IMG/VR virus record: IMGVR_UViG_3300021085_002655
Span: 1 to 37,510 of that record
From: a virus
Length of the DNA: 37,510 nt
Direction: 5' to 3' (one strand)
How positions within the stretch are numbered: position 1 is the stretch's first letter; the number at the start of each line of letters is the position of its first letter. The translations under genes and the position numbers were made by a program. A model generated the notes under the pieces. It saw nothing but the letters and a program-made list of their open reading frames with translations. It did not search any database and was not told where the DNA came from. Below, one piece after another: positions 1 through 37,510 of this stretch.

Positions 1-228
1 GTATTCTATTGCGGGTAGAGAAAGGTTTGCTTCCATGTGGTGGATTATCCACTTTACATCTTCCATTGACTCTTCTCTGATTTGTGCCGGTACAGCACTT
101 ACAGCGTACAGGCTACCGTCTCCTTGATAGTGGCATTCATGTATCGCATAAGTACTGCCGCATTTTACTATTCTATAGTTCCAATAGCCCGGATATCCTT
201 TTGTCCCTCGTTCCGTGATTCTGATCAT
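1..228 (-). CDS. Hypothetical phage protein, cut by the left window edge
   Basis: This frame is open for 76 codons from an ATG at 228 and continues past the window edge. Its ATG overlaps the stop of the upstream 77-aa gene in an ATGA junction, so it is probably translationally coupled to it and is the next member of the leftward small-gene operon. The visible part starts MIRITERGTKGYPGYWNYRI and is rich in aromatic and mixed polar residues, with two cysteines (in VKCGS and HECHY). I see no signal peptide or membrane segment and do not recognise the family. Function unknown. Confidence 0.7.
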   Translation of the reverse strand, partial: MIRITERGTKGYPGYWNYRIVKCGSTYAIHECHYQGDGSLYAVSAVPAQIREESMEDVKWIIHHMEANLSLPAIEY

Positions 229-458
229 TTCCAGTCCAGACGGTCACGGTTGTCCTCTATAAACTGACGAATATCTTCAGCTTGGTCAAGTACTTTCAAC
301 CAAGAGTTAGCATATAGAGTTACAGGAAACCTCTGTCCAAGGGCTTTGCCACCTACTTTAATATTGCCTTTGTTACCAAAACCAATAGTAAGTTTATCTT
401 CACCATGCTCTTCTTTTAATCGAGCAATTTCAGCTTTCAACTGTTCTACTTCATTCAT
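225..458 (-). CDS. Hypothetical 77-aa phage protein
   Basis: A 77-aa protein starting MNEVEQLKAEIARLKEEHGE. The ATG at 458 is chosen because GGGAG lies 8 bases upstream; the frame is open to a TTG at 473, but that codon overlaps the ribosome-binding site. The first 20 or so residues look like a short coiled coil (leucine/isoleucine heptads with charged residues). The rest is a small mixed domain containing GFGNKGNIKVGGKALGQRFP and an acidic C-terminal helix. It overlaps the end of the metalloprotease gene by 4 bases and the following gene by 4 bases, so it sits in a tightly packed operon. Family not recognised; the coiled coil suggests a dimer. Confidence 0.75.
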   Translation of the reverse strand: MNEVEQLKAEIARLKEEHGEDKLTIGFGNKGNIKVGGKALGQRFPVTLYANSWLKVLDQAEDIRQFIEDNRDRLDWK

Positions 459-874
459 ATAAATTTCTCCCAATTATTGTTCCAAAATGCTAGAAATGCA
501 CGCTCATAACCTCTCGCTTCTATCTCCCAAGGGGAAAACCAATAGTCATCCTCTGGGTCATACCAAATACCTTGGTACGAGTGACGATTAACTCCTAGCT
601 CTAATCCTTCCAGCTCATGTTGCTTAACATGAACCATTTCGTGAGCCATAATCTGCACTAAGTCTTCCTCAGTGCAGGTTTTTAGGAATTCTGGGTGAAG
701 TTCAATCTCATACGTTCCTTCACCAATTGTCACGCAGTACGCATTATCTTCAGGCAAGCACTCTTTTGTAGGACGAACTGTAACGTCTACGTCAAGGTTA
801 AAGTACTGCTCTACCATATTAATAACGCCTCTAGCGATTTCCATCTTTCTCACAAAATACTCCAAATTAAACAC
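455..874 (-). CDS. Zincin-like (HExxH) putative metalloprotease
   Basis: The protein carries HEMVH at residues 78-82 (HExxH) within IMAHEMVHVKQHE, the zinc-binding and catalytic helix of zincin metallopeptidases. Downstream the motif PWEIEARGYE (about 116-124) supplies glutamates that could be the third zinc ligand, as in gluzincins, where a second helix with E and A/R is typical. No signal peptide is visible, so it is probably cytoplasmic. It resembles the small SprT-like or uncharacterised HExxH proteins common in phage early regions; the substrate is unknown. The longest frame uses GTG at 874 with no clear ribosome-binding site; an ATG at 844 (starting MEIARGVINM, 129 aa) is an alternative that may fit better. 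Its 3' end overlaps the next gene by 4 bases. Confidence 0.72.
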   Translation of the reverse strand: MFNLEYFVRKMEIARGVINMVEQYFNLDVDVTVRPTKECLPEDNAYCVTIGEGTYEIELHPEFLKTCTEEDLVQIMAHEMVHVKQHELEGLELGVNRHSYQGIWYDPEDDYWFSPWEIEARGYERAFLAFWNNNWEKFI

Positions 875-905
875 ACGAATAAAAATACTACTTCATCTTA
901 CTACT

Positions 906-1001
906 TTAGCTTATGATCAATAACATCAGAAAAATGCCTAGCAGGTAGCCCGTAAGCATTCCCTTCCAAAACATTATTCTTAAACTGTAATCAGAGCTCA
1001 T
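906..1001 (-). CDS. 31-aa single-pass membrane peptide
   Basis: A short frame starting ATGAGCTCTGATTAC at 1001 and ending TAA at 906-908, encoding MSSDYSLRIMFWKGMLTGY followed by a hydrophobic stretch ending LLIIS. The last 20 or so residues form one plausible transmembrane helix preceded by a basic residue. The ATG lies inside the last codons of the 58-aa gene (11-base overlap), matching the overlapping style of the whole operon. Too short for confident homology. Small membrane peptides are common in phage early operons, and this may be one, but coding is inferred only from position, overlap and hydrophobicity. Confidence 0.45.
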   Translation of the reverse strand: MSSDYSLRIMFWKGMLTGYLLGIFLMLLIIS

Positions 1002-1167
1002 TTCCATCTTTGTCATAAGGCCCTGGATGTAATCTATTAAATTCTTCATAATAAGTCTCCAACTGGTTTTCTGTCAAATACGCCAATAACTCTCGGAACA
1101 TATACTGGTCACTGTATTCTTCCGAGAGTTTTCTAAATTTATATCTTAATTCTAATGCTCGGCTCAT
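991..1167 (-). CDS. Hypothetical 58-aa phage protein
   Basis: A 58-aa frame from ATG 1167 to TGA 991-993, starting MSRALELRYKFRKLSEEYSD. The start overlaps the stop of the 65-aa gene in an ATGA junction, which strongly supports translation by coupling. The sequence is predicted mostly alpha-helical (RALELRYKFRKLSEEY; ENQLETYYEEFNRLH) and ends with a short polar tail HPGPYDKDGNEL. No cysteine pairs, signal or membrane segment. Not recognised as a family member. It lies between two other tiny genes in an operon driven from 1724-1752. Confidence 0.65.
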   Translation of the reverse strand: MSRALELRYKFRKLSEEYSDQYMFRELLAYLTENQLETYYEEFNRLHPGPYDKDGNEL

Positions 1168-1361
1168 ACTAGTTTCGGAACCTTATCAAAGAAAAGTTCC
1201 TCACCGTACATGCAGTCAACTATCTCTTCTGCGTCCATGTCTAGGGCAAACTCGTAACCGTCGTTAAGCAACTGCTCACACCACTCGTCTAAACGTGTTT
1301 GCCACTGTCGTTCTGTGAAGAACTCGAAGCCGCCGTTTGCTATGTCAAAGGTTACAATCAT
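1164..1361 (-). CDS. Hypothetical acidic 65-aa phage protein
   Basis: A 65-aa acidic protein starting MIVTFDIANGGFEFFTERQW. Its ATG overlaps the upstream stop in a TAATG junction (1 base shared), and its own stop overlaps the next ATG as ATGA. Composition is dominated by D/E, W and F (for example RLDEWCEQLLNDGYEF and DMDAEEIVDC), suggesting a compact, negatively charged globular protein. Small acidic phage early proteins often bind or mimic DNA-binding partners, but nothing here proves this. Function unknown. Confidence 0.72.
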   Translation of the reverse strand: MIVTFDIANGGFEFFTERQWQTRLDEWCEQLLNDGYEFALDMDAEEIVDCMYGEELFFDKVPKLV

Positions 1362-1699
1362 TATTCATACCTCGGACGTTCTTTAGGAAAGTACTCTACA
1401 CCTACTTCGTCTCGAACAAGAACCTGTAGATCTACATATCCCCATGCGCCACCGACCATAATATAGTCGTCGTCTGGAACACCATCAGGATCCTTTCCAT
1501 CAGTAGAGTTATAGCCCATAAGGTACTCTGACTTTACTTTGCACTCGTCGCCCTTGCGGATAGCCTTAGCAGCAGCTTCGGCCTCAACTTTAGACATTGG
1601 GCCTAAGCATTCTACTAGCTCACCCGCCATAAACCACCAGCCGCCTTCTTCAGGGCCGCCATAGCATTGGTACGTTTCGTATACATTTACATATTGCAT
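1361..1699 (-). CDS. Conserved-looking 112-aa phage hypothetical protein, first gene of the leftward small-gene operon
   Basis: A 112-aa protein starting MQYVNVYETYQCYGGPEEGG. The ATG at 1699 follows TAGGAGA with ideal spacing and lies about 18 bases from the expected transcription start of the consensus promoter at 1724-1752, so it is the promoter-proximal gene. The N-terminal YETYQCYGGPEEGGWW block resembles small uncharacterised proteins seen in marine phages; this is from memory and not a search result. An alanine-rich helix (KVEAEAAAKAIRKGDE, about residues 37-52) follows, then an acidic D/G-rich segment (GKDPDGVPDDDYI). No signal or membrane segment. Function unknown. Confidence 0.75.
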   Translation of the reverse strand: MQYVNVYETYQCYGGPEEGGWWFMAGELVECLGPMSKVEAEAAAKAIRKGDECKVKSEYLMGYNSTDGKDPDGVPDDDYIMVGGAWGYVDLQVLVRDEVGVEYFPKERPRYE

Positions 1700-1723
1700 A
1701 TTTGTCTCCTATTTAATGTACAT

Positions 1724-1752
1724 ATTATACCACCTTGAGCTCTTCTTGTCAA
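1724..1752 (-). promoter_or_regulatory. Perfect sigma70 promoter for the leftward small-gene operon
   Basis: On the minus strand the sequence reads TTGACA (1747-1752), a 17-base spacer, then TATAAT (1724-1729): a full consensus match in both hexamers. The bases just before the -10 are GTGG, the same as at the promoters at 5117-5144 and 5368-5395. The first gene (ATG 1699) has its ribosome-binding site within the expected leader. Confidence 0.9.
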
Positions 1753-1862
1753 ATTATTTTTACCGTGAACTTCAATAAATTTGTACGATTTTTATCCGGG
1801 GCGGGCTCGCGAGCTGCCAAAATCAAGTAAAATTTTCCCCTATCTATTAAATTTTTCCATAA

Positions 1863-1887
1863 AAAAAGCCCCTAAGCGGGGCTTTTT
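1863..1887 (-). terminator. Intrinsic terminator after the 102-aa gene (probably bidirectional)
   Basis: The arms AAAAAGCCCC (1863-1872) and GGGGCTTTTT (1878-1887) are perfect complements around a 5-base loop. On the minus strand the stem is followed by a run of seven T, directly after the stop of the gene at 1903. It also has T residues in the plus direction, so it can work both ways. Confidence 0.88.
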
Positions 1888-1902
1888 GGTTTAAAACTGC
1901 GA

Positions 1903-2211
1903 TTAGCTCGGAAGAGCTGCAAGCAGTGCTCGAAGAGAGCGAACGTCGGCTTTGTCAAGCCCCGCCAAGGCTACGGGGCTTGCCCCTGCAGCGTCTGCGA
2001 TAAGCAGCACAATGTCTGCCTTGGTAATGCGAGGCCCCGCCGAGCTTTTTGTAATAGGCTTGGGCGTGTAAGGTAGGCCTAAGTTTTTAACTTTTGAAAT
2101 TACGCTTCGCACTGAAAGGCTGTGTGCGTTGGCGAACTCCGACGCGGTCTCATAAGTAAAGGAGCCAGCGGAAGTCATGTCGGATACCATCTTGTCTGTG
2201 TAAGCAGTCAT
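1903..2211 (-). CDS. Small helix-turn-helix-like protein, paralogue of the gene at 4768-5073
   Basis: A 102-aa protein starting MTAYTDKMVSDMTSAGSFTY. The ATG at 2211 is chosen over the longer frame (to 2367) because GAGGA precedes it at good spacing, the promoter at 2258-2286 would lie inside the longer version, and the paralogue at 4768-5073 starts at the matching point. Residues about 18-50 (TYETASEFANAHSLSVRSVI) look like a helix-turn-helix, followed by a basic linker with YTPKP and KSSAGPR. A second helical domain (about 66-102, ITKADIVLLIADAAGASPVA) ends the protein. I recall similar two-part proteins in many T4-like and T7-like phages, function unknown. A DNA-binding or regulatory role is inferred. 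It is a single-gene unit with its own promoter and terminator. Confidence 0.78.
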   Translation of the reverse strand: MTAYTDKMVSDMTSAGSFTYETASEFANAHSLSVRSVISKVKNLGLPYTPKPITKSSAGPRITKADIVLLIADAAGASPVALAGLDKADVRSLRALLAALPS

Positions 2212-2257
2212 ATCTTTTTCCTCAAATTGTTTGTCGGTTGTCTGTCTTGATGGGAGT

Positions 2258-2286
2258 ATTATACAGGCCGAAGGAAAGTATGTCAA
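2258..2286 (-). promoter_or_regulatory. Perfect sigma70 promoter for the 102-aa gene
   Basis: Minus strand: TTGACA (2281-2286), 17-base spacer, TATAAT (2258-2263). The predicted transcript has a leader of about 40 bases with GAGGA before ATG 2211. It is divergent from the promoter at 2345-2373, with about 58 bases between the two -35 elements. Confidence 0.9.
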
Positions 2287-2344
2287 CAACTTTTTTGGTG
2301 GAAGACCTATATAAATTTTTTCATGCCTGGGTGGTAAAAAAGAC

Positions 2345-2373
2345 TTGACACGGCATCGTTTTGGCACTATAAT
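2345..2373 (+). promoter_or_regulatory. Perfect sigma70 promoter pointing right, no gene downstream
   Basis: Plus strand: TTGACA (2345-2350), 17-base spacer, TATAAT (2368-2373). Expected start near 2380. The following rightward sequence has no gene longer than about 10 codons before the antisense strand of the PPK2 gene begins, so the product is probably a non-coding or antisense RNA. Confidence 0.85.
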
Positions 2374-2430
2374 CGGCGCCGTCAGAGACTATGCCTTTTA
2401 AAAAAATTTGCGCTAACAGTTAAAAACTCC

Positions 2431-2459
2431 TTGACTTTTTTACTTCTAGGCTTTATACT
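2431..2459 (+). promoter_or_regulatory. Second near-consensus rightward promoter without a gene
   Basis: Plus strand: TTGACT (2431-2436), 17-base spacer, TATACT (2454-2459); five of six matches in each hexamer. It lies 86 bases downstream of the first rightward promoter. A GC-rich hairpin (GGCGC/GCGCC, 2460-2473) coincides with the expected start site. Confidence 0.75.
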
Positions 2460-2604
2460 GGCGCGCCCGCGCCAAAAATTTCATATAAACCAGCCCGGAG
2501 CCTAAAATAGACTACTGAAAAACTCGCACACGTTTTTTATCGTTTCTGCGCCACATAGGTTAGATACTTCACTCTCGCACTGGCGCTAGGGCGCCAAAAA
2601 TTTC
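2460..2604 (+). repeat. Two copies of a hairpin-plus-A/T module
   Basis: The motif GGCGC-N4-GCGCC followed by AAAAATTTC occurs at 2460-2482 and again at 2582-2604, 122 bases apart. The four-base loops differ (GCCC and TAGG) while both arms and the nine-base tail are identical, which suggests selection for the stem and tail. Confidence 0.75.
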
Positions 2605-2639
2605 TGAAAAGCAACCCTTTTTTCAGGAAATTTTTGGCG
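2592..2639. repeat. Long imperfect inverted repeat (hairpin)
   Basis: The left arm 2592-2610 and right arm 2620-2639 are complementary over 19 bases with one inserted G in the right arm, and a 9-base loop. Neither strand has a long T run immediately after the stem, so it is not a standard terminator. Confidence 0.85.
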
Positions 2640-2643
2640 GGAG

Positions 2644-2659
2644 TGTTTCACGTGAAACA
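2644..2659. other. parS-like centromere site (exact consensus)
   Basis: The 16-base palindrome TGTTTCACGTGAAACA is an exact match to the chromosomal parS consensus recognised by ParB (Spo0J) family proteins across bacteria (TGTTNCACGTGAAACA). It lies 5 bases after the long hairpin and 5 bases before a Fur-like palindrome. No parA or parB gene is visible in this window, so it would have to use host ParB or a phage ParB outside the window. Confidence 0.75.
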
Positions 2660-2664
2660 ACCTA

Positions 2665-2683
2665 AATGAGAATGGTTCTCATT
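2665..2683. promoter_or_regulatory. Fur-box-like palindrome 1
   Basis: AATGAGAATGGTTCTCATT fits the 9-1-9 Fur box layout with one mismatch between arms, and its core TGAGAAT-G-GTTCTCA is a close variant of the 7-1-7 Fur consensus TGATAAT-N-ATTATCA. It is not adjacent to any recognised promoter, so classical repression of a nearby gene is not obvious. Confidence 0.55.
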
Positions 2684-2689
2684 TGGCCG

Positions 2690-2736
2690 CGCCCCTCAGT
2701 TGGTCGGTTAGGGGCGCCCCTCAGTTGGTCGGTTAG
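2690..2736 (+). repeat. Tandem 22-base repeat, period 25
   Basis: CGCCCCTCAGTTGGTCGGTT plus AG occurs at 2690-2711 and 2715-2736. The second copy covers the stop codon of the PPK2 gene. The join creates the 12-base palindrome AGGGGCGCCCCT (2710-2721). A diverged third copy (GCGCCCCCTTATTTGGTCG) lies at 5439-5457. Confidence 0.85.
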
Positions 2737-3353
2737 CATTCCAGATTTTCAAGTGTAGAATTAAGGGTTGACAGCAGAGAAAATATCCCCTCTTCTTTGT
2801 TGTTGTAGTCGATCACATGCCAATCCGAATCGATAACATTTTCTTTTAATAATGTCATGCGGTCATAATACGAAAGCGCATTTTCATCATTAGCGGAAAA
2901 TTTCCAATAGGTCAATGGTGATTTTTTGCGTTTTTCAATACGCGCGCGCTGTTCGTTTTCATCAATCGAAAGCCAGAATTTAATTATATGCACGTTTCTG
3001 GATTTTTCCCAATCTTTGTGATCTTGAAGAAAATTAGTGAATTGCTTTTCAGAGCACCAATTATTCAGACGTTGAACCATAGCGCGTGAATACCATGATC
3101 GATCATAGAACACAATTTGGTTTTTTGTGGGCATTCTACGCGACCAGTACGAAAGCCATTTTTTCATTGTTGATTTGCTTGGCTTCTGGCTTAAATGCAC
3201 AGAGTAATGCTTCGGATTAAGGTAGTGTGTCACCTCGCGGATCGTGCTAGATTTTCCGGCAGTGTCGCGCCCCTCAAGTACAACGCAAATTCCTTTATGC
3301 GCTAAACCTTCCAGATTGTGATTAAGTTTCGCTTGCTCTTTTTTTATGCTCAT
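2733..3353 (-). CDS. ppk2: PPK2-family polyphosphate:nucleotide phosphotransferase
   Basis: PPK2 enzymes use inorganic polyphosphate to phosphorylate nucleoside mono- or diphosphates (or the reverse). The family hallmarks are present in order: Walker A in VVLEGRDTAGKSS (residues 24-36), the Walker B-like block FYDRSWYSR (82-90) and the lid region with RARIEKRKKSPLTYWKFS (137-153) followed by DENALSYYDRM. The 206-aa length is a little short of the usual 230-300 aa single-domain enzymes. The ATG at 3353 follows GAGGGG and overlaps the stop of a 37-aa membrane peptide as ATGA, making it the last gene of the operon from 5117-5144. In a phage it could convert host polyphosphate into nucleotide supply during replication; that role is inferred. 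The canonical EGRDAAGKGG loop is slightly altered (T for A, SS for GG). Confidence 0.88.
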   Translation of the reverse strand: MSIKKEQAKLNHNLEGLAHKGICVVLEGRDTAGKSSTIREVTHYLNPKHYSVHLSQKPSKSTMKKWLSYWSRRMPTKNQIVFYDRSWYSRAMVQRLNNWCSEKQFTNFLQDHKDWEKSRNVHIIKFWLSIDENEQRARIEKRKKSPLTYWKFSANDENALSYYDRMTLLKENVIDSDWHVIDYNNKEEGIFSLLSTLNSTLENLEC

Positions 3354-3463
3354 GATAAGCCCCTCGCAATTAGATAGATGATACCGCCGACCAAAATTAG
3401 GTCGGCACAGATTGAATAAACGATATAGGCCTTGAAAAGCGCCGCGAGTATTTTTGTTTTCAT
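3350..3463 (-). CDS. 37-aa single-pass membrane peptide
   Basis: A short frame from ATG 3463 to TGA 3350-3352, starting MKTKILAALFKAYIVYSICA and continuing through a hydrophobic segment to IARGLS. It has one or two hydrophobic helices with lysines at the N-terminus. Both ends overlap neighbours as ATGA (with the exonuclease stop and with the PPK2 start), which is strong evidence for a translated, coupled gene despite its size. It could be a small inner-membrane protein; function unknown. Confidence 0.7.
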   Translation of the reverse strand: MKTKILAALFKAYIVYSICADLILVGGIIYLIARGLS

Positions 3464-4110
3464 TTTCCTGCCTCCAGAATTTGCTTTCTAGTCATATCGG
3501 CCAACAGGTAATGCAGAATAGGGGCCTCATAGAATTGTGCATCCTCGAGCGCCGTATGCGGCTCGTCTTCTAAATCAGCGCCCAAAATAAATTTAGCCAT
3601 TGTGTCAGCAGTCATTGACGGGTCGCGCCTTTTAGCAGTCAAAAAACCGTTAGCGTTGCAGAAGTCATGATAGTCCGCAAGTGTGCCGATCTCACGCTTG
3701 GCGGCTTTCATCAAGCAGAACGATTGAGCGAAAACACCTAAATCGATTCGAGTATTTCGACATTTGCCCAGATCGAACGCCAGATTATAGGCAGTTAATA
3801 CAGGCGTATATCGCGCATTGATACCCGAAAGCCATTGATTGATTAAACCAACGCTTGAAATCGAACGCTCGCCAGAATCAAGCATAGAATAATAGTTCTT
3901 CTCTCGTCGCTTTGCGGATTGTTCAGACCATAGCGCAGAATCGGGCGCGGTAGGGTCAGAGAACAGGGAAAGTGAGCCGAAATGATTCAAGACCATTGCG
4001 CCGAAACGTTCGACAATTTCACCCTGTCTGGTAATTAATACCGCACCAAAATCGGCAACAGTACCGCGTTTTGTTGTTTCAGTGTCTACGATCAGATAAT
4101 AATGTTTCAT
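3460..4110 (-). CDS. DEDD-superfamily 3'-5' exonuclease (RNase T / DnaQ-like)
   Basis: The 216-aa protein has the exonuclease motifs of the DnaQ-like fold: Exo I in LIVDTET (D9, E11), Exo II in AYNLAFDLGKC (D113) and Exo III in HTALEDA (H185, D190), the DEDDh arrangement. This predicts a metal-dependent 3'-5' exonuclease acting on single-stranded DNA or RNA in the cytoplasm. It is a stand-alone domain without a polymerase. It starts 3 bases after the HAD gene ends, and its stop overlaps the 37-aa gene. Its neighbours (HAD phosphatase similar to end-healing enzymes, PPK2) suggest a nucleic-acid or nucleotide metabolism operon; possible jobs include DNA end trimming, host nucleic acid scavenging or RNA turnover. 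Confidence 0.82.
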   Translation of the reverse strand: MKHYYLIVDTETTKRGTVADFGAVLITRQGEIVERFGAMVLNHFGSLSLFSDPTAPDSALWSEQSAKRREKNYYSMLDSGERSISSVGLINQWLSGINARYTPVLTAYNLAFDLGKCRNTRIDLGVFAQSFCLMKAAKREIGTLADYHDFCNANGFLTAKRRDPSMTADTMAKFILGADLEDEPHTALEDAQFYEAPILHYLLADMTRKQILEAGK

Positions 4111-4113
4111 TGT

Positions 4114-4584
4114 TTAGGCCTCCTCAGCCATTCGATTGAGATTATATAGTACAGGATCAATCACACGAAATCCAGCATTTTTTAAAGTTTTTTGCACATC
4201 GGCATTGTCATCCCACAGGATCACACGCCGACGAATTTCCTCAAAGGACACGCCGCGCAGAATTGCGAGATCGTGCATTTTAGATAGCTTGAATATACCC
4301 GCGTCTCTCATGTCATCCGCAGAACGCGAGAGCGTAAAACGTGGGCGCATGTTGCGAACGTCAAGCCATGTAGTGTCGGCCTCACCCATTACCCGCGAGG
4401 TGCAGATACCAACGTCGAGACCTTCCGCTATAGCTTGCACCATAGTATCCGCAAGCGGCAACATTGAATCTTTCGCTACATTGTCGGGCGTGTTCATTCT
4501 ACGCCAGTCGTCTAGCGTTTCACCTTGTCGATGAGCCGAGTCAATGACAGTTTCGTCAAGATCAAATAAAAAGATTGGAAGCAT
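4114..4584 (-). CDS. HAD-superfamily phosphatase, possibly polynucleotide 3'-phosphatase-like
   Basis: The 156-aa protein carries the four HAD motifs: I FLFDLDETV (D8, D10), II ICTSR (about T62/S63), III lysine in IFKLSK (99-102) and IV ILWDDNADV (D125, D126). The spacing and the block with WLDVRNM and DDMRD resemble the phosphatase half of T4 PseT-type polynucleotide kinase and small acid phosphatases, but there is no kinase domain. Likely a cytoplasmic phosphohydrolase acting on nucleotides or DNA/RNA ends. The ATG at 4584 follows AGGA and overlaps the end of the upstream membrane gene by 23 bases. Assignment to HAD is firm; the substrate is inferred. Confidence 0.78.
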   Translation of the reverse strand: MLPIFLFDLDETVIDSAHRQGETLDDWRRMNTPDNVAKDSMLPLADTMVQAIAEGLDVGICTSRVMGEADTTWLDVRNMRPRFTLSRSADDMRDAGIFKLSKMHDLAILRGVSFEEIRRRVILWDDNADVQKTLKNAGFRVIDPVLYNLNRMAEEA

Positions 4585-4768
4585 AACCGATAATTCCTAT
4601 AGTGTTTAATATGAGCAAATTATAACATTTTGTGTCGTATGCTTGCAAGCTCAATAATGCAAGGCCGAGCATCGCCATCACTTGACCGAGGGCCGTAGTG
4701 ATGAGGAAAGGAGCCGCACCCATAAGCGCGGTTCCAATCCAAGAGGAGACCGAAACAAGGCGATCCAT
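4562..4768 (-). CDS. 68-aa small membrane protein
   Basis: A 68-aa hydrophobic protein starting MDRLVSVSSWIGTALMGAAP, with two or three predicted membrane helices (IGTALMGAAPFLITTALG; VMAMLGLALLSLQAY; LLILNTIGIIGYASNLF) separated by a short loop DTKCYN. The ATG overlaps the stop of the helix-turn-helix-like gene as TAATG. It overlaps the HAD gene by 23 bases. No family recognised; it does not have the N-terminal charge pattern of a signal peptide and is probably an inner-membrane protein. A holin-like role is conceivable but it sits in the early-type operon, not near lysis genes. Confidence 0.7.
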   Translation of the reverse strand: MDRLVSVSSWIGTALMGAAPFLITTALGQVMAMLGLALLSLQAYDTKCYNLLILNTIGIIGYASNLFI

Positions 4769-5073
4769 TATCGAATTGCCATTAGAAGCGCGGATAATGC
4801 CCGAGCGTCAGACTTCGAGAGACCCGCGAGAGCTTCGGGGTCGGCGTCAAGCGCTATCACGATAGCGTCAACAATATCGGCCTTTGATACGCGAGGGCCG
4901 GCAGAGGAAACCGTTTTGGGTTTCGGGGTGTAGTCAAGCCCGAGGTGTTTAACCTTTGAGATAACAGATCGAACGCTCAAGCTGTGAGCTTCCGCAAACG
5001 CAGACGCGCTCTCGTAAGTGAATGATTCAACAGATTGCATTTCAGCGATCATGGTGGGAGTATAGTTGGACAT
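4768..5073 (-). CDS. Small helix-turn-helix-like protein, paralogue of the gene at 1903-2211
   Basis: A 101-aa protein starting MSNYTPTMIAEMQSVESFTY. The ATG at 5073 has AAGGA at good spacing and aligns with the paralogue's start; the longer frame to 5172 would place its first codons inside the promoter. The two proteins share the core SFTYE(T/S)AS(E/A)FA, AHSLSVRSVISKVK and LGL-YTPKP blocks, then SSAGPR and KADIV, giving strong identity across the whole length. The first half looks like a DNA-binding helix-turn-helix. It is the first gene of the operon that ends with PPK2, so it may be autoregulatory; a 15-base inverted repeat overlaps the -10 of its promoter. Confidence 0.8.
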   Translation of the reverse strand: MSNYTPTMIAEMQSVESFTYESASAFAEAHSLSVRSVISKVKHLGLDYTPKPKTVSSAGPRVSKADIVDAIVIALDADPEALAGLSKSDARALSALLMAIR

Positions 5074-5116
5074 AGTGTCTTTCCTTTTTAGTGTTATGCT
5101 TGATTGCATGGGTGGT

Positions 5117-5144
5117 ATTATACCACGTTTTTTAAATTTGTCAA
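5117..5144 (-). promoter_or_regulatory. Consensus promoter of the PPK2 operon with an overlapping inverted repeat
   Basis: Minus strand: TTGACA (5139-5144), 16-base spacer, TATAAT (5117-5122), with TGG just before the -10 (extended -10). The -10 sits inside the palindrome GTGGTAT-A-ATACCAC, a possible operator. The upstream 26 bases are nearly identical to those at 5388-5413. Confidence 0.88.
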
Positions 5145-5176
5145 ATACCGATTTGGAATAAGCTAATAGCATTTGG

Positions 5177-5338
5177 TTATATCTCGTGAGATAGTGCCAA
5201 TGCCGCTACAGCAGTCGGTAAAAATGTTACGGTTGCGATTACAACACCTAACAGGTCACCAATAGCGGCCGACCAGATGCCAACGCCACAGGCAACGATT
5301 AAGAGAGTAAGCAGAGATAAGAGTGTAAAAATTTTCAT
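5177..5338 (-). CDS. 53-aa membrane protein or small lipoprotein
   Basis: A 53-aa hydrophobic protein starting MKIFTLLSLLTLLIVACGVG. The ATG at 5338 is preferred (AAGGA upstream at 9 bases) over the longer frame to 5377, which would overlap the promoter. Two hydrophobic segments are visible (about 3-23 and 30-50). The sequence LIVAC at 13-17 fits a lipobox, so it could be processed as a lipoprotein, but the following residues are also hydrophobic and a two-helix inner-membrane protein is equally possible. It is transcribed from 5368-5395 and probably reads into the downstream operon, as I see no terminator between them. Function unknown. Confidence 0.62.
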   Translation of the reverse strand: MKIFTLLSLLTLLIVACGVGIWSAAIGDLLGVVIATVTFLPTAVAALALSHEI

Positions 5339-5367
5339 GTCGGTATATCCTTGTTGGTATGTGTAGG

Positions 5368-5395
5368 ATTTTACCACAGTTTCGAGTTTTGTCTA
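5368..5395 (-). promoter_or_regulatory. Promoter for the 53-aa membrane protein
   Basis: Minus strand: TAGACA (5390-5395), 16-base spacer, TAAAAT (5368-5373) with TGG before it (extended -10). Five of six matches in each hexamer, and the upstream element is shared with the promoter at 5117-5144. Confidence 0.75.
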
Positions 5396-5494
5396 ATACC
5401 GATTTGGCATAAGGAAGCCCGTTCTTATAACCAAATGTGCGCCCCCTTATTTGGTCGTCAGATGCTAACAAAAAAATAAAGGGGCGAAAATATA

Positions 5495-5522
5495 GCGAAT
5501 GCGAATGCGAATGATTCGCATT
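5495..5522. promoter_or_regulatory. Fur-box-like array 2 (hexamer repeats plus perfect palindrome)
   Basis: AATGCGAATGATTCGCATT (5504-5522) is a perfect 9-1-9 palindrome. Extending left, the hexamer GCGAAT occurs three times in tandem (5495-5512), then G, then the inverse ATTCGC (5514-5519), which is the head-to-head hexamer array described for Fur sites (GATAAT hexamers) with GC in place of AT at one step. Confidence 0.58.
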
Positions 5523-5532
5523 AGGGGGCGGT

Positions 5533-5551
5533 AATGAGACTCATTCTCATT
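5533..5551. promoter_or_regulatory. Fur-box-like palindrome 3
   Basis: AATGAGACTCATTCTCATT is a 9-1-9 palindrome with one arm mismatch, centred 29 bases from array 2. Its right half ATTCTCATT is identical to a common Fur half-site and to the inverse of the left half of box 1 at 2665-2683. It lies about 114 bases upstream of the -10 for the 92-aa gene. Confidence 0.55.
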
Positions 5552-5661
5552 TGGCTCGGCGAGACCCCTCTTTTTGCGCAACTTGGGGTATTTTTGCAAG
5601 CAAAAAGGTGCTAAAATTAACCGAAAATTAACACAATCTTTATCAAATCTTAACAAAACTA

Positions 5662-5670
5662 TGATATAAT
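5662..5670 (+). promoter_or_regulatory. Extended -10 promoter of the 92-aa exported protein
   Basis: TGATATAAT combines a TGn extended element with a perfect TATAAT (5665-5670). No convincing -35 lies 16-18 bases upstream; the region is AT-rich. The start codon follows at 5691 after AGAGGAGA. Confidence 0.65.
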
Positions 5671-5690
5671 ATTCACAGAGGAGAAATACT

Positions 5691-5969
5691 ATGAAATTTT
5701 TTATTTTTATGATCGCATTCACATCAACCGCTCACGCTGCACCCTATATTGAGTACAAAAACAAGTACGACTTGCGAGTTCAACAAAGCAAGGATAATTA
5801 TGTTCGAATCGGCTACAAGACCCCCAAGCTTTACGGAGAGGTAGGAAAAGATTCGGCCGAAGTAGGATATAAAATAAAAGCCTCAAACTTTACTTTTAAG
5901 GGAAAAGTTGAAAGTACTGAGGACTTTAAGAAGACTACCCTTGAAACTGAAGTCAGGGTGACCTTCTAA
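5691..5969 (+). CDS. Small exported, probably outer-membrane-associated protein
   Basis: A 92-aa protein with a clear signal peptide (MKFFIFMIAFTSTAHA, cleavage after AHA at 16). The mature part of about 76 residues is a string of amphipathic beta strands (YIEYKNKYDL, YVRIGYKTPKLYGEVG, AEVGYKIKASNFTFKGKV, TTLETEVRVTF) and ends in phenylalanine after alternating hydrophobic residues, the outer-membrane sorting pattern. It is too short for a usual 8-strand barrel, so it may be an oligomeric or partial barrel, or a periplasmic beta protein. ATG 5691 has GAGGAGA at good spacing. It is the first of three exported proteins in a row, downstream of two Fur-like boxes. Family not recognised. Confidence 0.72.
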   Translation: MKFFIFMIAFTSTAHAAPYIEYKNKYDLRVQQSKDNYVRIGYKTPKLYGEVGKDSAEVGYKIKASNFTFKGKVESTEDFKKTTLETEVRVTF

Positions 5970-5978
5970 ATAAAATTC

Positions 5979-6007
5979 TTGACATTTCAATTTTTTTAAA
6001 CTATAAT
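5979..6007 (+). promoter_or_regulatory. Perfect sigma70 promoter of the TonB-dependent receptor gene
   Basis: TTGACA (5979-5984), 17-base spacer, TATAAT (6002-6007). Preceded by AAATTC as in the other rightward promoters of this phage. The predicted leader is about 68 bases. No Fur-like palindrome overlaps it. Confidence 0.92.
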
Positions 6008-6017
6008 AAGCATTCCT

Positions 6018-6060
6018 GAGAAAAAATGAATTTTCCCAAAACCCACCGATCGAAAGATCG
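6018..6060 (+). promoter_or_regulatory. Shared leader element, upstream ORF and GNRA hairpin of the receptor mRNA
   Basis: GAGAAAAAATGAATTTTCCC plus AA (6018-6039) is identical to 8577-8598 in front of the second outer-membrane gene. It encodes an ATG-initiated upstream frame beginning MNFPK (6026-6118, 30 codons) that overlaps the receptor start out of frame. The perfect hairpin CGATC-GAAA-GATCG (6047-6060) follows, 10 bases before the AAGGAG at 6071-6076. Confidence 0.65.
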
Positions 6061-6081
6061 AAGAAAACTAAAGGAGTTATT

Positions 6082-8487
6082 ATGTTTAAAAAGACATGTC
6101 AAACTGTCTTTCTTATGAGTGTCGCTTCTAGTGCATTCGCAATGGAAGAAGTCGTTGTAAAAGGCGACCTAGGCAGTTTACCCGGCGAACGTGTTGAAAG
6201 CGTCTTCGGATTTGAAAAATCAATTATAGATACACCCCGTTCCGCATCAACCATCAGTGAAGAGATGATGGATCGTTTTAATATGCAAGATATCGATGAA
6301 CTCGTAGCTCTTGCTCCAGGTACTTTCACTCAATCATTTTTCGGTGTTGCAGGTTCCTTAGATGTTCGTGGTACTGCTGGTGAGACTTACTTTCGCGGCA
6401 TTCGTCGTCTTGATAACCCCGGTAACTACCCTACTCCGATTGGAGCCTCTGATCGAGTAGATATCGTTCGAGGCCCTGCGTCTCCCATCATGGGGCCTTC
6501 AAAGATTGGTGGTTATCTCAACTTTAATCCAAAATCTGCTCGTATTGAAGAAACTGGTTCGTACATCGAGGAGCGTGTCGGAGAACTGTCTTACTCAGGA
6601 GGCAGCTGGGGCCGAAATGTTTTGACTGCAGAAGTTGGAGGTCCCGCAGCAATCGGTGGAAAACCTCTCGGCTACTACCTCTATGGAGAAATAGAGAATT
6701 CTGATAGCTTTTACACAAATGCACCCGGAGTGAGTCAATCTCTAGTACAAGCATCTTTTGACATGGACTTGAGTGACAATGTTCGAATTCAGTTTGGTGG
6801 TATGGTACACGACTACAAAGGTAGCCAAAACGCTGGCTGGAATCGTTTAACTCAAGATCTGATCGATACCGGTACTTACATTACAGGAACTCCAACCCCT
6901 CTTGATACTTCTGGCGATGGAGCTATTTCGCATGATGAGTACTATGCAGGAAACATTAATCCTTTTGCTTTGTATGCCTTCTTCGGACAGAAAGACATGG
7001 ATTTGGCAACTCTATCAGATGCCTCTTTCGGTTTTGATTATGAGAACTCAAATATGATTCTAGAGAACGTAGGAACTGCAATTCTTCCAATGTCGTCAAC
7101 GCTGATCGCTTCTGATGACTTACTGGAGAACAAGGTGAATACTCTCTACTTTGATATTGATGTTGGACTTGGCTCTTGGGATTTGACGAATAAGTTGTTT
7201 TATGAGTCATACGAGAACTTGAATGAGAATGCTTATGGATTCTCACAGTTTCACGACGCTTCTGTGATTGAGGATCAATTGATTCTTTCACGCGTCTTTG
7301 ATGGTGACTCTCTTACTACATCGATACAAATATCTCCTTCGATTCGACGAACTGAGTTTACACATGGAGATGACTACTACAATGAGTATTTTAGTCGACG
7401 TGATCTGACAGGGCCTTCAACTGCTCTTGACCGTCGAGTACTGGCAACTCGAATTGACTCAGAGTACAGCGAATACTATGTAGGTGAGTACACAAATCTT
7501 GGATTTGGTGTAATGGCTGACTTCGCACATGAGAGCGGTCTATCTCTTCTTTTAGGTGCACGTTATGATGTTATCGACATGGAGTCTACAACACCTGCGG
7601 GTAAGACACAGTCTGATTCAGCTTTTACTTCTTCGGAAGGTGGTGTTGATGTTGCTGTAAATAGTGCAACGGCTGAGCCTTCAGGAGTTTCCTGGTCAGG
7701 AAGCTTGAGTTACTCTATTGGAGGTTTCGTACCTTACGTTACAATGTCAGAGCAAAACACTGTGATTGCGGGTCAGGGATCTGAGCTACAGGTTGGCAAT
7801 GTATTTACGGGTAACGCCTTCGGATCTTCAGAGTTAATGGAGTATGGAGTGAAAGGTAGTCTACTAGACGATCGTTTATACTTTGCGGTATCTTCTTATG
7901 AAATGGAACGTACTGACTTTAATGCTCAGTCTATTACAGTAAACCAAGCGGTAAAGACAGAAGGTACAGAAGTTGAAGTGCGTTGGGCCGTAAACGAGAA
8001 GTTTCTTATGACATTCGGCTATAGCAATGTTGAAGCACTGATGTTGGCGACGATCGCTGCAGGCAGTGAATTCTCATTCCTAGGACAAGCAGATTTACCT
8101 TTAATCGATCCTACTTTGTTGTGGGGCGGTCAAGTTGGTGGTTTGATTCCTGTCGGACCGAGCGAAGGTGTTCGAGCTGGTATGCCTGAAACTATCATGT
8201 CTGTTACTGGTACTTACGACTTCGGTAATGGTATTGCTGTTAGTGGTAGCGTAGTTGATGTAGAGGCTGTAGCGTCTGGTCAGTCTTTCGCAGTTACCCT
8301 TCCCGCCTATACCCTAGTAAACTTAAGCATGAGCTACGAAGCTGATAACTGGTCTCTGATTGTTGCTGCAAAGAATGTTACTGATGAGCGTTACTTTCGA
8401 GCAAACTTCCCAGACCTCTTTGGAACCACAGTTGTTCTACCTGAGCTGCCAAGGCATTATCAGGCAAAAGTATCCTATCGTTTCTAA
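6082..8487 (+). CDS. TonB-dependent outer-membrane receptor (siderophore-receptor-like)
   Basis: A complete 801-aa TonB-dependent receptor. A signal peptide ends at SSAFA (16-20), followed directly by a TonB-box-like EEVVVKG (22-28). The plug domain spans about 45-155 with typical blocks: IIDTPRSASTISEEMMDRF, DELVALAPG, LDVRGTAGETYFRGI and DRVDIVRGPASPIMGPSKIGG. The remainder is a 22-strand barrel pattern, ending in AAKNVTDERYFRANFP and a C-terminal YRF, the outer-membrane insertion signature. Such receptors take up ferric siderophores, haem, vitamin B12 or carbohydrates with energy from TonB-ExbBD; the plug style resembles siderophore receptors but no substrate can be assigned. Residues 275-286 (DTSGDGAISHDE) match an EF-hand calcium loop, probably in an extracellular loop. 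It has its own consensus promoter, leader and terminator. Full length and intact, so probably functional. Very unusual in a phage. Confidence 0.93.
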   Translation: MFKKTCQTVFLMSVASSAFAMEEVVVKGDLGSLPGERVESVFGFEKSIIDTPRSASTISEEMMDRFNMQDIDELVALAPGTFTQSFFGVAGSLDVRGTAGETYFRGIRRLDNPGNYPTPIGASDRVDIVRGPASPIMGPSKIGGYLNFNPKSARIEETGSYIEERVGELSYSGGSWGRNVLTAEVGGPAAIGGKPLGYYLYGEIENSDSFYTNAPGVSQSLVQASFDMDLSDNVRIQFGGMVHDYKGSQNAGWNRLTQDLIDTGTYITGTPTPLDTSGDGAISHDEYYAGNINPFALYAFFGQKDMDLATLSDASFGFDYENSNMILENVGTAILPMSSTLIASDDLLENKVNTLYFDIDVGLGSWDLTNKLFYESYENLNENAYGFSQFHDASVIEDQLILSRVFDGDSLTTSIQISPSIRRTEFTHGDDYYNEYFSRRDLTGPSTALDRRVLATRIDSEYSEYYVGEYTNLGFGVMADFAHESGLSLLLGARYDVIDMESTTPAGKTQSDSAFTSSEGGVDVAVNSATAEPSGVSWSGSLSYSIGGFVPYVTMSEQNTVIAGQGSELQVGNVFTGNAFGSSELMEYGVKGSLLDDRLYFAVSSYEMERTDFNAQSITVNQAVKTEGTEVEVRWAVNEKFLMTFGYSNVEALMLATIAAGSEFSFLGQADLPLIDPTLLWGGQVGGLIPVGPSEGVRAGMPETIMSVTGTYDFGNGIAVSGSVVDVEAVASGQSFAVTLPAYTLVNLSMSYEADNWSLIVAAKNVTDERYFRANFPDLFGTTVVLPELPRHYQAKVSYRF

Positions 8488-8491
8488 GAAG

Positions 8492-8513
8492 AAAGGGGCT
8501 CCGGCCCCTTTTT
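8492..8513 (+). terminator. Intrinsic terminator after the receptor gene
   Basis: AAAGGGGC-TCCG-GCCCCTTT followed by more T: an 8-base stem with a TCCG tetraloop ending in a T run, directly after the stop codon at 8487. Confidence 0.92.
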
Positions 8514-8538
8514 ACTGCCCCCTAACCAAAAAAATTTC

Positions 8539-8567
8539 TTGACATTTTTGCTGAACTGTGCCAGAAT
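8539..8567 (+). promoter_or_regulatory. Promoter of the second outer-membrane gene
   Basis: TTGACA (8539-8544), 17-base spacer, CAGAAT (8562-8567) with TGC before it, which supplies an extended -10 to offset the weaker hexamer. The upstream AAATTTCTTGAC matches the other rightward promoters. Confidence 0.8.
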
Positions 8568-8576
8568 ATCATTCTG

Positions 8577-8623
8577 GAGAAAAAATGAATTTTCCCAAGA
8601 ATAAAAATGGAGACATTTTATGA
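8577..8623 (+). promoter_or_regulatory. Shared leader element with a 12-codon upstream ORF
   Basis: The first 22 bases (8577-8598) are identical to 6018-6039. GGAG is 6 bases before ATG 8585, which opens the frame MNFPKNKNGDIL; its TGA (8621-8623) overlaps the start of the next gene as ATGA. The layout is that of a translated leader peptide coupled to the downstream gene. Confidence 0.68.
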
Positions 8624-9192
8624 AATACTTACTCGCATTTCTTGCGTTTTTTACTTTACCAGCTTTTGCTGAAATCAACGGCTCTGTAGGAGCAACATCC
8701 CAATATGTTTTTAGGGGTCTCTCTCAGGGTGAAGACCCTGCGTTGCAGGTAGGTATTACTGCTTCCTCAGAAAATTTTTATGTTTCTTTTTGGGCAAGCC
8801 AGGTGGACGTCGCTCGTGATGTACATACAGAAGCAAACTATGCTTTTGGCATAAAAGCGAAGGGTTTTGATGTTGGCGTTCTTCAGTATGATTATTATGG
8901 CGATGATCTCGAACTTGGTGATGAGAGTCGTGAAGTTTATGTAGGTTATGCGGCCGGTCCTTTCTCAGCGTATGCTTTTCAGGATATGGATACGAAAGAC
9001 AACTACTATAATATAAATGCAAGCCATTCATTCGATCTTGTAGATGTTTCAGTTTTTGCTGGACATGCAGAAGACTATGACCATGGAGGCGTGAAAGTTT
9101 CTCGCTCCTTTAATAAGTTCAATCTCGGTTATACCTTTGATTATAGACGTGATGCTTCGGAGCATTCGGTAGGACTTTTCTACAACTTCTAA
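8620..9192 (+). CDS. TorF/TIGR02001-like putative outer-membrane porin-like protein
   Basis: A 190-aa exported protein. The signal peptide MKYLLAFLAFFTLPAFA is cleaved after AFA (17). The mature start EINGSVGATSQYVFRGLSQG, in particular the SQYVFRGLSQ block, is the signature I associate with the TIGR02001 / TorF family of gammaproteobacterial outer-membrane proteins. About eight to ten amphipathic strands follow and the chain ends VGLFYNF, with the terminal phenylalanine needed for barrel insertion. It is shorter than the 220-250 aa usual for that family. ATG 8620 follows GGAG at 7 bases and is coupled to the leader peptide. It lies between two intrinsic terminators with its own promoter, so it is an independent unit. 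The function of this family is poorly known; transport or surface modification is possible. Confidence 0.78.
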   Translation: MKYLLAFLAFFTLPAFAEINGSVGATSQYVFRGLSQGEDPALQVGITASSENFYVSFWASQVDVARDVHTEANYAFGIKAKGFDVGVLQYDYYGDDLELGDESREVYVGYAAGPFSAYAFQDMDTKDNYYNINASHSFDLVDVSVFAGHAEDYDHGGVKVSRSFNKFNLGYTFDYRRDASEHSVGLFYNF

Positions 9193-9195
9193 ACA

Positions 9196-9217
9196 AAAGG
9201 GCCTTCGGGCCCTTTTT
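9196..9217 (+). terminator. Intrinsic terminator with UUCG tetraloop
   Basis: AAAGGGCC-TTCG-GGCCCTTT followed by T residues, directly after the stop at 9192. It isolates the envelope cassette from the late module. Confidence 0.92.
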
Positions 9218-9242
9218 CCTACCCCCACCTCAAAAATAAATC

Positions 9243-9271
9243 TTGACTTTTCGCTCGTATTAGAATACAAT
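9243..9271 (+). promoter_or_regulatory. Promoter at the start of the late module, predicted to give a leaderless mRNA
   Basis: TTGACT (9243-9248), 17-base spacer, TACAAT (9266-9271). Only 6 bases separate the -10 from ATG 9278, so the expected transcription start coincides with the A of the start codon. Confidence 0.85.
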
Positions 9272-9277
9272 TGACTC

Positions 9278-9706
9278 ATGAAACTCGTAAAAATGGCACC
9301 AGAAAATCTTGAAGTAGCCAACGCATATTTAAGCACTGGCAATGCAGTCGTTGCTGCAAATCATTTAGGATGTACTCCAGACCAGGTCTACGAGATACTT
9401 GAGAAATCAGAAGTAAAAGATTATATTAACTCGGTCTACCTCGACCAAGGTTATCGTAACCGTTTCCGCCTTGCAGAATTACTAGACGAAGTCATTGAAA
9501 ATAAAATACAAGAAGCCCGTGACTCCGATCAATACTCTAGCAAAGATTTAGTTGATATAATTGCTCTTGCTCATAAAGTGTCAGAAGATCATCGAAAAAC
9601 TTCGAATACTACGAACATTAAACAGCAGAACGTTCAAATCAATTCTCCTTTTGGCGAAGGAAACTATGGTAAGTTAATGGAGAAGTTGCTTGGAGCACCA
9701 GAATAA
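9278..9706 (+). CDS. Probable small terminase subunit / DNA-binding protein
   Basis: A 142-aa helical protein immediately upstream of the packaging genes. Residues about 10-45 (ENLEVANAYLSTGNAVVAAN; HLGCTPDQVYEILEKSEVKD) look like a helix-turn-helix of the kind found in small terminases (AANHLG as the recognition-helix entry). A long middle helix follows (RLAELLDEVIENKIQEARDS) and then a Q/N-rich tail (NIKQQNVQINSPFGEGNYGK). This fits the small terminase layout: N-terminal DNA-binding domain, central oligomerisation, flexible C-terminus. The start ATG 9278 has no ribosome-binding site and lies at the expected mRNA 5' end; a second in-frame ATG is at 9293, also without one. Its end overlaps the next gene. 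Confidence 0.65.
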   Translation: MKLVKMAPENLEVANAYLSTGNAVVAANHLGCTPDQVYEILEKSEVKDYINSVYLDQGYRNRFRLAELLDEVIENKIQEARDSDQYSSKDLVDIIALAHKVSEDHRKTSNTTNIKQQNVQINSPFGEGNYGKLMEKLLGAPE

Positions 9707-9926
9707 AGAGTTGCAAGATTTAAAAATAGCTTTTTTGCAGCATGAAGCTGTATGTGAAGAAAGATGGAGAACAATATTTAATGAACTCCGAGAAGGGAAA
9801 GAAGAAAGTAAAGAAAGGTGGGCTGAAGTAAAGGTCTCGGTACTACACCTTCATCGTCTCGTTTGGGCTGGAGGCGGAGCACTCATTCTCTTTTTAGCGG
9901 GAATGATTATGAAAGGACAGTTATGA
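9690..9926 (+). CDS. XhlA/holin-like small membrane protein
   Basis: A 78-aa protein starting with TTG at 9690 (MEHQNKELQDLKIAFLQHEA), supported by GGAG 7 bases upstream and a 17-base overlap with the previous gene. The N-terminal 55 residues are a charged coiled coil and residues about 57-74 (LVWAGGGALILFLAGMIM) form one transmembrane helix with a short KGQL tail. This is the layout of XhlA-type haemolysin/holin-associated proteins and of small phage membrane proteins near terminase genes. A lysis role is inferred; no endolysin is visible in the window. Confidence 0.62.
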   Translation: MEHQNKELQDLKIAFLQHEAVCEERWRTIFNELREGKEESKERWAEVKVSVLHLHRLVWAGGGALILFLAGMIMKGQL

Positions 9927-10138
9927 TTTTTAAAAAAGGAAGTATGTGGAAAATTGCGGGAAGTGCTGCCAAGTACTCTACTGAAGAAGAGGCAAAAGCT
10001 GCTGCAGGAATAAAACAGACTGTAATAAAAGAAGCTCCTTTTGAAAAGAGAGCTCCTTGTAATGAATGTGCATGCGATCCATGCGAGTGCGGGGCAGAAT
10101 GGAAGTCAGTCGAAAAGACATCTACCAAGAAAGTATAA
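9923..10138 (+). CDS. 71-aa protein with a cysteine cluster
   Basis: The ATG at 9923 overlaps the previous stop as ATGA and has AAAGGA upstream, so it is chosen over the longer frame from 9863. The N-terminal part MIFKKGSMWKIAGSAAKYST is basic, the middle an alanine-rich helix (EEEAKAAAGIK). The C-terminal half holds a C-x2-C-x-C-x2-C-x-C cluster (C46, C49, C51, C54, C56, in CNECACDPCECG), likely a metal-binding knuckle. It overlaps the start of the large terminase. Family not recognised; the metal site suggests a nucleic-acid-binding or structural accessory protein. Confidence 0.7.
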   Translation: MIFKKGSMWKIAGSAAKYSTEEEAKAAAGIKQTVIKEAPFEKRAPCNECACDPCECGAEWKSVEKTSTKKV

Positions 10139-11379
10139 TAAAAGGGAGCTTTTTAAAAGTCCCTATTGAAAGTTATTTAGAACTACTAGGTATAGAGGCT
10201 ATACCTTCACAGAGGGCTTTAATCAATGCTATTAATAATGATAAGTATCGCTTTATTGTTGGTGCTCTTAGTAGGCGGCAAGGAAAAACATATATTGGTA
10301 ACATTATTGCCCAATGTGTCGCCCTCGTACCGGGATGCCATGTACTTATTGTGTCTCCTAATTACAACCTTAGTAACATTTCTTTTGATCTCCAAAGAAA
10401 TCTTATAAAACATTTTGACCTGGAAGTAGCGAGAGATAACGCAAAAGATAGAGTAATTGAACTCACTAATGGGTCTACAATTAGACTCGGTTCCGTGAAT
10501 CAAATTGATTCCGTTGTAGGAAGAAGCTATGACTTTGTTCTCTTCGATGAAGCGGCATTGGCAGATGGAGAAACTGCCTTCAATGTTGCCATCAGACCTA
10601 CTCTTGACAAGCCGGGGTCTAAAGCTTTATTTATTAGTACTCCTCGCGGAAGGAATAATTGGTTTAGTCGTTTTTATAATCGTGGCTTTACTGATGAATT
10701 TGATGAGTGGGTAAGTATAAAAGCAACTTGGCAAGATAATCCTCGAGCATCGGAATCTGATATTGCAGAAGCTCGTCGTTCTATGAGTCAAGCAGAGTTC
10801 TCCCAAGAATATGAAGCAGACTTTAATATCTTCGAAGGGCAAGTATGGAACTTTGATTACGATAACTGTATAGCTGACTTATCAGAAAAAGATTTTACAG
10901 GTTGTGATATTATCTCAGGACTTGACGTAGGTTTTAAAGATCCAACCGCTTTTTGCTGTTTAGCTTATGACGGGGATAAGTACTATTTAATGGAAGAGTA
11001 TTATGCCGCAGAGAGAACAACAGAAGAACATGCAGGTTTCTTAGCTGAAATTATTGATAGAAGAGAAGTAGATTACTGCTTTATTGATGCTGCGGCGGCT
11101 CAGACAAGATTTGACTTTGCGCAGCAGTACGATATTTCTACTATAAACGCTAAAAAATCTGTGGTAGATGGAATAGGGCATGTAGCTAGTCTTGTTGACA
11201 ATGGTCGCTTAATAGTAGATCAAAGCTGTACAGAGGTTCTTCGTAGTCTTGACCAGTACAGGTGGGATCCAAACCCTAACTTAATACGTGAGAAGCCGGT
11301 ACATGACTCTTCTTCTCATATGGCGGATGCATTGAGATACGCACTTTATAGTTTTGAAGAGAACGCGCCAACATTTTAA
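10099..11379 (+). CDS. terL: Terminase large subunit (packaging ATPase and nuclease)
   Basis: The motor that cuts concatemeric DNA and pumps it into proheads. From ATG 10099 it is 426 aa: an ATPase domain with a Walker A variant SRRQGKT (58-64), Walker B FVLFDE (146-151) and coupling motif FISTPRG (178-184), then an RNase H-like nuclease domain with aspartates in SGLDVGFKDPT (D276), YCFIDAAAA (D330) and near the C-terminus in HMADALRYALYSF. The upstream ATG at 10066 would add 11 residues (MCMRSMRVRGR) that are read from the Cys-cluster gene in another frame; 10099 has GGGG at a reasonable distance and is preferred. Complete and intact. Followed by a new promoter rather than a terminator. Confidence 0.93.
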   Translation: MEVSRKDIYQESIIKGSFLKVPIESYLELLGIEAIPSQRALINAINNDKYRFIVGALSRRQGKTYIGNIIAQCVALVPGCHVLIVSPNYNLSNISFDLQRNLIKHFDLEVARDNAKDRVIELTNGSTIRLGSVNQIDSVVGRSYDFVLFDEAALADGETAFNVAIRPTLDKPGSKALFISTPRGRNNWFSRFYNRGFTDEFDEWVSIKATWQDNPRASESDIAEARRSMSQAEFSQEYEADFNIFEGQVWNFDYDNCIADLSEKDFTGCDIISGLDVGFKDPTAFCCLAYDGDKYYLMEEYYAAERTTEEHAGFLAEIIDRREVDYCFIDAAAAQTRFDFAQQYDISTINAKKSVVDGIGHVASLVDNGRLIVDQSCTEVLRSLDQYRWDPNPNLIREKPVHDSSSHMADALRYALYSFEENAPTF

Positions 11380-11399
11380 ACGTAACGAAAAAATAATTC

Positions 11400-11428
11400 T
11401 TGACTTTCAACTAACCCGAATATATAAT
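11400..11428 (+). promoter_or_regulatory. Late promoter before the HNH-portal-capsid genes, predicted near-leaderless
   Basis: TTGACT (11400-11405), 17-base spacer, TATAAT (11423-11428). Eight bases separate the -10 from ATG 11437. The 18 bases GAAAAAATAATTCTTGAC ending in the -35 are repeated exactly at the promoter at 20608-20636. Confidence 0.88.
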
Positions 11429-11436
11429 TTATAAAA

Positions 11437-11823
11437 ATGGTAGAGCTAAAAAGAGATCCGATAAAATACATTAGGGATAAAGCAAAAGCTAAGTATGAAA
11501 AAGCCTCCTCTTGCGAGATTTGCGGAGTCAAGATTAAATTAGATTTTCACCATTACTTTACTTTAGCTCCATTGTATCATAAATGGATTAAAGAGAAACA
11601 ACAACTTCGTCCCGAACACTATACAGATGAGTATCTGATTATTTGGAGAGACGAGTTTATAGACGATAATTGGCAAGAGCTGTATAATGATACAGTCACT
11701 CTTTGCCATGATCATCACCTCAAGCTTCATAGCATTTACGGCCGTAATCCACCACTTCATACGGCCAAAAAGCAAATGCGCTGGGTAGAAATACAAAGAG
11801 AAAAACAACATGGCATGGTATAA
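11437..11823 (+). CDS. HNH-type endonuclease
   Basis: A 128-aa protein with a zinc-ribbon HNH arrangement: CEIC (C26, C29), KLDFHH (H38, H39), then after an insertion NDTVTLC (N84, C90) and HDHHLKLH (H93, H94, H98). The pattern CxxC...HH...N...C..HH is that of phage HNH nucleases, which often lie beside terminase and assist cos cleavage (as gp74 does in HK97). The insert between the first HH and the N motif (about 45 residues) is longer than in the smallest members. It starts at the predicted mRNA 5' end without a ribosome-binding site and overlaps the portal gene by 14 bases. Confidence 0.82.
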   Translation: MVELKRDPIKYIRDKAKAKYEKASSCEICGVKIKLDFHHYFTLAPLYHKWIKEKQQLRPEHYTDEYLIIWRDEFIDDNWQELYNDTVTLCHDHHLKLHSIYGRNPPLHTAKKQMRWVEIQREKQHGMV

Positions 11824-13003
11824 CTTCTGGCAAGAAGAAAAGTTAAATCCCGCGCAAGAAGAGATTGTTGTTAGTCTCGAAGGCTCGGGGCCGATCGCTT
11901 CCCGAGAAATTATTACTAATTACAGGGCGTATTATGAATACTTAGAAGTAGTCAATCGCGCTGTAAATATGATTGTAGATGATGCAGCTGAAATTCCTCT
12001 AAGAATAGGAGAGCCGGTTCAAGGATTGAATTCGGTAACCAAAGGGGTTAGACGTTCTCGTGTTGACTTATTGCTTAACAAAGAGCCGAATCCTTTCCAA
12101 GATATTTCCAGTTTTAAGCGAAACCTCATAATCGATTATATTCTAGATGGAAACATTTTTGTATACTTTGATGGGATTTCTCTGTATCATCTCCCTGCTA
12201 CTTATATGGATATCGAGCCCGATAAGAAAACATATGTTCGGGGATATACATTTCAAACTAATGTAGATTATCTAACTAAAGAAGTTATCCATATTAAGGA
12301 AAACTCTTTTCATAGTATTTACAGAGGGACTAGTAGATTAAGGGCTGCTCAACGAAGCATGTCACAACTTACTCGTATGAGAGAGTTTCAGGATAACTTT
12401 TTTAAGAATGGCGCTGTTCCCGGTCTTGTGATCAAGTCTCCTTCCGTTATTAGTGAGAAAAATAAGGAAAGGATGATTCAATCTTGGATGACCAGATATC
12501 GCCCAGACGGCGGAGGCAGAAGACCTCTAGTACTAGATGGTGGCATGGAATTGGATGCTATCTCAAATGTGAATTTTAGGGAGCTTGACTTTGAAGCTTC
12601 TATCGAAGGAGCAGAAAAAGAAATACTAAAAGTATTAGGCGTTCCTCCCATCATGCTTGACTCAGGAAACAATGCAAACATTCGTCCTAACCATAGAATG
12701 TATTACTTAGAGACTATTCTTCCTATTGTGGAGAAACTGACTAAGGCTATGGAGAGATACTTTGGTTTTGAGATTACACCGGATATTAGTAATATTCCTG
12801 CGTTACAACCAGAACTAAGAGACTCCGCAGCATACTATTCTACTCTTGTTAACTCTGGAATTATTACACCCAACGAAGCAAGAGAAGCGTTAAACTATGA
12901 TGAAATTTTTGGCTCGGGAGAAATAAGAGTACCAGCGAATATTGCGGGCTCCGCAGTAAACCCATCAGAGGGTGGAAGACCCGAAGAATCAGAGGAAGAC
13001 TAA
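11810..13003 (+). CDS. Portal protein (HK97-type)
   Basis: A 397-aa protein in the expected position between packaging and capsid genes. Recognisable portal blocks include RAVNMIVDDAAEIPLRI near the N-terminus, LLNKEPNPFQDISSFKRNLI, the central TRMREFQDNFFKNGAVPGLV, and KEILKVLGVPPIMLDSG. The chain ends in an acidic low-complexity tail (EGGRPEESEED). Portal dodecamers form the DNA entry channel and dock the terminase. The ATG at 11810 overlaps the HNH gene and the stop abuts the next start (one base after 13003). Length is typical for the family (380-450 aa). Confidence 0.88.
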   Translation: MAWYNFWQEEKLNPAQEEIVVSLEGSGPIASREIITNYRAYYEYLEVVNRAVNMIVDDAAEIPLRIGEPVQGLNSVTKGVRRSRVDLLLNKEPNPFQDISSFKRNLIIDYILDGNIFVYFDGISLYHLPATYMDIEPDKKTYVRGYTFQTNVDYLTKEVIHIKENSFHSIYRGTSRLRAAQRSMSQLTRMREFQDNFFKNGAVPGLVIKSPSVISEKNKERMIQSWMTRYRPDGGGRRPLVLDGGMELDAISNVNFRELDFEASIEGAEKEILKVLGVPPIMLDSGNNANIRPNHRMYYLETILPIVEKLTKAMERYFGFEITPDISNIPALQPELRDSAAYYSTLVNSGIITPNEAREALNYDEIFGSGEIRVPANIAGSAVNPSEGGRPEESEED

Positions 13004-13330
13004 ATGAAAAAAACAGAAGTACTAAAGACCTTAGTTGACTTCTTCCACGAACAAGGAAGAGTACTAAGAAAAACGGAATATTATAGACTAGGCGCAGACG
13101 TATGGCCTATCCATCCTAGACTTCTAACAAGATACTTTAGGGGCAGAGGTTATAACTCTATCCTTAAAACTGCACAACATATGTATCCGGCAGACTGGGC
13201 TTCAATCGGCACTGCGCCCGTTGAAGCTCCGAAGCCTGTTAAAAAGCCCGTTCTTGAACCGGCTTCAGAAGACGATCTTTCTCCTCTGGAGAAATTAAAG
13301 TCTTTAAAAGAAGGAGAATCAAGTGAATAA
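13004..13330 (+). CDS. 108-aa hypothetical protein between portal and protease-capsid genes
   Basis: A protein starting MKKTEVLKTLVDFFHEQGRV directly after the portal stop. The N-terminal 65 residues are basic and helical (RKTEYYRLGADVWPIHPRLL, RYFRGRGYNSILKTAQHMYP), resembling a small DNA-binding domain. The C-terminal part is proline- and acid-rich (APVEAPKPVKKPVLEPASED), likely flexible. It ends with GEGSSE-like codons overlapping the protease start by 8 bases. I do not recognise the family; a head-assembly or DNA-binding accessory role is plausible from position. Confidence 0.7.
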   Translation: MKKTEVLKTLVDFFHEQGRVLRKTEYYRLGADVWPIHPRLLTRYFRGRGYNSILKTAQHMYPADWASIGTAPVEAPKPVKKPVLEPASEDDLSPLEKLKSLKEGESSE

Positions 13331-15377
13331 GATTTTTCACATTGGCTCCACATTTAAAGCGTTTGAAGAAGGGGATGATCTTCATATCGCTGGTATGGCT
13401 AGTACTAATAGTACTGACCGTGTTGGAGATGTAATTGAGACTGAGGCCTGGACAAAGGGCGGACTTCAAAATTACTTAAACAATCCCGTAATTCTTTTTA
13501 ATCATGACTACAATCAGCCGATTGGCCGAGCAATTACGCTTGGTACGAACGACAATGGTCTGCAGTTAAAAGCAAAAATTGCTAAATCTGCTGGTCACGT
13601 AGGTGAATTAATTAAAGAAGGTGTCCTTGGAGCTTTTTCAGTCGGGTTTCGAGTCAAGGATGCGGAATATATGACCGAAACCGATGGATATAAGATTAAG
13701 GACGCAGAATTACTGGAAGTTTCAGTAGTAACGGTTCCTGCTAACCAAGCTGCAACCTTTTCTCTTGCAAAATCTTTTAACTCAGAATCTGAGTACGAAG
13801 AATTCAAGAAATCTTTCAAAACCGAAGATTCCGTGGAAGAAAAACACATACTTAATATTCAGGAAACTGAAGACAAAGTAACTGTTGAGTTTGAAAAACA
13901 TTCTGAAACCGAGTCAATGCCTAAAGACTTATCACAAGTCGAAGTACAGGAGAAAACTATGAGTGATATCGATATCGATGCGATTGTGGCTGCTGCTGTC
14001 GAAAAGACCGCAACTGCAATGGCAATGAAAGACGCTGAGCGCAAAGCAGAAGAGCAAACGCGATTGGAAGCAGAGCAAAAAGCTGCTGAAGACGCACAAG
14101 TTCAAAAAGCTGCTGAAGAAGCTCGCATTGTAACCGCTGTTTCCAGCGGTACAGAAAAATTAATGGCTGACGTTGAAGCTAAAATGTCTGAGAAAGAAGC
14201 CGACCATATGGAAGTTGTCAAGCAATTCGAAAAAGAATTGTCTGAGAAATCTGAGGAAATTCAGAAGATGCGTGACAGTAAGCGAGTATTCGCTGACCGT
14301 GGCGAAAAATCTAGTTTCACAGAAGACGACATGGTAAACGCGCATATTCTAGGTGTAGTTACTAACAAAGGATTAGAAGGTACCAAGTTTGGTCGTTCTA
14401 TTCTAGAGAAAGCTACTAATAATACTGCGGGTGTTCGTTTGCCTGCTAGTGCTAGTGATGACTTTGAAACTACTGTTTCAACTGCTATCGAACGTGACAT
14501 TGAGCTCGAGCTTGTTCTCGACCCTCTGTTCCGTAAGATTCAGATGAACGCTGCTTCAATGGTTATTCCAACTATGCCTGATTCAGGTTATGCAGAATGG
14601 CTTAGCGCTAACGCTGCTGGAACAGGCGCAGGCGCTGCTCCTAAAGGTAACCTGGGTTCACGTGATGAAGCTTCACCCGGCGCCAATGCTGGGGTTACTT
14701 TAGGATCTAAAGTATTGACCGTTGAGAAGTTGGTTTCTAAGTCTTTTATGGCTAACGAAACTGAAGAAGATGCAATTATGCCTGTTCTTCCTTTGATTCG
14801 CGAAGCTATGGTTCGTGCACATGCACGTGCTATTGAGCATTCAATCCTTCAAGCTGGCTCTTCTGAAGTAGTAAACGCTGGCGGCCAGAATGGTTTGATC
14901 AAGCTTGCTACTGATGACACCAAAGTACTTGACTCCGGCGCTTCTGCCGGTGCCTATGTAGCTACTACTGCTGCTTTGTTGAACATGCGTCAAGCAATGG
15001 GTAAGTATGGTCGTCGTCCGAGTGACGTAGTATATATTGTATCTTTGGATGCATACTACGATATGCTTGATGATCCAGAATTCCAAGACGTCAACCTCGT
15101 TGGAAGTGATCGCGCTACTAAGATCTCAGGCGAAATTGGTCAGGCTTACGGCTCACCAATCATCGTTTGTGACGAGTTCACTGGCGGAAAGACTGCTAAC
15201 AAGGTTTGGGGTGTTGCTGTTAATGCTCGTAACTTCTTGGTACCAGTACTTCGCGGTGTTACTGTTGAGTCTGACTATGAAGTCGCTAACCAACAGCGAG
15301 TTCTTGTTGCTACGCAACGTCGTGGTTTCGACCAGATGTTTGCTGCTGCTGGACAAGTTGTTGCGCACAAGTGGTAA
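13323..15377 (+). CDS. Prohead protease fused to major capsid protein (HK97 fold)
   Basis: A 684-aa fusion. Residues 1 to about 160 are an HK97-type (U35) prohead protease with ILFNHDYNQPIGRA (H61), GAFSVGFR (S106) and ELLEVSVVTVPANQAA (E132). Residues about 213-325 are an alanine/glutamate-rich coiled coil that should act as the scaffold (delta) domain. Residues about 330-684 are the capsid shell domain, with the late strands VWGVAVNARNFLVPVLRGV and VLVATQRRGFDQMF. The protein starts GTG with AAGGAG six bases upstream. A second strong ribosome-binding site inside the gene would yield capsid without protease (see separate entry). It is followed by a terminator-like hairpin. Protease-capsid fusions are known in some siphoviruses but are a minority arrangement. 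Confidence 0.9.
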   Translation: MNKIFHIGSTFKAFEEGDDLHIAGMASTNSTDRVGDVIETEAWTKGGLQNYLNNPVILFNHDYNQPIGRAITLGTNDNGLQLKAKIAKSAGHVGELIKEGVLGAFSVGFRVKDAEYMTETDGYKIKDAELLEVSVVTVPANQAATFSLAKSFNSESEYEEFKKSFKTEDSVEEKHILNIQETEDKVTVEFEKHSETESMPKDLSQVEVQEKTMSDIDIDAIVAAAVEKTATAMAMKDAERKAEEQTRLEAEQKAAEDAQVQKAAEEARIVTAVSSGTEKLMADVEAKMSEKEADHMEVVKQFEKELSEKSEEIQKMRDSKRVFADRGEKSSFTEDDMVNAHILGVVTNKGLEGTKFGRSILEKATNNTAGVRLPASASDDFETTVSTAIERDIELELVLDPLFRKIQMNAASMVIPTMPDSGYAEWLSANAAGTGAGAAPKGNLGSRDEASPGANAGVTLGSKVLTVEKLVSKSFMANETEEDAIMPVLPLIREAMVRAHARAIEHSILQAGSSEVVNAGGQNGLIKLATDDTKVLDSGASAGAYVATTAALLNMRQAMGKYGRRPSDVVYIVSLDAYYDMLDDPEFQDVNLVGSDRATKISGEIGQAYGSPIIVCDEFTGGKTANKVWGVAVNARNFLVPVLRGVTVESDYEVANQQRVLVATQRRGFDQMFAAAGQVVAHKW
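13959..15377 (+). CDS. Nested in-frame start: capsid plus scaffold without the protease
   Basis: Within the fusion gene, AGGAG (13948-13952) lies 6 bases before ATG 13959, an ideal initiation site in the same frame (Met213, MSDIDIDAIVAAAVEKTATA). Initiation here gives a 472-aa protein with coiled-coil scaffold and shell domain but no protease. This would supply the several hundred capsid copies per protease that HK97-like assembly needs. Predicted from sequence only. Confidence 0.65.
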   Translation: MSDIDIDAIVAAAVEKTATAMAMKDAERKAEEQTRLEAEQKAAEDAQVQKAAEEARIVTAVSSGTEKLMADVEAKMSEKEADHMEVVKQFEKELSEKSEEIQKMRDSKRVFADRGEKSSFTEDDMVNAHILGVVTNKGLEGTKFGRSILEKATNNTAGVRLPASASDDFETTVSTAIERDIELELVLDPLFRKIQMNAASMVIPTMPDSGYAEWLSANAAGTGAGAAPKGNLGSRDEASPGANAGVTLGSKVLTVEKLVSKSFMANETEEDAIMPVLPLIREAMVRAHARAIEHSILQAGSSEVVNAGGQNGLIKLATDDTKVLDSGASAGAYVATTAALLNMRQAMGKYGRRPSDVVYIVSLDAYYDMLDDPEFQDVNLVGSDRATKISGEIGQAYGSPIIVCDEFTGGKTANKVWGVAVNARNFLVPVLRGVTVESDYEVANQQRVLVATQRRGFDQMFAAAGQVVAHKW

Positions 15378-15392
15378 GATAGTATCTAGGAT

Positions 15393-15423
15393 GGGAAGCT
15401 TTCGGGCTTCCCAAGCCTTTTTT
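15393..15423 (+). terminator. Hairpin terminator/attenuator after the capsid gene
   Basis: GGGAAGC-TTTCGG-GCTTCCC (15393-15412) is a perfect 7-base stem, followed by AAGCC and six T (15418-15423). The T run is five bases from the stem, so termination may be partial. There is no promoter between it and the connector gene at 15433. Confidence 0.75.
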
Positions 15424-15432
15424 GGAAAATAA

Positions 15433-16044
15433 ATGGCTGATTTAATTACTTTAGATGATTATAAATTACTAGAAGGGGTAAACTCTACTCAGTACGATGA
15501 AAAGTTCGAGACGCTAATTACGAGTGTAAGTAAGCTTGTCCGAACTTATTGTAACAGTGAGTTTGATACCTATGCCTCTGGTTCAGGATACACAGAATAT
15601 TTTGATATTCAGTGGGATACTCATACAGTTCAGTTAAAGTATAGCCCCGTTATTAGTATTACAAGTGTACATGAAAGAGTGGGCCAGGCTAGTGCTTATA
15701 CACAATTATACACTAATGGAGGAGGAACACCCCCTGAGTACTCGTGGTACTTAGACGCCTTTTCAGATTCTGTATTTAGAACACATGAAGGGGGTTCTTA
15801 CAAAGCTTGGCCTCATGGAGTAGGTTCTGTTAAAGTTGTTTATTTAGCTGGCTATGCAACTATCCCTTCAGACTTACAGTTAGCTATTGCAGACATTGTC
15901 ACATACTATCATAAGGATGAGTGGAAAGAGAGACAGAGTATTGGCTCTGCAACTCGCGAGGGTGCAGGAAGCTCCGCCATACGAAATGATCCAGGGTTTC
16001 CCGACCATATCCGTAGAGTCCTAGATATGTATAGAGTGTCATGA
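15433..16044 (+). CDS. Head-tail connector (gp6-like adaptor)
   Basis: A 203-aa protein starting MADLITLDDYKLLEGVNSTQ. The N-terminal helical pattern (TLDDYKLLEG... YDEKFETLITSVSKLVRTYC) followed by beta strands with YSPVISITSVHERVG and a late helical block LQLAIADIVTYYHKDEWKER is typical of the HK97 gp6 / SPP1 gp15 adaptor family that forms a ring under the portal. Position directly after the capsid gene agrees. The next gene overlaps by 4 bases (ATGA). The ribosome-binding site is weak (GGA), consistent with low need relative to capsid. Confidence 0.8.
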   Translation: MADLITLDDYKLLEGVNSTQYDEKFETLITSVSKLVRTYCNSEFDTYASGSGYTEYFDIQWDTHTVQLKYSPVISITSVHERVGQASAYTQLYTNGGGTPPEYSWYLDAFSDSVFRTHEGGSYKAWPHGVGSVKVVYLAGYATIPSDLQLAIADIVTYYHKDEWKERQSIGSATREGAGSSAIRNDPGFPDHIRRVLDMYRVS

Positions 16045-17375
16045 GTAAAGCATTTTTAAGAAAACTCTTAAATGAGCTAGATAGAGATCTTAGCAAGAAT
16101 AGTGACGAGTATAGAAGAGAGACATCCGACAGAAAAATAACTACATTAAAAATGACAGTAAATGGCCTAATGTCTCATAGCTACAAGCAACTGGGATCTC
16201 TAGTGCCTAAAAACAAAACAGAAAAAGCTCAGCTAGACGAGTTAATTAGAAGTGGTTGCGGATATATAGCAGAAGAGACTTTTAAAGCTGCAAAAGCAAG
16301 TTTCCCTGATAACATAAAAGGGAATAACTACTGGGCTTTTTCAGTTGTAGTAGATCAAGGACTAGAGACTCCGTTTGGTCACATGAGTATTTTTAATACT
16401 GTAAAGTCTTTCTATACTCAGCCAAAGAATGAATATATCGCTGCTCTGAATAACTTTTTTAATACTCGGGGAAAGAACGTAAATTTGGATAGTAGTAGTA
16501 ATCAGTTTTTTAACTTAGAGCACCTAGAACACGATTCTGTTGCGGAACAACAAGTTACAGACTCTATCAATAAGTTCGGTAGAAGGGGAGGCTCTTTTAA
16601 CACTAGAGGAGGTGATCTTACCGCTGCAGACGTAAAAGAGTTAGGGCTAGAGTTATTTCTATCTAAAACAGGTACGTTGGACAACGATACTATAGTAGTA
16701 GGCTTAGGTTCCAGAGTAGTAAATGCAGCTAAGTCTGGGGGAGAAAGAGCACTAAAAAAGCTTTATCAGGACACGATAAAAGAAGCTCTTATACGACTAG
16801 ATTATTCAGAAAGCTTTGACGATAGACCCGGATCCGATAGTAGAAATGTTATTCGTCAAAAAAAGCTAAAGAAAAGAGTAAAAACAAAGCTAAACAAAAA
16901 CATAAAAACTACAATAAAGACAGAACCGATTAAATTATCTAAAGGTTCTGTTAGCAAAACAAAGAAGAGAAAAACAAAGGTAACTAAAACTGAAGCGAGT
17001 CTAGGGACGTTAAGCGTAACCAAAGGCAAAGCGTCAAAAAAAGAGCCTTCCTATTCTAGTTTTATGTCATTACAAGTTTTAATTAATGCAAAGCTGCCTG
17101 ATAGAGTAAAGAAAAATATGATGTCCCCTTCACTACAAAATAGAACGGGAAGATTCGCTGAGAGCGCGCGAGTAGTGGATATAACACAAACAAAGAAAGG
17201 GTTTCCGAGCATAGGTTTTACCTATCAAAAAAATCCTTACCAAATATTTGAGCAGGGTTCTGGAAAGACTCCTTGGGCGAGTGCAAGCAGAGACCCCAGA
17301 AAATTAATAGATAAATCTATAAGAGAAATAGCCCTAGAGTTAATAGAGGGAAGGTTCTATACTAGGAGGGTTTAA
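16041..17375 (+). CDS. Neck/tail-completion-type protein with a lysine-rich linker
   Basis: A 444-aa protein between the connector and the tail terminator, where a head-closure or neck protein is expected, but much longer than the usual 110-180 aa. Three parts are visible: an N-terminal helical domain (about 1-250), a strongly basic low-complexity linker (about 268-335, for example RQKKLKKRVKTKLNKN and SKTKKRKTKVTKTE), and a C-terminal domain of about 100 residues (from FMSLQVLINAKLPDRVKKNM) with RTGRFAESARV, FTYQKNPYQIFEQGSG and DPRKLIDKSIREIA. The C-terminal domain looks like the neck-protein fold by itself, so the N-terminal part may be an added domain. The basic linker could contact DNA in the neck. 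Confidence 0.65.
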   Translation: MSKAFLRKLLNELDRDLSKNSDEYRRETSDRKITTLKMTVNGLMSHSYKQLGSLVPKNKTEKAQLDELIRSGCGYIAEETFKAAKASFPDNIKGNNYWAFSVVVDQGLETPFGHMSIFNTVKSFYTQPKNEYIAALNNFFNTRGKNVNLDSSSNQFFNLEHLEHDSVAEQQVTDSINKFGRRGGSFNTRGGDLTAADVKELGLELFLSKTGTLDNDTIVVGLGSRVVNAAKSGGERALKKLYQDTIKEALIRLDYSESFDDRPGSDSRNVIRQKKLKKRVKTKLNKNIKTTIKTEPIKLSKGSVSKTKKRKTKVTKTEASLGTLSVTKGKASKKEPSYSSFMSLQVLINAKLPDRVKKNMMSPSLQNRTGRFAESARVVDITQTKKGFPSIGFTYQKNPYQIFEQGSGKTPWASASRDPRKLIDKSIREIALELIEGRFYTRRV

Positions 17376-17828
17376 ATGGCTACTAGAGATTATAGTACAC
17401 GAAGAATGGCTATTGTAAAAGCTCTTGAAACTAAGCTTAAGCTTATTAATGGTAATTTCCCTTATAGAACAAATCTATATAACAACGTACTGCCTCGATT
17501 AAAATTCTGGGACGAAGTAGAAGACTTTCCAGCAGTTCATGTGAGTGCCGGGTCGGAAACAAGACAGTACCAAGGCGGAGGATATAAAGACAGATTTCTA
17601 ACAGTTACTCTTCGGGTATATGTTCAAGAAGAAAATGCAATTTTTGCTCTTGAAAAGTTATTCGAGGACATAGAAACAGTTTTGGAAGACAATGGAAGTC
17701 TTTCCTACACAGACCAAGACGGGCAACCTCAACGTGTTCAGCAGATAACAATCTTGAGCTTGAGCACAGATGAAGGAGCCCTAGAACCTTTAGCAGTAGG
17801 CGAGATTATTTGCGAGGTTCGATACTAA
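17376..17828 (+). CDS. Tail terminator / tail completion protein
   Basis: A 150-aa protein that starts directly after the neck gene stop. The blocks DFPAVHVSAGSETRQYQGGG, DRFLTVTLRVYVQEENA, LEKLFEDIETVLEDNG and GALEPLAVGEIICEVRY match the tail terminator pattern (lambda gpU / SPP1 gp17 type): a hexameric ring capping the tail tube. Predicted alpha-beta mix with a closing strand, as in that family. Length typical. It precedes the tail tube genes, as expected. Confidence 0.8.
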   Translation: MATRDYSTRRMAIVKALETKLKLINGNFPYRTNLYNNVLPRLKFWDEVEDFPAVHVSAGSETRQYQGGGYKDRFLTVTLRVYVQEENAIFALEKLFEDIETVLEDNGSLSYTDQDGQPQRVQQITILSLSTDEGALEPLAVGEIICEVRY

Positions 17829-17879
17829 CCTTTTAGGTTAAGGACAGGGGAAACTGGTACAGTTTTCTCAGGAGAAATA
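17829..17879 (+). other. Structured leader before the first tail tube gene
   Basis: Two small hairpins are visible in the 53-base gap: TAACCT-TTT-AGGTTA and GAAACTG-GTA-CAGTTTTC, followed by CAGGAGA before ATG 17882. They lack T runs long enough for termination and may stabilise the tube mRNA 5' end. Confidence 0.45.
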
Positions 17880-17881
17880 TA

Positions 17882-19270
17882 ATGGCTTTACAATTTACAA
17901 GAAACGCTACCGTATACGTAGAACTTCTAGACGCTAACGGCTACCATAAAAATGGCTGGCAGTTATCTGTTTTAGACGGTTTTTCGTTCACCCAATCAAT
18001 CAACTCTTCGGAAATCACAATCAACGAAGCAGGCTCCACCTCTCGTAGAGCTCGACTGCTTTTTAATGATAGTCTGGCTCCTGTAGAGTGGTCTATGAGT
18101 ACTTATGCGCGTCCTTTCACAGACTCTTCTAAAACAAGAGCACCTGAAGACGTTCTTTGGGCTATGTCGCTTGGAGCTAATGATTACAACAACACTACTA
18201 AAGTATTTTCTGGCACTAGTTCAAGTCCTGCAGTAAATGCTGTAACTAATGGTACGAATACTTTTAATTTTAACAACTCAAACGTTTCTTCTTTCTCCGA
18301 TAATTGGAATATCTATTTCGGTTTCGAAGACGGCACTAACATTCAATATTACAAACTACAGAGTTCTGTAGTTAACTCTGTTTCGATGGACTTTGATATT
18401 GATGGTATTGCAACTATCTCTTGGAGTGGTTTTGCAAAACAATTGGGAGATGAAAGCACTGTTAAACCCGGTTTTGTATTGCCGGTTGGGCAAGCTGTTA
18501 CGGGAGCCTCAGGAAATGGTTCAGTAGCTACCTTGACCGTTGGAGCTACTACAGGTTTCCGAGTAGGACAAAGAATCTATGTAGAAGGCATGAATCCTGC
18601 AGGCTATAACACAGCTACTTCAGGCAGTTTAAAAACTCCTGCAGGGGCCCTAATTACTGCTCTAACTTCCACAACCGTTTCTTACGCTAGTGCTGAAAAC
18701 GGAAGTTTCTCTTCTGGGGGCACATTAGGTAGTTTAAAAGCTGCTCAAGTAACTGCTGGAGAAGTGGTTATTAATACAGGATTGAATACAACAACTAATT
18801 TTATTAGGAATAGAATATCTACAGTTACCCTGCAAAATACAGCAGGCTCTTTAGACTACAATCTTGTGCTTACAGGAGGCAATTTAACCCTAGAAAATAA
18901 TATTAATTATCTCACTCCAGAAGAATTAGGCGTAGTAAACGCTCCTTTAGCTAATATTACTGGCGCACGAAGCATTAGTGGTAGTATGACTTGTTACTTA
19001 GACAATGATACCGCAGGAGAGAAGTCAGGCAAATTATTTGCAGACTTAGTCGCGGATACAACTACTATCAGAAATGTTTTTGATATGACACTTCAAATGG
19101 GAGGAACCTCAGCGGGCCCCAGAGTTTATCTGGATTTGCCGACTGCACATTTGGAAGTACCTACTATTAATGTCGAAGACTTACTTACCTTAGAGATTAA
19201 TTTCCACGGGCAAGTTAGCGGCGGTAACGTTGACCTAACAAACGAAGCAACTATTATATATAATAGCTAA
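17882..19270 (+). CDS. Tail tube protein 1 with an inserted beta domain
   Basis: A 462-aa protein starting MALQFTRNATVYVELLDANG. It shares with its neighbour (19282-20595) the blocks LSVLDGFSFTQSINSSEITI, RARLLFNDSLAPVEWSMSTY, the FDIDGIATI(S/A)WSGFAK core, FIRNRISTV, the NYLTPEELGVVNAPLANITG block and the C-terminal VEDLLTLE(I/V)NFHGQV. This is the beta-sandwich tube family where the same fold stacks as hexameric rings. Between the core and FIRNRISTV it carries an extra domain of about 100 residues (about 200-305) with GNGSVATLTVGATTGFRVGQ and VEGMNPAGYN, a motif style common in phage surface domains. Strong ribosome-binding site AGGAG. Highly expressed structural gene. Confidence 0.82.
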   Translation: MALQFTRNATVYVELLDANGYHKNGWQLSVLDGFSFTQSINSSEITINEAGSTSRRARLLFNDSLAPVEWSMSTYARPFTDSSKTRAPEDVLWAMSLGANDYNNTTKVFSGTSSSPAVNAVTNGTNTFNFNNSNVSSFSDNWNIYFGFEDGTNIQYYKLQSSVVNSVSMDFDIDGIATISWSGFAKQLGDESTVKPGFVLPVGQAVTGASGNGSVATLTVGATTGFRVGQRIYVEGMNPAGYNTATSGSLKTPAGALITALTSTTVSYASAENGSFSSGGTLGSLKAAQVTAGEVVINTGLNTTTNFIRNRISTVTLQNTAGSLDYNLVLTGGNLTLENNINYLTPEELGVVNAPLANITGARSISGSMTCYLDNDTAGEKSGKLFADLVADTTTIRNVFDMTLQMGGTSAGPRVYLDLPTAHLEVPTINVEDLLTLEINFHGQVSGGNVDLTNEATIIYNS

Positions 19271-19281
19271 GGAGAAATAAA

Positions 19282-20595
19282 ATGGCTTTACAATTTACAA
19301 GAAATGCTACGGTTTACGTAGTAGGTGGAGGAGCTGTTTGGCAGTTGTCAGTTTTGGACGGTTTTTCCTTTACTCAATCAATCAATTCTTCAGAAATTAC
19401 AATCAATGAAGCGGGTTCTACTTCTCGTAGAGCTCGACTGCTTTTTAACGATAGTTTAGCTCCTGTAGAATGGTCTATGAGTACATACGCCCGTCCTTTC
19501 AAAAGTTCTGGTAGTGTTCGCGCTCCGGAAGAAGCTCTCTGGGCTATGATGCTCGGTGCGACACATCATTCTTCGGGAGTTTTTAGGTCTTCTGCTTTTA
19601 CAGAAGTAACAAGTATTAATGTACATACAGCAGGATTACAACCTAAAGGTCCTATATATGAAATTACCACCGCAGGAAGCTCTGTTAATTGGACAGCTAT
19701 AGGAGCTTCGGCGGCTACTGCAGGAGCTAAATTTATTTACAATGGTGTAGCTATTACAGGTTCCGGAGGTGTAGTTACTGAAACTGATGAGATTAACCTA
19801 ATTACTACGGATGCTAGTAATGGTACTCCTTCGGACGCTTTTGAGGATGATAGAAACGTATTTAACCTATCTAAGTCAAACGTTTCTTCTTTTTCAGATG
19901 GATGGGATATTTATGTAGCTTTCGAAGACGGCAGTAATAAGCAATATTATAAATTAGCCGATTCAGTAGTTAACTCTGCTTCTATTGATTTTGATATTGA
20001 CGGTATTGCAACCATTGCTTGGAGCGGCTTTGCCAAAACTTTGACAGATGCTGGCACAAGCGCACCTAGTGCTATTACTTCTCCTACCCCTATTACGGGC
20101 GGACTGACCGATACGGATAACTTTATTCGTAACAGAATCTCCACGGTAAGATTAATAAATACAAGTGACTCCGATGCTTATACAGTAGTTCTTACTGGAG
20201 GCAGCTTCACTATCGAGAATAATGTCAATTATCTTACCCCAGAAGAACTAGGTGTAGTAAACGCTCCTTTAGCCAATATTACAGGGGCAAGAAGTGTGAG
20301 TGGCAGTATGACTTGTTACTTAGATAATGATATTTCAAATAGTAAATCTGGAGAATTATTTAAGGATTTGGTAGAGGATACAACAACCATTCGTAATACT
20401 CACTTACTCGAAGTAAATATAGGGGGAAGCTCAATAGACACTCCTAGGCTTCAGCTTACTATGCCTTCAGCGCACCTTGAAATACCTACAATTAATGTTG
20501 AGGATCTACTTACTTTGGAAGTTAATTTCCACGGACAAGTACAGGGCGGTGACGTAGATAAGACCAATGAAAGTCTTATAGCTTATAAGGCATAG
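19282..20595 (+). CDS. Tail tube protein 2, paralogue with a different insertion
   Basis: A 437-aa paralogue of the preceding gene, with the same first residues MALQFTRNATVYV and long shared blocks (see 17882-19270). It lacks the C-terminal-half insertion of its neighbour but has its own insertion of about 100 residues after the first third (about 95-195), containing INVHTAGLQPKGPIYEITTA and GVAITGSGGVVTETDEINLI. Only 11 bases separate the two genes, and AAGGAG precedes the ATG. Two tube proteins with separate decorations could alternate in the tube, form different tail segments, or one could be a minor/capping tube protein. It is the last gene before a promoter and terminator pair. Confidence 0.82.
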   Translation: MALQFTRNATVYVVGGGAVWQLSVLDGFSFTQSINSSEITINEAGSTSRRARLLFNDSLAPVEWSMSTYARPFKSSGSVRAPEEALWAMMLGATHHSSGVFRSSAFTEVTSINVHTAGLQPKGPIYEITTAGSSVNWTAIGASAATAGAKFIYNGVAITGSGGVVTETDEINLITTDASNGTPSDAFEDDRNVFNLSKSNVSSFSDGWDIYVAFEDGSNKQYYKLADSVVNSASIDFDIDGIATIAWSGFAKTLTDAGTSAPSAITSPTPITGGLTDTDNFIRNRISTVRLINTSDSDAYTVVLTGGSFTIENNVNYLTPEELGVVNAPLANITGARSVSGSMTCYLDNDISNSKSGELFKDLVEDTTTIRNTHLLEVNIGGSSIDTPRLQLTMPSAHLEIPTINVEDLLTLEVNFHGQVQGGDVDKTNESLIAYKA

Positions 20596-20607
20596 AAAAA
20601 ATAATTC

Positions 20608-20636
20608 TTGACAATTAGGTAGTAGTTTTGTATAAT
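20608..20636 (+). promoter_or_regulatory. Perfect promoter placed immediately before a terminator
   Basis: TTGACA (20608-20613), 17-base spacer, TATAAT (20631-20636). The 18 bases GAAAAAATAATTCTTGAC are shared exactly with the promoter at 11400. Expected start near 20643, about 6 bases before the terminator stem begins. Confidence 0.9.
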
Positions 20637-20648
20637 TACTAAATGTAC

Positions 20649-20673
20649 GGGGAGGAATTTCTCCCCTTTTTTT
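20649..20673 (+). terminator. Intrinsic terminator between the tube genes and the 84-aa gene
   Basis: GGGGAG-GAATTT-CTCCCC (20649-20666) followed by seven T (20667-20673): a classic intrinsic terminator. It follows the promoter above by about 12 bases. Confidence 0.9.
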
Positions 20674-20702
20674 CATTTAAAAAATAATAGGAGTGATTTA
20701 TT

Positions 20703-20957
20703 GTGGAGTGGGAATTAATAAAAGAATATGTAGGCCCTGTAACAACAACCGACCCGGATAATCCCGACGCGGCTCCTGTGGTTACACCTGGCACTGTTAC
20801 TATACGCCTTACATATAAAGACCACAGAGAGGACAGAGAGTTCATGCCACCTTTGGATAGTGACGGGAAGTACAGCACTGATTTGATGACTCAATTTGCC
20901 AATAGTTTAGCCAGCAATCTTAAAGAAAAGTATGACGCCGGCCAACGCTGGGTATAA
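20703..20957 (+). CDS. 84-aa tail-region hypothetical protein
   Basis: A protein starting with GTG at 20703 (MEWELIKEYVGPVTTTDPDN), supported by AGGAG 9 bases upstream. A proline-rich segment (DPDNPDAAPVVTPG) is followed by VTIRLTYKDHREDREFMPPL and a helical end (LMTQFANSLASNLKEKYDAG). No signal or membrane segment. Family not recognised. It sits between tube genes, which suggests a minor tail or tube-assembly component. Confidence 0.7.
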   Translation: MEWELIKEYVGPVTTTDPDNPDAAPVVTPGTVTIRLTYKDHREDREFMPPLDSDGKYSTDLMTQFANSLASNLKEKYDAGQRWV

Positions 20958-20993
20958 TCTGTTACACCGGAGGAGCTAGTATAGGAGATAACT

Positions 20994-21938
20994 GTGGCGA
21001 GGTTTGAATTTTTAAGAGAAGGAAGAGTATGGTTAGAATACGACAATACCTTCTATCTTTTGCATACAGCTCGAGACGTTACCTTCAACCAAACCTTTGA
21101 AGAAAAAGGGGTGCCTAGAAGAACCTTACAACAACAAACAAACTTTGTTCAAGGTTCTTCCATAACCCAAGCAAATCCCGCTGATTTTTCTTTCACCCTC
21201 TATCTATTGGACGGTGAATCTAGTTTTAAGCATCAACATAAGCCCTTAGACTTGCTTTTGAATACGAACGCTACGCCCGAAGGCGTAGACAATTTCAATC
21301 TATATTTTGTATATTCGGATTATAGTCCAGAAACATACTATAAATTAGAAAGATGTGTATTTACTTCAGGTTCGTTTAAAATACCAAGAAACGGTTTAAT
21401 GACTGTTAATTTGTCAGGTACGGGAAGCAAATTGAGAAGATTAGAAAGTTCTTTCTCTCAGTCTACCCATTCAAATTATACTACAAGTCCTTCATATGCA
21501 ATATCGAAAGAATTTGACATTGAATTTAAACCTTTACTTTCGTATACAAAACAAGACAGGATCTTAGGCGCAACTATAGAAGTCCAGAATAATATATCTT
21601 GGACAGCTAACCCAACCCTTCAAGATTCCCTATCTGTTACTGCAGAGTTCAACACTATCTTTCCGTATAATTACACTTTATCTGATAGAAATATCGGAGG
21701 AAGTATACAGCAGTATACTGATGGAGAAGTAAATAATAGTGGAGGCTCACAGACTTACATTCAGTCTTGGAGAGATATGGATATTCGTATCTCTGCAGGA
21801 CTAGCGTCTAACAATCTTCAGCTATTAATTACCCTTCCTGACGCTCGTTTTACAGCGAGAACCACTTTTGGGGAAGTATTTACCCAGAACTACGATTTTC
21901 GAGCGATCGAAGATACAACAACATTTGTTTATAATTAA
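20994..21938 (+). CDS. Third tail-tube-like (minor tail) protein
   Basis: A 314-aa protein starting GTG (MARFEFLREGRVWLEYDNTF) with AGGAG upstream. Its middle aligns with the two tube proteins: FNLYFVYSDYSPETYYKLER ... FKIPRNGLMTVNLSGTGSKL corresponds to IYFGFEDGTNIQYYKL ... FDIDGIATISWSGFAKQL. The C-terminal end (FTARTTFGEVFTQNYDFRAI) parallels the VEDLLTLE end of the tubes. It therefore looks like a diverged, single-domain member of the same family, perhaps the ring at the tube tip. No insertions. Followed 15 bases later by the tail chaperone. Confidence 0.72.
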   Translation: MARFEFLREGRVWLEYDNTFYLLHTARDVTFNQTFEEKGVPRRTLQQQTNFVQGSSITQANPADFSFTLYLLDGESSFKHQHKPLDLLLNTNATPEGVDNFNLYFVYSDYSPETYYKLERCVFTSGSFKIPRNGLMTVNLSGTGSKLRRLESSFSQSTHSNYTTSPSYAISKEFDIEFKPLLSYTKQDRILGATIEVQNNISWTANPTLQDSLSVTAEFNTIFPYNYTLSDRNIGGSIQQYTDGEVNNSGGSQTYIQSWRDMDIRISAGLASNNLQLLITLPDARFTARTTFGEVFTQNYDFRAIEDTTTFVYN

Positions 21939-21953
21939 TATTTAGGAGATTTA

Positions 21954-22403
21954 ATGAAATTAAAAGATTTAATGGTGGATACCAAGTCAGCATGGCTAGA
22001 CTTTCCAGGTTGCCCCGGGTTTGAAGTAGAGGTATGCAATCTTTCACGAAAGGAGTTAATGGCTCTAAGAAAGAGATGTATAGCGCAAAAGTTTGATCGT
22101 AAGAGTCGACAAATGATAGAAGACCTCGACGAAGAGAAATTTGTTACGGAGTTTACTAAAGCTACCGTACACGGATGGAAAGGCTTAAAATTAAAATATC
22201 TAGAAGACTTAATTCTTGTGGACCTGAGCTCTCAAGATGTAGAATCTATTTTAGACTATGATCAAGAGCAAGCAGAATTACTAGTATCTAACTCTACAGA
22301 ATTCGATAATTGGATAAACGAGGTAGTCTTTGACCTTGCCAACTTTCGCGGAGGACCAAAAACAGATCCTTTGGGAGCGCTTAGAGAAGTGGCAGACAAA
22401 TAG
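21954..22403 (+). CDS. Tail assembly chaperone (G-like)
   Basis: A 149-aa protein in the position of lambda gpG, just upstream of the tape measure. Typical features: KLKDLMVDTKSAWLDFPGCP at the start, strand-helix pattern FEVEVCNLSRKELMALRKRC, and a helical C-terminal half. AGGAG precedes the ATG. Its stop at 22401-22403 lies inside an overlapping frame (22363-22743) that continues the protein after a +1 shift, the usual arrangement of G and GT chaperones. Together they hold the tape measure protein while the tube grows. Confidence 0.8.
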   Translation: MKLKDLMVDTKSAWLDFPGCPGFEVEVCNLSRKELMALRKRCIAQKFDRKSRQMIEDLDEEKFVTEFTKATVHGWKGLKLKYLEDLILVDLSSQDVESILDYDQEQAELLVSNSTEFDNWINEVVFDLANFRGGPKTDPLGALREVADK

Positions 22404-22743
22404 TTCTATTGGAATGACTAAAGAAAAATATCTGGATATGGAGAAACAACTAAAAAGAGAACCAAATCCAGATAAATGTCCTCCGGGCATAGAAGACTTT
22501 CCAGAAGAGACAATACAGGCTTTAGAGATTTTTAATTATTTGGGAGACCGGGTGTACCCAGATGTTGGATACACAGGAAAAGATTATACTAATCTTCCCG
22601 TATTAATGCAAATTTATAATATTCAGAACAAAGAACTTTTATTAGATACTTTGTTAAGGCTTGATTCGGAAGCGATTAAGACTTCTCAAGAGAAGATTAA
22701 ACGTGAATTCGACAAGGTAAAGAGCAAAAATCGTGGCAAATAA
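22363..22743 (+). CDS. C-terminal part of the frameshifted tail assembly chaperone (GT-like extension)
   Basis: This frame lies +1 relative to the G-like gene and overlaps it. A possible slip site is CCAAAAACAG at 22356-22365: the tRNA on AAA (22359-22361) can re-pair with AAA one base on, after which the frame reads CAG. The fusion would be about 262 aa. An independent start is unlikely: the first ATG (22414, MTKEKYLDMEKQLKREPNPD) has no ribosome-binding site. The extension is helical and charged, as in lambda T. The exact site could also be nearer the stop codon. Confidence 0.68.
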   Translation, partial: QILWERLEKWQTNSSIGMTKEKYLDMEKQLKREPNPDKCPPGIEDFPEETIQALEIFNYLGDRVYPDVGYTGKDYTNLPVLMQIYNIQNKELLLDTLLRLDSEAIKTSQEKIKREFDKVKSKNRGK

Positions 22744-25700
22744 TTCAATACTTTTTGAAGTTATTGTAACAGACAAGGGCTTACAAGTAGTCGAAAAGAA
22801 ACTCGATGGGGTAACTTCCTCAGCTAATCGAGCGACCGGCGCTACCGAGAGAATGTCGAAGTCTCAAAAGAATAACGCCGCTCAGTTTAATAAGCAGCAA
22901 AAAGGGGTAGCACAGGCTACTTCTAACTCCACAAAGAGTTTTGCAAAACAAGCCCAATTTATTCAAGGCGGGCTTGTTCCTGCCTATGCTGAAATTGCTT
23001 CTCGTGTTTTTGCAATTACAGCTTTTTTTGGTGCTCTACAAAGAGCCGCACAAACAGAAAAACTTGCACAAGGTTTGGAGGTCTTAGGGGTCTCTTCCGG
23101 TGTTGCTTTGACTACTTTATCTAAAGGGCTTCAAGAAGCTACGGGATTCGCTCTTTCTATGGAAGAATCTATGAGGTCTACGAACCTTGTAATTAGCGCA
23201 GGATTTGATTCCTCTTCAATAGAAAGATTAGGAGAAGTAGCTAGAACGGCAAGTATTGCTCTTGGCAGAGATACCGCCGACTCTCTTTCCCGACTAACCC
23301 GGGGTGCTACAAAGCTGGAACCTGAACTTCTTGATGAATTGGGCATAATGGTTCGCTTAGATGAAGCTACTTCAAACTATGCAAGTAAGATTGGCAAAAC
23401 AGTGTCCGAACTTACTAACTTCGAACGAAGACAAGCCTTTATGAATGCAGTTCTAGAAGAGGGTGAAAAGAAATTTTCCGCTCTAGCAGGTGTTGACGTA
23501 AGTGCTTACGATAAGATAGCGGCTACTTTCAATGATTTAAGCAAGACTCTTCTAAATGTTGTAAACTTCGCTTTTAGTCCTTTGCTCAAGGTCCTCGCTT
23601 CCTCTAAGATACTATTATTAGGGTTTTTCACGGCTTTTGGTGCTACCGTATTGAGAAGTATTGCACCCGGACTTTCTGATCTCGGATCTAGATATTCAGA
23701 TCTTAGAGCACAAGTAAAAGCAAGTACACTAGGTCAAATACAGTCTCTCTCTGTATTGAAAAATACTGGCCCTGCTTTTGCTAAAGTAACTGAACAGATA
23801 GAGGCCGGAGTTCCTATCCAGGAAGCTCTTAATACTGCAAGAGCTTCTATGGCAGGTACTTTAGGACAACTTACTAAAAAACATAAAAAAATGGTACTCG
23901 CAGAAGGGGAAGCCAGTGAGGGCGCAAGAAGATTAAAAGCAGAAATAGACGGACAAAGAAAGTCGTATAGAGACCTTGGGGTAACCATTCAAGGAGTAGT
24001 AAATGCTCAACAGAACTTAACTAATGAGCAACAAATTTCTACCTTGTTGGGTACTGGAAGATTCGCTGAAGCCTGGGCACAAGCTAAGGAGTTATTTGCA
24101 AACTATGGATCACAAATAGGAGAGGCAGGTAAGGATCAAGGCGCGTTTCATAAAATATTAGCTAAGCTAGGCCCAATATTTGGAGCTACTGCAACTGCTG
24201 CACGAATAGCGGGTACAGCAATTTCCCTCGCCATACCCATTTTTACGGCGATTACAGTTATTATAGGTGCTTTTGATGTGATGATGAAGGGTGTTACCTG
24301 GGTTATGGAGAAATTTGCTCCTGCCGCCGCCGCCGCCAATGCAGCATCCGCAAAATTAAAAGAAACTGTAAGCGAACTTGAAAAGACCTTCAAACAATTA
24401 AATGCTACTGCCAATGGTAGTAATGCTGTATATAAAACTTTAACTGCACGAACAACTGCAGCTGCTAATGCTTACTCGAATTTGGCAGCGCAGTCTCAGA
24501 TCGCTTACGACGCTCTGCTTAGAGCTAGAAAACTTGGTGAGACTCCTGTAAATACTTTGTCGGGTCTACGATCAATGAGAGACGCTATTCTGGCCAGTGA
24601 TGAGCTTACTGAAAGATATAAAAAGATGTATGATATAGAAGGCGACGTTGGTGATCACATAATGGAGCGAGCTGGAGGTAACGCGGTAGGTGCTCTAAGG
24701 ACTATGAAATCAATAATAGAAGACGTCTTAGATCCTCAGAAAAAATTTACAGACGAATTGAATAATAGTAATTTAGCTGCTACGGTTGCTGCTAAAGGAG
24801 TAAGAGACTTATATAATTCTATACAAAATAAAACTCCTTTCGATCAAGCAGTTGCTGATGTAACCGATTTGTCAAAAAATTTAAACAATCTGGCTAAAAG
24901 ATCCGGTAAAGAAAGTGTACAGGCTTTTGCAAATCTACAAGAACAACTAGACAAGGGCAGCTATAATCAGATAATAGATCCGCATATACTGAAGATGTTG
25001 AAAGACGCTTCGGTCACTACTGAAGAACAGGCGAAAAATCTTTTTGCTATGGCTACTATCGCTGTGAAACAAAAGAAAGAGAGTCTTGTACTCTTTCAAA
25101 CAGAGTCAAGTATAGCAAAAAGTAAAGAGCGTACGGCCCAAGCGGAACTTACAAAGCTTCAGGAAGGGGTACAAACCAGAGAGACTATAGCAGCACAGCT
25201 CATGCACGAAGATCAAATTCTTAAGCAGCAGAAGAAGGCGGTAGACGCTAAACTAAAGATCGCAAGAGATACTTTAGATACTACTGGAAAAACTGCCCTG
25301 ACAGCAGAGGAAATAGTGGTACAGGAGAGTCTAATTAGGGCACTAGTGGCAGAAGGGGAAGCCATAACAGCTAAGAGATTAGGCCATCTAGAAAAGGCGG
25401 AAGCGCAAGAGATTAAACTTACTGCGAAAATGAAAGAAAAAATAGATCTTGAGAAACAAGTACTAAACCAGATATTAGCAGGAGTGGATGCGAAAAAGAA
25501 AACCATAGAACTAGACGACAAAATTTTAAGTTCTGCGACTAAGCTGGCCAATGCTAGAAAAGGGCTGGCTGCGAGTGAGACAGCCACACAAGAGTTTGAT
25601 AGAGTTAAGGAAAACTTTGAGGTGACCAAAAAAGGCGAAGTAACACTAAGTAAAGCTAAAAAGAGCCTTATGGACACTGAAAAAGAGACAAAACTAATGT

Positions 25701-27724
25701 TAATCGAGCTTCAGATGGATGTGCTGGCGATGGAGCTTACCGTGCTTAGTAAGAAAATTGCTGCAAATAAAGAAATGGACGAGGGTACGAAGGCAAGACT
25801 ACAGACCGAACTCTCCCAAAGTATAGCTAATGTTGGTAAAGAAGGTACCTTACGGAAGAGACTAAGGGAGAATCTTACTAAAGAAATGGGCTTGCAAGAA
25901 GAAGAACAGATCGCAGGCTACTACACGGCTAGAAATGCCGCCGAGAAAGAATTGATAGACACTAGGTTACAAGCAGCAGAACTAGAGAATGACTTAGCCA
26001 AAAGATTGACAGATTTAAACTCTCAAATTTTTGATAGTAAGATGTCTACTATAGACAGCGAGAGAAAGATTGAAGAAGAAAAATTAAAAGTTCAAAATTC
26101 TCAGACGAGAGCAGATAGAAGAAGAGTTCTAAGTGTCAAGCAAATTGCTGAGTTAGACCAAAAAACTCTCGAGAAGAAGAAAAAGTTAATTGAACAAGAT
26201 ACCAAAAATAAATTAAATGCTCTAGATCAAGAGTTCATATTGCTCAGAGCAAAAAGAGAGCAAACAAAAGCAGAGCAAGAGTTACTAATAGAGTCAGTTC
26301 GTTTGATCCTTGGAGATAAAAGAGCCGATGAATTAAAGTCTAAGCTAGATACCGCTTTTATAGCTTCAGGCAAACTCTTGGACATGGCTGAGACGGCTTC
26401 CAGAGAGAGAATCAAAGCTCTTGGAGAGTCTTTAATTTCAGATCTCAAAGCCGCCGCAAAAGATAGTGTGAAAGAGGCTTCCGCAACTGATTTCCTAGCA
26501 GGCACAAGCTCAAGCAAATTTTTACAGGAAATTAATGATGCTAAAGATAGAGGCGCGGTAACTAGAAGTAATGCCCAGACGTATTCGGAAGAGCAAAATG
26601 CAGCAGTAGCCTCTGCGCAAACTAAAGTCGATGGCATTCAGAGCGGAAAAGATGCAGAGGGTAATAATATACCCCTGGATGAGATTGATGCTCTCAACAA
26701 AGGGTTAGAAGAAGCCAAAATACGAGCAAAAGACGCAGAAATAGGTATAAAACAAGCTTTTATAGCTGCTACTCTTGAAGGTATTTCTCCGATGCTTAAC
26801 AAGCTGAAAGAGCTGGGCCCTCAAGGAGAATTAGTAGCTACTGTTGTAGAATCAACTGCGGTCATGGGAATGGCCTTTTTAGAACTAGCAAAAAGCGGAA
26901 ACACCGCAGCAGATAAGTTAGCTGCTGTAGGGGCAATTGTGCAAGGTATAGGAGCCATAATGGCAGCCTCTAGTAAAGCAAAAATTGCAGGAATTGACAA
27001 AGAAATTGACGCAGAGAAGAGAAGAGATGGAAAGTCAAAAGAGTCTCTAGCAAAAATCTCAGCACTTGAAAAGAAGAAAGAAAGAGCGAAAAGAAAAGCT
27101 TTTGAACAGAATAAGAAAATAGCAATGGCTGAGACAATTATAAATACTGCTGCGGCCGTAATGGCCCAGAAAGGAAACTGGCCAATGATGATATTGATGG
27201 GTCTATTGGGCGCTGCTCAGTTAGCAATTATTGCAGGAACTTCTTATCAAGGGGGAGGTTCTGCTGCGGGCGCTTCAACTCCTTCTTCTATAGGTATGGG
27301 AGAGAGGTCTAATAAAGTAGACGTGTCTAAACAAGCTTCCGGAGCAGAATTATCAGCTTTGAGAGGCGGAAGTACGGCAAATATTGGCGGACAAAATTTC
27401 ATGCCCCCTCCTGCTTTTATGGGAGCACAGTATAGAGCGCAAGGAGGCCCTACAGCAGGTTACGTAGTGGGTGAGCAAGGTCCAGAACTGTTTGTTCCGG
27501 ACGTGCCAGGGAAAATCGTTCCTAATGATGAGATGAAGCAATCTCAGCCTGTGAATGTAAACTTTACTATTCAAGCGATAGATACAACAAATTTCAATGA
27601 TGCGCTTGTAACTCAAAGAGGAAATATTATTTCAATGATTAGAGAAGCCGCCAATACTTACGGAGAGACTTTTCTAGAGTCTGTTAATGATACAGCAATT
27701 ACGACAGGACAAGGTAAATTATAA
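22733..27724 (+). CDS. Tail tape measure protein
   Basis: A 1663-aa protein beginning with GTG at 22733 and overlapping the chaperone frame by 11 bases. The N-terminal 450 residues are helical with AQFIQGGLVPAYAEIASRVF. A hydrophobic segment lies at about 490-525 (ISLAIPIFTAITVIIGAFDV). The middle (about 780-1350) is a very long, lysine/glutamate-rich coiled coil, and a second hydrophobic stretch precedes the end. The C-terminal GGPTAGYVVGEQGPELFVPD block (about 1570-1590) is the typical ending of tape measures, close to the VGE(K/Q)GPE pattern. Length sets tail length: with the roughly 0.15 nm per residue seen in lambda, about 250 nm. Complete. Confidence 0.93.
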   Translation: MANNSILFEVIVTDKGLQVVEKKLDGVTSSANRATGATERMSKSQKNNAAQFNKQQKGVAQATSNSTKSFAKQAQFIQGGLVPAYAEIASRVFAITAFFGALQRAAQTEKLAQGLEVLGVSSGVALTTLSKGLQEATGFALSMEESMRSTNLVISAGFDSSSIERLGEVARTASIALGRDTADSLSRLTRGATKLEPELLDELGIMVRLDEATSNYASKIGKTVSELTNFERRQAFMNAVLEEGEKKFSALAGVDVSAYDKIAATFNDLSKTLLNVVNFAFSPLLKVLASSKILLLGFFTAFGATVLRSIAPGLSDLGSRYSDLRAQVKASTLGQIQSLSVLKNTGPAFAKVTEQIEAGVPIQEALNTARASMAGTLGQLTKKHKKMVLAEGEASEGARRLKAEIDGQRKSYRDLGVTIQGVVNAQQNLTNEQQISTLLGTGRFAEAWAQAKELFANYGSQIGEAGKDQGAFHKILAKLGPIFGATATAARIAGTAISLAIPIFTAITVIIGAFDVMMKGVTWVMEKFAPAAAAANAASAKLKETVSELEKTFKQLNATANGSNAVYKTLTARTTAAANAYSNLAAQSQIAYDALLRARKLGETPVNTLSGLRSMRDAILASDELTERYKKMYDIEGDVGDHIMERAGGNAVGALRTMKSIIEDVLDPQKKFTDELNNSNLAATVAAKGVRDLYNSIQNKTPFDQAVADVTDLSKNLNNLAKRSGKESVQAFANLQEQLDKGSYNQIIDPHILKMLKDASVTTEEQAKNLFAMATIAVKQKKESLVLFQTESSIAKSKERTAQAELTKLQEGVQTRETIAAQLMHEDQILKQQKKAVDAKLKIARDTLDTTGKTALTAEEIVVQESLIRALVAEGEAITAKRLGHLEKAEAQEIKLTAKMKEKIDLEKQVLNQILAGVDAKKKTIELDDKILSSATKLANARKGLAASETATQEFDRVKENFEVTKKGEVTLSKAKKSLMDTEKETKLMLIELQMDVLAMELTVLSKKIAANKEMDEGTKARLQTELSQSIANVGKEGTLRKRLRENLTKEMGLQEEEQIAGYYTARNAAEKELIDTRLQAAELENDLAKRLTDLNSQIFDSKMSTIDSERKIEEEKLKVQNSQTRADRRRVLSVKQIAELDQKTLEKKKKLIEQDTKNKLNALDQEFILLRAKREQTKAEQELLIESVRLILGDKRADELKSKLDTAFIASGKLLDMAETASRERIKALGESLISDLKAAAKDSVKEASATDFLAGTSSSKFLQEINDAKDRGAVTRSNAQTYSEEQNAAVASAQTKVDGIQSGKDAEGNNIPLDEIDALNKGLEEAKIRAKDAEIGIKQAFIAATLEGISPMLNKLKELGPQGELVATVVESTAVMGMAFLELAKSGNTAADKLAAVGAIVQGIGAIMAASSKAKIAGIDKEIDAEKRRDGKSKESLAKISALEKKKERAKRKAFEQNKKIAMAETIINTAAAVMAQKGNWPMMILMGLLGAAQLAIIAGTSYQGGGSAAGASTPSSIGMGERSNKVDVSKQASGAELSALRGGSTANIGGQNFMPPPAFMGAQYRAQGGPTAGYVVGEQGPELFVPDVPGKIVPNDEMKQSQPVNVNFTIQAIDTTNFNDALVTQRGNIISMIREAANTYGETFLESVNDTAITTGQGKL

Positions 27725-28440
27725 TGGCATTCATGGACGTACTACCCGACCCCAATAGAAGGATTTTAGACTCTGGTAAAGGAGGAAATAATACTTCTAG
27801 CCCTACCACTGGAACTGCTGGTCCCGGCTTTGCTTCAGTGAAGTTTGCCTCAGTTCAGCCCACTATGGTGTCTAGAACTAATGGAGGAAGGGTTGTTACT
27901 CGAGCACAAGCTACTCAGTACTGGAAAATAGATATCAGCTATAACCCTCTTACTAGGGCAGAGTTTGAGCCTGTGAACTCTTTTCTTATGTCAAAGCAAG
28001 GAAGACTTACACCTTTTTATGTAGTACTACCCCAGCATGATAATCCTAGAAGCGGCTTTACGACAATTGTTCGTACTGATGAGGCTGCGACTTCGGGAGC
28101 AACTAAAGTAAAAGTAGATGATTTTGGTAACGCGACCGCTGCGGGCCCTCGTCCCGGTGATTTATTCACTGTTACAGACACCACAAACTCAAACCATGTC
28201 AAAGCTTATATGGTTACAAGAGTAGAAACAAACACTGACTATGAAGGTATTCAACCTGCTGCCGCCGAGCGTGTAATTCATTTTAATCCTCCACTAACTT
28301 ACTCTGTGGGGGACAATACCGTACTAAATTTTACAAACCCTAGGATTAGAGTAATTTCGCAAAAGAATGCTCAAGAATATTCACTATCAACTGATAATCT
28401 TTTTAACTTCAGTCTGTCTTTAGAGGAGGCATTACCTTAA
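27724..28440 (+). CDS. Distal-tail-type minor tail protein
   Basis: A 238-aa protein that starts on the last base of the tape measure stop (TAATG). It lies where lambda M/L or distal tail proteins occur. The fold appears all-beta: FASVKFASVQPTMVSRTNGG, TQYWKIDISYNPLTRAEFEP, an insertion (ATSGATKVKVDDFGN; GDLFTVTDTTNSNHVKAYMV) and the ending YSLSTDNLFNFSLSLEEALP. Blocks such as SRTNGGRVVTRAQATQYWKI resemble phage proteins of the distal-tail class (DUF2460-like in position, but not clearly that family). No cysteines, so it is not the iron-sulphur gpL type. Confidence 0.65.
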   Translation: MAFMDVLPDPNRRILDSGKGGNNTSSPTTGTAGPGFASVKFASVQPTMVSRTNGGRVVTRAQATQYWKIDISYNPLTRAEFEPVNSFLMSKQGRLTPFYVVLPQHDNPRSGFTTIVRTDEAATSGATKVKVDDFGNATAAGPRPGDLFTVTDTTNSNHVKAYMVTRVETNTDYEGIQPAAAERVIHFNPPLTYSVGDNTVLNFTNPRIRVISQKNAQEYSLSTDNLFNFSLSLEEALP

Positions 28441-31400
28441 ATGAGCAAATTAAATTCTAACCCTACTCTTTCGGTTCATTTAGAGGAGAATCGTCCTTTT
28501 GTATACGCACACTTAGTAAAGTTTGAAAGACCTCTAAAAGAATGGGTAGCTCCAAATGCTGACGTGCTTTACAGCCAGAAAGCCTCTAGATACATGCATA
28601 TTACAGATGCTTCATACGTTATTGGGTATGATGATCTGTCTACGTATACCAGTCTAGCGGGTTTCGACGGTCGCACGCGTAATTATTCTCAAAACTATTA
28701 CCCTAATAAACTAATCAGCGTTGGTTCGGTTCAGGATTCCTCTGAGAATAAAGTATCAAATTTAAGTGTCACACTAGATGCAGGAGCTCTTGATGCCACT
28801 ATATATTCGGAGACAATAACTTTTACCAAGACTACAAGCCCTTCGGAGTATTTTTTAGAGGCACAGACTAGCCTGTCTGATGCAGGTTTTGCAGAGGGAG
28901 ATATTATAAGTTTAGTTTCCTCTAACAGCGGTATAAATTCTGGAACTAGGTATAAAATTCATTCGTTCAGAAATGAAGGTAAGAAAGTTCGTGTCACAGA
29001 GGAGACTTTTCCTTTTGGTACTTGGACGGAGACATCAAAAACCTATACTATTTCACAAGCAAGTACAGAGATAACCGCACTTACCTTAGATCAAAAAGCT
29101 GCTAATTTTGTAAACAGACAAGTATCTGTATTTAAAGCTTTTTTCTATGAAGACGAGCCGGGCGTATTTATAGGCAACCCTGTACGTCTATTTAGCGGTA
29201 TTATTACTGCTGCAAGTTATAAAGAAACTCCAGATAGAAATGCTACCATAACTTGGTCATGTAAAAGTCACTGGGGTGATTTTCAACAAGTACGTGGTCG
29301 TTTAGGAGCCGACGAATACCATAGAGCTTTAGATGGTGAAGGTAGGGCTAACGCCCAAGCTACTGTCAAACCTGAGTATGCTTCTGATAGAGGATTTCAG
29401 CACGCTAATAATGCTGTGAATATTATAGGCCTTTACAATACTACAGAAACTAAATTCAGAGAGATCTGGAGAAACAAGCTATTCGGCACTAAAAAACTTG
29501 AAGAATACGAAGAAGAGGTTGTAAACGAAGTCGATCTCCGGTTTAATTTAAGTGCAAAATATATACCTGTAGTTTACGGAGTTAGAAGATTGGGCGGAAC
29601 CCCTATCTTTGCCGACACTTCTTTAGACGCAAGCAAAGTTTATATTGCAGAAACTCTTGCCGAAGGCCCTATACAGGGTATACTAAATATGTATGTGGAA
29701 GACCAACCTTTGGTTTGTATTTCAGAGCAGGATTCCGCTGTACGAAGCTCTATAGCAGGTGGTTCCGGCGGTCTAACCTCTACGGGATCTACTGCTTGTT
29801 TTGGTAGGGCAGATTTAGGGCAAGTATTAGTAGGGGAATATACTGTAACTAGTGGTTTAACTAATTCCGCAGGCCGAGCTCTCGATAATCTTAGTTCTAT
29901 AGACTTAATTAGAGAAGCTGTACGTATAGGTCAGCAAGCCGCCGCCGCCGTTACTAGTGGCGGTCAATCTGCTGTAAATACTTCTTATAATACTGCAGCC
30001 TCTAATTTATATGTTTCAGGTCTCAACACAAATCTTAATGGAATAACGCATGATTACGGCGTTAATTTCGCTTCGCCTAATAATACAACCATAGAGTTTA
30101 AGTCAGGATTACCTAATCAACTAGCTTCTTCTTCTTTTGCAAATTTAGGGAAAAATGTTGACTTCAAACTACAATCAGATTACTATGGGGCAAACTCCGG
30201 AGCATATTATTGGGGAGGAGAGCACAGATTATTAGACACAGCCTATACTACTAGTATTTTTGAAATTTCTTCAGAGCAAACTACCGTACCAGAGATAGAC
30301 TATGTAATTCGGGGTTCAATGGTAGAATGTTTTAACTATGATGGAAGCTTTGGTAACATTGTTAACACTGAGAGCCACACTTGGTTTAATATAGGGGATA
30401 CCGTAGATCTAAACATTACAGTTAGTGGACAGACTGTCCCAGTAGTCTCAGATATTACTATTATAGACAAGTGGTTTTATTATGATTCTACTGGACAGAA
30501 AAACTATAGATTTCGTTGGGACCTAACTGCACAACAAGAATTCACTCTTAAGACTCACAAGACTTTTTGGATGGAGGATGATTCTTCTCATACCTGGACT
30601 ATGGCTACTTATGATTTTAAGGAAGGAGAGACACATTTTACTATAGATAGAGAGTTAAAACAGGAAGTCACTGCAGTTAGTAGCTCCGGAAGCTCTGATC
30701 TTACAGTTACTTTGGACACAACTAATAATGAATTTAACCATTCGACTCTAGGTAGCGATGCACGCGTCTCACTACTTACAGAAGTAGAAGTTACATCAAC
30801 AGACGAAACACATAGCGCTGCCCCAGATAATATTACAACTTCTATTACAAGTACTTCTACATTTACTACGCCTTCCACAAATTCAATGACTGTGACGAAC
30901 CAGGATACAGGAACTATTAGCGACGTCCTAGCTGTTGCCGATACTACTACTTTTGTAGTTGCTAAAAATAAAATAAGTTTAGCGGCAAACTCTAATTTAA
31001 GTGCAGCATCTATTTCATCGGGGAAAACAGTTATTATACGTAAGAATGATACTGGCAGTAATATAACTGAAATTACAAGAACTGTTACTTCATATGATTC
31101 TACTGGAAGAATATTAACAGTAGCTCCCGATTTGGATGATGGTGAGATTCCCGCCGCCAACGATACTATAACGATCTTAGGTACTCAAGAAGGTAGAGAT
31201 CTTCGTCCCACCACTAACTTCGCTCTTATGATGTACGACTATCTTCGTAACAAGAGATATGGGGCAGGACTTTCCACAGATAAGTTAGACCATAGTAGTT
31301 TTTTACATGCAGGACGAGTTTGCGATACTACATCAGATATAACAGTTACTGTATCTCTAACTGCAACACACTTATCTAGCTTAGCTGTGGGACAAAAATA

Positions 31401-34400
31401 CACTTATTCTCCTACTATAAGCGGAGTAGACCGTTTCAAATGGCAGGGAGTAGTAAAAGAAATCAGAGTAATTACTACTACTAATACTACTGCAACTGCC
31501 ACTATAGTTTTTGGTTCTTGTGTAGGAAAACTAACCAACAAGTTTAATAAAAACAGGCAGAGAGCTGCGGGAGACGTTGTTTGGGATACCGGTGCCCTAC
31601 AAACAAGCAAGGTTAGTACTGTAGGAACTCAAGACACAATAACCGACAATGCTACTGCAATAACTGCAATCGGCTTAAGCCCTCCCGGCACAGCAGCCAC
31701 AGCAGATAATACTTTATCTATAACATGTGTGGCAGGTACTAATCCTGTTAGTAATTATAGTTTGTATGATTCTGACTTCGTGACTTACTGGAAGTACTTA
31801 GGGTGGGATTCCCCAGATCAGCGGTGGGTCACTAGGCATCAAGGTAATGTTTTAATAGATACTTCCCAACCTGTCTTTAATGTTATAGGGGGCTTACTAG
31901 ATCATTTTAACGGTATTTTATCTTTTCAAGACGGTAAATTTCGTCTAGAAGTAGAAACAAAAAGAGACCCAGATTCTGATTTATGGTGGAACTTCTTAGA
32001 CTCTTCACAGGGTTGGGCTACCGAACAGGGTACTCTAACTGCTTCAGAAGATTTCGCTAGCGTAACTAGCCCTGTAGCCAACACTGTGGGAAAGATAGTA
32101 AAAACTGGGGTGGACTTTCTTGGCTCTCTTAATTCTGTCGTAAGAGCGCGAATAAAGAAACGTACTGGTGGAAGCTCCTGGACAGGAGAACTATACTTTT
32201 CCACCTTTAGTCCATTTGGGACTACCGGACACTCAAAAACTATAGCTCAGCCTACAAGCTTAGACTCGTTCGAATGGACTACAGTATCTTGGGATATGTC
32301 TAGTAACACCCTTTGGAATACTAGATATATTACCGGATTAAAATTAGAGTTAGGAATTGACTTTGATGTAGAGTGGATTTCTGTAGGATCAGGACAGCGA
32401 GTAGTAGAGGCCGAAGACATTGTAGGCAGTATCAATTTAAAGGATCAGGGCTTATCAAAAGCGTTTAATTCTTTGTCTGCTAGCATAATTGATCCAGGTA
32501 ATAATTTTAATAATCGTTCTGTATCTTTCTTTAACTCAGACTATCTGAAACAAGACAGGGGTGTAGTTCGTTCAGGATCCTACAAGCTAGAGGGTATAAC
32601 CAATTATTACAATGCTAGATTAGCTGTAGAGCAGACTCTTAATAAGTCTCGATTTGCTAGAAAAATATCCTTCACCCTACGCCCAGCTGGACTCGCTCTT
32701 AGTCCTGGGGAGTTGATACGTGTAAAATACCCTAGATTTGGTTGGGACTCAGGAAAGTATTTCCGTATTGAATCACTAACGTACCAAGAAGACTGCTTAG
32801 TGAGCGTAGTAGCTTTAGAACATGATGATTCTATTTATTTTATCGACGCCGCTAAAGTAAGCCCTTATTCAATAGAGCGAGAGCGAGAGGCAGTCACTCG
32901 TGTTCCTGTAGCTCCTAGCAATTTGAGCGCTACTACAGACCTTCTTAACGGTGTATTACTGACCTGGTCTAAAGTAGCAAATTTAGGCCCCTCTGCAAAA
33001 TATGAAATTTGGAGAGGCACAACAAGTGATGGTGCAGACAGGGTTCGACTGTCTCCTGGAGTAGTTGAACATACTGCGGGAACAGCGACACAGGCCACCT
33101 ATTTCGATGCTTTTACTCCTTCTACCGAGACTAGTTTTTACTACTGGGTAAGAACTAGAACCGCTGTTGGTGTACAAACAACTTCCGGAGCACGAAGAAA
33201 CGAATATTTTAGTACGTTTGCAGGGCCTGCTCAAGGTACTACAGTGGGCGGAATTAATAACTATACTCTTGCCATATACAAGAAAACCAACTCTAGTGTT
33301 GCTCCTACTGCTCCCACCAATAACCCTGTCTATACTTTTAGCACAAATTCGTTATCTGTAGCTTTTAACAATGGCTGGACAAGGGATATCCCTAATAATA
33401 CGGATAACTATATATGGAGAATCGAGCAGCATCTAACAACAACTACAGATACTGTAACTGTAGGAAACTGGGATGCCGCATCCTTATTTGCAAAAAATGG
33501 AGACAGCGGTGCCAGTGTCAATATCATATTTACTAGAAGCGCCACGAAACCTAACCCTCCTAGTGCTAGTGCGGCGCCTGTGGCTCCTTGGTACGATAAT
33601 CCTCCCTCAGGTACGGGTATTCTGTGGGCAAGTAAAGGGGTAAGAGGAATTACGGAGACAAATTTTACTTGGGGAGCTACATATCAAGTAGAAGGTACTT
33701 CTGTAGTTGAGGTTGCTGTTTACAAACTAAACGACACTACTACTCCTACGGGAGGTTCTTATAATTTTACTACTAATTCTCTGACTACTACGGGACTTAC
33801 TACTGGCTGGGCTCAGACAATACCTTCAGGGTTTGGTAATGGAGACTCAATCTATAAATCTCTAGCTTTGTTTGTAGGGGGTCCGGAAGACACGGCAGCA
33901 ACAGCTACCTGGAGCACCCCCGCTGTTATTGCTTTTAGGCAAGACGGTTCAATCGGAAATGATGCCAAAACAGTAAAACTAACCCCTAGTTCCCATGTAA
34001 TTGATTACGCTACAGACGGATCAGAAAACTCTAGCATTACTTTCACTACGAGAACTCAAAGTATTACTGGTACGCCTAAATTTAAGTTTTTAGTTGGCGG
34101 CGTACAAAAACAGTATACAACCTCGGGAAGTTTTACGCTACATGAGGACGATGAACCCAGTATTGGAGGAAAGGTAGAAGTAGAAGTAGAAGTAAGAGAA
34201 AATGCCAGTCCAGACACTTTACTAGCAACGGATACTGTAACCATACACACTGTGCAAGATGGATCAGATGCTATACTGGGATTCCTAACTAATTCTAGTC
34301 ACACTGTTCCATCTTCGTCCACAGGAACTTTAGCGTCCGGAGCCCTTAACAGCGCTGGCGGCATCTTCCAAGTTAGGGTTGGGAGCGTAGATGTAACCTC

Positions 34401-37400
34401 TTCCTGTACCTTTGCAGTTTCGGGAAGCCCTTCAAATATAGGCATCAGTTTTCCTTCAAATAGTCCTGTAGATGGGGAATACATAGTTACTTCTCTTACT
34501 GCGAACTCTGCTACGGCGACTTTGCAAGCAACAATCCCTGCAGCGACCGCAGGTACCTCAGGGGATATAACCGTCACAGCAATTTACAGCATCTCCAAGT
34601 CTCTTAAAGGAGAGCAAGGAGATGCTTCACCGACAGTACGTATTACTGCAAATTACTATGCTATTACCTATGCTCCCGGAGGAGGAAACCCATCACCTAA
34701 TGCTGTAATTCTAACGGCAAGTGCTTTGGGGAGTATAACCAGTCCCTACTTTAAGTTTACTGGCGACGGCATAACAGATGAAACGTCTTTTACTGCTGCT
34801 CCTGGAGGAGCTAGCTCTAAAACCAAATCAGTTAACATACCTTCCACCTATTTTAGTACAGCATATAATTTAAGGGTGGGCGTTTCTGACGGAGACCAGA
34901 ATGAGTTAAGTTTTGATACTCTCTCTATATCAGGTTTACGGCCAGGTAGTGTGGGAGAATCCGCCGCAGAATTAAAACTATATTATTCAGGAGCTTATAA
35001 TACCACTTTTCCAAGCGGAGGACCAACAGGTGTAAGTTATAGTTTTTCAACAGGCTCAATGTCGAATATTCCATCGGGGTGGTCTACAACACCTCCTGCG
35101 GCAAGTATATATTCAGTGATTTTGGCCTCTACAGCTTTTGTAACAGGCACGGGAACCGCTACAAATATATCTTTTACTGCACCCGGTATCGAAATAGCAG
35201 GCCAGTCTCTTGTAAACTATATATTTAAAAGATCTGCAAGCAAACCCAGTACTCCTGCCGATACTACTCATCCTAATGTTCCCTCTACGTGGTATGACGA
35301 TGTAGACAATGTTCCCGCAGGAACAAACCCTCTTTGGGTGGCTAGAGGTCAAAGTACTGTAACAGGGCTTGGAGCGAATTTTACTATAAACTGGGTTACT
35401 AACTGGAGTGCTCCCACGCAAATAGAAGGGCGTGACGCAGCTACTGTAATACTGACTAATGAAGCGCATACAGTACCTACGTCTGCAGCGGGTACTAGTG
35501 TAATGACCGGTTCAGGTACAGATATATTAGCTTATATAGGTCCCCAACCAGTCCCTTATGATAATACCAGTCCATATGCTTCTCCTTCTTTTAGAGTTTC
35601 TGCCTCTGGCAGTAATATTACTCCGGGAGCGATCTCAGGATCGAGTAATACAGCAACTATAGCCGACCATAGTTCTATGAATGCGGATTCAGCTAGTATT
35701 ACTTACACTATAACAGTAGTTAATACCAAAGGGCAGGCCGAAACTTACACTAAGCTACAGACGTTTTCCAAAGCAAAAGAAGGCCAGGAAGGAATACAAA
35801 ACGTAACTAAAGAGATCTTTTATGGCTTAGCTTCAAGCACCGCACCTACTACACCTAGTGCCACTAGCTATACTTTCTCTACAGGCGCTTTTGCAGGTTT
35901 AAGTGCGAACTGGTCTACTACGCCTACGCCTATTACAGGTAGCAACGCCAACAATTTCTGGAAAGCAGTAGTAACAGCAGTAGAGAATACAAACGCTTCC
36001 GGAGTTTCTTCTGGAAGTAACCTAACTTTTAGTGCCGCTACAAGATTACTCTCAGGTTTTGGGGATGTTGTAGACAAAGATGAAAGCGACATTGACATAG
36101 ACCATCTGGAAGATCCTAATAATGTTCGTCTACATGCAAGTTATGCAGGGCAAGGATTAAATTCTCAAGGCCACTTAACTGGAGCTATTAATAGCGGTGG
36201 TACCTTATTCACTGCCGATGAAGCTATAAGTATTAGGGGCGGTTTTACAAATCTTAGCACGACCCCATTACTAAATGTAGTCAATGCTGCGGCTGCACTA
36301 AGAAATGTTAATACTTCTGCAGCTCAAGTAGGATTAGGCAGCGTATCTGACATTACTACTGCTCAGATGAGACAAGGTACTAGTAAGGCTGATGTAGGTC
36401 TCAATTTAGTAGATAATGCATCTGGAGCTACTATTCGTCAAAGTATAGTTATTAATGCACAAACAGGTGTAATAACTGGAATAGGTACAGGTAACTCTAC
36501 TGCAATTGGTAACTCGTTTACTACAAAAACTCAAGTAGGTCTAGGTAGCGTATCTGACATTACTTCTGCTCAAATGAGACAAGGTACTTCTTCAACGGAT
36601 GTAGGATTAGGCAGCGTATCTAATATTACTTCTGCTCAAATGAGACAGGGTACTAGTAAGGCTGATGTAGGTCTCAATTTAGTAGATAATGCATCTGGAG
36701 CTACTATTCGTCAAAGTATAGTTATTAATGCACAAACAGGCGTAATAACTGGAATAGGTACGGGTAACTCTACTGCAATTGGTAACTCGTTTACTACAAA
36801 AACTCAAGTAGGTCTAGGTAGCGTATCTGACATTACTACTGCTGCTATGAGACAAGGTACTTCTTCAACGGATGTAGGATTAGGCAGCGTATCTAATATT
36901 ACTTCTGCTCAAATGAGACAGGGAACTTCTGCAACCGATGTGGGTCTAGGTAACGTAACTAACGAAGCTAAAGCTACAATGTTTGCAACACCTACTTTTA
37001 CAGGAACTGTAGTAGGAGTTTCAGCTACGCATGTAGGATTAGGTAGCGTATCTAATATTACTTCTGCTCAAATGAGACAAGGTACTTCTTCAGCCGATGT
37101 AGGATTAGGCAGCGTATCTAATATTACTTCTGCTCAAATGAGACAAGGTACTAGTAAGGCTGATGTAGGTCTCAATTTAGTAGATAATGCATCTGGAGCT
37201 ACTATTCGTCAAAGTATAGTTATTAATGCACAAACAGGCGTAATAACTGGAATAGGTACGGGTAACTCTACTGCAATTGGTAACTCGTTTACTACAAAAA
37301 CTCAAGTAGGTCTAGGTAGCGTATCTGACATTACTACTGCTGCTATGAGACAAGGTACTTCTTCAACGGATGTAGGATTAGGCAGCGTATCTAATATTAC

Positions 37401-37510
37401 TTCTGCTCAAATGAGACAGGGAACTTCTGCAACCGATGTGGGTCTAGGTAACGTAACTAACGAAGCTAAAGCTACAATGTTTGCAACACCTACTTTTACA
37501 GGAACTGTAG
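28441..37510 (+). CDS. Giant tail-tip/receptor-binding protein (lambda J-like with fibre repeats), cut by the right edge
   Basis: The frame is open from ATG 28441 (after GAGGAGG) to the window end, at least 3023 codons, three times the size of lambda J. Residues 1 to about 1480 are J-like: KFERPLKEWVAP near the start, SAKYIPVVYGVRRLGGTPIF (about 375-394), LMMYDYLRNKRYGAGLSTDK (about 930-950), and RPAGLALSPGELIRVKYPRF (about 1415). A fibronectin III-type domain follows (about 1484-1590, from VAPSNLSATTDLLNGVLLTW). Then come several beta domains that include two related modules ending in W-type FTWGATYQVEG and FTINWVTNWSAPTQIEG. From about residue 2627 a fibre region repeats VGLGSVS(D/N)IT-AQMRQGTS every 22 residues. 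It forms the tail tip and probably binds the host receptor. Confidence 0.88.
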   Translation, partial: MSKLNSNPTLSVHLEENRPFVYAHLVKFERPLKEWVAPNADVLYSQKASRYMHITDASYVIGYDDLSTYTSLAGFDGRTRNYSQNYYPNKLISVGSVQDSSENKVSNLSVTLDAGALDATIYSETITFTKTTSPSEYFLEAQTSLSDAGFAEGDIISLVSSNSGINSGTRYKIHSFRNEGKKVRVTEETFPFGTWTETSKTYTISQASTEITALTLDQKAANFVNRQVSVFKAFFYEDEPGVFIGNPVRLFSGIITAASYKETPDRNATITWSCKSHWGDFQQVRGRLGADEYHRALDGEGRANAQATVKPEYASDRGFQHANNAVNIIGLYNTTETKFREIWRNKLFGTKKLEEYEEEVVNEVDLRFNLSAKYIPVVYGVRRLGGTPIFADTSLDASKVYIAETLAEGPIQGILNMYVEDQPLVCISEQDSAVRSSIAGGSGGLTSTGSTACFGRADLGQVLVGEYTVTSGLTNSAGRALDNLSSIDLIREAVRIGQQAAAAVTSGGQSAVNTSYNTAASNLYVSGLNTNLNGITHDYGVNFASPNNTTIEFKSGLPNQLASSSFANLGKNVDFKLQSDYYGANSGAYYWGGEHRLLDTAYTTSIFEISSEQTTVPEIDYVIRGSMVECFNYDGSFGNIVNTESHTWFNIGDTVDLNITVSGQTVPVVSDITIIDKWFYYDSTGQKNYRFRWDLTAQQEFTLKTHKTFWMEDDSSHTWTMATYDFKEGETHFTIDRELKQEVTAVSSSGSSDLTVTLDTTNNEFNHSTLGSDARVSLLTEVEVTSTDETHSAAPDNITTSITSTSTFTTPSTNSMTVTNQDTGTISDVLAVADTTTFVVAKNKISLAANSNLSAASISSGKTVIIRKNDTGSNITEITRTVTSYDSTGRILTVAPDLDDGEIPAANDTITILGTQEGRDLRPTTNFALMMYDYLRNKRYGAGLSTDKLDHSSFLHAGRVCDTTSDITVTVSLTATHLSSLAVGQKYTYSPTISGVDRFKWQGVVKEIRVITTTNTTATATIVFGSCVGKLTNKFNKNRQRAAGDVVWDTGALQTSKVSTVGTQDTITDNATAITAIGLSPPGTAATADNTLSITCVAGTNPVSNYSLYDSDFVTYWKYLGWDSPDQRWVTRHQGNVLIDTSQPVFNVIGGLLDHFNGILSFQDGKFRLEVETKRDPDSDLWWNFLDSSQGWATEQGTLTASEDFASVTSPVANTVGKIVKTGVDFLGSLNSVVRARIKKRTGGSSWTGELYFSTFSPFGTTGHSKTIAQPTSLDSFEWTTVSWDMSSNTLWNTRYITGLKLELGIDFDVEWISVGSGQRVVEAEDIVGSINLKDQGLSKAFNSLSASIIDPGNNFNNRSVSFFNSDYLKQDRGVVRSGSYKLEGITNYYNARLAVEQTLNKSRFARKISFTLRPAGLALSPGELIRVKYPRFGWDSGKYFRIESLTYQEDCLVSVVALEHDDSIYFIDAAKVSPYSIEREREAVTRVPVAPSNLSATTDLLNGVLLTWSKVANLGPSAKYEIWRGTTSDGADRVRLSPGVVEHTAGTATQATYFDAFTPSTETSFYYWVRTRTAVGVQTTSGARRNEYFSTFAGPAQGTTVGGINNYTLAIYKKTNSSVAPTAPTNNPVYTFSTNSLSVAFNNGWTRDIPNNTDNYIWRIEQHLTTTTDTVTVGNWDAASLFAKNGDSGASVNIIFTRSATKPNPPSASAAPVAPWYDNPPSGTGILWASKGVRGITETNFTWGATYQVEGTSVVEVAVYKLNDTTTPTGGSYNFTTNSLTTTGLTTGWAQTIPSGFGNGDSIYKSLALFVGGPEDTAATATWSTPAVIAFRQDGSIGNDAKTVKLTPSSHVIDYATDGSENSSITFTTRTQSITGTPKFKFLVGGVQKQYTTSGSFTLHEDDEPSIGGKVEVEVEVRENASPDTLLATDTVTIHTVQDGSDAILGFLTNSSHTVPSSSTGTLASGALNSAGGIFQVRVGSVDVTSSCTFAVSGSPSNIGISFPSNSPVDGEYIVTSLTANSATATLQATIPAATAGTSGDITVTAIYSISKSLKGEQGDASPTVRITANYYAITYAPGGGNPSPNAVILTASALGSITSPYFKFTGDGITDETSFTAAPGGASSKTKSVNIPSTYFSTAYNLRVGVSDGDQNELSFDTLSISGLRPGSVGESAAELKLYYSGAYNTTFPSGGPTGVSYSFSTGSMSNIPSGWSTTPPAASIYSVILASTAFVTGTGTATNISFTAPGIEIAGQSLVNYIFKRSASKPSTPADTTHPNVPSTWYDDVDNVPAGTNPLWVARGQSTVTGLGANFTINWVTNWSAPTQIEGRDAATVILTNEAHTVPTSAAGTSVMTGSGTDILAYIGPQPVPYDNTSPYASPSFRVSASGSNITPGAISGSSNTATIADHSSMNADSASITYTITVVNTKGQAETYTKLQTFSKAKEGQEGIQNVTKEIFYGLASSTAPTTPSATSYTFSTGAFAGLSANWSTTPTPITGSNANNFWKAVVTAVENTNASGVSSGSNLTFSAATRLLSGFGDVVDKDESDIDIDHLEDPNNVRLHASYAGQGLNSQGHLTGAINSGGTLFTADEAISIRGGFTNLSTTPLLNVVNAAAALRNVNTSAAQVGLGSVSDITTAQMRQGTSKADVGLNLVDNASGATIRQSIVINAQTGVITGIGTGNSTAIGNSFTTKTQVGLGSVSDITSAQMRQGTSSTDVGLGSVSNITSAQMRQGTSKADVGLNLVDNASGATIRQSIVINAQTGVITGIGTGNSTAIGNSFTTKTQVGLGSVSDITTAAMRQGTSSTDVGLGSVSNITSAQMRQGTSATDVGLGNVTNEAKATMFATPTFTGTVVGVSATHVGLGSVSNITSAQMRQGTSSADVGLGSVSNITSAQMRQGTSKADVGLNLVDNASGATIRQSIVINAQTGVITGIGTGNSTAIGNSFTTKTQVGLGSVSDITTAAMRQGTSSTDVGLGSVSNITSAQMRQGTSATDVGLGNVTNEAKATMFATPTFTGTV
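36322..37510 (+). repeat. Nested in-frame repeats of the tail fibre, truncated by the window
   Basis: The block starting TACTAGTAAGGCTGATGTAG occurs at 36378, 36651 and 37149, spaced 273 and 498 bases (91 and 166 codons, both in frame). Bases 37149-37510 repeat 36651-37012 with no difference I could find, and the copy continues past the window. Within these blocks the 66-base (22-codon) unit encoding VGLGSVS(D/N)IT-AQMRQGTS recurs many times. Confidence 0.9.

Follow-up and report, generated by a model that had tools for sequence, protein, structure and literature searches.

A TonB-dependent receptor related to those of bacterial purine loci in a T5-like phage

Why should a phage carry a TonB-dependent receptor (TBDR) of its own? 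The question is raised by the window, the 37,510-nucleotide stretch of viral DNA analysed here. The initial annotation had placed in it a receptor gene with its own promoter, leader and terminator between phage early and late genes, and had offered three roles for the product: improved iron or nutrient uptake by the infected cell, a surface altered against superinfection, or a receptor supplied to nearby cells through lysis vesicles. The gene does lie between early and late genes, as listed below. What went unrecognised is that the phage is T5-like, and that in this group the characterised members have TBDRs as their receptors.

2733 to 3353, minus strand: PPK2 polyphosphate kinase (nucleotide phosphorylation), early arm
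4114 to 4584, minus strand: T5 dmp homologue, deoxynucleoside-5'-monophosphatase, early arm, called by homology to T5
5691 to 5969, plus strand: small secreted barrel-like protein, 92 aa; its homologue in the relative L003 weakly matches Pfam Phage_OMP
5979 to 6007, plus strand: sigma-70 promoter of the TBDR gene, TTGACA-17 nt-TATAAT, matching the consensus at 12 of 12 positions and conserved in relatives
6011 to 6037, plus strand: leader motif CATTCCTGAGAAAAAATGAATTTTCCC, common to the Gcw_chp leader and kept upstream of the TBDR in phages of the window's lineage (lineage A)
6047 to 6060, plus strand: leader hairpin CGATC-GAAA-GATCG, found by folding and not conserved in relatives
6082 to 8487, plus strand: TBDR, 801 aa, called from Pfam, phmmer, AF2, Foldseek and the alignment of relatives
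8491 to 8514, plus strand: intrinsic terminator 3' of the TBDR, a hairpin after the stop (-17.9 kcal/mol, z -2.9)
8539 to 8567, plus strand: promoter of the Gcw_chp gene, TTGACA-17-CAGAAT, 10 of 12 positions
8570 to 8596, plus strand: second copy of the leader motif, before the Gcw_chp gene
8620 to 9192, plus strand: Gcw_chp (PF09694) outer-membrane barrel-like protein, 190 aa, with a TBDR-type leader and its own terminator at about 9195 to 9218
9278 to 9706, plus strand: terminase small subunit (terS), T5.156 homologue, phrog_3802, the right border of the T5 oad/llp position
10066 to 11379, plus strand: terminase large subunit (terL), 47% identical to that of T5

An intact receptor gene with its own transcription signals

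Positions 6082 to 8487 encode an intact TBDR, and the open reading frame has exactly these limits. The protein begins with a signal peptide (residues 1-20, MFKKTCQTVFLMSVASSAFA, read from the sequence as SAFA-type with no lipobox cysteine), continues through the TonB-box-like EEVVVKG (residues 22-28) and a plug (about 49-160), and ends in a 22-strand barrel (about 166-801) closing on YRF, likewise read from the sequence, whose final F is conserved across phage relatives. An EEVVVKG-type motif is kept in phage and host copies alike, and it is a candidate TonB box through which the receptor would couple to TonB. Pfam Plug (PF07715) matches residues 49-144 with E 1.4e-11, the domain is strongly conserved across the family, and phmmer matches the protein to the pyochelin receptor FptA (E 2.7e-8). 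An AF2 model built from 40 family sequences is of medium confidence (pLDDT 65.6, pTM 0.72), an earlier one from 10 sequences having been poor (pLDDT 35.6); its strands score mostly 75-90 and its plug region mostly below 50, so that the plug call rests on sequence, while the 22 barrel strands were counted by reading the model. A missing plug or barrel was looked for, and both are present. The top Foldseek matches of the model in the PDB are all TBDRs (FoxA, FpvA, PiuA and FhuA, E about 1e-24), at 9-14% identity, which speaks to the general fold only. The long loop L3 (residues 275-287, about 6904-6942) contains a conserved EF-hand-like motif, DTSGDGAISHDEY, that is possibly calcium-binding.

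The promoter, leader and terminator reported by the initial annotation also hold up. Promoter-like sites are in no excess across the region (11 found against 10.6 expected in shuffles), and the TBDR promoter is singled out by its perfect consensus and correct placement. The leader folds with z -2.5, its first half is conserved in relatives, and the motif pattern CATTC.TGAGAAAA.ATGAATTTTCCC occurs before both the TBDR and the next gene and is kept in relatives. The terminator was missed by a consensus scan and detected by folding; an Rfam scan of 5000-9700 gave no match.

A T5-like phage and its receptor locus

The window is an IMG/VR fragment of a marine T5-like, Demerecviridae-related phage. 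Its late genes run in T5 order, with homologues of terS (T5.156), terL, T5.153, portal, MCP, T5.148/147/146 and pb6 (twice), followed by T5.144/143/142, pb2, T5.139 and pb3, and by terminase its nearest isolates are for the most part large Vibrio phages (112-114 kb). The window and its relatives are metagenomic fragments whose hosts are judged from gene origin. Several side observations may be recorded here. A single 684-aa frame at 13323-15377 (plus strand) joins a head maturation protease part (phrog_80) to a pb8-like capsid part (phrog_267), which are two genes in T5. The pb6-like major tail protein genes stand in tandem at 17882-19270 and 19282-20595 (plus strand), where T5 has one, and a pb3-related frame at 28441-37509 (plus strand) exceeds 3,000 aa before running off the contig end, against about 950 aa for T5 pb3. 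In the early arm, 1903-2367 and 4768-5172 (minus strand) encode paralogous small proteins with a common AHSLSVRSVISKVK..GL.YTPKP helix-turn-helix-like stretch.

In T5, the place directly upstream of terS is taken by oad, which encodes the receptor-binding protein pb5, and llp, whose product inactivates the receptor FhuA; Llp is described as jamming FhuA (PMC9586334). Across T5-like coliphages the receptor-binding gene lies invariably immediately upstream of the terminase, and the receptors are BtuB, FhuA or FepA, all of them TBDRs (PMC8594841). The TBDR of the window adjoins terS and terL on this same upstream side, in a locus made up of the 92-aa secreted barrel-like protein, the TBDR and the Gcw_chp protein. 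The T5 hallmark of oad directly upstream of terS with llp beside it is absent from the window, and since these three genes fill that place, we call the phage T5-like and do not assign it to Markadamsvirinae. In both arrangements the same genomic place is concerned with an outer-membrane TBDR, but oad encodes a tail protein and llp a small periplasmic lipoprotein, neither related in sequence to the window locus, which holds a whole TBDR and two barrel-like proteins.

Some sister phages share the early arm and the 92-aa gene but lack the TBDR, the 92-aa gene being found both with it and without it; the TBDR is therefore an accessory gene in a variable locus, and dispensable. Some relatives have tail-fibre-like modules of varying content, with an assembly chaperone, between the outer-membrane protein genes and terS (L003 11923-15050, L006 3169-6834, L112 2751-5028). 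The large proteins encoded there have no family match and are possibly the receptor-binding proteins; the module and chaperone are absent from the window. A 643-aa frame of L006 was considered as a pb5 homologue and rejected, since it matches no PHROG whereas T5 pb5 matches its own family. Gcw_chp-type genes also adjoin the TBDR in a second lineage (L011 4899-5483) and occur in the oad/llp locus of a sister phage (L116 377-985), and a search of eight host genomes for the origin of the window's Gcw_chp gene gave no match, a result that is uninformative.

Two captures from a bacterial purine locus

The closest bacterial relatives of the receptor are up to 85-88% identical over the mature protein and come from Gammaproteobacteria MAGs, some of them labelled Pseudomonadales or Porticoccaceae. 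A metagenomic fragment holding a gene 88% identical to a host gene invites the suspicion of assembly chimerism or bacterial contamination, but the gene is found in its present position in more than 10 other viral contigs, and the junctions are repeated, at 86-100% identity, in many independent ones. The phage copies form phage-specific clades and have a phage-like codon composition (GC3 0.31-0.44, against 0.47-0.60 in hosts). A chimeric junction was looked for and none was found. Because left arm, TBDR and terminase are contiguous in independent contigs, we consider this explanation refuted, with a negligible chance of being correct.

A second phage lineage (lineage B; L011-L013, L015-L019, L021, L022, L063-L065) encodes a receptor 60-63% identical to that of the window. 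It is T5-like too, since homologues of D5, D6, pri, pol, D10, T5.125, D11, D12, D13, D14 and D15 follow in order in L013 and its contig. Its TBDR is found downstream of nrdA and nrdB on the same strand, at the D15/tail-fibre junction, and in L013 and L011 nrdB and the TBDR are separated by a short frame whose end falls at or near the receptor's start codon. One lineage B contig has been binned into an alphaproteobacterial MAG (L047, PAAM01000024.1, Rhodobiaceae). In INPHARED, a search for a phage homologue returned only two matches, both labelled Acinetobacter phage MD-2021a and both rejected; the record inspected (L110, CAKLQH020000024.1) is a stretch with bacterial chromosomal genes.

Phage TBDRs are nested with full support in a clade of receptors from bacterial purine loci, lineage A beside L027, L028, L032 and L057 and lineage B beside L045, L046, L059 and L060. 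A single phage clade, as expected from one common phage origin, is rejected (AU test, p = 1e-11). The same orthologue was therefore captured twice independently, yet single host genomes contain several TBDR-like matches each. The source was probably marine Gammaproteobacteria, and for the window SAR92/Porticoccaceae-like ones. With their phage-like GC3 and dN/dS of 0.03-0.08, the phage copies are old captures kept under strong purifying selection, and the gene has the profile of an auxiliary metabolic gene, host-derived and intact under selection in phage genomes.

The bacterial loci suggest what the receptor transports. In L027, the order is a purine PRT-like gene, NCS2-type permeases, the allantoinase PuuE, an adenosine-deaminase-like (ADA-like) gene, the TBDR, NUP, ADA, allantoicase and ureidoglycolate lyase, the PRT-like gene and first permease having been assigned by reading their sequences. 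The SAR92/Porticoccaceae-like receptors of this type are chromosomal and uncharacterised; at 85-88% identity they have the same plug, TonB-box motif and loops as the phage protein, and there the gene stands between the ADA-like gene and NUP/ADA. ADA-like or NUP genes lie near the TBDR in 25 of 27 bacterial homologues at an identity of at least 58%, the exceptions being L042, which is cut at a contig edge on that side, and L044, and purine genes lie beside none of eight more distant homologues (52-58%). The association has a Fisher p of 1.9e-6, a value that overstates its significance since the synteny rows are related. Inspection shows signal or lipoprotein signal sequences at the N-termini of both the ADA-like and NUP proteins, which is consistent with periplasmic processing of nucleosides brought in by the receptor. 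From this neighbourhood the substrate would be purine nucleosides. We found no relevant paper describing either a TBDR for purines or a phage-encoded nucleoside transporter. Tsx of E. coli is a nucleoside-specific outer-membrane channel and also a phage receptor (PMC11658791); it too passes nucleosides across the outer membrane, but it is a passive, porin-type bacterial protein without a TonB box.

Two other substrates have to be weighed against nucleosides. Receptors of the purine clade could move something related but larger (nucleotides, NAD-type cofactors or oligonucleotides) or a different nitrogen compound, for instance an intermediate of the allantoin pathway. Porins are wide enough for nucleosides, which already pass them, and allantoinase, allantoicase and ureidoglycolate lyase are also in the locus. 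Against this, it is the ADA-like and NUP genes, more than the allantoin genes, that stay constant next to divergent orthologues, and we consider such a substrate quite improbable. Uptake of iron or siderophores by the infected cell, the usual role of a TBDR, would suit the fold and the best solved-structure matches, which are siderophore receptors, but those matches are generic, the orthologues sit in purine loci, and no siderophore genes were detected among their annotated neighbours; an iron function is very unlikely. Of the three roles first proposed, improved nutrient uptake is thus the best supported, iron as its substrate being unsupported.

Purine import or control of receptors

We lean, by a modest preference, toward the receptor being a purine-nucleoside importer that serves viral nucleotide supply. 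Host RNA polymerase would transcribe the gene from its strong consensus promoter, probably soon after infection, and the product would be exported and inserted in the outer membrane. If the candidate TonB box functions, the receptor would draw on host TonB-ExbBD to bring purine nucleosides, or compounds derived from them, across the outer membrane. In the periplasm they would be handed on to the deaminase and nucleoside phosphorylase that the host secretes, and to its inner-membrane permeases. Purines and nitrogen would then be supplied for a replicating genome that, from T5-like relatives, is expected to exceed 100 kb. Other phage genes nearby act on nucleotides, namely the Dmp homologue (Dmp in the T5 annotation converts deoxynucleotides to deoxynucleosides), PPK2 and, in a relative, ThyX, and the TBDR of lineage B stands behind nrdA-nrdB. 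The two independent captures suggest that phages use the receptor to supply the infected cell with nucleotide precursors. Against purine import, the downstream uptake genes are absent from the phage, with no purine genes beside the TBDR in the window and nrdA-nrdB there instead in lineage B. The permeability of porins to nucleosides weighs in the same direction, as does the presence of sister phages that have the same arms and do without the TBDR. In lineage A, moreover, the gene occupies the T5 receptor/exclusion locus with two outer-membrane-type genes and no metabolic ones.

This last point speaks for the main rival, receptor management, in which the phage TBDR would be a superinfection-exclusion or receptor-exchange factor, displacing the entry receptor, or prevailing over it in the competition for insertion or TonB, or acting as a decoy for competing phages on debris or vesicles. 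T5-like phages enter through TBDRs, the window is T5-like, its TBDR lies exactly at the oad/llp place, and double capture by T5-like phages would be expected if this receptor were also their entry receptor. The surface of the protein argues otherwise. In lineage A, 9 substitutions are fixed relative to sister hosts, 4 of them in loops (p 0.45), and in lineage B 28 are, with 15 in loops (p 0.06); these tests are small, and the loop borders come from the medium-confidence AF2 model. Changes particular to the phages are thus not significantly enriched in the surface loops of either lineage. Between phage and host copies in lineage A, the loops have diverged no more than the strands, and plug divergence is lowest. 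Binding by the same receptor-binding protein would therefore probably not be lost, and the strictly kept TonB-box motif and plug would be needless in a decoy. In lineage B the gene stands with nrdAB, far from the receptor locus. Nor does the protein resemble the small outer-membrane lipoproteins of the Llp/Cor type, being an 801-aa barrel with no lipobox cysteine. The receptor thus looks like a host receptor kept in working order, and this favours transport, although the lineage B loop value leaves room for receptor management, which we regard as doubtful but worth serious consideration. The proposal that the gene alters the cell surface is accordingly weakened by the retained host loops, while its place in the receptor-binding and superinfection-exclusion locus still speaks for it. 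It is also conceivable, though unlikely, that T5-like phages twice captured their own entry receptor and put one copy into their receptor-binding and superinfection-exclusion locus, and that purine feeding and control of receptors on the surface and on post-lysis membranes are combined in one viral gene.

Phage-encoded TBDRs are already known, from annotation only (PMC9723777, PMC10504331). A TBDR annotated as SusC in the marine megaphage Mar_Mega_1 has been proposed to raise carbohydrate uptake, and the accessible portion of that report holds no capture or neighbourhood evidence for it (PMC9723777). The best viral structure match of our model (Foldseek, BFVD), and one clear full-length TBDR among viral proteins, is A0A8D9FQQ5, a SusC of an uncultured marine phage. 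The megaphage SusC likewise has a full-length TBDR fold in a marine phage but differs from the window protein in its identity (about 9%), its carbohydrate SusC-type class and its phage, which is not T5-like. In the pelagiphage Polarivirus skadi, a TBDR annotation has been discussed as pointing to the adsorption receptor (PMC10504331); it lies among structural genes, unlike the TBDR of the window, and no homologue of the window protein from this phage surfaced in the phage-collection search. A TBDR in the receptor locus of a T5-like phage, the capture of one orthologue on two occasions and the prediction of a purine substrate appear to be new.

The prediction extends to the bacterial hosts, since it implies an undescribed class of TBDR substrate in marine bacteria. 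Known phage metabolic genes act mostly inside the cell; a virus-encoded TonB-powered importer, if that is what this gene encodes, would let a phage alter what its host takes up from seawater. The double capture, once behind ribonucleotide reductase genes and once in the T5 receptor locus, gives a specific and testable substrate, purine nucleosides, and with this system it can be tested directly whether phage transporters are there for the sake of replication or for managing receptors.

Follow-up and report, generated by a model that had tools for sequence, protein, structure and literature searches.

A conserved, predicted start site nested within the fused protease-scaffold-capsid gene of a large group of T5-related phages

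Within gene C of phage lambda lies an internal start from which Nu3 is made. A shorter assembly protein that lacks the protease is encoded by the downstream portion of gene C, as is also predicted for the gene described here. Lambda differs in that Nu3 comprises only the scaffold, the capsid protein being encoded by a gene of its own, whereas in the present gene the nested product would comprise both scaffold and capsid. A second arrangement of this kind is found in herpesviruses, where UL26 (protease-scaffold) and UL26.5 (scaffold alone) are nested in frame and 3′-coterminal, as here; unlike the gene considered below, UL26.5 has its own promoter and transcript, and the herpesvirus fusion lacks a capsid domain (PMC2949831, in part). 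In phage T5 the protease pb11 and the capsid precursor pb8 are homologous to the protease and delta-capsid parts of our fusion and occur in the same order. The first shell of T5 is built from 775 copies of pb8, from which the scaffold domain is cut off by pb11 (PMC5292684, in part). In other heads, too, capsid subunits far outnumber the proteases, for which values of about 60 per 415 capsid subunits (HK97) and of about 90 per shell (D3) are given (PMC12749128, in part).

Genes that, like the one studied here, unite all three functions have been published for small actinophages (Microbacterium cluster EE, Arthrobacter, Gordonia and Rhodococcus RRH1) (PMC7302621, in part) and for phages resembling Pseudomonas phage MD8 (PMC8508860, in part). 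The protease of MD8 matches Clp protease, whereas that of our fusion belongs to S78. The available parts of the actinophage account (PMC7302621) and of the MD8 account (PMC8508860) make no mention of an internal start, nor was one in a protease-capsid fusion found among titles and abstract beginnings of the literature (open-licence and a few subscription journals). Fusion and nested start are each known separately; their combination is, at the level of these titles and abstract beginnings, new. A fused protease-capsid gene has the apparent flaw that it provides one protease per shell subunit, and by means of a conserved internal start such phages could reduce the amount of protease.

The window, by which we mean the whole stretch of DNA analysed, comprises the 37,510 bases of a virus record. 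Its fused head gene is an open reading frame on the plus strand (13323–15377) with a GTG start and 684 codons for a protein of 684 amino acids (74.1 kDa). Family, model and cleavage-site evidence together give the domain order protease, linker, scaffold (delta) and capsid. The S78 prohead protease domain (residues 22–149; 13386–13769, plus strand) is the only Pfam match in the protein (Peptidase_S78, PF04586; E = 9.4e-19, 68.6 bits vs. a cut-off of 21), and PHROG 80 (head maturation protease) matches the same N-terminus. H61 and S106, which we take to be the catalytic His and Ser of the S78 protease, are invariant in 38 relatives. A variable, mostly disordered linker of approximately residues 150–212 (13770–13958, plus strand) follows, residues 165–219 being predicted as disordered (pLDDT below 50). 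The scaffold domain (residues 213–363; 13959–14411, plus strand) is recognized by alignment to the capsid precursors of T5-like phages and, in a structure model of moderate quality (mean pLDDT 64), by long helices predicted at residues 218–290 and 295–327.

The capsid domain (residues 364–684, 33.9 kDa; 14412–15374, plus strand) has the T5-related HK97 fold, as indicated both by sequence profile and by the modelled fold, again at a mean pLDDT of 64. PHROG 267 (major head protein) covers residues 464–672, a profile of 38 relatives matches the PDB entries 8ho3 (E = 3.5e-80), 8zvi and 5tjt, which are DT57C/T5 capsids, and the top Foldseek matches of the fusion model are likewise the capsids of DT57C and T5. 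The mature T5 capsid chain, as seen in the solved structure 5tjt, begins with AVNQSSS; by alignment this N-terminus maps to the K363-A364 junction (14409–14414, plus strand), which is therefore the predicted maturation cleavage site. K363 is invariant in 11 aligned relatives. The initial annotation had located the open reading frame and, at 13948–13961, a ribosome-binding site with ATG between protease and scaffold; the coordinates are correct, and the placement of the domains is borne out by Pfam, PHROG, pLDDT and the matches to T5-type capsids.

The internal Shine-Dalgarno sequence AGGAG (13948–13952, plus strand) is followed by AAAACT, that is by 6 nt, and then by the ATG at 13959–13961, which is in frame and is codon 213 (Met213). 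Initiation there would yield a scaffold-capsid precursor of 472 amino acids and 50.6 kDa (13959–15377, plus strand). An in-frame internal start with a Shine-Dalgarno sequence after the protease domain is thus present as in C/Nu3. The nested scaffold is not separate from the capsid protein, since the frame runs through the capsid domain, and therefore we consider the gene C/Nu3-like in its predicted mode of working without classing it as a member. It should be noted that the window gene on its own does not prove the site: when its synonymous codons were shuffled, the corresponding stretch of 90 codons contained an ATG with an equally good Shine-Dalgarno sequence in 14% of cases (p = 0.14), and a proof from this gene alone was given up for that reason.

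The evidence that carries the argument is comparative. Three scans of viral contigs, each represented by its best 80 relatives (of 115, 585 and 549, respectively), and one scan of genome contigs provided 233 fused sequences including that of the window. One sequence from a metagenome-assembled genome (L161), in which the frame is disrupted, was excluded from every count. The 232 coding sequences kept, of which 215 are distinct (L002 and L038 repeat the sequence of the window), consist of a first set of 152 and of a later batch of 80 loci that was obtained with a different query and was not used to form the hypothesis, although two of its members (L263 and L264) are identical to one of the first set (L162). 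The fused group stems from environmental samples, which, judging from named metagenome bins and general appearance, are probably largely marine. The junction is without a stop codon in 232 of 232. The exact arrangement GGAG, 6 nt, ATG is found at the junction in 229 of 232 (149/152 in the first set and 80/80 in the later batch), and a GGAG located 5–9 nt before a start codon within the linker in 231 (151/152 and 80/80), the limits of the linker having been fixed on the first alignment after its inspection. The three exceptions to the exact arrangement are L125 and L129, with GGAG at 9 nt, and L164, which has only AAGGA at 7 nt. Outside the linker there are 5 GGAG-start sites in 92,259 codons of the first set and 5 in 48,813 codons of the later batch, i.e., 10 in a total of approximately 141,000 codons.

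This constancy is found in the most variable part of the fusion protein. Among 20 representatives the mean pairwise identity of the linker (residues 153–206) is 0.22, whereas the protease reaches 0.67, the capsid 0.48 and the scaffold 0.40. The internal ATG is preceded by 49 different 12-mers. Together the sequences indicate that the conserved nested start in the fused head gene of this large T5-related phage group is real.

In T5-like phages the two functions are encoded by two genes, whereas the phage of the window has one fused gene. A tblastn search of 50,697 phage records gave 1,013 records with a match, all below 60% identity, and the best 60 of these 1,013 are T5-like phages, mostly annotated with separate protease and capsid genes. 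Protease and capsid genes are separate in all eight T5-like phages that were read, and in all eight the initiator methionine of the standalone capsid gene aligns with Met213. For example, in Pantoea phage AAS21 the stop codon of the protease gene overlaps the start codon of the capsid gene by one base, and the sequence GAGGA is contained within the last protease codons. This arrangement shows how little is needed for a fusion, and we infer that the fusion came about by this route: in a T5-like phage, neighbouring genes for protease and capsid precursor would have merged into one reading frame, inside which the ribosome-binding site and the ATG of the capsid gene would have been retained. This is a likely way from two genes to one without loss of independent expression. 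In a tree of the capsid domain with 33 fused sequences (a subset of the first 152) and 8 split ones, each group lies on one side of a single branch with a support of 100/100, so that one fusion event suffices. Members with split genes inside the fused clade were not encountered among the loci read (best 80 of 115, 585 and 549).

A signal kept at fixed spacing in a linker that turns over, together with an ATG located at the standalone capsid start, strongly supports the view that the gene has two products. In this respect the initial annotation, which had proposed two products from one gene, is supported by the comparative evidence. Its description of the shorter one as capsid alone has to be amended, since this product would be scaffold plus capsid.

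Conservation of the site could also have its reason in the protein, if Glu210 and Met213 belonged to a motif for cleavage or recognition at the protease-scaffold boundary. Indeed, both residues are invariant in 38 aligned relatives. Such a motif would leave the Glu free to be encoded by GAA and the preceding codon free to end in any base, yet NNG-GAG is found in 149 of 152 sequences. Among these 149 sites, seven codons are used ahead of GAG, namely CAG (76), ATG (29), ACG (25), AAG (15), GAG (2), CCG (1) and TTG (1), which encode seven amino acids (Q, M, T, K, E, P and L). Both the GAG and the G that ends the preceding codon are given by the definition of the site; what we regard as telling is that 149 of 152 sequences conform to this definition through seven amino acids in a family in which only 14% of the codons end in G and 30% of the Glu codons are GAG (70% GAA). 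Moreover, the site is lost in shuffles that preserve the protein. GGAG-6 nt-ATG was observed in 18 of 20 representatives vs. a mean of 2.5 and a maximum of 7 in 200 shuffles, and in 67 of 70 representatives vs. a mean of 11.4 and a maximum of 22; in the later batch GGAG 5–9 nt before ATG was observed in 17 of 17 vs. a mean of 3.1 and a maximum of 7 in 100 shuffles. Because the homologues are related, the counts are not independent events, and the figure for the 20 representatives, which share less than 70% identity, is the fairer one. A protein motif is therefore a very improbable explanation. The residue after the internal methionine is Ser in 143/149 (first set) and 73/80 (later batch), and in the first set this Ser is encoded by both Ser codon families. 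Serine after methionine is expected for a free N-terminus from which the methionine is removed, and the residue would thus suit such an N-terminus.

Two further explanations dispense with a second product. It has been published that ribosomes may pause at Shine-Dalgarno sequences inside genes, and a pause giving the protease time to fold ahead of scaffold and capsid, with no new initiation, would be well placed at a domain boundary inside a disordered linker. A pause needs no ATG, yet 229 of 232 sequences have an ATG at a distance of exactly 6 nt, and outside the linker these genes contain hardly any pairs of GGAG and start codon, which makes this explanation just as improbable as a protein motif. 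Only marginally better, and still highly unlikely, is the view that the site is a relic of the formerly separate capsid gene that no longer matters, only the full fusion being made and cut. This would agree with the position of Met213, which coincides with the standalone capsid start, and self-release of the protease could supply the capsid precursor without a second start. A relic is, however, expected to decay, yet the site is found in 231 of 232 sequences despite a linker identity of 0.22 among the 20 representatives, and the amino acids near it change in ways that preserve GGAG and its spacing.

The start of the full-length product was considered, too. In the window its Shine-Dalgarno sequence AGGAG (13312–13316, plus strand) lies 6 nt before the GTG at 13323, and the string AGGAGAATCAA recurs upstream of the start in many relatives. 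In 110 rows the median Shine-Dalgarno energy is −7.4 kcal/mol at both the full-length and the internal start; the other 42 of the 152 rows are truncated or are without the motif by which the start is found, and in 20 rows another codon stands at the expected place. In the 90 readable rows the full-length start codon is ATG in 38, GTG in 29 and TTG in 23 (GTG/TTG 52/90), with median energies of −5.7, −7.4 and −8.7, respectively, vs. −7.4 at the internal start. Because the Shine-Dalgarno sequences are equally strong overall and the start is ATG in 38 of 90 rows, a weaker upstream start is not general, and we abandoned it as a rule. Unusual accessibility of the internal site was also dropped, the mRNA structure near the internal ATG being reduced only a little in comparison with other places (mean z of +0.46; 42 of 69 above zero).

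We consider it very probable that the nested start works in a C/Nu3-like manner, yielding a scaffold-capsid precursor in addition to a full fusion that brings the protease into the shell. Initiation at the GTG at 13323 would give the 74 kDa protease-scaffold-capsid fusion and initiation at the ATG at 13959 the 51 kDa scaffold-capsid precursor. The two chains could co-assemble in one procapsid because the scaffold and capsid domains are common to both. The fused subunits would carry the protease covalently inside the shell, the remaining subunits being plain; after closure the protease would cut behind the scaffold (K363|A364) and free itself, so that all mature capsid subunits would be alike. 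A protein that is perhaps the principal component of the head would then be overlooked when such fusions are annotated. The initial annotation had suggested that different amounts of the two products could solve the stoichiometry problem of a fused protease; such a difference is conceivable, with a full-length start that is not clearly weaker than the internal one, though it is GTG or TTG in 52 of the 90 readable rows. More tentatively, and on balance rather doubtfully, the nested start may set a fixed protease to capsid ratio in a self-dosing shell, in which a fused minority takes ordinary lattice positions and the protease is packaged covalently without a separate encapsidation signal; the same solution might then have been found independently in other fusions, e.g., in those of small actinophages.

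For comparison, 17 actinophage fusions (L165–L173 and L255–L262) and that of MD8 were inspected. By eye, most of these fusions have an ATG with some Shine-Dalgarno sequence after the protease. For example, RRH1, GMA5, Rahul and McGonagall have the pair in the corresponding position, immediately behind the protease; in Emperor, SallySpecial and EricDab it is found before the protease domain instead, and in these three the annotated starts may be misplaced. In 2 of the 18 fusions the test region has no ATG with a Shine-Dalgarno sequence, and synonymous shuffles of the remaining 16 gave a combined p of 0.60, the protease ends having been set by motif and partly by hand. The claim of an internal start was therefore not extended to other fusions. 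Scans of viral contigs found no further relatives of the actinophage fusions. The MD8 family was represented by MD8 and 79 of the 80 loci fetched, L236 having been dropped as truncated. The methionine is present in 14 of the 14 distinct site sequences examined, but the surrounding amino acids are conserved, too.

Several other genes of the window deserve mention. On the minus strand, opposite to the structural genes, a homologue of polyphosphate kinase 2 is encoded at 2733–3353 (PF03976, E = 9.7e-41). Following a gene for a T5 pb9-like distal tail protein, an open frame of 3,023 amino acids (28441–37509, plus strand) runs off the end of the contig, where the record must therefore be incomplete. 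Two genes for major tail proteins are arranged in tandem at 17882–19270 and 19282–20595 (plus strand); their products share 49% identity and diverge in the middle, whereas the ends are almost the same. Finally, a protein of 801 amino acids with a TonB-dependent receptor plug domain is encoded at 6082–8487 (plus strand), just upstream of an outer-membrane-like Gcw_chp protein (8620–9192) and of the terminase genes. Relatives of the plug-domain protein occur in 25 viral contigs, four of which also carry the fused head gene, and its gene therefore seems to be a resident of the phage genome. Such receptors are used by T5-like phages to enter their host cells, which makes a phage-borne copy of a TonB-dependent receptor curious.
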